Below are positions 1 through 64,000 of a stretch of 64,000 bases of DNA, in pieces. Origin of the DNA: Daphnia pulex (Eukaryota; Arthropoda; Branchiopoda; Diplostraca; Daphniidae). A program made the translations under genes and the position numbers. Below the pieces are notes generated by a model. The model was given only the letters and a program-made list of their open reading frames with translations. It had not been told where the DNA came from and did not search any database. Numbering within the stretch: the first letter of the stretch is position 1; the number at the start of each line of letters is the position of its first letter. The stretch spans positions 8,308,001-8,372,000 of the forward strand of contig NC_060024.1 in the NCBI RefSeq assembly GCF_021134715.1. Direction: 5' to 3'.

Positions 1-131
1 TAAGGCGAATCTAAAGAAATCAAATAATAAATAATTTAACTTAAATCTATTAACTAATCGAATTCCAATAAGAACACAACTTAACAAATTCATTACTCGT
101 CATCAGTTTTCCTCATTTTCTTCTGCCCCAA

Positions 132-1183
132 TTATTCGATGCTATGACGAATTTTCTTGAATAATTGGGATGCAAACTCAAGGATAAATTAACCTTAACA
201 TTCGAATTATTACCTCAATTAAGACGACCACATCGAGACCGTCCTCCACCCTTTGAATGTGAATTGTGTAAGGTACACACGATTCAAGGATGATGAGACT
301 ATGGCGAGTTGAAGATCTAGAATGGTCAAAGGCATTGGCAACAATAATCAGAAACAGAATCTCGTCAATCTTTAATTCTGATGTTCCCTTCCTGTAAATA
401 ATCAAATAAAGTTCATTCATTTTGTGTAAGTAAATAATCTGAAGAATTGAATGTGTTGAGATTATACCCAGAGTAAATGGCAACAATACTGGTTTCTTTT
501 ATGATGAGGATGTGAGCCCTGCTCTCTGGAATTCCTCCACGCATATTCAAATCTGAAACTGCGACTTGGAGGACTCTTAGAATGGAAGAATTTACAGCCT
601 CACTGATGGGTTCATAATGCAGTGATTCTGTAACAATGGGCTGACTAGATTGTCTCAATCTTAAAAATGTTTCAATCAGAAGAGTGGCAAGCTCTGAGTG
701 AGTATTCGAGTGTTTCAACCTGCACAGAAAAAAGAAACATTATTATCAACCACTCTTTTTTGTTGAATTTAATTGCCTGGCATACACTGATAATGAAGGA
801 CCGCAAACATGTTGCATGAGACTGAAGCTAACCCTAGCCAGGTGAACAGCATTTACAGATGACCTGGCTACTGTGATGAGCAGGAATCCCATTTGCTCAT
901 AAAAGGCCACGGTGGAACCGTCTTCACAGGCGATACAATCGTAAGAATTTTGAAACTCTTGATTCATGATTCTATGTGAAGTCAAGAGCGGAGAAAAGAT
1001 TTGCATGAGGATCATTGATTCGGCATCTCTTCTCGATCGAATGTCATCGTCCATTACTTCCTCTCCTGGCACGGCACACATGTCCAAGGTATCCGATACG
1101 CAATGAATTCTGTTTTTGAACTCGCGGTCACTATAAACATAGAGCAAATCATCGTGATTGTCAAATAAAACGACACCAATCAT
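132..1183 (-). CDS. HPS1: HPS1-like protein (BLOC-3 subunit), short form
   Basis: In the known family HPS1 pairs with HPS4 to form BLOC-3, the exchange factor for Rab32/Rab38 in lysosome-related organelle formation. Four exons fit the splice signals: 786-1183, 468-719, 214-391 and 132-176, giving about 290 residues. The N-terminus (MIGVVLFDNHDDLLYVYSD) and the stretch LLTSHRIMNQEFQNSYDCIA resemble the first longin-like domain of HPS1. HILIIKETSIVAIYSG and SCVPYTIHIQRVEDGLDVVV match later segments. Vertebrate HPS1 is about 700 residues. Here the linker between these segments is missing and the frame stops at 132-134, so the C-terminal half is absent, or lies in exons beyond the left edge that need a different splice. 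The start is the first ATG of exon 1. The alternative is another longin-type protein of the MON1/FUZ/HPS1 group. Confidence 0.6.
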
Positions 1184-2617
1184 TTGATAAACAAGTCAAC
1201 GAGGAAAAAAACGTAAACAAAATTTCTTGACAGTTGAAAAAGGATCGTCTGCTTGATAATCGATATCTCATTTCACCATCGATTTATAAAAGTAACCGAG
1301 TTGATTTATTATTCATTCAAAAATGCCAAAGTAGTTCATTCTTAACGCGTTGACAAGCTCATTTGTTGTCAACATTTTGACGTTGTCTCAGCAGTTGCGA
1401 AACTTGATAGATTGCGCTCTTATATAGTGTGCTGTCACGTGTCAGAAATCTGCTATTATTCCGTCCCATTTTGGAATGGAGTTTTACCGGTTTCAAACAG
1501 AAATTTATTCGCTTTGACAAAAACGGTAATAATGCGCAGTGACGTGAATTCCTTTTTCACCAATTGCCCAAATCACCGTCTTCCTTGTTTGCGCACATTT
1601 GAAGGGAAAAGGGACGTGAGCGAGGATCGCCGCCGATGGAAGGCGACAGGAATCCGCCCAGAAACTCTTCCAAGGACGACACACTGTCTTGAAATGGGCG
1701 ACTCCCAGTTGGAAAAGGCCTTTTTTTTTCTTCCTTTCCAAATCGAGTGTCTGTGTGAAATTCCCCAATTTTTACGATAGATAGTTTCACCCTGCGGGCC
1801 ATTCATGGCGATCGCTCTCGAGTGTAATATCCTGTTTTACGTCCATCTGTTCTCGTTTGTGTTGTCAAACACGGGCCGTATCTATTTTCATAACAGCACA
1901 TATATACCATAAGCCATTTGAAAGCCCATCCGAGTATATATACATATAGTGGTGTGCTCTACGTGCATCTGTTTTTTGTTTTCAATAAAAATCCAAAAGT
2001 CTTATGGCGGGATCTATCGGACTGTTGCGTGATGGAGCGGCTAAATCCCATCAGCGCGTCCATAAATCACCGATTCAAATTGCTGCTGCTGCTGCGGTCA
2101 AGGCGCTATATATATTATATCTTTTATTTCAGGAATAAAAAAAGAGAGGTAGCCCTGCGAATCAATCAATCGTCATATCCGTCCGACACATTGTTGTATA
2201 CATTCAATAATGCGTATTATATTCAGCATTTCCCGCCGCCGGGCTCTTGATAGTAGACATGTGTCACACCTGCGATTCATCTTCCCTATGTATCTATTTC
2301 CCTCTGTATGGCCGCCGTTATTTTCTTTTCATGATGAAATCCACAAATGAATTCGACGCAGTCGTCCAGGAAAACTGTTGGAAACAAAAAATATAATTCG
2401 ACAAAAAAACAACTCGCCGCTGCTGTGTTGACGTCACGAACCAGGATGTATAAGTTGCCGCTGCGCTGCCACTGGATTGGTGATCCACGGCCAGAATGGG
2501 CGGTTCCATATATACCCTGGTCTCTTTTTTATTTTATTTTTTCCTCGGAGAAGAAAAAAAAAAAGTTCCGATATAGCTGCTATATGCGTGTATGTGTGTG
2601 TGCGTGCGTGCTGTGGG

Positions 2618-2660
2618 TATATACAAAACGCGCAACTGATGGTCTCGGCTTGTTCAGTTC
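2618..2660 (+). promoter_or_regulatory. Candidate TATA and initiator pair
   Basis: A TATATA stretch at 2618-2623 is followed by an arthropod-type initiator TCAGT (A at 2656). The spacing of about 36-38 bases is longer than the usual 30. The pair lies about 165 bases upstream of a strong splice donor at 2821, so it could drive a transcript whose first exon is the non-coding leader of the HOPX-like gene. This rests on motif position alone. Confidence 0.25.
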
Positions 2661-3070
2661 TCTTCCAACAGCACCACGGGAGTCGACAGTGCTTTTTAAC
2701 CGGCCCCCGACGACGACTATTTTCTTCTTTCCTTTAAGGAAACTGATTTTCAACAGACAATAATCGTCTTTTCTTTTTCGGGGGGGATTCCAGCAGACGG
2801 AAAAGGTGAAAACTCAGCAGGTAAGATATGGCCAAACTATACACAACTACCTATACTGTTAGCTATTTGATAACCACCACTCTATTGGGTTCGTTTGACG
2901 GCGTGATTTTCGAATTTTTTATTTCATTTCCTCAAAAGACGACGGGGTGTGTGTGTGCTTGTGTGTGCTTATGTGTGTGTGTAGCGAAGCGGGAATTTGA
3001 AAAAAGAAAGAAAACCACACGAGTTCCAGCGCCCCACTGACCGCTGATGGGCTTATTTCTTTTCCGTTTC

Positions 3071-3100
3071 ATTTTTGTGGAGTAAAAACTCCACAAAAAT
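3071..3100. repeat. Perfect 13-bp hairpin with AAAA loop
   Basis: The arms ATTTTTGTGGAGT and ACTCCACAAAAAT are exact complements separated by AAAA. One arm sequence (AAAAACTCCACAAAAA) recurs at about 4584-4599 inside the HOPX-like intron. It could be the end of a small inverted-repeat element or a structured RNA segment. Confidence 0.7.
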
Positions 3101-4341
3101 AAAGTCTATATCAGAAAAGAAAAGGAAATTGTGTTCTTCCTTATATTTTGGTGGGTGTTTCTCAAGCGTAACCTTATCTTTACGAAACAATGGCACATGG
3201 GAATCTTTAAGGAAGTAAAGATACATTCATTATTATACAAGATAAGCAAATACAAAACCAAGAAACCAGAACAGAGACTTATATTGGCCAGCAGTTCGGC
3301 CGTATGGGCCTGCCAGGTCGTCTTGTTTCTCGTTATGTAAATTTTTATGGGTGGAAAGAAAATAAGAAAACCTTCATATACGCCTATTTGTAAGTTTTGT
3401 CAAGGGGGACTCTTGTCTTATCTCCATTTCTTATTTTGTCAAAAAAATTGAAAGCCAAACAAATGAGAGACTGGGAGTGTAGAAGTCCTTGATGACCACC
3501 GAGGAAAAAGATACGACATGGCCACCTGTCATCATTTGGAAGTTGGACATGAATTTCAATGGCTGATCAATGGTCCATCGCTCACGTAACCAACGACTCC
3601 AAAAAAATGTTGAAAGACCAAAAATAAAGAAAACGAGTTTTCCTTTTACTAATCTTATCCACATGCTGCACGTCTGTATTCATTTGAATATCGCGCCCCG
3701 TATCAAAACAATGGCTCCACCTCTAAAGGTGTAGACAGTGTTTCGTTGTTTTATTAGTTTTTTGGCGATAGATTTTTTGGGGGAAAAATTGAACTCTCCT
3801 GATGGACGACGAGTCTATTTGGGCGTTACCGACCAAAAAGTTGCAAACTATATCTCACTCCCTTAAAAGGATCGAAATATCTCAAGATTGCAACAACTCT
3901 TTTTACGTCTTTTGATTTTCCCGCCCTTTAACGTTTTCCCTCGGAATTAAAAAAATCAAAGTTAATTTCAAATAGAACGTGGGGACCAACACAAACACCT
4001 GGCCTATTCGTTAGCGCATCCAGATGTTTTTTCTTTCTTCTTCGCTCCTTTCCAATCAAACAAATATTTTTAACAACGACACAAGTGGGCGAGAGAGCGG
4101 ATCGACAGTTAGACTGTCGGAAGAGCTAGAAATCCGTACCCCAAAACGATATCCCATCCGTTACATGATTCTATTACACACAAAAAGCGTATCGTTCGTT
4201 TATGTGTTTCACCGTTGACTGCTGATCCGTTTTCTTATATTTCTTGTGTGTGTGTTTTTACCAGATTTCTTCGTTCGAGCAATTAACTTTGACAAAACAA
4301 GTCGGCAGACGACGGAATTTTGTAATTTGGGAAGGCGAAGA

Positions 4342-6985
4342 ATGTCCAACAAGTACTTCCCCAGTTCGTCACCCGACGAAATGAACGAGAAGCCGAAAAT
4401 GTCGGCCGACCAGGAATCCGCCCTGGATATGCACTTCAACCGGAACAAGACGATGCACGCATCCGACGTGGCCATTCTCTCAGCCGAAACCGGATTGTCG
4501 GAAGAACAAGTGCAGGTATTTTTTTCCCTCGTGTATACTATAACTACCCGGCCATCTCATCTGTTCGCTTTTCCCAAATGACTAAAAACTCCACAAAAAC
4601 GAGCGTGTAAACAAAACAACATTCCGTTTGCGGGGGAATTGGGCACATTCCTCCAGTCCACCAGCAGCAGCTACGACTCAATAAACAAGTTTGGAATTTG
4701 TGTGCGCTGTTTTCCAAGTACGGCGCCTTTTTCCTGGGAGTCTAAAAACAATTGACAAGATAATAATACAGTTAAAATAAAAACGGGTCACACAATTCGG
4801 GTACAAAAGGAATTAATGCAAAAAGTTTAATTTCAAACCGGGTGAACTCGAATCAAATGACCCGCATTATTTTTTTTTTAAGTCAAATTCATAAAATGTC
4901 CTTTTTAATTATATGCATAATTAAAGGTGTTTTTGTTTTAAAAAATCCGGTTTCTTCTGAGAAACGAAAAACTAATTGAGCACTGATGTTAACCAATACT
5001 ATTAAATTCTGGGAGGTTTTAACCTTGTGATTACACTTTTCAAGGTGACCCATGATCGTCTAAATGCGATAAGAAATTTCGGTTGGATTTCTTGGTGTGG
5101 TCGCCCCGATCACGCTCTCCCATCATGCCCATCATCCTAAAAATATAATTACAAGAAAAAAAAAGCAAAACAAATCATGTATCATTTCGTCACGCGGCTT
5201 CTGTTCTTTCTCCGTGTTACGCCAAAAAGAAATTTCCCTCGAGGCTTTGACAAGAAAAAAAACGCCATCGTGATTATTATATTATCACGTCGTAATGCAA
5301 TGCGCGCCCTCCCAACACGATTGAGCGGAGAGGCTCGTCTGAGAGCATCTAGAAGCCGCTGGAAATAATCCTGGCTTGTGGCGTGCTATGCGGTAATAAT
5401 AGAGGTGGTGTGGGCAATATAATATCGTCCGCTTTCATCCTCGCACGTTACGTAAAATGGTGTACACGAGAGTTGTGTGTAGTATCGGTAAACATGTAGC
5501 AAAAACGAGCGAGGAAAAAAGCTGTCGTCTTTTTTTATTTTCTGTTATTGTTGTCCTTGGCTGCGGCCAAGGTGCTGGCACACAGTCCGGATACTTTCCA
5601 ATGTTTCTTTGCTTTTTCCGTTTTTAACTTGGTGGGGGTTATACTGATTTTTCTTTTTGGGAAGGAAGATAGAGAAAAAAAAGGGGCTGTGAAGTTGTGT
5701 GTGACTGGGCATTGATGATGATCCGTGAGTCTGCAATCAAGCGTCGTTTAAAAAGCTCGTCAGCTGGGCCGTCTGTTGCCCCCTGCCTGCCAAAAGGCAT
5801 CAATGTCCAGCTGCATGGACGACTGTCTATACGACCCCGACGTCACGTATAATGCCAAGACATTGATGGTTGTGTTTCTCTCTTGTTAAAGGGTCATCAT
5901 CTCCAAGGAGAAAATTTAAGAAATACAAAACAAAAAAAGCAAAAAGAATTGAGAAAAGACACAAAAACGGTTCAGAATGTTAATTTTGGAATGAATCCCG
6001 TTGGCTGTATTAGATAGACCCCGCCCTTGACGATATAAAAACTTGAAATTTGGATCATTTGATTCACCGTTGCCAGGAGAAGAAGAAGAAGGGTAATTTC
6101 CTTTTCCTAATGGTAATTGCTCTAAACTGGAGCTGGAACAGAATTCCAGAGCTCGGGCTTTTGTTTCTCTTTTGTATAGAAAAATATAGTAGCCTAAATC
6201 TGGGTCCCCCCCTCCTTTAACAACAACCACATTTCCTGAACGCTAGCAGCTGTGTATAATATAAGTCTGGAATTGCGCACTTATATTCAGGACGGGGGCG
6301 ACTGACCGAACGACCGGCGACTTTACTGTAGTACCGAAAAAATAAATAAAAAGAAGAGAAAAGTTTCCTTCTCTTTCTTAATGTATAATGACGCAATAGC
6401 AGAGTTGAGTATAAATATCTTCCTTTTTTTATGTGTGCGGAATAGGAATGCCGAAAAATAATAAAAGTTGAGCAAAATGTTTTTTGGGTCCGCTCTTTAT
6501 GAATTGCTTGGAATGAGAAAGAAAGAAAGAAAGAAAAGAACATAATATCCATTCGAGATTGAACGACTCCCTCCAGCGAATTTTGTTAATAAGAGATGCT
6601 AGCTGCTTTCCTTTTTCTTTTCCTCACTAAAACCATCAACGACGATATGTGGCTTTTTTTTCTGTACACTAGTATATTATGTAGGTATATAAACGTAGTA
6701 TACTGTGTGTGCAACATCATCTATTCAAAGCCAAAAGGGGTGGGAAGAGGATACCCGAAAAACACTTGGCAAAGTGGTTGAAGAGCTATTTTCAATCTTT
6801 CAGACTTTTTCTTTTTCAGCTCTTTTGTGTGTTACTTATATACCGCATCTTTTTTAAGATTTTTTTTCTTTTTAAATTTGGTTTTGTTTGTTTTATTTTT
6901 TCGACAGCAATGGTTCCTGTTCAGATTGGCGTCGTGGCGCAAGGAGCAGGGACTGGGACCTTTGGTCGGACGTTTATACGAATAA
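4342..6985 (+). CDS. HOPX: HOPX-like homeodomain-only protein
   Basis: In vertebrates HOPX is a very small homeodomain protein that does not bind DNA and acts through partner factors such as SRF and histone deacetylase complexes. Two exons, 4342-4515 and 6908-6985, join in phase 0 across a 2,392-nt GT-AG intron. They encode 83 residues; human HOPX has 73. Helices 1-2 are read as DMHFNRNKTMHASDVAI and ETGLSEEQVQ. Exon 2 supplies the third helix, QWFLFRLASWRKEQGL, which aligns with the HOPX pattern WF-x-x-RL-x-x-WR. The homeodomain asparagine that contacts DNA (the N of WFxNRR) is replaced by F, so loss of sequence-specific DNA binding is expected. The start is the first ATG of the open frame. 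A short leader exon may end at 2820. The alternative is a divergent PRD-class homeodomain fragment, but the size and the shared WFxxRLxxWR ending favour HOPX. Confidence 0.75.
4516..6907 (+). other. Long intron of the HOPX-like gene
   Basis: This 2.4-kb stretch is spliced out between the two HOPX-like exons (donor GTATTT, acceptor TTTTTTCGACAG). It is AT-rich and has no exon I can support. Frames such as 5916-6230 and 6217-6552 on the minus strand lack family features. Other introns in the window are mostly under 200 nt, so an intron of this length may hold regulatory sequence. Confidence 0.6.
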
Positions 6986-9200
6986 ATGGAGGCAATTAAT
7001 TTTTGGACGACGCCACTAATCAAATATGACCATCATACGCATCGCGCAAACAAAAGTCAACCGAGAGCAGAAATAATACTACAACAACCCTCGGTTACCC
7101 AACACACACACACAGCAGTGACCTCTATATATATGCACATACATATAACATCAACTCCAAAGTCTATATAAACCCAAATGAAAATTCAATTATATTACGA
7201 CACCCGGAAAATCCGGATCGAAACTTCTTCATCAGCTCCTTTTTTTAAAATTCCGAAACCTCAAACGAACACGTCCGCTGTGTGGGTGTTATTGAAATTT
7301 AACCAAAGAGACTGTCCCACACACAATTATATACGAGATCCCCCCTCACCTTACCAAACACGAAAAAACAAAAACTATTCGCACAATTTTATTCGTTTGA
7401 AAACAAACAAAAACAAATACACGGTTTCCAAAATGGTGAACATTTTTTCTGAATGAGATTTCGTCATTGATTCATCCACGTTGGAGTGTCTAAAGACGTT
7501 TTTGCTGAACGAATATTTAGACCCTTTTATTTTTGTTTCGTGCTCGTTTCTAAACTTTTGCAATCTATAAATAGGTCGGTGAGAAAAGTGAGTTTTGAAA
7601 AACTCTGGCGTTGGCGCCATTATTCATCTTGTGTGTGTTTTTGCAAGCCGAGATTTTGACTTGGCTTTCATCCCGCGACATCCGTCACAATCCCCCGCGC
7701 TAACTCATCTGGTGTAGTGTCTACTACTCCGCTACTACTACTCCACTACTCACCTAGGATGTGTGTATAAATACTATAACTGCAGACGAAATAAACCTAC
7801 GAGACAAATGGCTGTAGGAGATAAGAAATAAAAGACAGTCTGAGATGTGGCCCAGGATGGTGGGAGGAAATGACGGGCCGGAAAACGAGTCAAACTGTGT
7901 TTTCCGGTATAAAAAGGGAAAAAGAGAAATGCTGAGAGAGTGTGTGACTCTTTTCCTCTCTCTACCTTATTGGTGAGTCCACCCCCTTTGGCCCGTTTCC
8001 TCCAGGCGTGACGTCGACTGCTGGCGGGCAATCGAGCGTGTGTACGTGGTATATATCTTGGTGAAAACACCACCAAGAGTCGCATCGTCCTATACACGAT
8101 CCACGTATAGGATGAAAGTTTAAATATAGCCCTGGCGATTGCACACGATTTCCTGTTGGCAGGAAGAAGAAGAAGAAGACGGACAGAATAAAATAAATTT
8201 CCAAAACAAAACAAAAAGGGGGGGGGGGGACTGATTTCCCGCCGACGAGTGAAGAGAGAGAGAGTGGCTCATCATGCAGCACGTCGGATCGCGTTGTAAA
8301 TCAACGGAGCGACTTCTTTCCACGACTGACGTAAGGTTACGGCGGCCCATTCGTCAATCCGGCCATAGAGCCGGTCTCGAGTCGTTAAAGCACACCAACT
8401 CTGTCTCTCTCTAGAGCTCTTAGACTCAGGTAGTAGGCTGGTATAGTATATAAACTTGGATGAAGTGTGGTCAAAGAGCTTCTTCTTCTTCCCCTATGGC
8501 TCTTGAAACGCGCGCATCAGCGCAGATTGGAAAAAAACTTTTGCGCTGGGCTCCGTTTGATTTACGACGTCAGAGTCTACTCACGTCATCTTTTTTTAGA
8601 CTCGCGTCTGATAGGAGAGAGGCTCTCGTCAGCCTCTCGTGACCTTGTCGAATCGTCGCTGTCTACAGTATATGATTATGATTTGTCGATTCGTCTTTCT
8701 TTCGCCCGCGACGGCCATTTTCTTCCCAAGTTAAATCAGCAAGCGACTCTTTTTCTATTTTGGATGACCGCTGATGGCCTGACCGACGGACCGAACGGCA
8801 AACTTCCAGATAGCCAATTTTCATTGACCATCAAATGGTAAACAATAGACTCACCGAAAATAGACAGACAGTCGGCTTGTTTATCTGCAGATAAATGTTA
8901 TTCTTTTTTTCTTTCTTTCTTTCAAAGAAGAGCGCACATTAAAAAGTAAAATTTTGAAATGCATCAATTCACGAGCACCACCAAGCGGATGTTTCAACAA
9001 CTTTGTGTTGCTCTCGAACAAAACAAACAAAAAGCAAGGTTTTTAAACTGTGACATAAGCTGTTATCTTTTCTGCTCGAAAGTTTTGACATTCTGGTGAG
9101 GTTTTATTCGTTCGCAAGAGCTCTGGGTGAAAAAGGTAGTATAATACGTTTTATAAATGACAATTATCATTTTTCTGATGTTTCTAACTTGGCGAGGAAG
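6986..9200. other. Intergenic region, HOPX-like to fucosidase
   Basis: No coding exon is supported. The region holds a short CA-rich run (about 7105-7115), an uninterrupted G run (about 8219-8229) and GAGA runs near 8255. A TATATAAA box at 8447-8454 could belong to an unrecognised transcript or to a distant fucosidase leader exon. Minus-strand frames at 7774-8350 overlap one another and look compositional. Confidence 0.5.
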
Positions 9201-11312
9201 ATGTGGTGCTTAGAATACTGTTTTCTGGCTGCTTTATGCATCATTGCATCTATTCAACATGGAAGTTCTCAGCAGAAAATTTACCATGAAGATTTGATCG
9301 AGAAAAGTCCATATGCAACAGTCAAGTCTCCTACCATGAGCCCAAAGAATAAACCACTTGTGGCGATTCAGGATCAAGAAAATCGCTACACACCAGACTG
9401 GGATAGCCTTGATTCAAGGCCTCTCCCTTCTTGGTATGATGATGCAAAATTTGGAATTTTCATTCATTGGGGTGTTTTTTCGGTTCCATCATTTGGAAGT
9501 GAATGGTTCTGGATTAATTGGAAAGGTATACCATAATTATCACTCCTGAATAAATTTTGTCCTAGTTATTAAATATTCCTCTTCACTTATTGACATCATT
9601 TTATTTAGGTTCTAAAAATCCAAAGTATGTTGATTTCATGAAAAGGAACTACCCTCCAGGGTTTACTTATCCAGATTTTGGCCCAATGTTCACCGCCGAA
9701 TTTTTTGAGCCACAGCAATGGGCTGAGATTCTTAAGAGCTCTGGTGCAAAGTATACTCAATATTTTTTACTAGTTTTTATTGTAAAGTTTAATAATTATC
9801 TTTCAATGTCAATGTATTAATGTTGAAATTCAGATATGTAGTGCTAACAAGCAAGCACCATGAAGGGTATACACTTTGGCCTTCAAAATATTCATTTAAT
9901 TGGAACGCAATGGATGTGGGACCAAAACGAGATTTAGTTGGTGAGTTGACAAACGTGTTGATTTCGTGAATTTGTTTGCAATATTATTCGACATATTATT
10001 CTTGTCTTACAGGTGATTTGGCGAATGCGATCCGAAAGCACACCGACCTCAAGTTTGGTCTTTATCACAGTCTCTACGAGTGGTTCCACCCGCTTTACTT
10101 ACAAGACAAAGAAAATGATTGGGGAACACAAGATTTTGTTAAATCAAAAACAATGCCGGAGCTTTATGAAATCGTAAATATTTCCCTCGAGAACGTTGCC
10201 GGTTGCAGTCAGTTTATAAATAAGTTTTTTAGGTCAACAAATATAAACCCAGCGTCATCTGGTCCGACGGGGATTGGGAAACGAATGATAAATACTGGAA
10301 TTCAACTGATTTCATTGCTTGGTTGTACAACGATAGTCCAGTGAAACAGGAAATTGTGGTAAATGATCGATGGGGTAGGGGTGCGACTTGCAAACACGGA
10401 GACTTTTACACTTGCACCGACCATTTTAATCCAGGTATTGGTATTTCTCTTTTACGCTTCCGCATTTTTACCGTTTGGCCTTAATGTTGTTTTAAAAAAA
10501 AAAATTAAAGGTACTCTTCAACTACACAAGTGGGAAAATTGTTTGACTATCGATCGACAGTCTTGGGGCTTCCGACGTAATGCTGTGCTATCAGACTATA
10601 ATTCGACACCCGATTTATTGAAAGAAATGGCGACGACAGTAAGTTGCGGGGGTAATATGCTCCTCAATGTAGGTAATGAAATCGTATTTGGTCTAAGTTT
10701 TTTTTTACGCTAAATCGTAAAAGGCGATACAGGCTCAAATACATTGATTTACTATCTCCAGGCCCTACACATTATGGACAAATTCCTCCCATTTACGAGG
10801 AGAGACTTCGTCAAATAGGGCAATGGCTCCATATTAATGGCGAAGCAATCTACGGCTCTCGACCCTGGATTTATCAGAACGACACCTGTACTCCAGACAT
10901 TTGGTAAAACATTCCGTATGAGCATGTATTGGACATTTGAATCTGACACCCAAAGCTGTGTTCAAAATTTCAAATAGGTACACAAAAGGAAAAGGATCTA
11001 AAGAGCTGCTGCTTTCAGATCCCGTATACGCAATAGTCCTTCAATGGCCTGAAACTGGCGTAATTGAATTGACGGTTCCAACTGCCTCTGCTTCAACCCA
11101 AGTCAGTTTTCTTGGCTATCCCGGTGAAATCAAGGTAATAATTTGTTCTCTGTTGCTCAACCCTTAATAGGGTGACGTTAATTGGGTTGATTATTTATTT
11201 TATATTCCAGTGGGGGGTTACTTCTCCTGGAATACAAGTGAGATTTCCATCCAAATCAAAAGTATCCAATGATTGGGCATGGGTCCTTCGGCTGGACAAT
11301 TTAGTCTATTGA
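9201..11312 (+). CDS. FUCA1: Alpha-L-fucosidase (GH29), lysosomal or secreted
   Basis: This enzyme removes alpha-linked L-fucose from glycoproteins and glycolipids. Nine exons are phase-consistent: 9201-9525, 9609-9750, 9834-9940, 10013-10173, 10233-10434, 10511-10672, 10762-10903, 10978-11134 and 11211-11312. They give 499 residues, close to the usual 460-480. The first in-frame ATG begins a signal peptide ([18 protein letters not shown]). The GH29 core follows with [38 protein letters not shown] and the nucleophile motif IWSDGDWE read across exon 5. The tail contains [20 protein letters not shown] and a C-terminal beta-sandwich ending DNLVY. An AATAAA signal overlaps the end at 11313-11318. 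All introns are GT-AG and most are under 110 nt. Family assignment is firm; lysosomal versus secreted location is inferred. Confidence 0.95.
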
Positions 11313-12506
11313 AATAAAAATTTGCCTGATGTACTTTTTGTTATCAACAACAACAACAAAATCTAATATGCCCATTATACAATGTTTTCAAAAGCTTAAT
11401 TATAAAGTGATAATGAACACCAAGGACCAAGTAAATATTTCATCTCATTTAATCTTGAAGGATCATATAACATAATTATCCGAAATATCGCGTTTTCTAA
11501 TCTCGGGTCAAGTCCGGTCAACGCCCGAGACTATTTTCTTGCTAATTGAGTTATCAGTTCTATAACGCGGAAATTGATTAGTATTTGTTTATCGCTCTAT
11601 AGGCCTATAACTGCCCCTTTCCTATGCAATTAAGCGAGAAACCCGTATTGGTTTAACCATGGGTATGGAAAGATTTTCTCTCCATATGGAGAGGGTATGG
11701 GTATATATACCCATGCCCGTTTGAGTTTCTAGAATGTGTTCCAACATAATTGAAAGAAGCTTAGCTTCTAATTAGTGACGTTCAGCTGCTATGGAATATT
11801 CTCTCTTCTTCTCAGCGAACACGGGAAATATTCAAAAATCGCATTGAAAATGCAAGAAAATTTGGACAGTTATCACACGTTAGACGTTACAACTTACAAT
11901 TAAATACGGAGTACAATTCTTTATGTTTCTATAGTCTAGAGCTTTATATAATAAAACTGCTGCTAAAAATTTGAAACAGTAAACAGAGAAATGCAGAAAG
12001 AGCAGGAAAGAGAAATGTGAAAGAAATATTGACAAGTATCATGCAACGCTGTCCAGAATACAGAGACCGCCCACTTTTCACAGACAGCCGATGAGCCGAA
12101 AGCAAATCTTGACAACGTATACAAAAGTCTCATAATGGTAAAGTACCACTCGGTGTATCTCTGTTCTCCTTCTTAATATTAGATAAAAAGTTCAAGCTAT
12201 CTTTCATCGATCGTTAATTGATAAAGCTGTTTTTGTTTTCGTAAATTAGGTTAGCTGGATCAAGACACTTCTCCTATTCCTTTATTGAAAGGAGAATCTC
12301 GAAGAGTCTTAAACACATTGCCGGGACGTAGGAATTTTCCCCCCTACGCTCTTTAAAATAAAGTGACAGTTCTTTTTCAAGTGTGATAGAAACTGTGTTA
12401 GCATTAACTGTCACAATTTAATTGGTAAGAACCTGACATCATTCAAATGAGATTTCAGTCAGACAAATGACATGAATTTTGCCCTTTTTTCCTAACCAGG
12501 ATCAGA
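11313..12506. other. Intergenic region, fucosidase to TMEM165
   Basis: The fucosidase polyadenylation signal AATAAA is at 11313-11318. Beyond it I see no gene. Small palindromes lie at about 11513-11540 (CTCGGG...CCCGAG) and 11640-11715 (including TGGGTATATATACCCA). A splice acceptor ending CTAACCAG at 12499 suggests that TMEM165 has a non-coding leader exon upstream in this stretch. Confidence 0.5.
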
Positions 12507-13719
12507 ATGGCTTTTTCTTTAGCTAGAACACAGTGCAGGTTTTTGCTGTTGTCTATTATTTTTGCATTACTTGTGTTTCAAGTGTATGCAGATAAAGAAC
12601 CTCATGAAGACAGCAAAGAGGACAATTCAGTAAAAAACATAACATTTGTATAATGCTAAGCATATTATAATCCAAAATTTATGCATTTTCACTTTTCAGA
12701 TAGAAAATGGGAAAAATAGCAAGGAGATTAAAGGAACTGAAGCTCCTATGAATGATCTGGGATTTGCTCATGCTTTTTTAGCTTCTTTATCAGTTATTAT
12801 TGTATCTGAACTGGGTGACAAAACTTTTTTCATTGCTGCTATTATGGCAATGAGACACTCACGCTTGGTTGTGTTTAGTGGAGCAATTCTTGCTTTAGTA
12901 ATAATGACTTGTATTTCAGGTAAAAACATTTTTTTGTTGATTTGAAAATGAAAAAGACTAACCACAATTTATGATTTTGGTCAAAACCAGTTCTTTTTGG
13001 GTGGGTAACAGTAATTATTCCAAGAGTCTATACCTACTGGATATCAACTGCATTATTTGCTGTGTTTGGCCTCAAGATGTTAAAAGACGGATACTCTATG
13101 TCGCCAAATGAAGGGCAAGAGGAGTTTGAAGAAGTACAATCCGACCTGAAAAAACAAGAGGATGAGGTAATATCATTTGAATTGCTTGATGAAATCATCG
13201 CCTAAATTTTTACATCTTAGGAAAATGAGAAAGAATCAACGAAGCTTATAGACGAAGAATCGGGAGCTACATCAGTGCATCAACCTTTGAGTCTACGTCA
13301 GCGGATATCTGGATACATACCCAAAGTTTTTTTGCAAGCTTTGACACTCACATTTCTGGCTGAATGGGGTGATCGTTCCCAATTAGCAACTATTATTTTG
13401 GCTGCAAGAGAAGTATGTCGTCGAGGTGTTTTTTTTGCTAAGTTATGGATCGATTTAATTAAATTTATTTTCCTTCAGGATATTTTTGGTGTAATGCTGG
13501 GAGGCGTTTTAGGGCATAGCCTGTGCACCGGTTTAGCAGTTTTAGGCGGCAGAATGATTGCCCAGAAAATTTCTGTCAAGACAGGTAATTTAAACAACAA
13601 ATTTTTACGATCAATTAATTCAATTAAAAAACACTGTTAAAATTTTAGTGACGCTCGTTGGTGGAGTGGTGTTTCTCTTATTTGCTGTGTCGGCACTTTT
13701 TTTTGATCCCGAATCGTAA
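12507..13719 (+). CDS. TMEM165: TMEM165/GDT1 Golgi cation transporter
   Basis: This family (UPF0016) moves Mn2+ and Ca2+ into the Golgi in exchange for protons and supports glycosylation. Six exons, 12507-12629, 12700-12919, 12991-13166, 13221-13412, 13479-13584 and 13649-13719, give 295 residues; human TMEM165 has 324. A hydrophobic N-terminus resembling a signal peptide precedes two copies of the defining motif, SELGDKTFF near residue 74 and AEWGDRSQL near residue 210. An acidic and lysine-rich loop (residues about 150-190) separates the two three-helix halves. The protein ends FFDPES. The splice acceptor just before the ATG implies a leader exon. All borders are GT-AG and phase-consistent. 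Family is certain from the two E-x-G-D-(K/R)-(S/T) motifs; the ion handled is inferred from the family. Confidence 0.93.
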
Positions 13720-14400
13720 ATTGATGATCTGCCATCGCAAGTATACTTTTGGAGTTTCAAAATGTACAGGCCAATGTTTGTTAAAATTTTCTCCGATAAA
13801 CTCACTAATGAATTGATTAAAAGAGCCCGAAATACAAATTCTGTTGTTTTCAACAAACGATATTCTATTTTCATTTCAAGTTTTAAACAAACAATCCGAA
13901 TATGCTGACAAACAATCAGAAAGTTTTCAGAGCTGTTTAGATATAGGTAAATCGATCTCTATTGCACCCAATATTAGGAACCCGAAGTCGTTATTTTCTA
14001 ATTAGATCTATTGAAAATATCTACAACGTAAATGTTTAGTTTGCTTTTTAATTTATTATTAGTGACGAACTATTTTTAAGGAGTAGACTTAATTTTAAGG
14101 GGCTTCCAATTTTTCTCTGATTATTTAAGCATGGAAGTGGAATTAAACAAAAATTTCAAGTGAACGGCGGGAATTTCGTCATGTCATGTGTTGATAAAAA
14201 TTGTCCTCACAGATGGCACTCATGGCAATTATTTGATAGGTTTTCGTCTGCTCAAACAAGTCTCTTCATTCGCACGTGGTTTTTCCCGGTTTTCCGTACG
14301 GCTTCTACCTCCTTGCAGAATCTTGCAGATTTGAAACGGCTGATGGTGAAGAGACAAGTGTAAATTCGTTTTTGTATTTTTTTCTTGTCATCAACTTAAA
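13720..14400. other. Intergenic region, TMEM165 to RNA polymerase I subunit
   Basis: AT-rich sequence with no supported exon. It must hold the TMEM165 3' end and the promoter of the downstream gene, but I see no clear TATA box or polyadenylation signal to report. The open frame at 14160-14363 has no recognisable family features and probably lies in the leader of the downstream gene. Confidence 0.5.
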
Positions 14401-17400
14401 ATGGCGCAAGAGCGTAACATTCATTACTATCCGGAATCCGTGACTTTTGGGTTTCACACTGCCCATGATATAACTAAGATCAGTGTAGTGGAAGTTACCC
14501 AAACTGATACTTTCAATGCACTTGGTCACCCAATTACAAATGGCTTGTATGATATGAAGATGGGGCCCTTTAGTAATGATGCTGGGAAATGTCCTACATG
14601 TAGCTTGGGGATGTTGCACTGCCCAGGACACTTTGGTCACATCGCTCTCCCGCTACCTTGCTATCATCCTCTGTTCTTACGAAATGTGGTGGCAATCATG
14701 AAAATGACCTGCCCTGTCTGCAAGACATTTGCGATCCCTGGTAAGGTGCTTTCTGTTCCATAAATTACTATGCTAACCAAATACAATTTTGTGTTATCTT
14801 TTCATTACAGAGAAAGACAAACTGGTATTGGTGGGTCAGCTCCAACTTCTCAAGTATGGATTGATAATAGATGCACATAATTTGTGGCAAAAGGCGAAGC
14901 CCACTGTGGAAGATTATGATGAAGATGAGGGAAAGACAACACAGCTTAATGAAGAACAACTCGAAGAACTGCGATTGAATATTGAGGAGGAAATCAAAAG
15001 GGCAAAAGAGGATGCAGGGATTACCTGTGGTGATAATCCTCCACCAACAAGGCATGTGGAAAACATGAAAATGGAGTTTCTGAAACTCTTCATGCTCAAG
15101 TTTAAAACCGGGAAGAAAAAGTGTGCTCAAGGCTGCAAAGGTGGATTTGAAAGAATCCAACAATATAGATCTCGCATTGTTTACTCTCTAAGGCATGATA
15201 CACCCACAACTTCTTTGGGGTAAAATTTTTTTTATATGTTTAATTTTAACTTAATAACTCTTCGACTGAATAATTAGGGGGAACATGATGATCAATCCGG
15301 TTGAGTTCGAAGAAGATTTGGAAGACGAAGATGACGTAGAAGGTAAAACTCCATCAAAGCATAAAAGGAAGCCGAGGGCAACGATGTATGTTACCCCCAA
15401 AGATGCAAGGTACCTACGGTTGTTTTTTGTGATGAAAATAGTAACTCTAAGGCAATCCTGTACAGAGACCTGTTGCGACTATTATGGGAGAATGACAAGG
15501 AATTGTTCGGACAGATGTACCCCGTCTTATTCAAAACCAACATTGATTATCCAACTGATGTGTTTTTTCTTGAAGTAATATCGGTGATGCCTTCAAAATT
15601 TCGGCCCGTAAATATCGTCGGAGGTATAATGAGTGATAATAAGCAGACAGCCGTCTTGCGCAAAATAGTGCAGGACACTTACGTAGTCAAGACTGCGCTT
15701 TTTTGCCATGAGCAGAAAACCATGGACAATGTTCCCGAAGATTCAAAGCGCTTCCTCAAAAGTTTGCAGGGAGAAACTCTTTTGGAGAAACTGCAAACAG
15801 CTTGGCATGCACTCCAGGAAAATGTCAACATGATAGTGGACGCGTCTATGAATAAAGATGATAAAAACATGATTGGTTTTAAACAGGTACCATCAGTTAC
15901 GATCCCTCCAACCAGCTAGACTTTAAATACATTTTTACCACAATTTAGATTTTGGAGAAAAAGGAAGGGTTATTACGTATGAACATGATGGGGAAAAGAG
16001 TTAATTTTGCGGCTCGTTCCGTAATCACACCCGATCCCAATTTGGACGTTGAAGAAGTCGGCGTTCCTGATTGTTTTGCGAAAAGGTTAACGTTCCCCAC
16101 CCCAGTAACATCATTCAACGTTTGTGTAAGTTTCAGATGTAGATAGTTAACCAAATGAGACCCATCTAATTTCACAACTGGCCTATTTCAGGAAATGCGC
16201 GATGCCGTGCGTAATGGACCCAACGTTTGGCCTGGCGCAACACACATCGAAGAGAGCAATGGGAAAAAAATCAATCTGAACCCCAATGACGAAAAATCAC
16301 GCGCGGCCATTGCCAAAACCTTGCTAACCCCTTTCGAAGCTAGTTCTCAGGCGGCGGTTTATGAGAAAGGCGGCAAAATCCGTACTTTATTCAAACCTAA
16401 AATTGTGCATCGTCATTTGAAAACGGGCGATATAATGCTTCTGAATCGCCAGCCCACTCTGCACAAGCCCAGTATGATGGCTCATAAAGCCAGGGTAAGT
16501 TTTAATTTTTCTGGCATAACTATTATAGTATTACTATAATTAAAATTTAATTTTTGCTTTTAAGGTGCTGATGGGGGAGAAGACCTTGCGGCTGCACTAC
16601 GCAAATTGCAAAGCATACAACGCTGATTTTGATGGTGACGAAATGAATGCACATTTTCCTCAGGGCGAAGTAGCTCGTTCTGAGGGATACAACATCGGTA
16701 TAATTCATTTTATGTTTTTGTACAAATTATTTAATTGTGTCTAGCCTGTTATCCTTTTTAGCGGCTGTACCGCATCAGTACCTTGTGCCCAAAGATGGAA
16801 CTCCTCTAAGTGGGTTGATCCAGGATCACATGATCGCAGGAGTGAAACTCACGATGCGCGGGCAATTCTTTAACCGGTTAGTAACTACTTCCCAAATCCA
16901 AGTTCTATCTTGTAATTGTTAAGATAAATTGATTTTTACTTGTATTTCAGAACCGACTACCAGCAGCTAGTTTTTGCTGGCTTGGGCGGACGAGAATATG
17001 ATGGTAAAACTAAACTTTTGCCTCCCACGATACTGAAGCCGGTCGCCCTGTGGTCGGGCAAACAAATATTGTCCACCGTTATCATCAATCTGACCCCCAA
17101 AGGCAAAAAGTTGATCAACATGGATTCTACAGCCAAGATTAGCGTCAAGGACTGGCAAACGGTACCGGCAAGAAAATGGGAGGGAGGTGGTACTGAGCTA
17201 CAAGGGAATAGCATGACGGAAAATGAAGTTGTCATCCAACATGGAGAGCTGCTGGTTGGCGTACTGGACAAGATGCATTATGGAGCCACTTCATACAGTC
17301 TCGTCCATTTGTTTAATGAGCTTTATGGAGGTCAGTATTCGTGCCGACTTCTCTCGTGCTTCGCGCGCCTTTTCACGACATACCTTCAGCTGAAAGGATT

Positions 17401-20400
17401 CAGTTTGGGTGTCGAGGACATCTTAGTAACTCCGCGGGCTGATAAAAAGCGCAGAAAGATTCTTAAGCGACTTGAAACGGTAAGTTGTTTTGACCCGTTT
17501 TACATTTCATTGCCCTTATTAATTGTTCAAAATCGAATTAGGTTGGAGATGGTGTTGCTACCAAAGCTGTTGGTGTTACCCCTCAAGAGGTTGAGAAAAG
17601 TGGAATGGAGATTGTGAGGAAGAAAATGCAAGAGATACATTTCAGTCAAAATGCCCTTAAAAAAATGGCCATTGACAGAGAATACAAAGGTGTTACTGAT
17701 CAAATCAACAACGAAGTAAACAGGCAAGTTTTTATTTTATTTATTTTGTTTTATTTTAAAATTCACGTTTTAAATGATTTTATTGATGAAAACTAGGGCC
17801 TGCATTCCGGGAGGACTGCATAAACTGTTTCCGGATAACAACTTGGCGTTGATGATTCAGTCAGGTGCCAAAGGATCTAGCGTTAACGCTATGCAAATTT
17901 CTTGCCTCTTAGGCCAAATTGAATTGGAAGGAAAACGGCCCCCTCTGATGATATCAGGGCGTTCTCTGCCGTCTTTTGTCGCCTTCGACACATCGCCTCG
18001 AGCAGGAGGCTTTATCTCTGGTCGTTTTATGACTGGCATTCGTCCTCAAGAGTTTTTCTTCCATTGCATGGCCGGTCGTGAAGTATGTAGTACCTGTTTT
18101 TTCATTTTCATTTATTTGCAATCTTTCTTCATTGCTATTGTTTATTGTGTCCGTAGGGTCTTATCGATACAGCTGTAAAAACGTCTCGAAGTGGATACCT
18201 CCAGCGTTGTCTCGTAAAGCATTTAGAAGGAGTGAGTGTTGCTTACGATGGTACAGTGCGCGATTCCGACGGACTTGTTCTGCAGGTATATTTTATTAGT
18301 GCATGTGCTGTGCGTTAATCTAATCCATTTGGTCCTCTTTTCTATTAAACAGTTTCTTTACGGGGAAGATGGACTGGACATTTGCAAATCGCAATTTCTC
18401 AACGACAAAGGCATTCCGTTTCTGGTAGCCAACCGCGATTGTGTCCGTTTGATTGAACCAGTATCCGATGAGTCGGAGCAGAAAGAAGTGGATCACGCTA
18501 AAAAACTGGTAATATTTTAGGCTCTTAATTTTTTTGTCTTTTGTTTGCTTATATTTTCCGTTTTTTAACCTTTCAGGTGAGGCGTTGGCTTAATAAGCAT
18601 GGATCGCTAAGTAAAGAAAAGGTGCGAAAGTCTGGGTTTTTGAACTATTCCTCCCAATGTGGGATCAAGGACGATTTTGAAAAAGGGAAAAATGGTCGCA
18701 CTTTTACCGCCTTTGAAATTGAACAGGCTTGGATAGCGTTGTCTGCCGAAGAACGGGCGAAGTAAGTTACTATAGAATTTTATTTATTGTTATTTTTTAA
18801 CTCTATGAATGATTTTTTGCAGATACTCCAAAAAGACTGAAAGCCCACCTGATCCTGTAAACGCTAAATTTTCCTTTACACGAAATGTGGATGTGTTTGA
18901 CGAGCAGCTGAACACGATGATGTCGCGCTACCTTGATCGTCCAGGCGTGCCCATTGGAAAGAAAGAGCTGACGCGACTCGTTTACAATAAAGCAGTTGCG
19001 GCCTCGTGCGAACCAGGGGAGCCGGTGGGAATGTTGGCTGCCCAGTCGATCGGTGAACCCTCAACCCAAATGACCCTCAACACTTTCCACTTTGCCGGTC
19101 GTGGTGAGATGAACGTGACGTTGGGTATCCCTCGATTGCGTGAAATCCTTATGGTGGCTGCTGCAAATCTCCAAACTCCGTCGATGGACATTCCCATATT
19201 GGTAGAACTTTTTTTCTCTTTTACAATTTGTATTCCATTTAACGATTTTTGGACATGTTTATTCAGGGTAAGGGACCTAAAGCCCTACGCAAAGCTGAAA
19301 AACTTAAACTCAAGCTGACTAGGGTTACGCTTGCCGATGTCCTAGAGAACGTTTATGTAACCGAGGGATTGTCAATCAACGAAGGTGAAAGGGCCAGGAT
19401 TTACGGACTTAAATTTAATTTCCTCCCGCATGCCTCCTACAAGGATCGTTTCTGCGTTAAACCAAAACAGGTTTTGCATTACTTCGAAAAAACCTTTCTT
19501 CCGAGAATTCTCCTGCCTAATATCAAGAAGGAAGCTGAAGCACAGGGAAAGCAAAGGTAACTTTATAAAATATTCAACATAGTTTCTTAACTTTACCCCT
19601 TCTTCGTTTTTAGCCTTTTTGAGTGCAAATCAGCTGTCCAACCTCGTAAAGCCAATGTCAAAGAGGATGGGGCAGAGGGTGCTGGTGAAGAGGGTGAAGC
19701 CACAGCCAATGGTCGTGCAGAAAAAGATGATGAAGACGATTTCGATGAAGGTAGCAACGCAAATGATGATGATTTTGCGACACAACGCGCCAAGGACGCT
19801 GACGAGCATGAATATGAGGATGAAGATGAAGCAGATAAGGAACCTGTTAACGAAGACGGTTTTGAAGACGAGACTCCGAAACCTAAGGAGGATGCCGAAG
19901 GAGAGGAGACGGATGATGACCAACCCAATGAAAAAACTATGAATGAAGAGGATGCTGCGCTCGACGTAACACCTTCAAAAGAAGAAATGGATCAGGAAAT
20001 GGCCGAAGCGTATGAAACGCATAAACTCACTGTGATCCAGGAACATAGTTGGATCTGTGATTATGATTTCGATAGCACTGGATTCCTTAGTTGCACAGTC
20101 ACGCTATCGGTATAAATAATAAATTTTCGCGAGTAATTTCTTGCCCTGCAAGTAATATATTTTTTAATTTCCAGGTTCCGCTGTTTGTCGAAAAGGTGGA
20201 TCTATCAAGTTCTTTAAAAAAGTGGGCCGAGTCTTCTGTTGTGCACCACGTGATGAAAATCAAGCGTGCTTTTGTTGTTGCCCCGGAGTCTGATAATGGC
20301 GACATCATTATCAAAACAGACGGTGTTAACATTCAGGCTATGTTCGATTACGCCGGCATTCTGGATTTAAATCGGCTCTACACGAACGATATTCACGAGG

Positions 20401-20881
20401 TGGCCAAACACTACGGTGTCGAGGCTGCCTCCCGTGTAATCGTCAAGGTATATCTGTTATTTTACTCGTGATTTGGACTAATGCCTTAAAATTGTTCCTT
20501 TGAAACACTAGGAAGTGAACAACGTGTTCAAAGTGTACGGAATCACCGTAGATCATCGCCATTTGAGCTTGATTGCAAGTTTCATGACATCAGGCGGAAG
20601 TTACCGGCCGTTCAGCCGTCACGGAATGGCCGACTGCACTTCGCCGTTTCAACAGATGAGCTTCGAAACGGCTACGGAATTTTTGAAGAACGCCACGCTT
20701 CAAGGTAAAGTTTAAGGCTGCACCCCTGATTACTTGTCCGTAATTTGCCTCATTTTTATCATTTTTTTATATTTTGTTAGGCAAAACTGATTTTTTGAAG
20801 ACCCCATCTTCGCGTCTCATTATGGGACTTCCAGGTTGCGAAGGAACTGGATCTTTTAATTTAATGGCTAAGCTGTATTAA
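14401..20881 (+). CDS. POLR1A: RNA polymerase I largest subunit (RPA190/RPA1)
   Basis: This is the catalytic subunit that transcribes ribosomal RNA genes in the nucleolus. Twenty exons can be phased from 14401 to 20881 and sum to 1,750 residues; human POLR1A has 1,720. The start [18 protein letters not shown] is followed by the N-terminal zinc site [18 protein letters not shown]. The active-site aspartate loop [14 protein letters not shown] is in exon 7. The trigger loop region [19 protein letters not shown] is in exon 15. A long acidic insert (exon 17, about 19680-19990) separates the two parts of the jaw and is typical of Pol I, which rules out the Pol II and III paralogues. Exon 10 ends at a GC donor (AACAG followed by GCAAGT, 17724), so that intron is GC-AG. 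Exon 4 starts after ATAG at 15441 to keep frame. The end is [12 protein letters not shown]. Confidence 0.96.
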
Positions 20882-21559
20882 AATGGAAATTAAATGAGAA
20901 TTGAACAGAATCATTTAATTTAATGGCTAAGCTTTGGAAATTTAATGGAAATTACATATAATGTTTGAATAAATTTCAAATTGAATCCGAATTTGTTTTG
21001 TTCAAATCATTTTGCCTTTGATAATTGAGTCCAAAAAGTCCATAATAGAATAATATGCCATTTTTTTTTCTTTTCTATTTACATTACGAAAAATAAATAA
21101 TAGTACATGTTTAGATAGTACTTCATAGATAATAACAGATGAATCGAAATTTGAAGATTGGATCAATCATGGTCATCCGGTCTTCTACTAAAATGCTTTT
21201 TCAAAATTTTCCCGGTCTTTTGTCGACGTTGCAATCTTCAAAATAATGACAACTTTTTGAGTCGATTTAATTTTTACTGACTGAATCTGAATCACTATTT
21301 CGCGAATAATTAAAAAATAATTCTATGTATGCTAGAAAATCATCTTTTTAAATAAAATATAACACTTGGTACAGCTATTCGTTATTCCATAATTCAAAGA
21401 TTGAAAAATTACCTTATGCTTTGTCAACCTTGAAGCTCCGACTAAATGTTGACTGCCTGACTGGTAATTTTCGACGAACAAGAGAACGAGTTAATAAGTT
21501 TGCCTGGCTAGTTTTCCAATTTGTAAAAGGATCCAATTGCCAAGAAATATTTGTTTATC
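20882..21559. other. Intergenic region, POLR1A to FAM193
   Basis: AT-rich with no supported exon. A short duplication of the POLR1A tail is visible: the bases around 20858-20875 (TTTAATTTAATGGCTAAGCT) recur at about 20915-20934, just after the stop codon. AATAAA-like signals occur near 20967. The promoter of the downstream gene must lie here, but I see no TATA box. Confidence 0.5.
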
Positions 21560-23976
21560 ATGCCAAAAGACGTCGAGGAAAAGAGTAGTTCTAGTAACTC
21601 GCTCGTCCAAAGTATTGATAATAATGAAGAAGATTTAGACGAAGAAGGATGCTGTCGATGTTGTCATTGTGGATCCGGCCAAGAGGTAAGAAGCGACAAG
21701 CAAATTTGTCGATGCTGTTGTTTGTTGTCAGAAATTGTCAAGAAACCTATCATACTCAAACGTTTCATTGTTCTGTAGGATGTTAAAAATCAGAATTACT
21801 TGAAGATGAGAGAGCACCTTCAACAACGGTTGAAAGCAAAAAACCTTTCACATTCAGCGTGTGATTCATCAACTGGTTCTAGAAGTAGCTCATCAAATTG
21901 TAACATTGATGGCTATGCTGAATTGGATTGCCTGGTAAAATACATTGAAGGACATAAAGCCCCTCAAAAGATTGGTCCCCATAATCCAAAACGAGCTGCC
22001 AAAAAGGCTCGACAAAAGGAAAAAAAGGTAGTTTTCCAGCTTCACAGTAATTCTTAATTTGTAAATAATTTATTTCTTTGGTCATTTATGTGGAAATTTT
22101 TTTTAAATCACATCTTACTGGCTCCTTTTAAAGTAAATTTTTTTTCCTTTTCCAGCTAGAGCAAAAGAAGGCAGAAGAATTGGCCACAAAACAAGCATTA
22201 AAGAAGCCCACACCAACTTCAGTTCCTTCCAAAGTTTCTCAAGATCGAGTACCAAATGGAATGGTGCGAATCACGCATAATCCGCTGACCAATTCTGCTG
22301 TGATTACTCCTTTGTATGGACCCCTTGAACCTAATCCTTCCTACTTGCAGCAGCCACTGGGACTCTCTCAGCCAGTGAAAATGGCTCCTCCTTCAAACCC
22401 AGTGTCCATTGATCCTCCCAGACCTAACCCAGTTGTAATCCCAAATACTGGTTCCAACTCTGTCCAACAACAGCAGACCTCCGTTTCTGGTTTAGCGAGT
22501 AGCCCCTCCACATCTTCACAGCCGCAGCAAATGGTTACTATTCGCCGTGTCATGCAGCCCAACCTCAGCGAGCCAGTCGTCACTGTCACACTCAAAGGAG
22601 AAACACCCGACAATGACCGAGTCCTTTTTACTTTAATCAACGGACAAGTTCTTCCTACGGACAAACCCGCGACTTCCAGCTCTTTGGCTGTTAATTCGAC
22701 TCTTCCGTCTCCAGGATCCACCATGCCTTCTTCTAGAAATGTTGAGCCAGTTTCCGATTCGACTCCCACTCAATCTAGGAAAAAGCAGAAGAAACAGGAA
22801 AAGAAAAAACAAAAGAAGCTACTGCTAAAGGCTGCTAATAATACTGAGTCAATCGCTCAGTCTCCCAAAATCGATCAAGTATTCATGTTAGTTTATGACT
22901 GTTAAATGTGTTGATTACTCACGCTTTAAAATCTTATTTAGATGCAAAATATTGTAACTCCTCAGTATCCAAGTCAGCAGCAGGACTTCACTCTGGATAA
23001 TTTTCGGTTACCACCGGGTATAACTCTTACTCGGGTGCAAGGTTCTCACTCTCCAGTACATCCTGAGCTTCCGATGCGGATGGTAGATCGAACCAAACGA
23101 GAAAACAGCTATTCTTCAACTAATACTTCGTCACCTGGACCCAATCCAATAATTGTGACGTCACCTCTTAGCGCTCCTAAAACAAAGGAATCTTTGGGCA
23201 AGTTTTTCTTTTTGTTTTTGAATTCGACAACAAATTTAATGAAAAAAAAAATGTTTATTTTAATATTAGGTTCTCTAGGGGGACTTGCGGCACCAAACGT
23301 CATTGTGGTTGATACTCGTAAAATTCAACAGCAGCCAACAATTCCTCAGCAACAGCCGAGAGTAGTCCAGACCTGTAGCGTAGGTGTGCAGACAGGAGAA
23401 GACGACGGAGATGAAGAGTTATTCCCTAACGGGGTAGTTTTAAATAAACAACAAAGAAAGAAACTTCGAAGAAGAGAAAAATTGCAAGAGGAACAAGCTA
23501 TTTTAAACCAGTTGGCCGACCTGCAATTGGATCCTTCCTCCAAGAAAGTGAACGACAGTGGCAAAAAAAATGGAACAGTATCTACTAAATTACTCGCCAA
23601 CCAAGTCAAGTCAGTCCCGTCTCAGGCAGCTGGAAGAGGGAAACCAACCAATGCTACTAACGTCAAGAGTACAACTAGCAGCGGAACTTGCACGACAGGA
23701 GGGAAATCTAGTTCGAAGAAGAAGAAAAAGTCGCGTCCATCAGCCAGTGCCCAAGCGAGCGAAGATAAATGGGAAGAAAATGTTTTCGTGCCTAAGTCAG
23801 ATTTGGATTTAGAAGGAGGAGACCTGGATGATGACGAAAGGGAGTTGGAAGCCTTTAAGCGTTTCTGCTTTAACACAGTGCCGCCGGAGCGAAAAGAAAA
23901 GGTTCGAATTCACCTCAACGTCAAAGACATTTTTGGCAAGAAGTCAAATGGCCTTCAAATGACTTCCTGCAAGTAA
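21560..23976 (+). CDS. FAM193-family protein
   Basis: FAM193A/B proteins are poorly characterised. Five exons, 21560-21685, 21779-22027, 22156-22878, 22942-23197 and 23270-23976, give 686 residues. The N-terminal part has a cysteine-rich knuckle (CCRCCHCGSG) and the FAM193-like segment LDCLVKYIEG followed by KRAAKKARQKEKK. The middle is rich in P, S, T and Q and probably disordered. The C-terminus carries the conserved FAM193 ending with FVPKSDLDLEGGDLDDDERE and EAFKRFC. The last intron (23198-23269, 72 nt) has a GC donor. It is a multiple of three and free of stops, so reading through would add 24 mostly hydrophobic residues. The splice is preferred because the insert is poly-T derived. Human FAM193A is longer; the first half of that protein is absent or was not found upstream. 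A poly(A) signal is at 23992-23997. Confidence 0.85.
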
Positions 23977-23991
23977 CAGTTAAATGGAATG

Positions 23992-23997
23992 AATAAA
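23992..23997 (+). terminator. Polyadenylation signal AATAAA of the FAM193 gene
   Basis: AATAAA lies 16 bases after the FAM193 stop codon. It sits about 180 bases from the convergent end of the ARH3 gene, so the two 3' ends are close together. Confidence 0.5.
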
Positions 23998-24179
23998 GCG
24001 AAGGTTGAGGGAAAGGGAAACCATACGTGTATTTGTACAATTGTTTGTTGGAAACAAAGAATCCTTCGACCAGTGGATTAATGGTGATCAGCATTAAAGT
24101 AGGTTGCCAGCCACGTCGGTATTACACAAATGTTTACCCTATTTTCTGTTGAGTTTGAATTTAGTTTTAAGTCATTGAG

Positions 24180-25488
24180 CTATTTCTCCACTGCTTGATA
24201 AAGACAATCGGCCAATTCGATCGCTTGCTCGACTCCCTCGGCTTCACAGTGGGAAAGAAGAACTGGAGGAACAGCCTCGTGTCCATAGTAGGCACCAGCA
24301 AGTGCGCCTGTCATGTTGGCAATTGTATCTGTGTCTCCACCTAAACTGATTGCGTAACGGATGGCTCTTTGAACCGGACTTTCACTGGATCCACCAGCAC
24401 TAGCCGAATCATCTTTGGCTGAGCGCAGAAAACTGTAAATAGCTGTGCAGACTGATCCATAGGCTGACACAAAATGACCAAGAACGTCGACAACTTTTTC
24501 TGCACTGACTGTTGGGTTCTTCAGTAAATGGCGCATTTCTTGCAGCTTACGGACGTAGGAGCTTTTTGTCATGTTGATAGTCGTACGCCGGGGTTGGCTA
24601 CTGTTATGAAGAAATGAGTTAAGCATGCTGGGCTGTTCTTCATTTTTTTCTATTGTGGCCATCTTCTCTTGTAGATAGAGTGCAAACTGATCCACATCTA
24701 ACGGAACAGAGCTATCAGAATGCAGAGCTTTTTGAATGGCCAAGCACTGGAGTATGGCACCATTGTATCCTAATTCATTTGCATGAGTAATCAAAGATGA
24801 CTTGTATGCAATATGCATGGCTTCCTCTGCATTTGAGTGACAGAAGAGAGCTATCGGTGCAATTCTCATGGCCGACCCGTTTCCATATGAACCTCGACCT
24901 GCGTAAAGCAGTCTTCCAGGGCCGTAAGGGTCCTTGCAGTCATCTCTCTTGAGAGCTTTGAACACATCTGTCATGCTACTTGCATATCCTCTTCTAGGAT
25001 GAGCATAAAATTCATCAACAAACCTAGAAAAGTGAAAAACAACCAAGAATTATGACTCTTTCTAGAAGAAAAAATTGAATTCTTACTTTTTAGCCATGTC
25101 TTGAGGGTCAAATCTGTTCTTGTTGATCAATGATTGAGCAACGGAAAATGTCATAGCTGTGTCATCAGTATAGGCTTTATAAGGTGCTACAATAAATTTT
25201 AAACAAATTAACTGCTGTTTCAACACTTTGAAAATACATAAAAACACTATTTTAAATGATACTACCTTTTAGGTTGGAGTCATGTAATTTTTCAAAATAT
25301 GAATTTAGAACTGACTTCGAGATTGGCCTCTCCTCCCCTTCAAATGGTTGACCAAGGCAGTCACCTATCAAGGAACCAAGCATACATCCACGAAATCTGC
25401 TAGCTAGGCTAGGGCACTTTCCGGCAACAACATTTTTTCCGTTTATGATTTCCTCACTTTCGGATGTTTCCGTTGTCTGTTCTGACAT
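24180..25488 (-). CDS. ADPRS: ADP-ribosylhydrolase ARH3 (ADPRS)
   Basis: ARH3 removes serine-linked ADP-ribose from proteins and degrades poly(ADP-ribose) in nucleus and mitochondria after DNA damage. Three exons, 25266-25488, 25087-25186 and 24180-25023, give 388 residues; human ARH3 has 363. The N-terminal fold reads SRFRGCMLGSLIGDCLG with the acidic FEGEE beside it. The magnesium ligands appear as YTDDTAMTF (exon 2) and GGDTDTIANM (exon 3). The substrate loop GSYGNGSAMRIAP and LTHANELGYNGAI-type motifs are present. The start is the ATG at 25488, giving about 30 residues before the fold; upstream in-frame codons exist but would add a non-conserved extension. The promoter region is shared head-to-head with ETHE1. 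Assignment to ARH3 over ARH1 rests on the GYASSMTDVF and GSYGNG segments. Confidence 0.93.
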
Positions 25489-26179
25489 TGTCTCGTTGGC
25501 ACTTCGAGCCCTGAAACCAATCAACGAGTGGTCTGAAACTCTGAAAAGGATTTTCGAAATATCGAATCTTTCAATATTTGAAATTAAGTAATAAAACTGT
25601 GGTTGACAGTACTCTATATAAAACAAATGAACGAAATACTGTAAGTCAAACAATAGTGGAATAGTGTGTGGAATTCCGAGGATATCGGTATTTTCCAACT
25701 TTTCACCACTAACAAAGTTGGAACGAACAAACAGTTGTACGCTTGTTCCGCTAGGTGGCTATTGTTATTGGCCGGGAGCATCCCGTTAAAAGCAATGAAT
25801 AAGTTGAAACTGTAAAAACAAAACAGAAATCGCAAATAATTAAATTTCGAATTGATTGGATTCATACTGAATTAGTTCGTATTTTAAAACGCCCCTTATC
25901 ATAATTTAATATTAGCAGAGGATTAGTCTTATCTTGGAGTTTGTTTGCTGTTACGTTACGTTATTTAGACTGCGTGCAGCAAATGTGTCAAGTCACGTCA
26001 CGTAGGCTAGTCAATTTTCACTGAAATAGCACAACATCCTCGGTCGGTGTCTCATTCGAAGGACAAAGAAGAGGGCGAGTAGGTACTGTTATAAAGCTCA
26101 CGCGGTCACAAGCATTTCGCGATCGTTGCAGTGCAGTTGTGTATTGTAAGGATAAAAGAATAATCAAAGTATATTCAAT
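25489..26179. promoter_or_regulatory. Divergent promoter region between ADPRS and ETHE1
   Basis: The two genes are transcribed away from each other across 691 bases. On the plus strand TATAAAG lies at 26090-26096. An initiator-like TTGCAGT follows about 35 bases downstream, which would start ETHE1 with a leader of about 50 bases. No comparable box is clear for ADPRS. No coding exon is supported inside. Confidence 0.4.
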
Positions 26180-27492
26180 ATGTCTGTGTTTTTAGTTGGA
26201 AGATTTTGTAGACAGATTGTTACTCACAATTCTCAGATAAGAAACCCTTTTGTTTTGTCCCTAGCTCAGTCTTTTCACCTGTATCCTGGTAGACCTTCCT
26301 GTGTTAACCCACTTGCTAACAGCATGATTCAGCAAATTTCAGTGTCTGAAGATTTCTTCTTCAAACAGGCAAGTTACTTAATTTTATCTTAGAAATGTAA
26401 CTATTTTATTGTTTTTGTGCTTTTGAAGTTGTTTGACAGAGTGAGCTGCACCTATTCATATTTACTGGCTGATGTTAAATCAAAAGAAGCTGTTTTAATA
26501 GATCCAGTGATTGATTTGGCTGAAAGAGATGCAAAGGTAGTTGATAACTTGGGGTTGAAGCTGAAATATTCAGGTGAGCATTTTAATTTGTATTTATAAT
26601 TTTCCGAACAGCATCAATAACCTTTGATTTTTTAAATTCAGTTAACACCCATATGCATGCAGATCACATTACTGGTTCAGGTGTATTGAAAAAGCTTTTG
26701 GTTGGCTCCCAAAGTGTGATCAGCAAGGCAAGCCAAGCTATGGCTGATAAATATGTTGAGCATGGGGACATTATAGAATTTGGCCCTCATAAATTGGAAG
26801 TAAGATCTACTCCAGGACATACAAATGGTAAAAAATAATTAAATTTCTTTTATGGAATAAATAAATAATTACTCTAAAATTATCTATTCTTTTGTTTTTG
26901 TGATATTGCAAAAGGTTGTGTTACATATGTGTGCCATGCGCAAGGAATGGCTTTCACTGGTGACGCTTTACTTATTCGAGGTTGCGGCCGCACTGATTTT
27001 CAAGAGGGGAGTTCAGAAACTTTATACGAATCCGTACACAATCAGATCTTTTCCTTACCCGAAAATTTTCGATTGTTTCCAGGGGTATAATAAGTTGTTC
27101 ATATTTAAAATGATCTTTTTCTTTAAATCTTATATATTTTTTTTTTCTTTCTAGCATGATTACAATGGTAATTCTATTGTTGTTTCGTGAATCCAATACA
27201 TTTTAAAAATATTTCTTTCTGGGAAAGGCATTTTGGACACGACCGTGTCGGAGGAAAAGAAGTTCAACCCGAGGCTCACAAAAAGCAAAGGGGAGTTCGT
27301 TGAATTAATGAAGAATTTAAATCTCCCTTACCCAGCACAGATAGGTATTCAAAATTTAAATTTGGAAAGGCTTGTTTTTAAATAACGCATTTGTATTCTG
27401 CAGATAAAGCGTTACCTGCAAACAAAGTTTGTGGACTATACAACTTGCCTACCGAAATGGAAGAAAAATTTAAATCAGTTTTGAATGTTTAA
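26180..27492 (+). CDS. ETHE1: Persulfide dioxygenase ETHE1, mitochondrial
   Basis: ETHE1 oxidises glutathione persulfide to sulfite in the mitochondrial matrix, the step after SQOR in sulfide disposal. Seven exons, 26180-26368, 26429-26573, 26642-26827, 26915-27084, 27155-27167, 27228-27344 and 27404-27492, give 239 residues; human has 254. The N-terminal 60 residues are Arg/Ser-rich and look like a mitochondrial presequence. The metallo-beta-lactamase fold follows with [33 protein letters not shown] and [17 protein letters not shown], which supply the iron ligands. HDYNG is split over a 13-nt microexon. Exon 1 ends in a GC donor (AACAG followed by GCAAGT). The tail VPANKVCG-type ending reads [13 protein letters not shown] poly(A) signal is at 27648-27653. 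The SQOR gene lies 29 kb away in this window. Confidence 0.95.
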
Positions 27493-28072
27493 ATTTTGCT
27501 TACTGTAGAGAATAAGCCTCTATATAATCTTATTCCAAACATTTATAGCTTTACCTCATATTCCTTATATTTAGCGATTCATTGGTGGAAGAAGCAATGA
27601 TGAATTATCATCTTGTCATACTGCAATACATAATTTAAATGGCACAAAATAAAACAATTTCATTGACATTGAACATATGATGAAACACTCAACCGAGTTC
27701 TAATATTATCAATTATTTTGAAAAGATGTCAGGGTTCGGGGGTTGTACTTTTGTAGAAATTTCAGGGGAGTTACTGACGAACTAATTATTCAAATGGTCG
27801 AAGGACGCATCACAGTTTTTGCGACATAATACTACTTTTTTCTAACTCGTTTTTTTTTCAGCCGCGAAAAGAAAATGTATTAAAAATTGAGCGTTCGGTG
27901 CTTAACTACATTTCAGAGCTCTTTCGAAAGAATTAAAACTGTAACTCACTTTGTCAGAATGTTACTTCAACTGTATTAGAACACTGAAAATAAATCACAA
28001 TATCATGAACAGAAATCAGGGATTAGTTAGCAAATTAAAGAAAGTCAGATTTCAGAATACATTTAATTCAAT
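27493..28072. other. Convergent 3' region, ETHE1 and PEN-2
   Basis: The genes converge here. AATAAA at 27648-27653 serves ETHE1. The rest is AT-rich sequence without a supported exon. Confidence 0.5.
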
Positions 28073-28529
28073 TTATGGTATTCCTCTTGGAATGACAAAT
28101 GATAACTGATCTCCTAATTCTCCCCAAGAAGCTCTGTTGATCTGGAAAACACAAGTCCAACTAATGAAAATCACCAACCAGACAAAAGCACCAATTCCTG
28201 AGCGAATGACATCTAAAAACAAGATTTGATGGGGATAAATTATTTTAAAAAATTATGTAAAACAGCTGAAGTATTTCTTAACATGTGATATACATTGTCT
28301 GATTTGATGTTGTTCTTCAAAATGAGGTTTATAAAATGCATCTCTGGAAAACCAAAAAGCATTAATTGTCCACAGGAATGGTAGAAAAGCAAATCCTCCT
28401 AAAGAATACAAATCAAGAAGAAATTGGTAAAACAAAACACCAAAGCAAATGAATTAATTTACACTTGCCATAATAATACTTTCGGCAAAGAACTAGTTTT
28501 GAATCATTTTTTAAACGTTCAATATCCAT
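28073..28529 (-). CDS. PSENEN: Gamma-secretase subunit PEN-2
   Basis: PEN-2 is the small membrane subunit that triggers presenilin endoproteolysis in the gamma-secretase complex, which cleaves Notch and APP. Three exons, 28469-28529, 28294-28398 and 28073-28212, give exactly 101 residues, the length of human PEN-2. The core CRKYYYGGFAFLPFLWTIN and the segment IRSGIGAFVWLVIFISWTCV cover the membrane spans. The C-terminal family motif DYLSF reads DQLSF here, followed by VIPRGIP. Exon 1 must end at a GC donor (TATG followed by GCAAGT), because the nearby GT two bases on would break the frame. The family is unmistakable. Confidence 0.95.
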
Positions 28530-29234
28530 GATATTCTTTCCAGTTCACACCAAAGTTTACACACAGAATACTTCACAAAGATAAAACACATAAACGTTTA
28601 CAAAGCCGATTTTGATCTCTGTATATCCTACTTTAAGCTTTACTATCAGCAATCAGCAAGCATCAATTGAATTGATTAAACTTAAAAGGATAGCAATAAA
28701 GGCCAAGTCAAACAACTGTCAAATGAAACTGTGACAGCATTCAGCAATGGTGCCACGAAGTAAAAATAAAGGAGACTCAGCACGGCGGTCTAATTTGTTA
28801 TACGATATCGGGTTTGCCTCTGGCAAGATCAGTAGTTCATTTTCTATCACTAGATGGAGATAGAGAATGTTACAAAACTGTCGACTGCTTCGCGGGAATA
28901 TAAAATAGAAGTTGAACAGCGGCAAAGAAATAGGGAGTGATAGCCTATAGGAGCTCGTGGCATTTTCTCTGGCATGTTTAGTTTAATTCCCTCTTGGCTT
29001 ACAGGAGGGTCCTTAGGGTGTCCCATTTTTATCGAATTTTTGAATTTCATCTTAGGGAACGAGATCGGGGTGTGTTATGACCAGGGGCACTCTTCAATGA
29101 GCTCTGATTTTTTTCTTAGCCCCGAAGTGTAATTATACTTCGTTAAATATAAATAAATTATATAATTTCTAAATTTGACACCCTAAGGGTCCTGGGGGTG
29201 TTATTGGGACTGGTTTTTGGTTGGTTTTTCGGAC
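28530..29234. other. Upstream of PEN-2; possible 38-codon ORF
   Basis: No recognised gene. A plus-strand frame at 28747-28863 (MVPRSKNKGDSARRSNLLYD...) starts at a reasonable ATG and diverges from PEN-2. It is short and I do not recognise it; it could be a first exon or chance. Beyond 29040 the sequence becomes low complexity and leads into repeats. Confidence 0.3.
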
Positions 29235-30490
29235 AATAGGGTTGGTGCATGAATAAGGGATTCGTTTGAAAAATATATAATTAGAATCAGTTTTTCACGC
29301 TGATTCTCATGGTATTTTTTTTTATTTTTAAAATGATAATTCCCCCCCCCGTAACCTCACTTCAAAGTTGAGATTAGCTCCCTCCATTTTAAAACGGACC
29401 CCACGCCATTTTTGGTGGGCGGTCCTTAAAATGTGATGAATTTTGCTCTTTTTTTCCCCTTTTCACCCTTTTTCGTGCTGCCTGTACCCCCTCTTTTGCC
29501 CTTAGGGCCGAAAGGCGAAAGAAGAAAAGGGAACAGTAAAGCGAACACCAGAGATAAAGATATTGCTTGCTTTTTGTAAAGTACAGCAGTCGACGTTTTC
29601 CCCCTCCCTAGTAGATAAATTCGAATCTGCGCTGCTCCTTTCGGTGAACTCCGGAAACTTCGCTAGAAATAATTGAAAAATAAAAAAATTGTCCAAGATG
29701 ACCCCTTCCTCCCTACTACATTTAGTAACATGAAGAGATCTACATGTTACACATAAAACTACACACTAATACATAGTTTTACATGTAAAAAAAAATGTAG
29801 ATACATGAGCTATTTTTTCATTGGAACTCCTTCGAGATCAGACATAATGAACACTGTTCACTGTTCATTGAACAGTATGGTAGGGATACCCATGTTGGAC
29901 ACCGGTCCATGTTGGACAAGCCGGGTAAAACTAGTAAATTTTAATTTAAAATCTAGGTTTTTAAAACAATAGGGGAGAGCGGAGTAATGTGGGACATGGG
30001 GCTACATGAGACATCGCAGTTTTGAGCATGTTCCCGTATTTTTTTTTAAATAATTTTTTTACCCAACATGGGACATGGTAAATGCTCAAATATGGTAAAA
30101 AAAACTTTAAAGTCGATTTACTCAGGGATGCGTTATTTGCACAAACTTTCCCTTATACCAATCGAATCGGCTTAACGAGCTCTTTCGAATGGCTTTAAGT
30201 TGATTGTGCTACCTATACCCCCTCTTTTGCTCTTAGGGCCTAAAGGCGAAAGAAGAAAAGGGTGAAAAGGGGGGAAAAGAGCAAAATTCATCACATTTCA
30301 AGGACCGCCCACCAAAAATGGTGAGGGGTCCATTTTAAAGTGGGAGAAGCCTAACTCAACTTTGGAGAGAGATAACGCTCTGAAAAACGAATAAAAAAAA
30401 TAAAAAATACCATAAGAATCAGCGTCAAAAACTGATTCTAATGATATTTATTTCAAAGGAATCCCTTATACATGCACCAACCCTATTTTA
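29235..30490. repeat. Foldback (long inverted) repeat
   Basis: About 245 bases at 29235-29480 are matched in reverse orientation by 30235-30490. For example, GGTTGGTGCATGAATAAGGG on the left answers CCCTTATACATGCACCAACC on the right. The segment with CCATTTTTGGTGGGCGGTCC is also mirrored. Identity looks near 80 percent by eye. A shorter block (29477-29535) also recurs in direct orientation at 30207-30262. The middle of about 750 bases has no coding capacity. This looks like a foldback or MITE-type element overlapped by other insertions. Confidence 0.65.
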
Positions 30491-31254
30491 TCACCCTATT
30501 TTTATTTTTTACATTTTTATGTGTTTCACATGTATAGGTACCCCCCCCATATTTTTTATTTAATTTTAGAGTAACCCGTTTAACCGCAGGAGACGGCAAA
30601 CATTTTCAAAAATGTGTGGGAGGAGGCTATTTTTAGGGGTAAGTGAGGACACTAGGGTGGGTAGGGTGGGACGTTTGCTTTATAAGCCTTAAAATTTGTT
30701 AAAATTAAAAAAAAAATCGAAATCGTGTTTCCCTACATCGATTCTATATGTCCGTAAAAAAATTATGAATTATCGTGTAAATTGAGAATTGCATTTTATG
30801 AAAAAAAAACTAAGCTGCGCCCGATTTGAGGGCGGAGCTCCCTGCCCATCTCAACTGTAGTAAAATTTGCTGTCCCAAATTCCAAACCTCTCTTTTTTTT
30901 AAATGTCCATATTTCCTAAAATAATGGGTCTAAAATTCAAATTTTTTTTGTAAACGATAAAGAAATGATCGAACAAAGTTTCTATCCATGTAAATAGTAT
31001 GCATTTTTTTGTATTTTTCCCGTAAAACATTATATGGCGGAGAAAAATTTTTACATCGAAAAGCCGTTTTTTTTTTTAAATTTTGTCAATAATTCCTACA
31101 ATTATTGACAAAAACACACCAAAACTTCAACCCCGATTAGATAACATGTTTTTACATGTTACACAAACAAAATTTTTAAATTTATTAACATTTTATATTT
31201 TTCCCCTAACTGTCCCTCTTGACCCGGTATTCCGGAATACTCCAGTCTCCCCTA
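29970..31254. mobile_element. TIR element, GGGGAGA-terminus family, copy 1
   Basis: The left end reads TAGGGGAGAGCGGAGTA at 29970 and the right end TACTCCAGTCTCCCCTA at 31254, an imperfect terminal inverted repeat flanked by TA. The right half (about 30540-31254) matches in reverse orientation the element at 36121-38451 and provides an uninterrupted reference for two insertions there. The left half is mixed with the foldback repeat. No transposase frame is visible, so the copy is non-autonomous. Confidence 0.6.
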
Positions 31255-31364
31255 GAAGGCTTTTGAAAATAAAATCGCTGTTCGTATTTTGTGTACCATA
31301 CTGTATTCACATCGGTATTTTTTCAATTTAATTTCAGATGATTAAATGAAATTTGACAATGCAC

Positions 31365-34288
31365 TTAGCCCCGTGGTTCTTGTTCAACGTCAACTGAAAT
31401 GCTCATTGATGTCTCAGCAACGTCAGAATTTCTTTTGACGACTGTTGTTGACGAAAATGTAGATGATGAGGCGTTAGATAGCACAGGTGTTTTAGACAAT
31501 GTAGTAATATCTGTCAACATAAAAAAGGGCACATAAGAATTTTTGCCTCCCCCCCTTCATCTTGTTGCTTTTCACAATTTACCTTGGAGAAATGTGTCAA
31601 AGTCCATGTTGTCGGTGTGGATGTGCAGGTCACACCCAATGCCAGACAAAACGGGCAATACTTCTGGTTTCGTTCTAGTCAAGACAACTTTGTGGTCGTG
31701 TTTCTGCAAGCTCTTGATCATGTTGTCGAATCCCTGAGTAAAGAATTGATTTCATTAGCTAATAAAGCACATTTTGAATAAAATTTCTGGAAGAATTACG
31801 TAAGAGGTAGTGAAATCCGCCGCCGACACGTGGCTCATATCGATAACGACGATGATGCCGGGATAAAGCGCCGAGGCCTTACGAACACATGACATAAAAT
31901 ATTCGACAGCGGTAAACACCAAACTACGATCCGGGGTGATGATAAGATATTCGGTTTTTAGAGACTGCGTGAACCCAAAACATTGAATACCAAACAATGA
32001 AATAACCTATTGACTAATGACCCAATTTGTGTACCTGAACTTTGTGAATCCGGATTCTCGGTCGGGCAGTGCTGTACAACAACATTCCCAAATTGATAGC
32101 CGTACCGATTAAAATACCTTGCTCAAGCCCAACAAACACACAGAAGACGAACGTCACTCCAAACGGAACCAAATCAGTTTCTATGCTCACATAATCGAAA
32201 AAAAAAACACGTCAAACAAATAAGGCCAAACAACAAAAATTGTTATTCAGGATTTTTACTCTTAGATTTCCAAACCATTTTCACTAAATGGACTTCGACC
32301 ATGAATATAACGGCGCAAATGATGACAGCTGCAAGGCAGCTTTTTGGAATGAAAAAGAAATAAGGCGTCAAGACGGTGATAGCCAACAGGACGAGAGAAG
32401 CTGCAAAATCGAAATCGTTTTGATTTTTGATTATTTAACATTTCAATAAAAAAATACCGGTGTAAATTCCGTTGAAAGGTGTTCTGACACCGCTGGCAGC
32501 ATTTACAGATGTACGCGAAAAAGAGCCGGTGATTGGGAACGAAGATGCAAATGAACCCATAATGTTGCTAGCACCAATAGCAATCATTTCTTGACTGGCA
32601 TCGATTTTCTTCCCTTTTGCTATAATGCAGGTTTTCAGAGTTCCACAAAAAATACGTATTACGTATACAATTTTAAGTACTATAAATGCTGAGCTCTGCA
32701 TACCAAATGACTTGGCGATTGCGATGGATTCCAGAATTGCCACTAACGGAGTGATATAGAGAGAAGAGCCCAGATTTCTGCATATCTCCACAAAAGTGTA
32801 TGTCTTGTCGCCGTTCTGGAAGGTGAATACGGGTGGCTTAAATGGCGGAAATCCACTGGGGATAGTGCCTAAAAGTTCAAGCAAAAATTTAGATGTTTCC
32901 GCATTCATTTAAAAAATAAAGTCACTTCACTTATATGTATTTTTACCTGTTAAAGTGAAAGGAAAACTGGGATTTCCGGGCTCGGTCAGACCGTAAGCGA
33001 TGATGGATCCAACTATTATGACGATTGCGTTACGGGAGACGGAAATAAGCCAGCACCCTGTGTTGAACCAATTTTCCCAGCGGTTTCTCTCTCCTTCTTT
33101 GCCTAATTTTACTTGGTCGAGAATCTATAGGACATGGAAAAGAACCGGAGTTATTCAGGAAATTCCAAAGTGATAAAACGTCTATATCTTTATCTCACCC
33201 GAAGAAGAAGTAAAATGGCAATGGAGGAGAATCCCAACACTGCGTCCCATTTTTTGGTCTCTTCAATGTGTTTGATAACCGCAATCCACGTATTCAAGAA
33301 ACCTTCTGCTTCGAATTCCAATCCGAGAAGAGCTTCAATCTGAGTTGTGGCTATGGTAAAAGCGGCGGCACTTGTAAATCCCGCCACGACTGGAGCCGCG
33401 ATGAAATCAATTAAAAAACCTACCAATCATCAATCCGATGATGAAATTCACGGATAATTTTTTCGTGTTATATAAATTACTTTAAAATCGTTATACCAAA
33501 GTTAAGAAGGCCGAAAAGGAGAACGATGCACCCGGTTAGAAAGGCGAGAAGAATGGCCGCTTCTGGTCCCATTTGCGCGGCACCGGAGTCATATATTACG
33601 AGAGCCAAAAGAGCCGTTGGTCCGATTGTAACTGCGTGTGTGCTGCCAAGTAGTGCATATATAAAGCAGCCCATGTAAGCAGCGTACAAACCATACTGAA
33701 ATAATGTATATATAAATTTAGAGATGCTCAAGAAGAAATGCCACACATGCACGAGGAATTGGCGATACTAATGCCTTAGATTATAAATAACAATACATTA
33801 CACATTAGATGGATAAGAAAAACTACTCGTGGTATAATTTTTTTATTATGGAAATCAAAATATTCAGGTATACCTGGGGGGGAAGTCCTGCCACGGTTGC
33901 GTAAGCTAATCCTTGTGGGATCACAGTGACTCCAACAGTGATTCCGGCCACTAGGTCGGCTACGAAATCCTGTAGGGAATATTTGGGAAGCCATTTCAGG
34001 ATTGGGAAACGCATGTACAACGTTTTCTTGCGAAAAATACGTTCTTTCCGCGTCCTCCACCAAGATTTCGGTTCCGAACCATCTCCACCGTCATGTTTAG
34101 CCTTTAAACGAATGACGGTGACTGAAGAATGTGGTACTTCTACGGGGATGTTGCCCTCATGATTTTCGCTGCCTGAAAAGAAAATAAAATTTTCATATTA
34201 AGCAATGTAAGGTGCTTAGCAAATTAAGCATGATGAATTCATTATGAATACTTGCGTTACTTGAATCAACTCTTCTTTCCTCTGCCAT
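31365..34288 (-). CDS. SLC26A11: SLC26A11-type sulfate/anion transporter
   Basis: SLC26A11 is a sodium-independent sulfate and anion transporter. Twelve exons run from 34261-34288 (28 nt, start MAEERRVDS) down to 31365-31510 and sum to 666 residues; human has 606. The order is a cytosolic N-terminus, then FPILKWLPKYSLQDFVADLV, GVTVIPQGLAYATVAGLPPQ (the SulP signature), YGLYAAYMGCFIYALLGST, GFTSAAAFTIATTQIEALLG, and IDASQEMIAIGASNIMGSF with PITGSFSRTSVNAASG. A STAS domain follows near residues 520-620 (YLIITPDRSLVFTAVEYFMS, IIVVIDMSHVSAADFTTS). A Ser/Thr-rich tail ends EQEPRG. All introns are GT-AG and phase-consistent. The start was chosen because only this ATG gives the phase needed by exon 2. 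ETHE1 and SQOR in the window generate the sulfite and persulfide that lead to sulfate. Confidence 0.92.
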
Positions 34289-34510
34289 GGTAAACAAAGC
34301 TTCGCAGTCGACTGTGACATATTACTTTCGGACTGAATGTATAAAACACCAACCACTAATCTGTTGAGAATTAAAGTTTGGAAAGTTTGGGTTATCTATT
34401 AGATTCGATAGCAAATGAGGAGGAGCCGGTGTGATGGCAGGTCCCAAGTTGGTTACAAGATTGTTTATTTGCATTTTACTTTTAGAGATTCCCAGGTAAT
34501 GGCACAGTTG

Positions 34511-35536
34511 TAGGGGAGAGGGGGGTTCTATAGTCCGTTGTACTATGTGAAACAACAAGTTAAAAAATATTTAATTAGTTAAATGTTGTTTCTTCCTCCG
34601 TGTCGTGTTTTTCTCAGACGGCTCTTCTTTGGGCTTGAACACAAAATCAACTGAATGTTGGCTATCCGGAAGATACTGGGGATCCGTTGTAATCTTGACG
34701 CAATTTTTTACGTTTGAGATAGGGGAGAGTGGGGTTATATAGTCCGATGTACTATGTGAAACAACAAGTTCAAAAATATTTAATTTAGTTCTAAAATTCT
34801 AAAATTAATTCATGATGTTGTTCATAGGTATCTACTATATTCCCTAAAAAATCATAAATTTTGTAAATGAAGTTTTTTAGTTTGTCAAATAAATAAAAAA
34901 AAGCCCTCTAAAATTCTTTAAAAAAACATTTTTTTTATTTACTCAAAATTTCAAAATTTTAAAAGAAAAGTGAGATAGCAAAAGTGTAGATATACCTTTT
35001 ATCTTATCCCCCCCCCAAAAAAAATTTCTTACTTCAAAAATGTGTTTTATAATTCAAGTTTTCCCAAAAGCGTTTTTTGGGGGATATTTGGGACAGAGAT
35101 TTGGGGTTAAATGGGACTAAAAAGGGAGTCTGTAATGGGCGAAGCTAAGCTCAGTGGCAACGCTGGAAAAAAAAATTTTTAAACAAATAATTTTTAAACA
35201 TACAATAAACCTAAAAACATAGTGAAAGAAAAATACTAGGTGGCACAAATATAATCGCATGGTATTTTTAAATTAATTTATAACAATATTTTAGTGCTAA
35301 ATTTAGTGTGTTTCGCCTTGTCCCATATAAACCCCGAATTTTTCCACGCCCACTTTTTTCCACAACTTTAAAAATCGGTAGCGGGTAAACTAACGACTCT
35401 AAAATAAAATAAAAAATACTGGAGATAGAAAAAGTGAGACAAATACAACAAAACATTTATTTTATAAATCGGATGATCTGGAAAGGCCCTACACGAGAAA
35501 AACAAAAACCGGTCCAAATAACACCATTCTCCCCTA
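34511..35536. mobile_element. TIR element, GGGGAGA-terminus family, with duplicated left end
   Basis: A left end TAGGGGAGAGGGGGGTT at 34511 and a right end TTCTCCCCTA at 35536 are flanked by TA. A second left end, nearly identical for about 65 bases including AGTCCGATGTACTATGTGAA, begins at 34730. Between the two left ends lies a minus-strand coding-like stretch of about 45 codons (CVKITTDPQYLPDSQHSVDF...). It may be a captured or ancestral gene fragment. No full transposase is visible. Confidence 0.5.
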
Positions 35537-36120
35537 ACCGTCGTTGGGATGTTTCGGATCTTTGCCTGTACATCCAGCAGGACCACCCTTCCTTGTCGGT
35601 GGTGGGCCGTCAAGGGACAAGTTCGTTTTAAAACTGTTGCGTTCGGACATTGTTAACGAAGAAATGAGTGCGAAACAGCGTGGCAATTGCTGTATTGAAG
35701 CCAATCCGCCTTCTTTGTCTCAGCAAAAGTAGGTAAAAGGATTATACCAATATACATGGCGAACAGTAATTGGAACAACATAGTAAAGAAAATGTTTGAA
35801 CATGGCCAAAATGTTAAAGGACAGATGAAAAAACATGGTTGCGTTTCCACTTTATGAACGTTGTCTTTCTTGTGGGTTTTCTTGTTAATAAAGAGATTTC
35901 TCTCGACCTGGACATGCAATATAGGGTAAAAGTCTCTATGAAAGATATGTGGTAACGGAACGTGTAAAGCAATGAAATGTTTCATACGTAGAGTAGAAGC
36001 AAAGCATCACACCGGTTAAAAGAAAACGTTTCAGGTATAGTTTCAGTCTGTACCGTATTATACGGGGTATGTGAAGAAAAGGGCCGAAGTAAATGATAAA
36101 GTCGATAGACTTTCTAACTG
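35537..36120. other. Unassigned sequence between TIR elements
   Basis: No exon is supported. Overlapping minus-strand frames at 35653-36148 lack splice or family support. The stretch is probably unique DNA or older repeat remains. Confidence 0.4.
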
Positions 36121-36368
36121 TAGGGGAGACTGGAGTATGCCGGTACACCGGGTCAAGAGGAAAGGGAGGGGAAAATAGAATATATTAATTAATTTTAAAA
36201 AATGTAGTGTAACATGTAAAAACATGTTATCTAATTGGGTTTGAAGTTTGGTGTGTTTTTGTCAATAACTGTTGGAGTTATTGACAAAATTAAAAAGACG
36301 GCTTTTTGATGTAATCATTTTTCGCCGCCAAATAAGGTTTTACGGGAAAAATACCAAAAAAATGCATA

Positions 36369-37233
36369 GGGGAGACTGGAGTATATCGGGACACCGGGTC
36401 AAAAGGGACAGTAGGGGGAAAAATAGTAGATATTAATAAAATTAAGAAAAATTTTAGTATGTTATTTCAATACGTATATTCTACCTTGTCATGAAATTTG
36501 GTTGAGTTTTGTCAATAACTGTATGACTTATTGACAAAACTAAAAAAACGGTTTTTTTTAGTTATTTTTGACTCTGCCATTTTATGTTTATAGAACCAAA
36601 TAAACACTAATGGCATGGAAATTTAATATGGAAATGAAGATAAATCATTTCTTAATCGTTAGGAAAAACATTAGAATTTTAGATCAATTAATTTAGACAG
36701 TATTAGCTTTTTTTAAAAAAGTGTCTAAACCGGGAAATCGGGACAGCTGTTTTTGACTATTTTGGGACAGTTACGGGCCAATCAGCGTACAGCATTTTAA
36801 AGAGGCTTGATTTCCTGACCTGGCAACGCAGAATATCCTACTGCTCCATAAAGAATTTTGTTTATATAAGAAAAAAGGTTCATTAACAAAATAATCAAAT
36901 TAAAACATTTATAAACTCAAAGAGTCTATGCAGTGGAACACTTTTTCAGTTTTTTTCATTTTTTTAATGAATTTTAAGGCGAAAACAGAGGACGTCCCTC
37001 ATCACCCACCCCAGTGTCCTCACTTACCCCAAAAAATAGGCTCCTACCATAAATCTGAGTAAACTTTAAAGGTCTTTTATGGGGAAATGGTTTATTATAA
37101 AATTATACAAAAAATATGGGGGGGTACATTACAATAGGGAATACATAAAAAAATTTTTTTAAAGAAATTAAATGATTAGTTGGGGAGATATAGGGGGCAA
37201 ACGAAAACCGTCCCGTTTTACTCCAGTCTCCCT
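36369..37233. mobile_element. Nested TIR element of the same family
   Basis: The ends GGGGAGACTGGAGTA and TACTCCAGTCTCCCT are flanked by TA on both sides. The uninterrupted site is visible in the sister copy near 30990-31010, where the bases reading AAATGCAT and ACTAT (complement strand) are contiguous. This shows an insertion into a TA dinucleotide with TA duplicated. Confidence 0.75.
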
Positions 37234-37714
37234 TACTATATTTACATGTAAAGAAACTTTGTTAATTTAATAATTACTTTATCGTTTAAAAAAATTGGAA
37301 TTTTAGACCCATTATTTTAGGAAATATGGACATTTAAAAAAGAGAGGATTTCGGGAATTCGGGACAGCAAATTTTGCTGCAGTTGAGATGGGCAGGGAGC
37401 TCCGCTCTCAAATCGGGTGTAGCTAAGCTATTTTTTTTCGTAAAATGCAAATCTCAATTCACACGATACTTCATAATTTTTTTTTACAGACATAGAATCG
37501 ATGTAGGGAAACACAATTTCTATTTGTTTTATGTTTAACAAGTTTAAAGGCTTATAAAGCAAACGTCCCAACCTACCCCTAGTGTCCTCACTTACCCCTC
37601 AAAATAGGCTCCTCTTACAAATTTTTGAAAACTTTAGTCGTTGCCTACGGGTAAACGGTTTACTGTAAAATGAAATAAAAAAATATGGGGGTACCTTTAC
37701 ATGTGAAATACATA

Positions 37715-38360
37715 CCCTACTAACACAGCGATGTACCATGGATATGACTGCAGCGTACTCCCAAGGATAAGGGAGATACAAACCTCATATCCATGGAATT
37801 CTTCATGTTGATCCTTATTTCCCCTTCCCCGCACGTACCATTTGTATGTCTCTTGAATATATACCGGTTTGTGTATACACAGTATCCTTAAATAACATCC
37901 ATCTTTGGATATGGTTTCTGTTAGAAAATAAAAGATAAAAGTCTCACCCCTGGTTTGAACTACTGACCTTCAATTTCGCAGCTCGCCTCTCTGACCACTT
38001 GACTCACTGTTCATACAATTTGGGAACAAATGTTTGGGAGTGATGGAAATTGAGATATCTTTTAGCTTTTTCGTCCACTGTGTACCTAATATGGTTATAC
38101 TGTGATGCTTATTCTGTGTAGGTACCAAATGGTATCACAACAAAATCATACCCCCGGGTATATTACTTTAACGTACAATCAGTATATTAATGAATATACG
38201 CTGGTGGATCTACGATGAATATTTTTTATTTGATCCCATCCTAGATCCGAATAAATTTATACCTACGCTATACTACCGCCCCCCCCCAATTGTGACCTGG
38301 ATCTATTCATCCCATATTTACCTACATCTTACATTAAGTGGATGGGCCGTGTTAGTAGGG
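37715..38360. mobile_element. Nested TIR element with CCCTACTAACAC ends
   Basis: The 12-bp ends CCCTACTAACAC and GTGTTAGTAGGG are exact complements and are flanked by TA on both sides. The sister copy near 30510-30530 (complement strand) reads straight through ACACATAAAAATG, so the insertion and its TA duplication are both visible. The termini differ from the GGGGAGA family, so this is a second element type. No long frame is present. Confidence 0.75.
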
Positions 38361-38821
38361 TAAAAATGTAAAAAAAAATAAAATAGGGCGATTTAATTGG
38401 AAGATATGGGAGAAAAACGAAAACCGTCCCGCGGTACTCCAGTCTCCCCTAAGCGGGTGAAAGTCAAATTTTTTTTTGTTTTTTGTTTTCTCTCTTTGGC
38501 TTTTTTTTTCGTATGAATTGTTGTCCAAATTTTCGTAGCCTGACTTATCGCGTTGCTGCAATTTATGATCTTCCCCGTAAATTAAATCCTGTTCACTAAC
38601 TTCTGGATTGTTGGTTATACACGCGACGGTATCCAGGTGGGAGCGGATATGTTCCGAGTAGGCGCGAGATATAACGAATCTTCACAGAAAGTTTCATTCC
38701 GTCATGGCGATTTATCTCGCTACGAACCACAGCGGGTGATGTCATCTTTCTCCCGCAATATTTTGTGACTATTTTTTCTTTAATGGCTTCAAGCACGGCT
38801 TGTTAGGTCTTGTGGTGAACT

Positions 38822-39304
38822 TACAGCATCTTCTTCTAAATCGGGCAATTCATCAAACAATGGTGGGAGTTTCTCACCACTGATGGAAATGTCGTCATTT
38901 GAATTTACAGACAAAATGAATTCAATTCAACCACGAAGACATTCGTAGTAATATGCTCTGAAACAGTCTTGGAAGATTTTCCATGGGCGTTCTTTACGCT
39001 CCATGCTATAAAGACAAAGATAGTGATAGATGCAATTTCGTTTATCTTTTTCGACCATCTGAATTGGTTTGGTCCGATTGTTGGCTATGTCAAATCTAGC
39101 GAAATGTAGAATTAAAAATTTTGAGACAAAGCGAGACACAAAATTCCAGAGGCTCTCTAGCAGATGATAAATTCCAACGACTACTGCGTTGCCGCGTTGG
39201 ATACAAATGCTAAAAAAGATGTTGAACAGCCCTATATAAGGGTAACGTGGTAAGTAACTGGGCCTATTTTGTAGGTTCCTTTTTCGTCCGGTCGTATTAT
39301 CCAA
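38822..39304 (-). pseudogene. Unidentified open frame with one internal stop
   Basis: From 39304 downwards a frame of 125 codons (starting MDNTTGRKRNLQNRPSYLP) stops at 38927-38929. It then continues in the same frame for about 35 codons with an acidic segment (DDISISGEKLPPLFDELPDL) that ends at a good splice donor near 38822. I do not recognise the family. It may be a decayed gene or a transposon-derived frame; chance is also possible. Confidence 0.25.
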
Positions 39305-40089
39305 GCCTATTTCGTTATGGTCTATTTCGACCGGTCCTATATCTCCGGCTTTCTTTTAGAATTTAAACGAACGAGGGCGCTCAAAATCCCAAAGGCTCCC
39401 AAGGTGCTTTATATTTTTGCCAACAACATCTGCAAACCAATGAATTTAAGGTTTCGGAATCGAACAGCAAAGGTAAACAAATTCCCCTGAAACGATGTCG
39501 GAAATATCCATTTCCCTCTCAAGTTTATGATGCAACGTCGCACCCCACCTCATTTTGCTACCCTCTCTCACCCCCCTTTTTCTAAACGCCCCCTCTTTGT
39601 TCTAGAAATATCTAGAACTGACCTTGGCTCCGCCGAGGTAGGTCGCAGGCCTTTTTCTCTCTCGCCCGCTCTTTTCAGACGTCGCCTCGCCCGCATCACG
39701 GCAGGTTGACTTCTCTCTCTCTCTCAGTTTCTATCTCCCTTTTAGTTACTTATTCTAACTGTATTTCGTCTTGCAATACAAAAGATTGAAACAGCGTCAA
39801 TATTCTCGACAAACGATGTAACCTATTACGAAACTCGCGATCGCAAGGAATCGGAATTTTGATTGCTGAAAAGCTTCTTCAGATATTTCTTAGTTTATTT
39901 ATACGTCGCGTATCAGTGGAAGATTTTCAAGTTTAAATCATGAAGTAACACCACAGGTTAAGGAAACGGGGCGAAACTTAGGAGCGAAGGGAAAGGGGAC
40001 ATTTCCATGTAGAGGCAAGAATTTTTTTTTACATGTTACATTATTTGGATGGCCTCCCTCAGTTGCGTCTCTTCTTTCACCCTTCTGAC
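39305..40089. other. Gene-free region
   Basis: CT-rich sequence near 39660-39730 and AT-rich sequence elsewhere. The stretch 39527-39800 has a promoter-and-terminator look reminiscent of a solo LTR, but I found no matching second copy or target duplication, so I do not call one. Confidence 0.35.
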
Positions 40090-41172
40090 TTAGGGTTGGA
40101 GCTTTATCCATTTTCTGATGGCTTTGTCCACAAATTGGTTGTTCCCGAATTTCAACATTGCTGCTCCTATCAAAACGATTGCAATAAAACGTGAGTTAGA
40201 TGTAGGCCTGCAGCTATTAAAACAATTGCAATAAAATATATGTTAGATGCAGGCATATGAAATATTTGAAAACAACTCTGGGCCCTCTTGTCAAGAGTTG
40301 TGTTGGAGTTTGTGAGTACGTGTCCACTATTTACCGAGGCCCAATAATATGGCACGTTTTTGGTGTCATAAGTAGCCTACCACCTCTTCGCAGCACATCA
40401 ACCTCAATCCAGCAACTTGCTATTTTCCAGCGTTTTTTTAAGGTATCCTAAAAGCCATGCTGACCTCTAACGAAGGGAGAACTTAACGAATGTAGCTAGC
40501 GCTGGAAAATAGTAAGGTGGTGGGTTGAGGTTGAAGGTTAAAGGTTAAAGGTTGAGGTGATGCTTATTTCACTTGAAACGTAGCATACAGCAATAACCCC
40601 AGTAAAATTTCTTACTTTTGATTACGTCGTACAACGGCGACAATAAGATGGGATGTTTTGGGCTTCTCACGTTTCGAGAAAAAATTATCATCTTCACCAG
40701 CCGGTGTTTAAAGATGTATTCCAGAAGACCGATGATGAAAATTTCTTGGTCTTCTGATGTAAATTCCGTCTCGAGAATGTTAAAGCCTACGTAAAGAAAA
40801 ATAATTATTATTACAAAAAGACAGCAAATCCAAACAGCTAATAAACAATAAATCAACGGACGTTGCATGGGTCGTTATGGCAATTGAAATGTCCTGGCAT
40901 ATATGTTTGATCCACAGCCGGCTGGATCTCGGTCTGTTGATAATAGGCAACGTCCAGGAATCATCAATTGCCCAGCCTATCATCAAGGGATCGTAATCCG
41001 GTCGGCTGTGGATTAAGTGTTCATAATAGAGGCTTCAAAGAGCAGAAGAGCTTTAAAAATCGTTAAAAATCCGTTTTTCTTACCAAATTCTCCTTTGAAT
41101 GGTTTTGTCCCTGCAGCTGAACTTCCAATAATGTCAAACTCTCTAATTTCTTTAATGGGAACTGCCTTTCTT
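40090..41172 (-). CDS. Putative DUF4806-like protein, 3' exons
   Basis: Three exons are phase-compatible: from about 41172 to 41084, 40616-40786 and 40090-40166. The joined frame runs VPIKEIREFDIIGSSAAGTK, then FNILETEFTSEDQEIFIIGL, and ends FVDKAIRKWIKLQP. The opening hydrophobic-Pro-x-Lys pattern and the closing IRKWIK ending resemble DUF4806 proteins, which are numerous in arthropods and often lie in repeat-rich DNA. The 5' exon was not fixed; an overlapping frame holds Glu-rich repeats near 41200-41299. Function is unknown. The assignment is tentative and the first exon may belong to a different frame. Confidence 0.3.
40399..40535. repeat. Short inverted repeat with a third copy at 41489
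   Basis: CTTGCTATTTTCCAGCG near 40418-40434 is answered in reverse by CGCTGGAAAATAGTAAGGTG near 40499-40518. The latter pattern recurs at about 41489-41520 as CGCTGGAAAATAGCAAGGTG. The flanks (CCTCAATCC, GGGTTGAGG) are also partly mirrored. These are probably termini of a small MITE. Confidence 0.5.
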
Positions 41173-41689
41173 GAATATTATTAGCGTCTGCATAGATCAA
41201 GTTGCCGGCAATTTCATCCCCACCTTCTTCATCCAAACGTTCTATTTCTTCATCCAAATGTTCACATTCTTCATCCATACATTCACCTTCTTCAAACACA
41301 CGTTCCCCTTTTTTCCACTATCTCAAAATGTTCAGCCAACGCAGCCGGCTCAGGGTTTTCTTCCGACAATGGTCCCTGATTAACTGGAAAAGAAAAAAAT
41401 ATATATCATATTTGTGGCATTAAAAAAGATCGAATAGAAAATTCTCCTCCCATCTAGATGTAAGCATTGCTTTTTTGAATAGCTTTAAGCGCTGGAAAAT
41501 AGCAAGGTGCTGAGTTGAGGTGCTACATGTCGCAATAAAAACGTGTCATAGCATTAAATGGTAAAGAAACAAAAAACACGCAAAAAAGCCTGTAACGGCA
41601 AGAAGAAAAAGAAAAGAAAAATCTATTGACCCCTGGATTCCGTGGGCAATACTTTTGATACCCAACTATTCCTCTCAAGAAAAAAAATC

Positions 41690-42001
41690 TGTCGGAAAAT
41701 CTTTCATTTTGCTAATCTTCTTTCTAGGCTCCGGCTATTTATTCTATCGTCTTTTGTTTTCACCACATTCCTTTCTCACCCCCTTCTTCTCCCCCCGCCC
41801 CTTAATTGTTCAGTTCGCACCCTCGTTTTCAACTTCGAACAGTCGCACAATTCTGAGCTCTCATTTTCAGACTGTACAAACCTAGCGAATTCACCTTAAA
41901 ATACATAACCATAGGACCATATTCTTTAAAGTGTTTCATCTCTTATTTGGAACAAAAGCACATCTTGGAGCCATGACTCCAAACTCTAGATTTTTAAGAC
42001 A
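41690..42001 (+). repeat. 5' LTR of the BEL/Pao element
   Basis: Starts TGTCGGAAAATC and ends TTTTTAAGACA. It is colinear with 49792-50100 apart from scattered substitutions and one- or two-base indels (for example a C-run near 41793). It is preceded by the target duplication AAATC. The 500 bases before it (41173-41684) hold no supported gene. Confidence 0.9.
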
Positions 42002-42248
42002 TTTGGTGCCGTAACCAGGATTGTTGCCCAAGCGTGGTCGGCAATCATTCTCTCTCTCTCTCTCTCTCCACGTGGAGTTGGTCTCGTGGTCTATCTGGTC
42101 TTCTCAAAACTCGTGTGGCCGAGAAAACCTGGGATTGACTTCGTGTATGTTCATTTATCATCGGATGGTTCTTATTTTTGAGGATTCACATCACTCAACT
42201 TTGAACCTCAACGTCCTTTTTTGATCATCGATCCTTGCTTTTATCTCT

Positions 42249-42707
42249 ATGCCAAGAAAGAGAAGCAGTAGGATCAGACGGGCAATACAGGCTGTTGAGT
42301 ACGAGCAAAATAAAAATCTTCTGCGAGAAGCCAACGCACAAGTTCGAGCAGCCATTGAACCTCAAGTTGCTGAACCTCAAGTTGCTGAATCTCAAGTTGC
42401 TGAACCTCAAGTTGCTGAACCGCAAGTTGCTGAACCTCAAGCTGCTGAACCTCAAGCTGCCGAACCTCAAGTCGCTGAACCTCAAGCTGTTCAATCTCAA
42501 GCGATTAAACAGAAATCACTGGAGGAACGCATACGGGAGACAGTGGGAATTTTCAACGTTATTCAAGATCTTCATCGCAGAATACCCCCTCAGCTACTGC
42601 CACCAGTGAGGATTTTGACTCAACAGGCAGCGGGAAATTTTCAATTTCAAAACGCTATTCAGCCTATCAACGAGAGAAGACGAAGACGTTCTTCAGTTGG
42701 CGCATGA
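42249..42707 (+). CDS. Retrotransposon leader ORF with PQVAE repeats
   Basis: An intact 152-residue frame between the 5' LTR and gag. Residues about 36-78 are a tandem repeat of roughly nine units of E-P-Q-(V/A)-A, encoded by a 15-base repeat at 42357-42490. The ends are basic (MPRKRSSRIRRAIQ and RRRRR). A direct duplication of about 36 bases (GACGAAGACGTTCTTCAGTT units) spans 42678-42745 across its stop. This is probably the decayed N-terminal part of the element's polyprotein, with no known function of its own. Confidence 0.4.
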   Translation: MPRKRSSRIRRAIQAVEYEQNKNLLREANAQVRAAIEPQVAEPQVAESQVAEPQVAEPQVAEPQAAEPQAAEPQVAEPQAVQSQAIKQKSLEERIRETVGIFNVIQDLHRRIPPQLLPPVRILTQQAAGNFQFQNAIQPINERRRRRSSVGA

Positions 42708-43147
42708 AGACGAAGACGTTCTTCAGTTGGCGTATGAAGACGAAGCTTAAATCTCATTCGTATTTCTTGAATTGCATAGTTGACAACTCGAAAGAGTCAT
42801 TCGGTCGGTAGTTCAGGAAGCTCTCTATGTATTAAGCCAATCGTCAATACAATCATGCTGCTATTCACTATTCAATCATCTCGATAGTTGTCTCTTCTCA
42901 TACATCATAATGAATCTCCAAAGCTCACAGTATCCTCGTTGCCAGACTTGGTCACTCTCTACTCTCCTTTCGCCTTTCAAGTGAATAGTCGACTGGCTTT
43001 TATCTCATCTTTCGCAGCTGAGAAATCATCAACCTCGTGGCCACGCTTGGCCCAACTCTTTCTCTGGTTACCAAGCTTGGTTTCCATCGCTAATAGCTGA
43101 CAAGCTAGCATCATGATCTCCGACGTTCATCATTTCATTCAAAAAAA

Positions 43148-44456
43148 ATGGCGAGGCTGGCTTCCCTAACGTCCAAACGTGGTGGCAATTGCGGTGCAGT
43201 TACTCGATTCATCGCCAAAATTTCCGACATAATCACCGATGCTGCCATGGATAGACACCGAAAAATTCACGAGCTGAACAAGAAGTTGGGAGATCTTTAC
43301 GACAAGATCAAGGTAGTTGAAGCGCTCGATAACGAAATCGTCGAACTGTTCGCCACGGCTGACGTAGAGGATGAAATGGACAGTGCTGGTGTGGTCAGTA
43401 CGGCAGAGTACGACGTTCGTGACGCAGCAAAATTTACTCTGAAGAAGCTTATGGATGAAAATACCGCAGAAGTAGCAGCAGCAGCTGCCAATCCAAATCT
43501 TCCAGCAGTTACAATCACTCCAATCATCAACATGACCGCTGCCACAGATTCAAGTCATCTCCCCAAATTCAACCTACCTGATTTCAACGGAAACATCCTC
43601 ATGTGGAACGCCTTTTGGGATGTTTTTGAAGTAGAGGTACACCAGAAAACCAAATACTCAAACGCTACCAAATTCATCTTTTTGAATTCTCGTCTCTCTG
43701 GCGAAGGTAAAGCTCTTCTACTCGGCCTGGTACCGAGTAATGACAACTACACAGTAGCAGTTGCTTTATTGAAGTAATGTTTTGGCCAACCAGCTGAAAT
43801 AATCATGGCTCACATGCGAGCTCTCGTCGCATTGCCAAAATCCCGGAACCGACCGGAACTCACTTCGCAAGTTCGTCGACGCTCTAGAATCGCACATCCG
43901 CGGTCTCGAAGCACTCAACAAAATGCCAGATTCTTATGGAGATCTACTGGTCTGTATCCTCTTTGACAAGCTCTCAGCTGAGCTACGTCGCAACCTGGCT
44001 CGACAGAATGCCGCTGCAGAATTGGACACTTTACGGAAGAGTCTATTAACCGAAATAGAAGTCCTTGAAGATAGTGAGAGCACACTCATTCATCCATCAT
44101 CGCTCAAGCCTCCCAAGAATTTGAATATTATGTTTACTGGAGCAACCTCATCAAATAAGGAGTCGAAGAAAAGAGAAACTCCTCCTGCCCGAAAACTTTA
44201 CTGTCCGTTTTGTGATGGCGAACACTGGCCTACTGATTGCACGACCGTCAAGACAGTTGAACAACGGTACGAAGTTGCAAAGACAAAAGACTTTGTTATA
44301 ACTGCCTCAGAAAATGTCATACAGCAGGAACGAAGTGCCCTTCTTCGTTTCGTTGCCGTGAATGTCACCGACCTCATCACACTAGCCTCCACAAGCCGGA
44401 TACACCTAGAATTATTGGTGCTAATATACACTCATGATGTCTTCCGACTTCAGTAG
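43148..44456 (+). pseudogene. BEL/Pao gag remnant (DUF1759, zinc knuckle)
   Basis: The first part (43148-43777, 209 codons) ends in the DUF1759-like stretch LPKFNLPDFNGNILMWNAFW. A frame disruption near 43780-43920 precedes the second part (43923-44456), which contains a zinc-knuckle-like site CPFCDGEHWPTDC. Gag packages the element's RNA in particles. The split frame shows it is non-functional. Confidence 0.75.
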
Positions 44457-46112
44457 CACTCACAACCGCCAACGCCAAAAAACACGAGCCCTTTGTGTTT
44501 TTGGACACTGCTATCGCTACTGCCCAATCTCAATTTTTCAAACGCTCCAGTAACCTTCTGATAGACAAGGGAGCACAGCAAACTTTCATCACTCTCGATC
44601 TCGTCAAGCAACTAAAACTTAAGCCAATACGGATAGAAAGTCTAGTTCTTATTGGTTTCACTTCTTGTCGTGGCGTGTCTGATTTTTATGATGTTGGACA
44701 ACTATCTCTGATCGATCGTCAAGGATAACCTATTCTCATTGAAGCAATCGCCATTCCACACATTGTGGACCCTCTCTCTGATCCGCGTATCGAACAGATT
44801 TACTGAAGTTGCCTCATCTCAAGAATCTACTACTGGCTCATCCGGTCTCAAAGAAATCTATCTTCAGCGTCGACATTCTAATCGGAGTTGATTTATACTG
44901 GGACATCGTCGGTGATCACGTTATTCGTGGACCAGGTCTAACAGCTGTTCAATCAAAGATTGGTTATCTTATCTCCGGGCGGCTGAATAATTTGAGTGAC
45001 ATCATCACGCAATCTGTCATAAATATGCACATCTCCGTTGAAGAAAAGTTCGACGTCGCCCGTTTCTGGCAAGTCGAAACCATTTGAATCCAGCCAGATC
45101 TGGAATCAACGCAAACTACTCAAAGCTATCAAGAGAAATCTGTGGAGTTTCGAGATGGAAAGTACATCTCGCGAGACTACCGTGGAGTGAGAGTCACCCT
45201 CACCTTTCGTCCAACTTTCAAATATACCAGAAAAGGACGTGAGGAACTATCAAGAGCCTAGCCTCAAAGGGATCAGATGGACTCAAACTCTATTCACGAA
45301 TCATTCAGGATCAGCTGGACAGAAAATTCATCGAGATGATTCCGTATGCTGAAATCAACAAACAGAGTCAATACATTCCACACTTCGGCGTTTTCAAAGA
45401 CTCTGCTACAACACCGCTAAGAATCGTTTATGACTGTTCATGCAAAACTCCAGCTGGAGTCAGGCTAAATGATTGTTTGGAAATTGGCCCTCCACTCCAG
45501 AACGATATGTTTGCCATTCTTCTTGGCTTTCGCGTACACACTATCGGTTTAACAGCCGACATCGAAAAAGCCATCCATTAGATCGGACTTCACGAGCAGG
45601 ATCGTGATTTCGTCCTTTTTCTATGGCTAAAGGACCCTCTGGACCCTAAATCTGATTTCTAGTCATTCCATTTCCGTGTTATTCCATTCGGCGCTAGCAG
45701 CTCTCCATTTATACTCCTTTCGATGATCAAGAAGCACCTACAAGCGAGTTCATCTCCGCTAGCGGCTGATATCAATCGAAACATTTATGTTGACAATCTT
45801 ATATCTGGTTGTAAAACAACGGAAGAAGCTATGGATTATTATTCGGAAACGAATAGTGTATTGAAGCAAGCTGGACTTAAACTGCAGTCATGGGGTTCCA
45901 ACGATAGCCATCTTACGGCGAGAGCAAACAGCGAAGGAGTCAGCCATGGATCTACATTCACTAAAGTCCTTGGACTCAATTGGGATCGGAACGAAGACAC
46001 TCTTCATCTCCCTAATGTCCAGCCCTCATACGTGTGCCATCCACAGTCAACGAAACGAGAGGTGTTACGTGGCATCTCGGCTGTGTATGATCCAATTGGA
46101 TTTATTTCTTCT
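44457..46112 (+). pseudogene. BEL/Pao protease and reverse transcriptase remnant
   Basis: A protease-like segment (44495-44728) has DKGAQ in place of the catalytic D-(S/T)-G. The reverse transcriptase follows in pieces at 45336-45581 and 45723-46112, with internal stops at about 45579 and 45660. The metal-binding motif reads YVDN rather than YVDD. The frame is cut at 46113 by a nested insertion. The element has lost enzyme function by several independent lesions. Confidence 0.75.
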
Positions 46113-48162
46113 CGACTTAGACTTGACTTGGACTTGACTTAGGCGTTTTTCCTGCTTGACTTGAAAATTTTTTCAGACTTTAACCGAAGTTGAATTCCGA
46201 ACCAAAAAATTTCAAGTCAAGCAAGAAACTTGAACTTGGAAAACTCCAAAGTCGAGCACTAAAACTAAGTTAAGTCTCTCAAATCTCAAGGTACCTTTTA
46301 GGTGCCTTGAAACTGACTTACGGGCTTAAGTTCACTAAGTTTGCGGTGAAAATTGGCAGTGGCGTTGTGTTTGTTTACACAATGACCGATTATTGTAATG
46401 ACGTCATTGATGAATTCTTATAATGTATGGATAATTTAACTAAGGATTTGGGATATTTAACTACGGGAAGTGATAATAATCAAATAGTTCCTAATTGTTT
46501 GTCTTATTCCATATTATGAAAAATGGAAATATTTTTATAAGTTGATTGACCTTCACTTGAATACATCATAGGGTTTAACTTTTACGAACTATTGTAAGAA
46601 ATGAACTCCCTATGATAAACTTTTGATTTTTCATGACTTTTTGTCCATCTTTTACATAACACAAAAGGCAAAAACAAGCCGGAATTCATTTTCTTTCCTA
46701 TCATAGGGGAGACCGGGGCTATGTGGGATATTTTTTTTCTTTTCGCTGCCATTTAAATTAAAACTAAGAATTATGAAAAAAAAAGTATAGGGGTGATTCC
46801 CTGGCATTTATTAACATTCGGTCATTTTTTTAATTTTTTTCGTTTGATCATTCAATAGCTATATGGTGAAATGCCAACATGAAAAAATGCCGAAAAACAA
46901 AAAAATTAGGGTTAAGCGGAACAGAGCCGGGGGAAAAATGGAACATCAGTTTTCTCTGCAACGGCTTAATTATATTTATTAAATAATGCACTGCTGAAAA
47001 GGAAATTCATTTCCCCTTCAGAAGTGCTGTCTTTTTATTTATTTTGTAAAGTAGAAGTGGAGATGCTATCAAAAAAGTCTTTTTGATAATTTTTCCTTTG
47101 TTGTTGTTACTAGGGGGCGTTTTCCTGGAAATAACGTTGATCTGGCAATACCTGTTTTACCCCGTTTTCCATGTCCCGTTTAACCCGAACCCAAACAACA
47201 TCAAATAAACTAAAATATATCAGGAACTCATTTTTTATAAAACATTAATATTATCTTAAACTAGGAAAAAACCCTATAAAACAGCTATCTGGGTTTTATA
47301 AAAATATAAAAAAAAAATATTACGAAAATGGAAAACAAAACGTCGGAAATTTTTTTCACGACTCCCATTTTTTTGTTTTTCCCATACAACTCGACAAAAA
47401 ATCAAGAGGAAAAAAACTTTATATTATAAATAAAACATAATTTAACATACGCTGTATGTATTTCGTAATTTTAAGACAAATTGTACATATAAAAATTTCC
47501 CTGTACATTTTAGCCCCGTGTCCCAAATAGCCCCGGCCTCCCCTACTGGTTTTATTTTGTAATTCTAAGAAACCAAAACTTTTAAAACTTTTATTTAGAA
47601 TATTCGTCGCAGTCCTCTGATACAGCCAAACAACTGTGTCGCGATTTTACAACTGCAGTTTCTCAACCCTTATCTTTTATATTTAAAAACCACTTTCATT
47701 TCCCAAAAACTAAAATAACTTGAAACACTAATACAAGGATATGTTCAAATTTCCATTTCATATTCCATTTAAAACATAGCCCAAACATTAATATGCTGAA
47801 AAGCATTTATCCCAAGCGCCATCGGTTCAATTGGTTGGCACGCTAATTTGAAATAAAAGTCTGTTTTTTTTAAAGTTCCAAGTCCTTTTTACCGGAACTT
47901 AAAAAGTTAAAATTCGTCTGCAAAGACGAAAAACATTATAAGTAAGACCTTCTGCCATTGGCTCAGTTGCCACTTTCAAGTTAAGTAGCGTTCCTAAGCC
48001 AAGTAAAAAATCTAAGTGAAGTCCAGTGAAAAAAGTGAGCTTTTTTGGTTCGGAATCATACTCGGACTTGAGATTGAAAGTTTCTAACTTTAGCTCAAAA
48101 CTCGACTTTACTCGGACTTAACTTAGATTGTTTCAAGTCAAGTTTTCGTTATGTTCAAGTCG
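46113..48162. mobile_element. Insertion with CGACTT-type inverted ends inside the retrotransposon
   Basis: The ends CGACTTAGACTTGACTTGG (46113) and, in reverse, CGACTTGAACATAACG (48162) are imperfectly inverted. They are followed by mirrored blocks such as TTCCGAACCAAAAAA near 46197 and TTTTTTGGTTCGGAA near 48043. The AAGTCAAGT motif recurs many times near both ends. The reverse transcriptase frame resumes after it. I could not define a target duplication. It contains the smaller TIR element at 46704-47545. Confidence 0.55.
46704..47545. mobile_element. TIR element nested in the 46113-48162 insertion
   Basis: The left end TAGGGGAGACCGGGGCTATG and the right end GCCCCGGCCTCCCCTA are inverted and flanked by TA. 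They resemble the GGGGAGA family seen at 29970, 34511 and 36121. The interior is AT-rich without a coding frame. Confidence 0.65.
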
Positions 48163-49640
48163 CCGTTCGGAATACGACCCCTGGAAGCTCAAACTGGACT
48201 GGGATGACGCCTTACCTCAAGATCTGATCGAAAAATGGACAGACATTTCGAAAACAATCGAAAATATCTACTACAATTTCCTTCCGTCGTCTTTATCTCG
48301 CAAAGGGAAAAACTTCTCCTGAGAATTGAGATACCTACGAGATCCAACCGGAAAACGTCCAGCTCTTGTCTCCCAACTGGATTTATTCATCGGTAGCGAC
48401 GGACTTATACGTTGCAACGGCCGTATGGTCAATGCTCAATTAAAGAGAGACACAATTCACCCCATTCTTCTTCCAAAGGAATCTGCCTTATCCACACTCA
48501 TCATTCTCTCTCATCACGCCCTGATGCTACATGGAGGAGTCAAGATGACCATCGCATCAATCCGTCAACGCTACTCGATTCCTCAAATTGGTAAGAGCGT
48601 CAAAAAATGCTTGAGAAACTGCGTCAAGTGCAATCGTGTGCGTGGAGCTCTGTACGTGGCCCCAAATCACGCTCCGTTGCCATTATCTCGCTCCTCTTTT
48701 TCAATTCCGTTCACAGTAACGGGCATCGACTTCACTGGGTCTTTCATCATTCGTTGGCCTAAAGAAGCACCTAAAACAGACCGTATCGTCTATATCCTCC
48801 TTTTTACCTGTGCGTCAACCCGCGCTATTCACTTGGAAGTAGTGGAAGATTAGACTACGCTCTCTTTCCTCGAGGCGTTCCCCTGCTTCATCGCACACCA
48901 TTCACGTCCCGCCATCATCATGTCCGACAATGCAAAGACATTCGAAAAGGGCGCAAAGGTCTTCCAAAAGATTTTTCGCGACCCTCTTACTACCATACCT
49001 AACAGCTGTCCGATTAAAAGGTGGAATGGCGATTCATCCTTAAACGAGCCCCATGGTACGGTGGTTTCTGGGAGAAACTAGTCGGAATGACCAAGGAAGC
49101 CCTTTCAGAAATTCTCGGTCGCACGAGACCCACCCTCAGTGCTTTTAGAGCCCTCGTCGCCGACGCTGAAACAGTATTGAACGATCGCCCTTTAGAGAGT
49201 CCATCTAGCGTCGTCAGCGATGGAGAGTCTCTCTCTCCGGCGCACCTCAGGTATGGCCGGCGTCTTAACACTCTACACTATAACGAAGAAATCGACGACG
49301 AGAAACTTGACTCAACCTATGGCGAGCGTCCCGACGAACTCAAGAAGGCCGTTATTCGCCACCAAACTCTCCTTGGACATCAAGAATCGTTTCCTCGCAT
49401 CCTATTTGTCTGCTCTTCGAGAATACCATCAGGCGACCAAGAAGAGTCAACCAACAGTCGTCAAAGAGAAGGACGTGGTCCTCATCCATGACGAGAGACT
49501 ACGCAGAGAATGGAAGTTGGCTGTCATCGAAAATCTCATCCGCAGCACTGATGGCGAAATCCGAGCTGCTGACATCCGCACGGCGAATGGAAAAACGAAT
49601 CGCCCATTTCTAAACTCTATCCACTCCAGGTGACTGAGCC
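48163..49640 (+). pseudogene. BEL/Pao integrase remnant (zinc-binding, core, DUF5641)
   Basis: After the insertion a short post-RT segment (WKLKLDWDDALPQDLIEKW) runs directly into the integrase N-terminus. A His-Cys zinc site follows (HHALMLHGGVKMT...CVKCNR) at 48326-48853, and then core-like residues (GIDFTGSF, IMSDNAKTF). A stop at 48851 and a frame change near 49020 break the core domain. A DUF5641-like C-terminal part follows (WYGGFWEKLVGMTKEAL, 49021-49491). The RNase H region expected between RT and integrase is absent. Confidence 0.75.
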
Positions 49641-49791
49641 GGCCAGCACTCCAACTGAAATTTCGTCTGGTCCGGCCATCGTTCCAGCACATTCACGTCC
49701 GGTCCGAAAATGCGCCATCAAGGCCAAAGCAGCAGTAAAAAAAATTTTTGAACAGGAGTAGCAGCCGAAGCAGATTCCCGGCCCGGGAGAA

Positions 49792-50100
49792 TGTCGGAAA
49801 ATCTTTCATTTTGCTAATCTTCTTTCTAGCCTCCGGCTATTTACCCTATCGTCTTTTGTTTTCGCCACATTCCTTTCTCATCCCCTTCTTCTCCCCCCCC
49901 CTTAATTGTTCAATTTTCACCCTCGTTTTCGACTTCGAACAGTCGCACAATTCTGAGCTCTCATTTTTAGATTGTACAAACCTAGCGAATTCACCTTAAA
50001 ATACACAACGTAGGACCACATTCTTTAAAGTGTTTTATCTCTTATTTGGAACAAAAGCACATCTCGGAGCCGTGACTCCAAACTCTAGATTTTTACGACA
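49792..50100 (+). repeat. 3' LTR of the BEL/Pao element
   Basis: Colinear with the 5' LTR. It begins TGTCGGAAAATC after a purine-rich tract (CCCGGGAGAA) and ends TTTTTACGACA, followed by the target duplication AAATC at 50101-50105. Confidence 0.9.
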
Positions 50101-50105
50101 AAATC

Positions 50106-51054
50106 AGTGCAAAACTGAGTTGATGCGACCCAAAAAATAAACAACAACAAAAATACGGTTTCCAAAATAAATACCGATAATTTCAAAACGCCATTGGGGA
50201 TTTTCGTTTTTTTTTGTACGTGTGTTACCAACTATGTGACTGATGCACTGATAAACAAATTTTGGGATTAGATGGCCCGTTTATAAGTCTTATAAACAGG
50301 CAGCCATTTATACAGTCTCACTCGTTTATTCAGTATAAAAATAGACCCAAAAATGAAAAAAAAACCGTGAGGCTACTTTAGACGTGATTTGCCAGCCACT
50401 GAAACACGTTGTACCAGAATTTTTTTGCACACACTATTCTTCTAGTGATGCCTTCACATGACAATTTTTTTTAAATCGTGATAGGTACCAATGTACAAAA
50501 CTACACATGAAAAAAGCGGGATCTTACTTTTAACAAAAACAACGATGATTATTTTGACAAAACTTTGGACGGGAAATTTACGCATTCACCCTGGGTTGAT
50601 ATTGTTGTTGTACACATTGTGACAAACTAGAACCACTGCTGAGAAAAATTACCCCATTTCCCAACAGTTTGCGCAACCCGGGAAAAGGTTCGAAGCGAAA
50701 ACATGTTTTCCATCGGTGTGCTGTCTTAAGTAGCCACAATCGACGGTACAAAGGCTAGAAAAGCTATTTACACCATTTAATTTAGTATTTTTTAAATTAT
50801 TACTTTGTACGCCAAAGTGATAAGCTATCGTCCCCATCGATTCCGAAATGTTCCTGATTAGCTCATACATGTTGTTGTAGTCGTGACGTAGGGAAAAAAA
50901 TATTCCGGCAAGTTCTAGAAGGGAACTGGAAACAAACGAAAGAAATGTTTATTATGTGGCTCGACATTCACGCAAACTGGTACCGTCACTTGTAGGATTT
51001 GGGGACTGCTACTGCTGATCAGGGGAAGGACACATTTGTAGAAAGACCCGTTTT
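50106..51054. other. Gene-free region after the retrotransposon
   Basis: No exon is supported. The sequence is AT-rich and the short frames (for example 50649-50870 on the minus strand) have no family signature. Confidence 0.4.
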
Positions 51055-51260
51055 CACTATACTATACTATACTACACTACACCATACACTACACTATATC
51101 AGGAGTCATAAAATTAAAAAAAAAACCCGGTTTCACTACACTATGCTACACTACACTACGCCATACACTACACTATATGGGAGACCAGGCAAGTGTAATC
51201 GGGATTTTACCATACTACACCACACTACACTACGCCATCCACTACCACTACACTACACGG
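51055..51260. repeat. ACTAC/ACTAT tandem tracts in three blocks
   Basis: Three blocks of degenerate CACTATACTA/CACTACACTA pentamer repeats lie at about 51055-51098, 51134-51180 and 51210-51260. Each follows a phrase like CCGGTTTCACTA or GGATTTTACCATA. The blocks repeat at about 75-80-base spacing, so a larger unit has probably been duplicated around a microsatellite. Confidence 0.7.
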
Positions 51261-52050
51261 TGGCTGGTGTAGGAGCATCCCTATGGTAGTTACACATACG
51301 CTCACTAGGTGGCGCCACGGTATTTCCAAGTCAGCCAGGGGTAGTGAGCCAAACGGCGCGTCATAGGGATTAAAAGTTACACTAAGGGCATATAGCTCGA
51401 ACGCCGGCCTAGAAGTTAAGTAGGCCATGGTATATTACTAACTATTTTTGGCATTCACCCTCTACTGGTTCAGTTTCCCGATAGGGATTCTATCGCCAAA
51501 GACCTGTTTCCTGACCCAACCCAACCCACACCAACAGATGGCGTTGTTCCTCTCAGAGAGATAGGAAAGTTGTTTATTTCATTAATATCTTATACGATTT
51601 TTTTCTTAGAGTTAAAAAATTAGGAAATTATGATCATGTTGTGCAAGACAAGGTTTTACATGGAGCCGTCGCATTTAGATTTTTATATTGCGACGAAATC
51701 ATAATTATATACTCGAATTTGTGTTTTCGTGTTTTATTAAACTGCCGTTAGATGGTTCTGACGCATTGCTATAAGGCCGTGCTATATAAACACAGCCTAT
51801 TATCTAGTCAACTCGGTCTTCTGTTTTCCTTTCCATTTGCAGTCTTCATTCGAAAGTAATGGTACTCTTCCATCAACCAGCGGCCATCAATGGTAGAATT
51901 AAGTAATTTCAATACCACATTGGTTAAAGAAAAGGGGAACTGTTCTTGAAGACTGCCTAAGTATTCTCTTTGCTCGCATTTGTTTATAACCACTACAAGT
52001 CTGTTGTTGAATGCTGTTTGATTAATTATCGATAGTGTTTTGTGTTGCAG
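51261..52050. other. Upstream region of the exuperantia copy
   Basis: No supported exon. A splice acceptor ending TTGTGTTGCAG at 52050 lies directly before the putative exuperantia ATG, so a leader exon may lie in this stretch. Confidence 0.4.
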
Positions 52051-53619
52051 ATGCAGAATGAAATTACAGAAATGACTAACAACAGTGAAGAACAACAGAC
52101 CTCATCTTCCTCCGAGGGGACCATCATATAGAGGTGGTAATTCAGCCACCAACAACAGAGGCCAAGGTTGAATGTGATGCTCCCCCCGCTGTGATCACCA
52201 CTCAGCCAGCACAGCCAATGCTTGAATACGATGACAGCATTGCTGTGGTCATGTGGGAAGCCACCGTTACTGGTCGACGCCTCATCGACGAGATGGTCAA
52301 CCTGGGATCAGTCTACGTGGCACAGGAAGAGAAAGCAGAAGGGCACGATTTCAACGAGTACGTCATGGATCATTTTACGTGGCACAGGAAGAGAAAAGCA
52401 GAAGGGCACGATTTCAATGAGTACGTCATGCCGTATGGCAAGCTACCGCTGAATGTAATTCGCAACTACAATCTTCGCATCGTTGACACGGGTCGTTACC
52501 GCATGCTCAAGGAGATCCGCAACAACAGAATGCTCAAGTCCAAGAGCAAGGTGGCCGCCTGCAACGATTTCGCCTCGTGGTTCATCAAGCTCCGAAAAGA
52601 TAATTTCACCGACAAGAAAATTGTCTTAGTCTTCTTTTAACCACGCCACTCCCAAGATCCTTCAGCTCTTCCAGGTATATCGCCATTAAGTTTCTATTTT
52701 TAGACTCGTTTCTAACTTTCAGTTTGTTTTAGGCTTTGGAACGTTACCGTCTTCTTGATGATGTCAACAAGATTTTGCTTGGATGTGTTAATGGCTGGGA
52801 TCTGCTCCGTCAACAGGTAACAACTGAAATAGTAACAAGTGAATTGGTTAGATTTTCTAACGTTTCAATCGAAAACAGGTGCATGATTTGAAGGATGAAC
52901 ATCGCATGGTCCTTAAAGCTTTGGCTGATCATCACCTTGGAGTCGACACACCTTTGGAGAGCGCTGTTCAACGTGCTCAATCTAGCACTTCACAAGATCC
53001 TTCGCAAGGTGCATGGCGGCCGCATCAACACTGGGGTACATAAGGAGAACCTTATCAGTTGCGATCATTTGCTCGAACAAGTCAAGAAGATCAAAGAAGA
53101 ATTGACTAAGGAGGCTCAATGGAGACCTGTATTCGCTGACATGTTTCGTCAAGATATTAAGCCTCGCCGGCGAGCTGGATTCCTCCGCCATATGCTCGTC
53201 GAGTCGGGCATCACCTATGCAGGCCTTACGGAAACATTCAAGGTGAGTTTGTTTTCTTATTTTCAATTCTTAACCGGATAATTGAAATTTCTTTTGCAGG
53301 ACAAAAAGATGACGGTGTGGTCGAGGTCATCAAAGAGAACATCAAAGGCAAGAATGAAGCCGACGTGGAGGAAGTCAGCAAGCTGCTGAATCAACACCTT
53401 GCGCAGCCAGACAAGCCCGTCCGACGCGGTAGCGGCCGTCGAACACCCCGCACTCGTTCCCTTTGCACCGCCACGGACTTGGAGAAGCAGCAGCCTGCGT
53501 CCAAGATCGAGCCCGAGGAAAACAACAACGACCCTGTCAAGATTATGGATTATGGATGTTATTCCCAGCACTCCTGCGGTCCGAAGTTTAAAAAGTCCCT
53601 CTCTCCTCGACCCGCCTGA
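52051..53619 (+). pseudogene. exu: Exuperantia-like gene, frameshifted copy
   Basis: In Drosophila Exuperantia binds and localises bicoid mRNA in the oocyte. Four exon blocks with intact splice sites, 52051-52674, 52733-52816, 52879-53242 and 53300-53619, match it in order. They are TGRRLIDEMVNL, the tract YGKLPLNVIRNYNLRIVDTG with YRMLKEIRNNRMLKSKSK, then ALERYRLLDDVNK, then QWRPVFADMFRQDIKPRRRA, and a basic proline-rich tail. The frame must change at about 52115 (GGGG), 52636 (TTTT), 52980 and 53305 (AAAAA). A 54-base segment encoding the first conserved block is tandemly duplicated (52314-52367 and 52376-52430). Retained introns show it is not a processed copy. Either it is a decayed duplicate, or the assembly has indel errors, since three of the four shifts lie in homopolymers. 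Confidence 0.75.
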
Positions 53620-53986
53620 AATTACTTACTGCCTCCCGCCCCACTTCCCTTTTGTTTTTCACTTAACTTGTCTCGTTTTTGAGAAATTTTGATCTTTTTT
53701 TAAGTTTACAAGTCTTTCAGGAAACAAACTTGATGTCGCTTTTGGTTATGCTTTTCTTTTTACCAGAGATAACCCTTGCAAAATTTATAAATATACCAGT
53801 GAGCTTTTTGGTAATTGTTCTAGTCTTCTACTAAAATCAATCCAGGTTGTATGTGTGCGATGAAATTGTCTCTGCAGTGCCTTTGCAGTGCCTTTCATAC
53901 TTGTGAGTTGATCTCATGGAATGGAATACAAAATACTCTGAGGAAATTTATCGTCTTTTATTTTTTTTTTCTTCTAAAAAAAATTC

Positions 53987-54323
53987 TTATTCTTCATCTC
54001 TTATGCAACTATCGAACATTTCTTTTAAGTCGGGATTCTCTAAGGCGGCGGCGACTCTTTTCTTATCGTTGATTTGTTTATTGACTGGATGGGAATAAAG
54101 TAAAAGAATATTTTATGAAAGCTTTTTTGAACATTTAAATATGGTATTAGGACTTACTCTCTTCTTCTGTGCTGTGTTTACCCTCTGCAATAACTATGTC
54201 CAATTTGATCCTTTCCACCACATTTTTCTGAATCTTGCCTCTCAGGCAGAGACCAATAAGGCTGGCAAGTGAACAATGAGGAACTGTAGGATTGAAATCT
54301 ACTCTAACCAAGTAACCATATTC
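53987..54323 (-). CDS. CIAO2A: CIAO2A-like cytosolic Fe-S assembly factor, 3' exons
   Basis: CIAO2 (FAM96/MIP18) proteins deliver Fe-S clusters to cytosolic and nuclear targets; the A form acts in iron homeostasis. Two exons, 54158-54323 and 53987-54084, join in phase 1 (GT-AG). The conserved core reads [20 protein letters not shown] with the reactive cysteine motif [24 protein letters not shown] and [17 protein letters not shown] follow. LIGLCLR and HSTEEE favour CIAO2A over CIAO2B. The first exons, with the IRDPEKP motif, were not found upstream. The proposed 5' border at 54323 (acceptor TTTGAG) has a poor pyrimidine tract. The gene may therefore be a fragment, or may have a distant first exon. 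Confidence 0.75.
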
Positions 54324-55007
54324 CTCAAATGTTTGTATGATTGTATTTTATATTACAATATATTGGAAATGATTGTATGTATATGGTCAAATTGTTGGAC
54401 CACTCCTATCGGGAAACTCGCGCGCGCAGCAAGGGATCGGATTTTATAAGCTTTCATTGAAATTGAATTTAACTAGGGCTCGCGTTTCAAGCGCTGCCAT
54501 CCCGCTAACGAACTATGTAAGAATTACGGGAAAATTATATCAAAATTTACAAATGATGTTTTGGTATTCTTGTTACAAACCCCCCCAAAATTTTGCGACG
54601 ACTAAATTAGACCTAAGTGTTGTCCTTGAAAAGGTCAGAGGTTGGACTCTAGCCCTGAGTTTGTGTTGGATGTGTTCCCAAAAAATGCGGGGAGTCAATA
54701 AAAATAATCATTTAATTACCGAGAATGTCAGTTCTGGTTCTGTATATTGGTGTGTATTGATTAGGTTAGAATATGTTTCGTTTTAAATTAAAGGAGCGTA
54801 AGAAATATGTATCTAGCGCTTCATCGTAGAGATTTTGATTTTGATTTTATTACATAGTTACACTCATTCCTCCTAGTGCACCGATTCCAGACGTTAAAAT
54901 GAAGAAGAAAATCTACGCACTCAGAGAATTTTATTTAAAATAAATATTTTGTTATTCACATTTATTTTACAAGAAACGGTTAATGTCCCACTAGATTTAG
55001 TATGGGT
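54324..55007. other. Gene-free region
   Basis: No exon is supported. I searched it for the N-terminal exons of the CIAO2A-like gene (IRDPEKP) and found none. The open frame at 54373-54786 on the plus strand looks like chance. Confidence 0.4.
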
Positions 55008-55578
55008 CTATCGAAAGAAATAGAGTTGATTTAAACCGTGAAACATATCCGCCACCAACTGTTTGAAAAACAATACAAGGTGAATGAAGCTTGTTACAAA
55101 AATACTAGTGATTACTTCGCGTGCGTCTATTTTGCGTAAGCCTCTTTGACTTTCTTGATTTTCAATCGGATCGGAAGATATTGGTGTTCCATAATTGAAT
55201 TTCGGTAGCTGTAACTTTGGTTTCCATTTGGATGGACGATATACACCGGAGTAATCGTGTCGGTCGTGTGCAATCGTTCGTTTTTCAAATTCGTCAAACC
55301 GTCTAATCTGCTCGATATTGAATTCTATAATAGTGCTCTGCTCCGATGACTCTACGATGGACACGGTGACTCCTAAGGCTACAAGGATAAGAAGGACTCC
55401 TTGACTGAATAACTATAAATTCGTAACGAAATTAAATTGAGCTTGTGTTGTTGGTATCACCAGTATAATAATCAATTTAAATTATATTTAGTTTTACGAC
55501 AGTAACGTGACCGAATTGCATTAGTTTTACGTGACGAAATTTTATAAGTTTTACCTTCATTATTCCAGGGTGACCCAT
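55008..55578 (-). CDS. Predicted small secreted protein, family unknown
   Basis: Two exons, 55555-55578 (24 nt, MGHPGIMK) and 55008-55412, join in phase 0 by GT-AG and give 142 residues. The first exon has a strong donor (AAG followed by GTAAAA). The join creates a typical signal peptide: a short basic start and the hydrophobic run LFSQGVLLILVALGVTVS. The mature part has a dibasic site (FEKRTIAHD), a Tyr/Pro/Lys-rich middle (YRPSKWKPKLQLPKFNYG) and a hydrophobic segment near the end (VITSIFVTSFIHLVLFF). I recognise no family. The late hydrophobic stretch could be a membrane anchor. The two-exon secretory layout is the main support. Confidence 0.5.
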
Positions 55579-55811
55579 TTTTGAAGTGATGGTGTTATAC
55601 CGGATTAATTTAAAATTAACGAAGTTAAGCTCTGATGAAGTCAAACTCAAGAAGCTCACTGATATGAATACGAGCTAAAAAATACTGACTTATATCAGTT
55701 TTGAAACAATAAAAATACAAAATAAAACCACATAACCAGTCAATCCATCTTGAACATCTTGTCATTGGCATAAGTCACGTGATGGTTTTTTGTATCTAAT
55801 TGCATATGCGG

Positions 55812-55849
55812 TTTACTGCGCTACTAACCCGGGTTAGTAGCGCAGTAAA
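55812..55849. repeat. Perfect 38-bp palindrome
   Basis: Nineteen bases (TTTACTGCGCTACTAACCC) are followed with no spacer by their exact reverse complement. The centre is CCCGGG at 55828-55833. A short direct repeat (AAATATAGGGG) follows at about 55847-55870. Confidence 0.95.
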
Positions 55850-56678
55850 TATAGGGGTAAATATAGGGGCCTCTATATTTCTCTCCAACTCGATTCAATA
55901 TTTCTGGTCAAATTCAGCCGTGTTGCTTTCACACTCAAGAACTTATGTTATCTGTATTTCTTTGTAATTAGTTTCTGATTAAGCTCATGAATTGGATCCA
56001 CTAAAAGAAAATTATAGGGAGGAAAATATAAACCTGGTGAAACACATCTCTAGTTTAACGAATAAAATCCACGCCAGGATGTTAAAAAAACTGAGGCAGA
56101 TTGGATATCTCAATTTGGAGAAAGTAGTGATCCACAATAGAACTGAGAGGCAGGTTCTATATCAATCAAGAATTCATTCGAGTGGATTATACAATTTTGA
56201 TGAAGTAGGCTATCCACGCATTTCAATCGTGTCCACCAGTGTCCACTATGCTTTGAGGTTGAATCATGAATTTTAGAAAGCTGCATCGTCATGGGCACGT
56301 GGCCTGTTTGCTTACTGATGTATACATATTGTGAGCAAAGAAAAAAGAAGACCCGTTCAATATTTCACACGAAGAACATCACCGCATTTGCAATAGGCCA
56401 ATAGCGTCTTTCAGACTGAGTTCAAAGCTTAAACTACAACAACTTTTATATTTTCATGACCGGTATGGTGGGATACGTGTTTATTTGATTATGTACTATT
56501 CTGTTTGTTTTTATCACGAACATCGAAATTAATTGGAATTCGATTTTTCGCCTGCAACCTTGTGCAATATAAAAATTCACTGGACTGCACATAAAAAAAA
56601 AATACTAATTTTTTTTTGTCATGATAGCGGCGATATTATTTTTTGCACTGATTTTCTTCAATCTCTTCCGTGAGTCGA
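55850..56678. other. Region between the palindrome and SQOR; one 94-codon frame
   Basis: A plus-strand frame at 55992-56276 (MDPLKENYREENINLVKHIS...) is 94 codons long with ordinary amino-acid use but no family I recognise. No splice context supports it strongly. The rest is AT-rich 3' flank of SQOR. Confidence 0.3.
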
Positions 56679-59136
<2,458 letters not shown>

Positions 59137-59549
59137 GGTTATTTAAGAGATTACACTTTATTTGTTCTTACTAAATACAATTTAAATGCGTGTAGACTGA
59201 ATGATATGCACACAGTTGTTGAGAAGAATCTGAAAGACTACGATACGATCAGCAAGGCCATTTGTGGCACATAATACTATTTTTTCACGTAATCCCTTCG
59301 TTGTTCTGTTTTGGAACGCCCGCGCCATCTTACGTCGAATAATGAAGTAGATGTTTGAAAAGGGCAATCTTGCAGTTTTTTTGCAAATACAATTTGATTA
59401 ATTTCTGTATTTTAGAATTATAGCATTAACACTTTTAACACAATTATTATATATCTAGAAAAACAAATAAGGGGTCCGTGAGTCTGGGAAAGCAATTTCG
59501 GTTTTCAACTACGGCCTACGGGATTCAACAACAAATACAAAAAGTGATT
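59137..59549. other. Spacer between SQOR and CRYL1
   Basis: About 410 bases between the SQOR start and the CRYL1 stop. It must contain the SQOR promoter and CRYL1 3' end. No coding exon and no clear TATA box are seen. Confidence 0.4.
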
Positions 59550-60989
59550 TTAATCAGTCTTTTTCTTATCGATATTTTGTTTCAGTTGAGCCAATGAAGA
59601 GAGACAATTGTTGCGCCAAGCTCTTTTCTCCTGCAGATTTTCTAACGGCACTTGATCAACCAACTGCTGGTTGACTTTCTGCAGATTGGCTCCCTCGAAA
59701 CGGGTAACGGGGCCCAAAGTTTTGCTCACGTTGAAAATCGTCTCGCCGTAGCGTTCGCAGTAATTCTCCATCCCTTTTGGAATTAGAAAAATGTAGTGAA
59801 AAACAGAAATGATTTCAATAAACAAAAGACCGCCGGCACCTTCAGCATTGAGATGAGCCGTTTCCAACGGTCCCATAAAAGCGTAACGGGGCCCTAATCC
59901 ATGGCTCATGACCGAATCAATGTCAGCGACGTCTAGAATACCTTCCTGGGCCAGATACCAGCATTCGTTCAAGATTGCGTATCTGAAAGTGGCATCGAAT
60001 TGCATATTTTAATTCAATTCCTTTTTAAATAATTCTCAGCGCGTTACTTACTGAATTCTGTTCAATGCAAAACCAGGAATTTCTCTAGAAAGGGAAACAG
60101 GTTTTTGTCCAAGTTCCTCCATTATTTGACGAGCCTTGATGGCAACCTCTGGTGACGTCCACGGTGCGGGTACAAGCTCAACCAACGGTACGTAGAACGG
60201 GGGATTTACCTTAAGAAATTTAGATTTTATTTTTACACATTTCTTGAGGTTTTGAGCTTTCGTGAAATTGAAACAGATAGTAAAATTTAACTTACTGGAT
60301 GAGCTACTATAACATTCTGCCTATTTTTCATGTTTTCAGAAAACAAGGATGGAAGTGTGCAACTGGTTGAACTTGCAATGATGGCACTATCATCAACAAG
60401 CACATCTAACTCAGCAAAAACCTTTTTCTTCAGTTCAAGATTTTCAGGGACACATTCCTGGACATACAATGCTCCTTGCACACATTCTTTTAAAGTCTTG
60501 GTTCCTGTGGATGAACATCAACAAAAGAGTCATGCACTATGCACATTACGTCTAGATAAGAATAGCTAACAAAAAAATGTAATAAGAATGCATATATTTC
60601 CTCACCAGTTATCAATTTCAGCTGCTCAGATGCACTCAAGTTACCCCTTAAAAGTCCAGAGGTAGCCAAAGCTTGCAGCTGTTCTTCAATGTCTTTAATA
60701 GCATTCTCAACAAGTTCTTGTGTTACATCATACAGGTGGACATTATACCCTGCACCAGCAAATAACATTGCCCAGCTACGTCCTATCAATCCACTAAATT
60801 CATAATGAATAAAAAAAGACAAAATTTTAGATAAAAAAAGGTGTGATAATACAGGTGGGTATTACATGCAAGCAGAAAATTATTCAGTTACAGGTTTAAA
60901 AAAAAACAATTAAAGAAAAAATAATAAAAGAAGATGAATTTAAATATCAAACTATACCTCCCGACGATGGCCACTTTTTTACTTGCCAT
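59550..60989 (-). CDS. CRYL1: Lambda-crystallin homologue / L-gulonate 3-dehydrogenase
   Basis: CRYL1 oxidises L-gulonate with NAD+ in the uronate cycle, in the cytosol. Six exons, 60958-60989, 60606-60793, 60296-60504, 60052-60209, 59840-59982 and 59550-59773, give 317 residues; human has 319. The Rossmann start is [19 protein letters not shown], split after codon 10. [40 protein letters not shown] and [20 protein letters not shown] follow. The last intron (59774-59839, 66 nt) is free of stops and a multiple of three. It was removed because the homologue continues directly from NAE to [11 protein letters not shown]. All borders are GT-AG. Family is certain. Confidence 0.94.
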
Positions 60990-61324
60990 GCTAATAATGC
61001 GCAATCACGCAACACAAGTCAAAAGAGAACTTGGAGCACAAACGTAAAAGCGTGAATGAGAACAAGTCGAGCTGTCAAAAGATCAGATAGAGACATACGT
61101 AAAACAAATATTTTGTTTTGAACTGACCTCTCTCGCCATCTGTTAGGGAAATATGTATAATTGATCATTTGTATAATTTAGTACAATTCAAAGAGGAAGA
61201 CAACAACTTAACAGTCCGAAATATTTTTAAGGAACTAAATCCAGTGAAGGATTATGATTCGTAATTGAATTTTACTGAATAATTACAATGACATATCGTT
61301 GCGCATCAAGCCATCACAACGGCT

Positions 61325-61579
61325 TCAGATGTTTTTAGATAAGGCACAAAACGCACAATATAAATATAAGCTGTGATATAAGAAACAGATTTCAGTCTTA
61401 AGTTTCAAACCCTGCTTCTGGTGGCGAATGCCTATACAATCATGCATAAGCCCCGAGAGAATTCGGCAACGAATTTTATTCTTTTTGAAAAGTTGGTCCG
61501 TTATTTCGAATATTCTGTTTCGAATTTCCTTCAGTTTTTGCATATGTTTATTCGTGTATATGTCATCAGCGTAGCGTAA
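61325..61579 (-). other. Possible terminal exon encoding YADDIYTN peptide
   Basis: After a good acceptor (TTGTTTACAG) the frame reads LRYADDIYTNKHMQKLKEIR, then a helical basic stretch, and stops at 61325 after about 84 codons. No upstream exon was identified. The opening YAD-x-I-(Y/F)-TN resembles the start of vertebrate GHRH/PACAP-type hormones, but no such peptide is established in arthropods to my knowledge. The first residues also recall the YADD motif of reverse transcriptases. It may be chance. Confidence 0.2.
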
Positions 61580-61732
61580 CTGTAAACAAATAAATGTTCA
61601 TGAACGTTTCACTTCATCAGATCATTATGATGCAACAAAGGCGACGATCACGACATCAATTTCCGCGCTTCCTTTCAACAGTTACAGAAAATGGTCTTTA
61701 ACCGTTGTTTGAGGCTTCGCGTAGGAAGATTT

Positions 61733-61796
61733 GGTCGTACCGGGAAGCGAACGCGGGACCTCTCGCGTCGCAGGCTAACGCCTATCCCACACGGCC
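61733..61796 (-). other. tRNA-like degenerate sequence
   Basis: Read on the minus strand the stretch begins GGCCGTG, contains GGGATAGGCGTTAGCC and a T-arm-like TCCCGCGTTCGCTTCCCGG, and ends TACGACC. The first and last seven bases pair at most positions. It is about eight bases too short and the B-box has a mismatch. It is therefore more likely a tRNA pseudogene or the head of a tRNA-derived SINE than a working tRNA. Confidence 0.4.
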
Positions 61797-62719
61797 GAAA
61801 TAACCCGTCTAAAGCGAACGAATCGCGTGTACAGCCTAGACAAAAGACATCCGTTTACACGAGTAATTACCCAGTACCCCATTTTTAGGGTATACAGTTA
61901 GAAGAAGTGATCATTCATAGTTCATAGCTATTTTATTTTTTTAGGAACAAATTTGTTTATTAATTCTTTAAAAATAAGGACTTTATTATTTATCTTGAAA
62001 AAAAGACTTGTTCTGATTGTCTGAAGCCAATGATGCATATCATTACGCAACCATCAGACTTGGAATTTTGGATCACCAACTGTTTAGGAAAAATTCAACA
62101 AGACGACGATTTTTCAACGTGTTATCTCAACGATAACCGCACACAAAAATGTTTCAAACACAATGCAACATTGTTAACGGAGAAATCCTGAACCCGAAAA
62201 CGCCAATCATATAACAGCAAAAAAGTTGCGGGCAAATCGTTTAAAGATTTGTATCACTATCTACACTATACAGACACGTTGCAATTCACAACTCGAAACG
62301 AAACATTATAAAAAAGAACTGGATTGGAAATGGACAGCGAAAAGAAATGAAAAATAGTAACCTATTTACAGTGACGCATAGTGCATTCCTTCAGACCTCC
62401 AGAGATGATGGGAAACGCATATGCAAATTAACGATACATCAAGATTTTCTCGAACAAGAACCAACAAAAGGTCGATCGATGAAATAATCAATACTTCATT
62501 TATAAATGGACAGTTGCTGCCTACTCTTTGGATCAATAGCACTGTGGGAGAAAGTCATTTACGATTTTCCTTTTGACAGTAGGCCAGCTACGAAATTGAA
62601 AGAAAAAAATTGGGTAAACAGAATTCGTCACATTCTGTGTTTGATGCAGTCAAATGAAGATGATAGCAGTACGGCATAATTTCATATAATATATCACATT
62701 AATGGTTTTTCGGAATTCT

Positions 62720-64000
62720 TCACGTCACATTTTCCAGAATCCAACTTGTGAATTTGGATATTCTCGTGCAAACTCCCGGAAGATTGGCCTCAGCACATCC
62801 AATACCCCAGCTGATGATGCCTCCCAAGAAATATTTGCCATCACGGCCACGAATTTGCAATGGACCACCCGAGTCGCCCTATTATTAAATATTAACCAAT
62901 TTTAAAAATCCCGCGGAATCGTTAAACTGTTCATTTGAAAAATACCTGACAAGAGTCTCTTCCTCCTTCCTCGAATCCGGCGCACATAAATATATCAGGA
63001 ATGTATTCATGGCGTCCAGCTTTTAGGAACATATCCTTGCATTTATCGTTGCTAACTATAGGAACTGTAACCTATTGAAAACAGATCAAATCATTTTTAA
63101 TAAAGATCTGCGGATTTTAAAAATTAATCTGTCAATTTTCAAACCTGTTGAAGCATTGAGGGTAATGTTCCTCCTTCCGAGAGACGACCCCATCCTGTGA
63201 CCGTCTGTCAATCAAAACAAAATTGGTTGTATTTTTTGGTGGTCATTTTTTTAATTTTGAATTCTTTATAATTAAATTTGAGTACTAACACCGTTTTGGC
63301 CGATTAAAGACTCGTCCATTGCTGGCAGACAGATTGGTGCAATATTTGGCTGAAAGGTGATCGGTTCTTCTAGCCGAACCAACGCAAGATCATACTCGTA
63401 TGTGAAAAAATTGTACTTGGGATGAACGATCTTCTTATTGACTCCGCGTTCAACAAATGGGTATGGCTCTTGCACGCTGCTGAAATCGAATTCCCCCATA
63501 CGCATTCGAATTTGCGAGACGAGAAGACTGAAATAAAAATGTGTGTTATTTATTATTGCTTTTGTGAGATATAGGGCGATAATAAAATCTAACACTTACT
63601 CTTCGACACAATGTCCTGCCGTTATAACCCACAATTCGTTCAAGAGAGCTCCTCCGCAGCGATGCGTGCTAGAGAATCCGAAAAAGGAAGTCCGCCGAAC
63701 AGACACCTGAAAAAGTGAATCAATTGGGGAAAATTTGTTAGAAATCTACCCAAAAGAAATTTTGTTTTGTCGGATTATATTTTATACCTGCCAGGGCCAA
63801 GAGCCGAATTTCGAATTGTTGCCTCCCACAATCCTTTCTCCTCTTGCAATTTCTGCTAGCATAGGAGGTACACCACATTCTGAAACATACAAAAGAATTG
63901 AATTACAATTGATGACATAACCTCTGCGCAGTTTTTTTTAATATCCAGCACACATACTAGCCCATATTTTTATTTAAAAAAATGCTTTACCGATTTCTGG
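62720..64000 (-). CDS. Filzig/Stubble-type trypsin-like serine protease, C-terminal part
   Basis: These are arthropod membrane-anchored serine proteases that process extracellular matrix or epithelial targets. Seven exon pieces are phased: beyond 64000 to 63991, then 63788-63879, 63600-63706, 63290-63527, 63145-63204, 62946-63071 and 62720-62878. The activation site reads [40 protein letters not shown] (catalytic His), [10 protein letters not shown] (Asp), [41 protein letters not shown] (Ser) and [20 protein letters not shown] follow. The Asp before SCQGDSGGP marks trypsin specificity. [16 protein letters not shown] is as I recall it in Drosophila Filzig, which favours that subfamily. The stem and membrane anchor lie beyond the right edge. 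Confidence 0.9.

Follow-up and report, generated by a model that had tools for sequence, protein, structure and literature searches.

The window analysed here is a stretch of 64,000 nucleotides of the Daphnia pulex genome (contig NC_060024.1, positions 8,308,001 to 8,372,000), and it carries a small HOPX-like homeobox gene on its forward strand. Coding exon 1 (4342..4515, +) has 174 nt, or 58 codons, starts with ATG and encodes a 12-residue N-terminal tail and homeodomain residues 1-46, ending at the donor GTG CAG/gtattt. The predicted intron (4516..6907, +) is a GT-AG intron of 2392 bp in phase 0, and its acceptor reads ...ttttttcgacag/CAA TGG TTC. Coding exon 2 (6908..6985, +), which has 78 nt including the stop TAA at last base 6985, encodes homeodomain residues 47-60 (QWFLFRLASWRKEQ) and an 11-residue C-terminal tail. 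Joined in frame, the exons give a protein of 83 residues, MSNKYFPSSSPDEMNEKPKMSADQESALDMHFNRNKTMHASDVAILSAETGLSEEQVQQWFLFRLASWRKEQGLGPLVGRLYE. A two-exon, 83-residue homeodomain-only protein with an intron of about 2.4 kb had been proposed in the initial annotation, and this structure holds, with canonical splice sites and the frame kept. The annotation had also set the intron exactly between helix 2 and the WF motif of helix 3; it does fall between the two pieces of the homeodomain, but its precise position is between residues 46 and 47, one residue ahead of W48.

The splice from 4515 to 6908 is predicted from the sequence. An in-frame TGA, read in the window at 4216, lies upstream of the ATG at 4342, and the 83 residues would be the full protein unless another 5' coding exon exists. 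The protein has little beyond the homeodomain (83 residues, compared with 73 in mouse HOPX), and its N-terminal tail is presumably about 10 residues longer than that of mouse HOPX.

Several other genes are found in the window. Upstream of the HOPX-like gene, positions 746-1195 (-) encode a longin domain of the HPS1/FUZ/MON1 type (PF19036). Downstream, an alpha-L-fucosidase frame (PF01120) starts from 9054 and lies between the HOPX-like gene and a TMEM165/GDT1 gene, of which two exons were found (12781..13583, +; PF01169). The latter is the sole GDT1-family locus found in the genome. A large RNA polymerase subunit, probably RPA1, occupies many exons at 14350-20471 (+), with PF04997 matched on the first frame and the rest recognized by eye. 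The frames at 42205-49633 (+), which include gag-like, reverse transcriptase and integrase-like ones identified by eye, are taken to be a retroelement similar to the BEL/Pao-type LTR elements; the reverse transcriptase frame scores 24.4 bits with the Pfam model RVT_1, below its cut-off of 29.6. A frame at 52089-52640 (+) has an Exuperantia RNase H-like domain (PF22123, 83.3 bits).

Coding signal of the two exons

The joined protein matches the Pfam Homeodomain model PF00046 with 36.5 bits (E=4.2e-9), and exon 1 alone reaches 25.0 bits, above the cut-off of 22.9 bits; exon 2 alone is without any Pfam match. When the window is scanned in six frames without gaps, the 16-residue exon-2 segment of HOPX scores 56 at 6908, and the runner-up among the 57,923 stop-free positions of the window scores 24. 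This score by itself is not overwhelming, because the best segment from the 12 simulated 64-kb windows, found in one of them, reached 45; the combined evidence, as read from these scores, is. The joined protein aligns to mouse HOPX with a score of 128, and the top of 2000 shuffles is 39. In codon usage, exon 1 reaches 0.371 bits/codon and is above all 739 intron windows of equal length, by a narrow margin (maximum 0.359); exon 2 reaches 0.135 bits/codon and is too short for a strong test.

The low codon score, the shortness and the missing Pfam match of exon 2, together with the simulated segment scoring 45, would fit a gene that does not work, which could be a decayed relic or a homeobox-like exon paired by chance with an unrelated frame. 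This reading is extremely unlikely, as both exons are open and in phase, their canonical splice sites fall exactly at homeodomain position 46/47, exon 2 far exceeds its runner-up in the window, and exon 1 surpasses every intron window in codon usage. Chance pairing of the exons in particular was rejected on the segment scan, the exon-wise matches to HOPX described below and the codon usage of exon 1.

Comparison with HOPX and with other homeodomains

In a sequence search of the PDB, judged on the best 60 of 95 rows, the two mouse HOPX entries 1uhs and 2hi3 score 43.8 and 42.0 bits. They are the best single-domain match, with a lead of about 18 bits, and the remaining 57 of these 60 rows score 23.8 bits or less. 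The top row is engrailed (6m3d, 45.9 bits), which was rejected as the nearest relative because its score adds up two domains in the same chain, with 25.3 and 20.5 bits each.

The genome searched comprises 133.19 Mb in 13 contigs and gave 123 homeodomain matches including the window gene. Besides the window gene, 98 matches were taken as rows, one of which (L109) was dropped for a frame misfit, leaving 97 for comparison. The other 24 matches, each spanning 16-46 of the 57 positions, did not become rows; at least three (L079, L099, L100) do enter joined rows, as second exons. Among the compared pieces, 39 are split, 20 with the second exon and 19 as first exon only, and the exons of rows L099, L100 and L075 were joined by hand. 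Among these homeodomains there are presumably Hox types that carry Ubx/abd-A tails, two engrailed-type genes close together in opposite orientation, and POU-type homeodomains in two local groups (L051, L053, L057 and L063 on contig C7; L054, L056, L058 and L061 on contig C12, both in genome G000), which look like tandem expansions. Four near-identical homeodomain-like exons with SGSGRQRHFYDEVQLELLEAEF or a close variant (L102, L103, L107 and L108, on contigs C4 and C12 of G000) are possibly a dispersed recent family, perhaps borne by mobile elements.

Against these 97 pieces, and with mouse HOPX as the one HOPX sequence compared, the window gene and HOPX are reciprocal best matches. Mouse HOPX finds the window gene at 53.9 bits with a runner-up at 43.1, and the window gene finds mouse HOPX at 53.9 bits with a runner-up at 39.3 (L011); L070 scores 38.1 and ZHX3 35.8. 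In matching the window gene, every other homeodomain piece compared trails HOPX by more than 14 bits. When each exon is taken separately, the window gene and HOPX win in both directions, exon 1 included, and HOPX prefers window exon 2 by a slim margin (56 against 52). In an unjoined, exon-by-exon search of the genome, window exon 1 ranks only fifth of 10 for mouse HOPX (20.8 bits, best 22.7), because the intron cuts the HOPX match. No second copy was found in the genome, where the best match outside both window exons has 29.9 bits. Identity between the window protein and mouse HOPX is modest, at 25 of 56 residues.

DNA-binding homeodomains have x-N-R-R at residues 50-53. In the window protein the codons for these residues (6917..6928, +), placed by the sequence and its alignment to mouse HOPX, encode L-F-R-L, and mouse HOPX has K-Q-R-L, so that neither protein retains N51 or R53. 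The replacement of the DNA-contact Asn by Phe, as first noticed, is thus correct for residue 51. By a simple motif count, 74 of the 77 other homeodomains of the genome retain N51, and in the remaining three the motif was matched at the wrong place. The accompanying idea that the non-DNA-binding state is old finds support in the joint loss of N51 and R53, but residue 51 is F in the window protein and Q in mouse HOPX; residue 53 is L in both.

L53 and N21 (each in 1 of 77), D11 (2 of 77) and E43 (6 of 77) are common to the window protein and mouse HOPX and rare among the other homeodomains of the genome. M8 (1 of 77) was set aside, as it may come from the 1uhs construct, the match to 2hi3 stops short of it, and it is worth 5 of the 128 score units. 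The core positions L16, F20, L40, W48 and F49 are retained in the window protein. Both proteins also have R52-L53-A54-x-W56-R57 and a GL beyond the homeodomain. The C-terminus had been described as ending like that of vertebrate HOPX, and this is right for the shared GL, but nine more residues follow ...EQGL in the window protein. Apart from residue 51 and the modest identity, the window protein differs from mouse and human HOPX in the absence of the one-residue loop insertion that human HOPX has between helices I and II, where the alignment gaps the window protein. This insertion is possibly a vertebrate trait and not one that defines the family.

The homeobox of human HOPX is described as having an intron at 46/47 (PMC2211742), which is the position found in the window gene and which adds to the likeness of two tiny homeodomain-only proteins without N51 and R53. 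Position 46/47 in phase 0 is also that of the intron in the 12 split PRD-type genes with a located second exon (L069-L078, L080, L081; introns of 67-3318 bp), and the LIM-type L087 has it too, while four PRD-type domains are unsplit (L001, L012, L015, L016); PRD-type and LIM-type are here classes assigned by eye, from recall of the sequences, and a 46/47 label on L099 is an artefact. An intron common to PRD-type genes and one LIM-type gene is therefore not specific to HOPX. The split PRD-type genes resemble the window gene in the position and phase of the intron and in the homeodomain core, but they keep N51 and R53 and match it at least 14 bits below HOPX.

In a maximum-likelihood tree of 75 rows, from which L065, L066, L067, L101, repeats and rows of fewer than 52 residues were removed, mouse HOPX is the sister of the window gene at 98% bootstrap (98/84). 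The pair is kept in two trees of 71 rows, which additionally lack ZHX3, L043, L049 and L059 (L060 and L064 are absent from all three trees): at 98/98.6 with all residues, and at 98/92 once residues 50-53 are masked so that convergence through the loss of DNA contacts does not count, where the bootstrap is not fully settled. The trees have 55-59 columns and one HOPX row, and the branch of the window gene is long (0.99, 0.99 and 0.86). HOPX is assigned to the PRD class in one homeobox survey (PMC2211742). Here the place of the pair is not stable and shifts between trees: beside ZHX3 in the 75-row tree, within an unresolved set of PRD rows in one 71-row tree, and outside the PRD plus ANTP rows in the other, so that a single tree of the three puts it with PRD rows.

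Another crustacean gene of the PRD class could have lost its DNA-contact residues independently and come to resemble HOPX by convergence. The shared 46/47 intron of PRD-type and LIM-type genes, the scores that ordinary homeodomains such as L011 and L070 also reach, and the tendency of long branches to attract would all be expected of such a gene. It remains unlikely given that the HOPX pairing persists with residues 50-53 masked and the longest rows removed, that exon 1 alone picks HOPX as best in both directions, and that no compared piece approaches the HOPX score. A tree placement with another PRD-class gene, named in the initial annotation as the outcome that would speak against HOPX, was not obtained; mouse HOPX is the sister in all three trees.

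A second alternative is some other divergent group near HOPX, such as a Lopx-like or a ZHX/Homez-like orphan. Lophotrochozoan Lopx is described as distinct from every PRD family other than the divergent Hopx (PMC6118893), and human HOPX is near Zhx/Homez in one published tree (PMC2211742). The window protein matches the Homez model PF11569 weakly (17.6 bits, below the cut-off of 21), and ZHX3 stands beside the HOPX pair in the 75-row tree with a support of 83/0, flagged as a long-branch join. ZHX/Homez identity was nevertheless rejected, since the Homez profile is below its cut-off, ZHX3 scores well below HOPX and the HOPX pair is not broken in the tree. Lopx, compared by its description only, carries a conserved motif in its C-terminal part, separate from the homeodomain (PMC6118893), whereas the window protein has only 11 residues past its homeodomain. 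Membership of the window gene in such a group is very unlikely.

The window gene is thus read as a two-exon arthropod orthologue of HOPX, with a homeodomain that lacks the DNA-reading residues, at a probability of about 0.84. The modest identity, the few tree columns, the long branch of the window gene and the lone HOPX sequence count against it, as do the missing loop insertion, the F at residue 51, the fifth rank of exon 1 in the unjoined search and the shifting place of the HOPX pair in the trees. The proposal of a HOPX-like homeodomain-only gene in an arthropod is supported by the reciprocal best match and by the sister pairing with mouse HOPX.

Proposed action and history of the family

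The HOPX gene of Daphnia would be transcribed and spliced, and its 83-residue product would fold as a homeodomain that does not bind DNA. The protein may act through protein contacts as a co-regulator, in the way vertebrate HOPX acts on SRF and with histone deacetylases. Mammalian HOPX is described as lacking DNA binding, inhibiting SRF and recruiting HDAC (PMC9179269, PMC3876040). Since the core positions are kept and the DNA-reading residues are lost, HOPX-style action by protein contact would be the likeliest in Daphnia. An exon on contig C5, GRVKIKMEFIDNKLRRYTTFSKRKTGIMKK, is taken to be of the SRF-type MADS family, and with such a gene in the same genome a partner of the vertebrate type would therefore exist. 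Two further MADS exons on contig C1 are presumably of the MEF2 type (L112 and L113, G000:C1:4830143-4830936); about 550 bases separate the two, which may be alternatives that exclude each other.

TMEM165 is about six kb from the HOPX gene on the same strand. In humans, TMEM165 is tabulated at 4q12 in a study in which HOPX is among the genes of the amplified region of one tumour (PMC3460955), and HOPX is also placed at 4q12 (PMC2211742). This linkage, which was spotted after the fact, is suggestive only. A conserved 4q12 block was rejected as proof of orthology, because only TMEM165 is nearby and other 4q12 families are unlinked in Daphnia: SRP72 is on contig C9, FIP1L1 on C4, and matches to EXOC1 are on C3 and C11. 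SAICAR synthetase had no match in the genome search.

HOPX had been presented in the initial annotation as mostly known from vertebrates, which calls for some qualification. Holland et al. 2007 list it as an orphan without invertebrate orthologues (PMC2211742), but Paps et al. 2015 report Hopx in two oysters and one snail and put its origin at the base of Bilateria, followed by multiple losses; their ecdysozoan reference is Tribolium (PMC5322547). The mollusc genes, which are known here by description only, are like the Daphnia gene invertebrate members, assigned by tree, but they are spiralian and not ecdysozoan (PMC5322547). No arthropod HOPX was found in the open-licence literature, judged mostly from titles, and the gene may already carry a name from automatic annotation in public databases. 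Because the mollusc genes already give HOPX an origin at the base of Bilateria, the Daphnia gene fills an expected gap, and it is very probably a new member that adds arthropods to the family. It is somewhat favoured that HOPX survives in this crustacean as one gene, which lies near TMEM165 and retains the ancestral intron, and that the loop insertion and Q51 arose in vertebrates or in deuterostomes.

In mammals, HOPX controls states of heart, lung and stem cells without binding DNA. If the reading is true, an ecdysozoan HOPX would mean that the loss of the gene in arthropods is incomplete, and the traits of the ancestral gene would be narrowed to the loss of N51 and R53 and the 46/47 intron, as opposed to the loop insertion, which is possibly of vertebrate origin. 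Daphnia would then offer a genetically tractable invertebrate for the role that HOPX had before vertebrate hearts.
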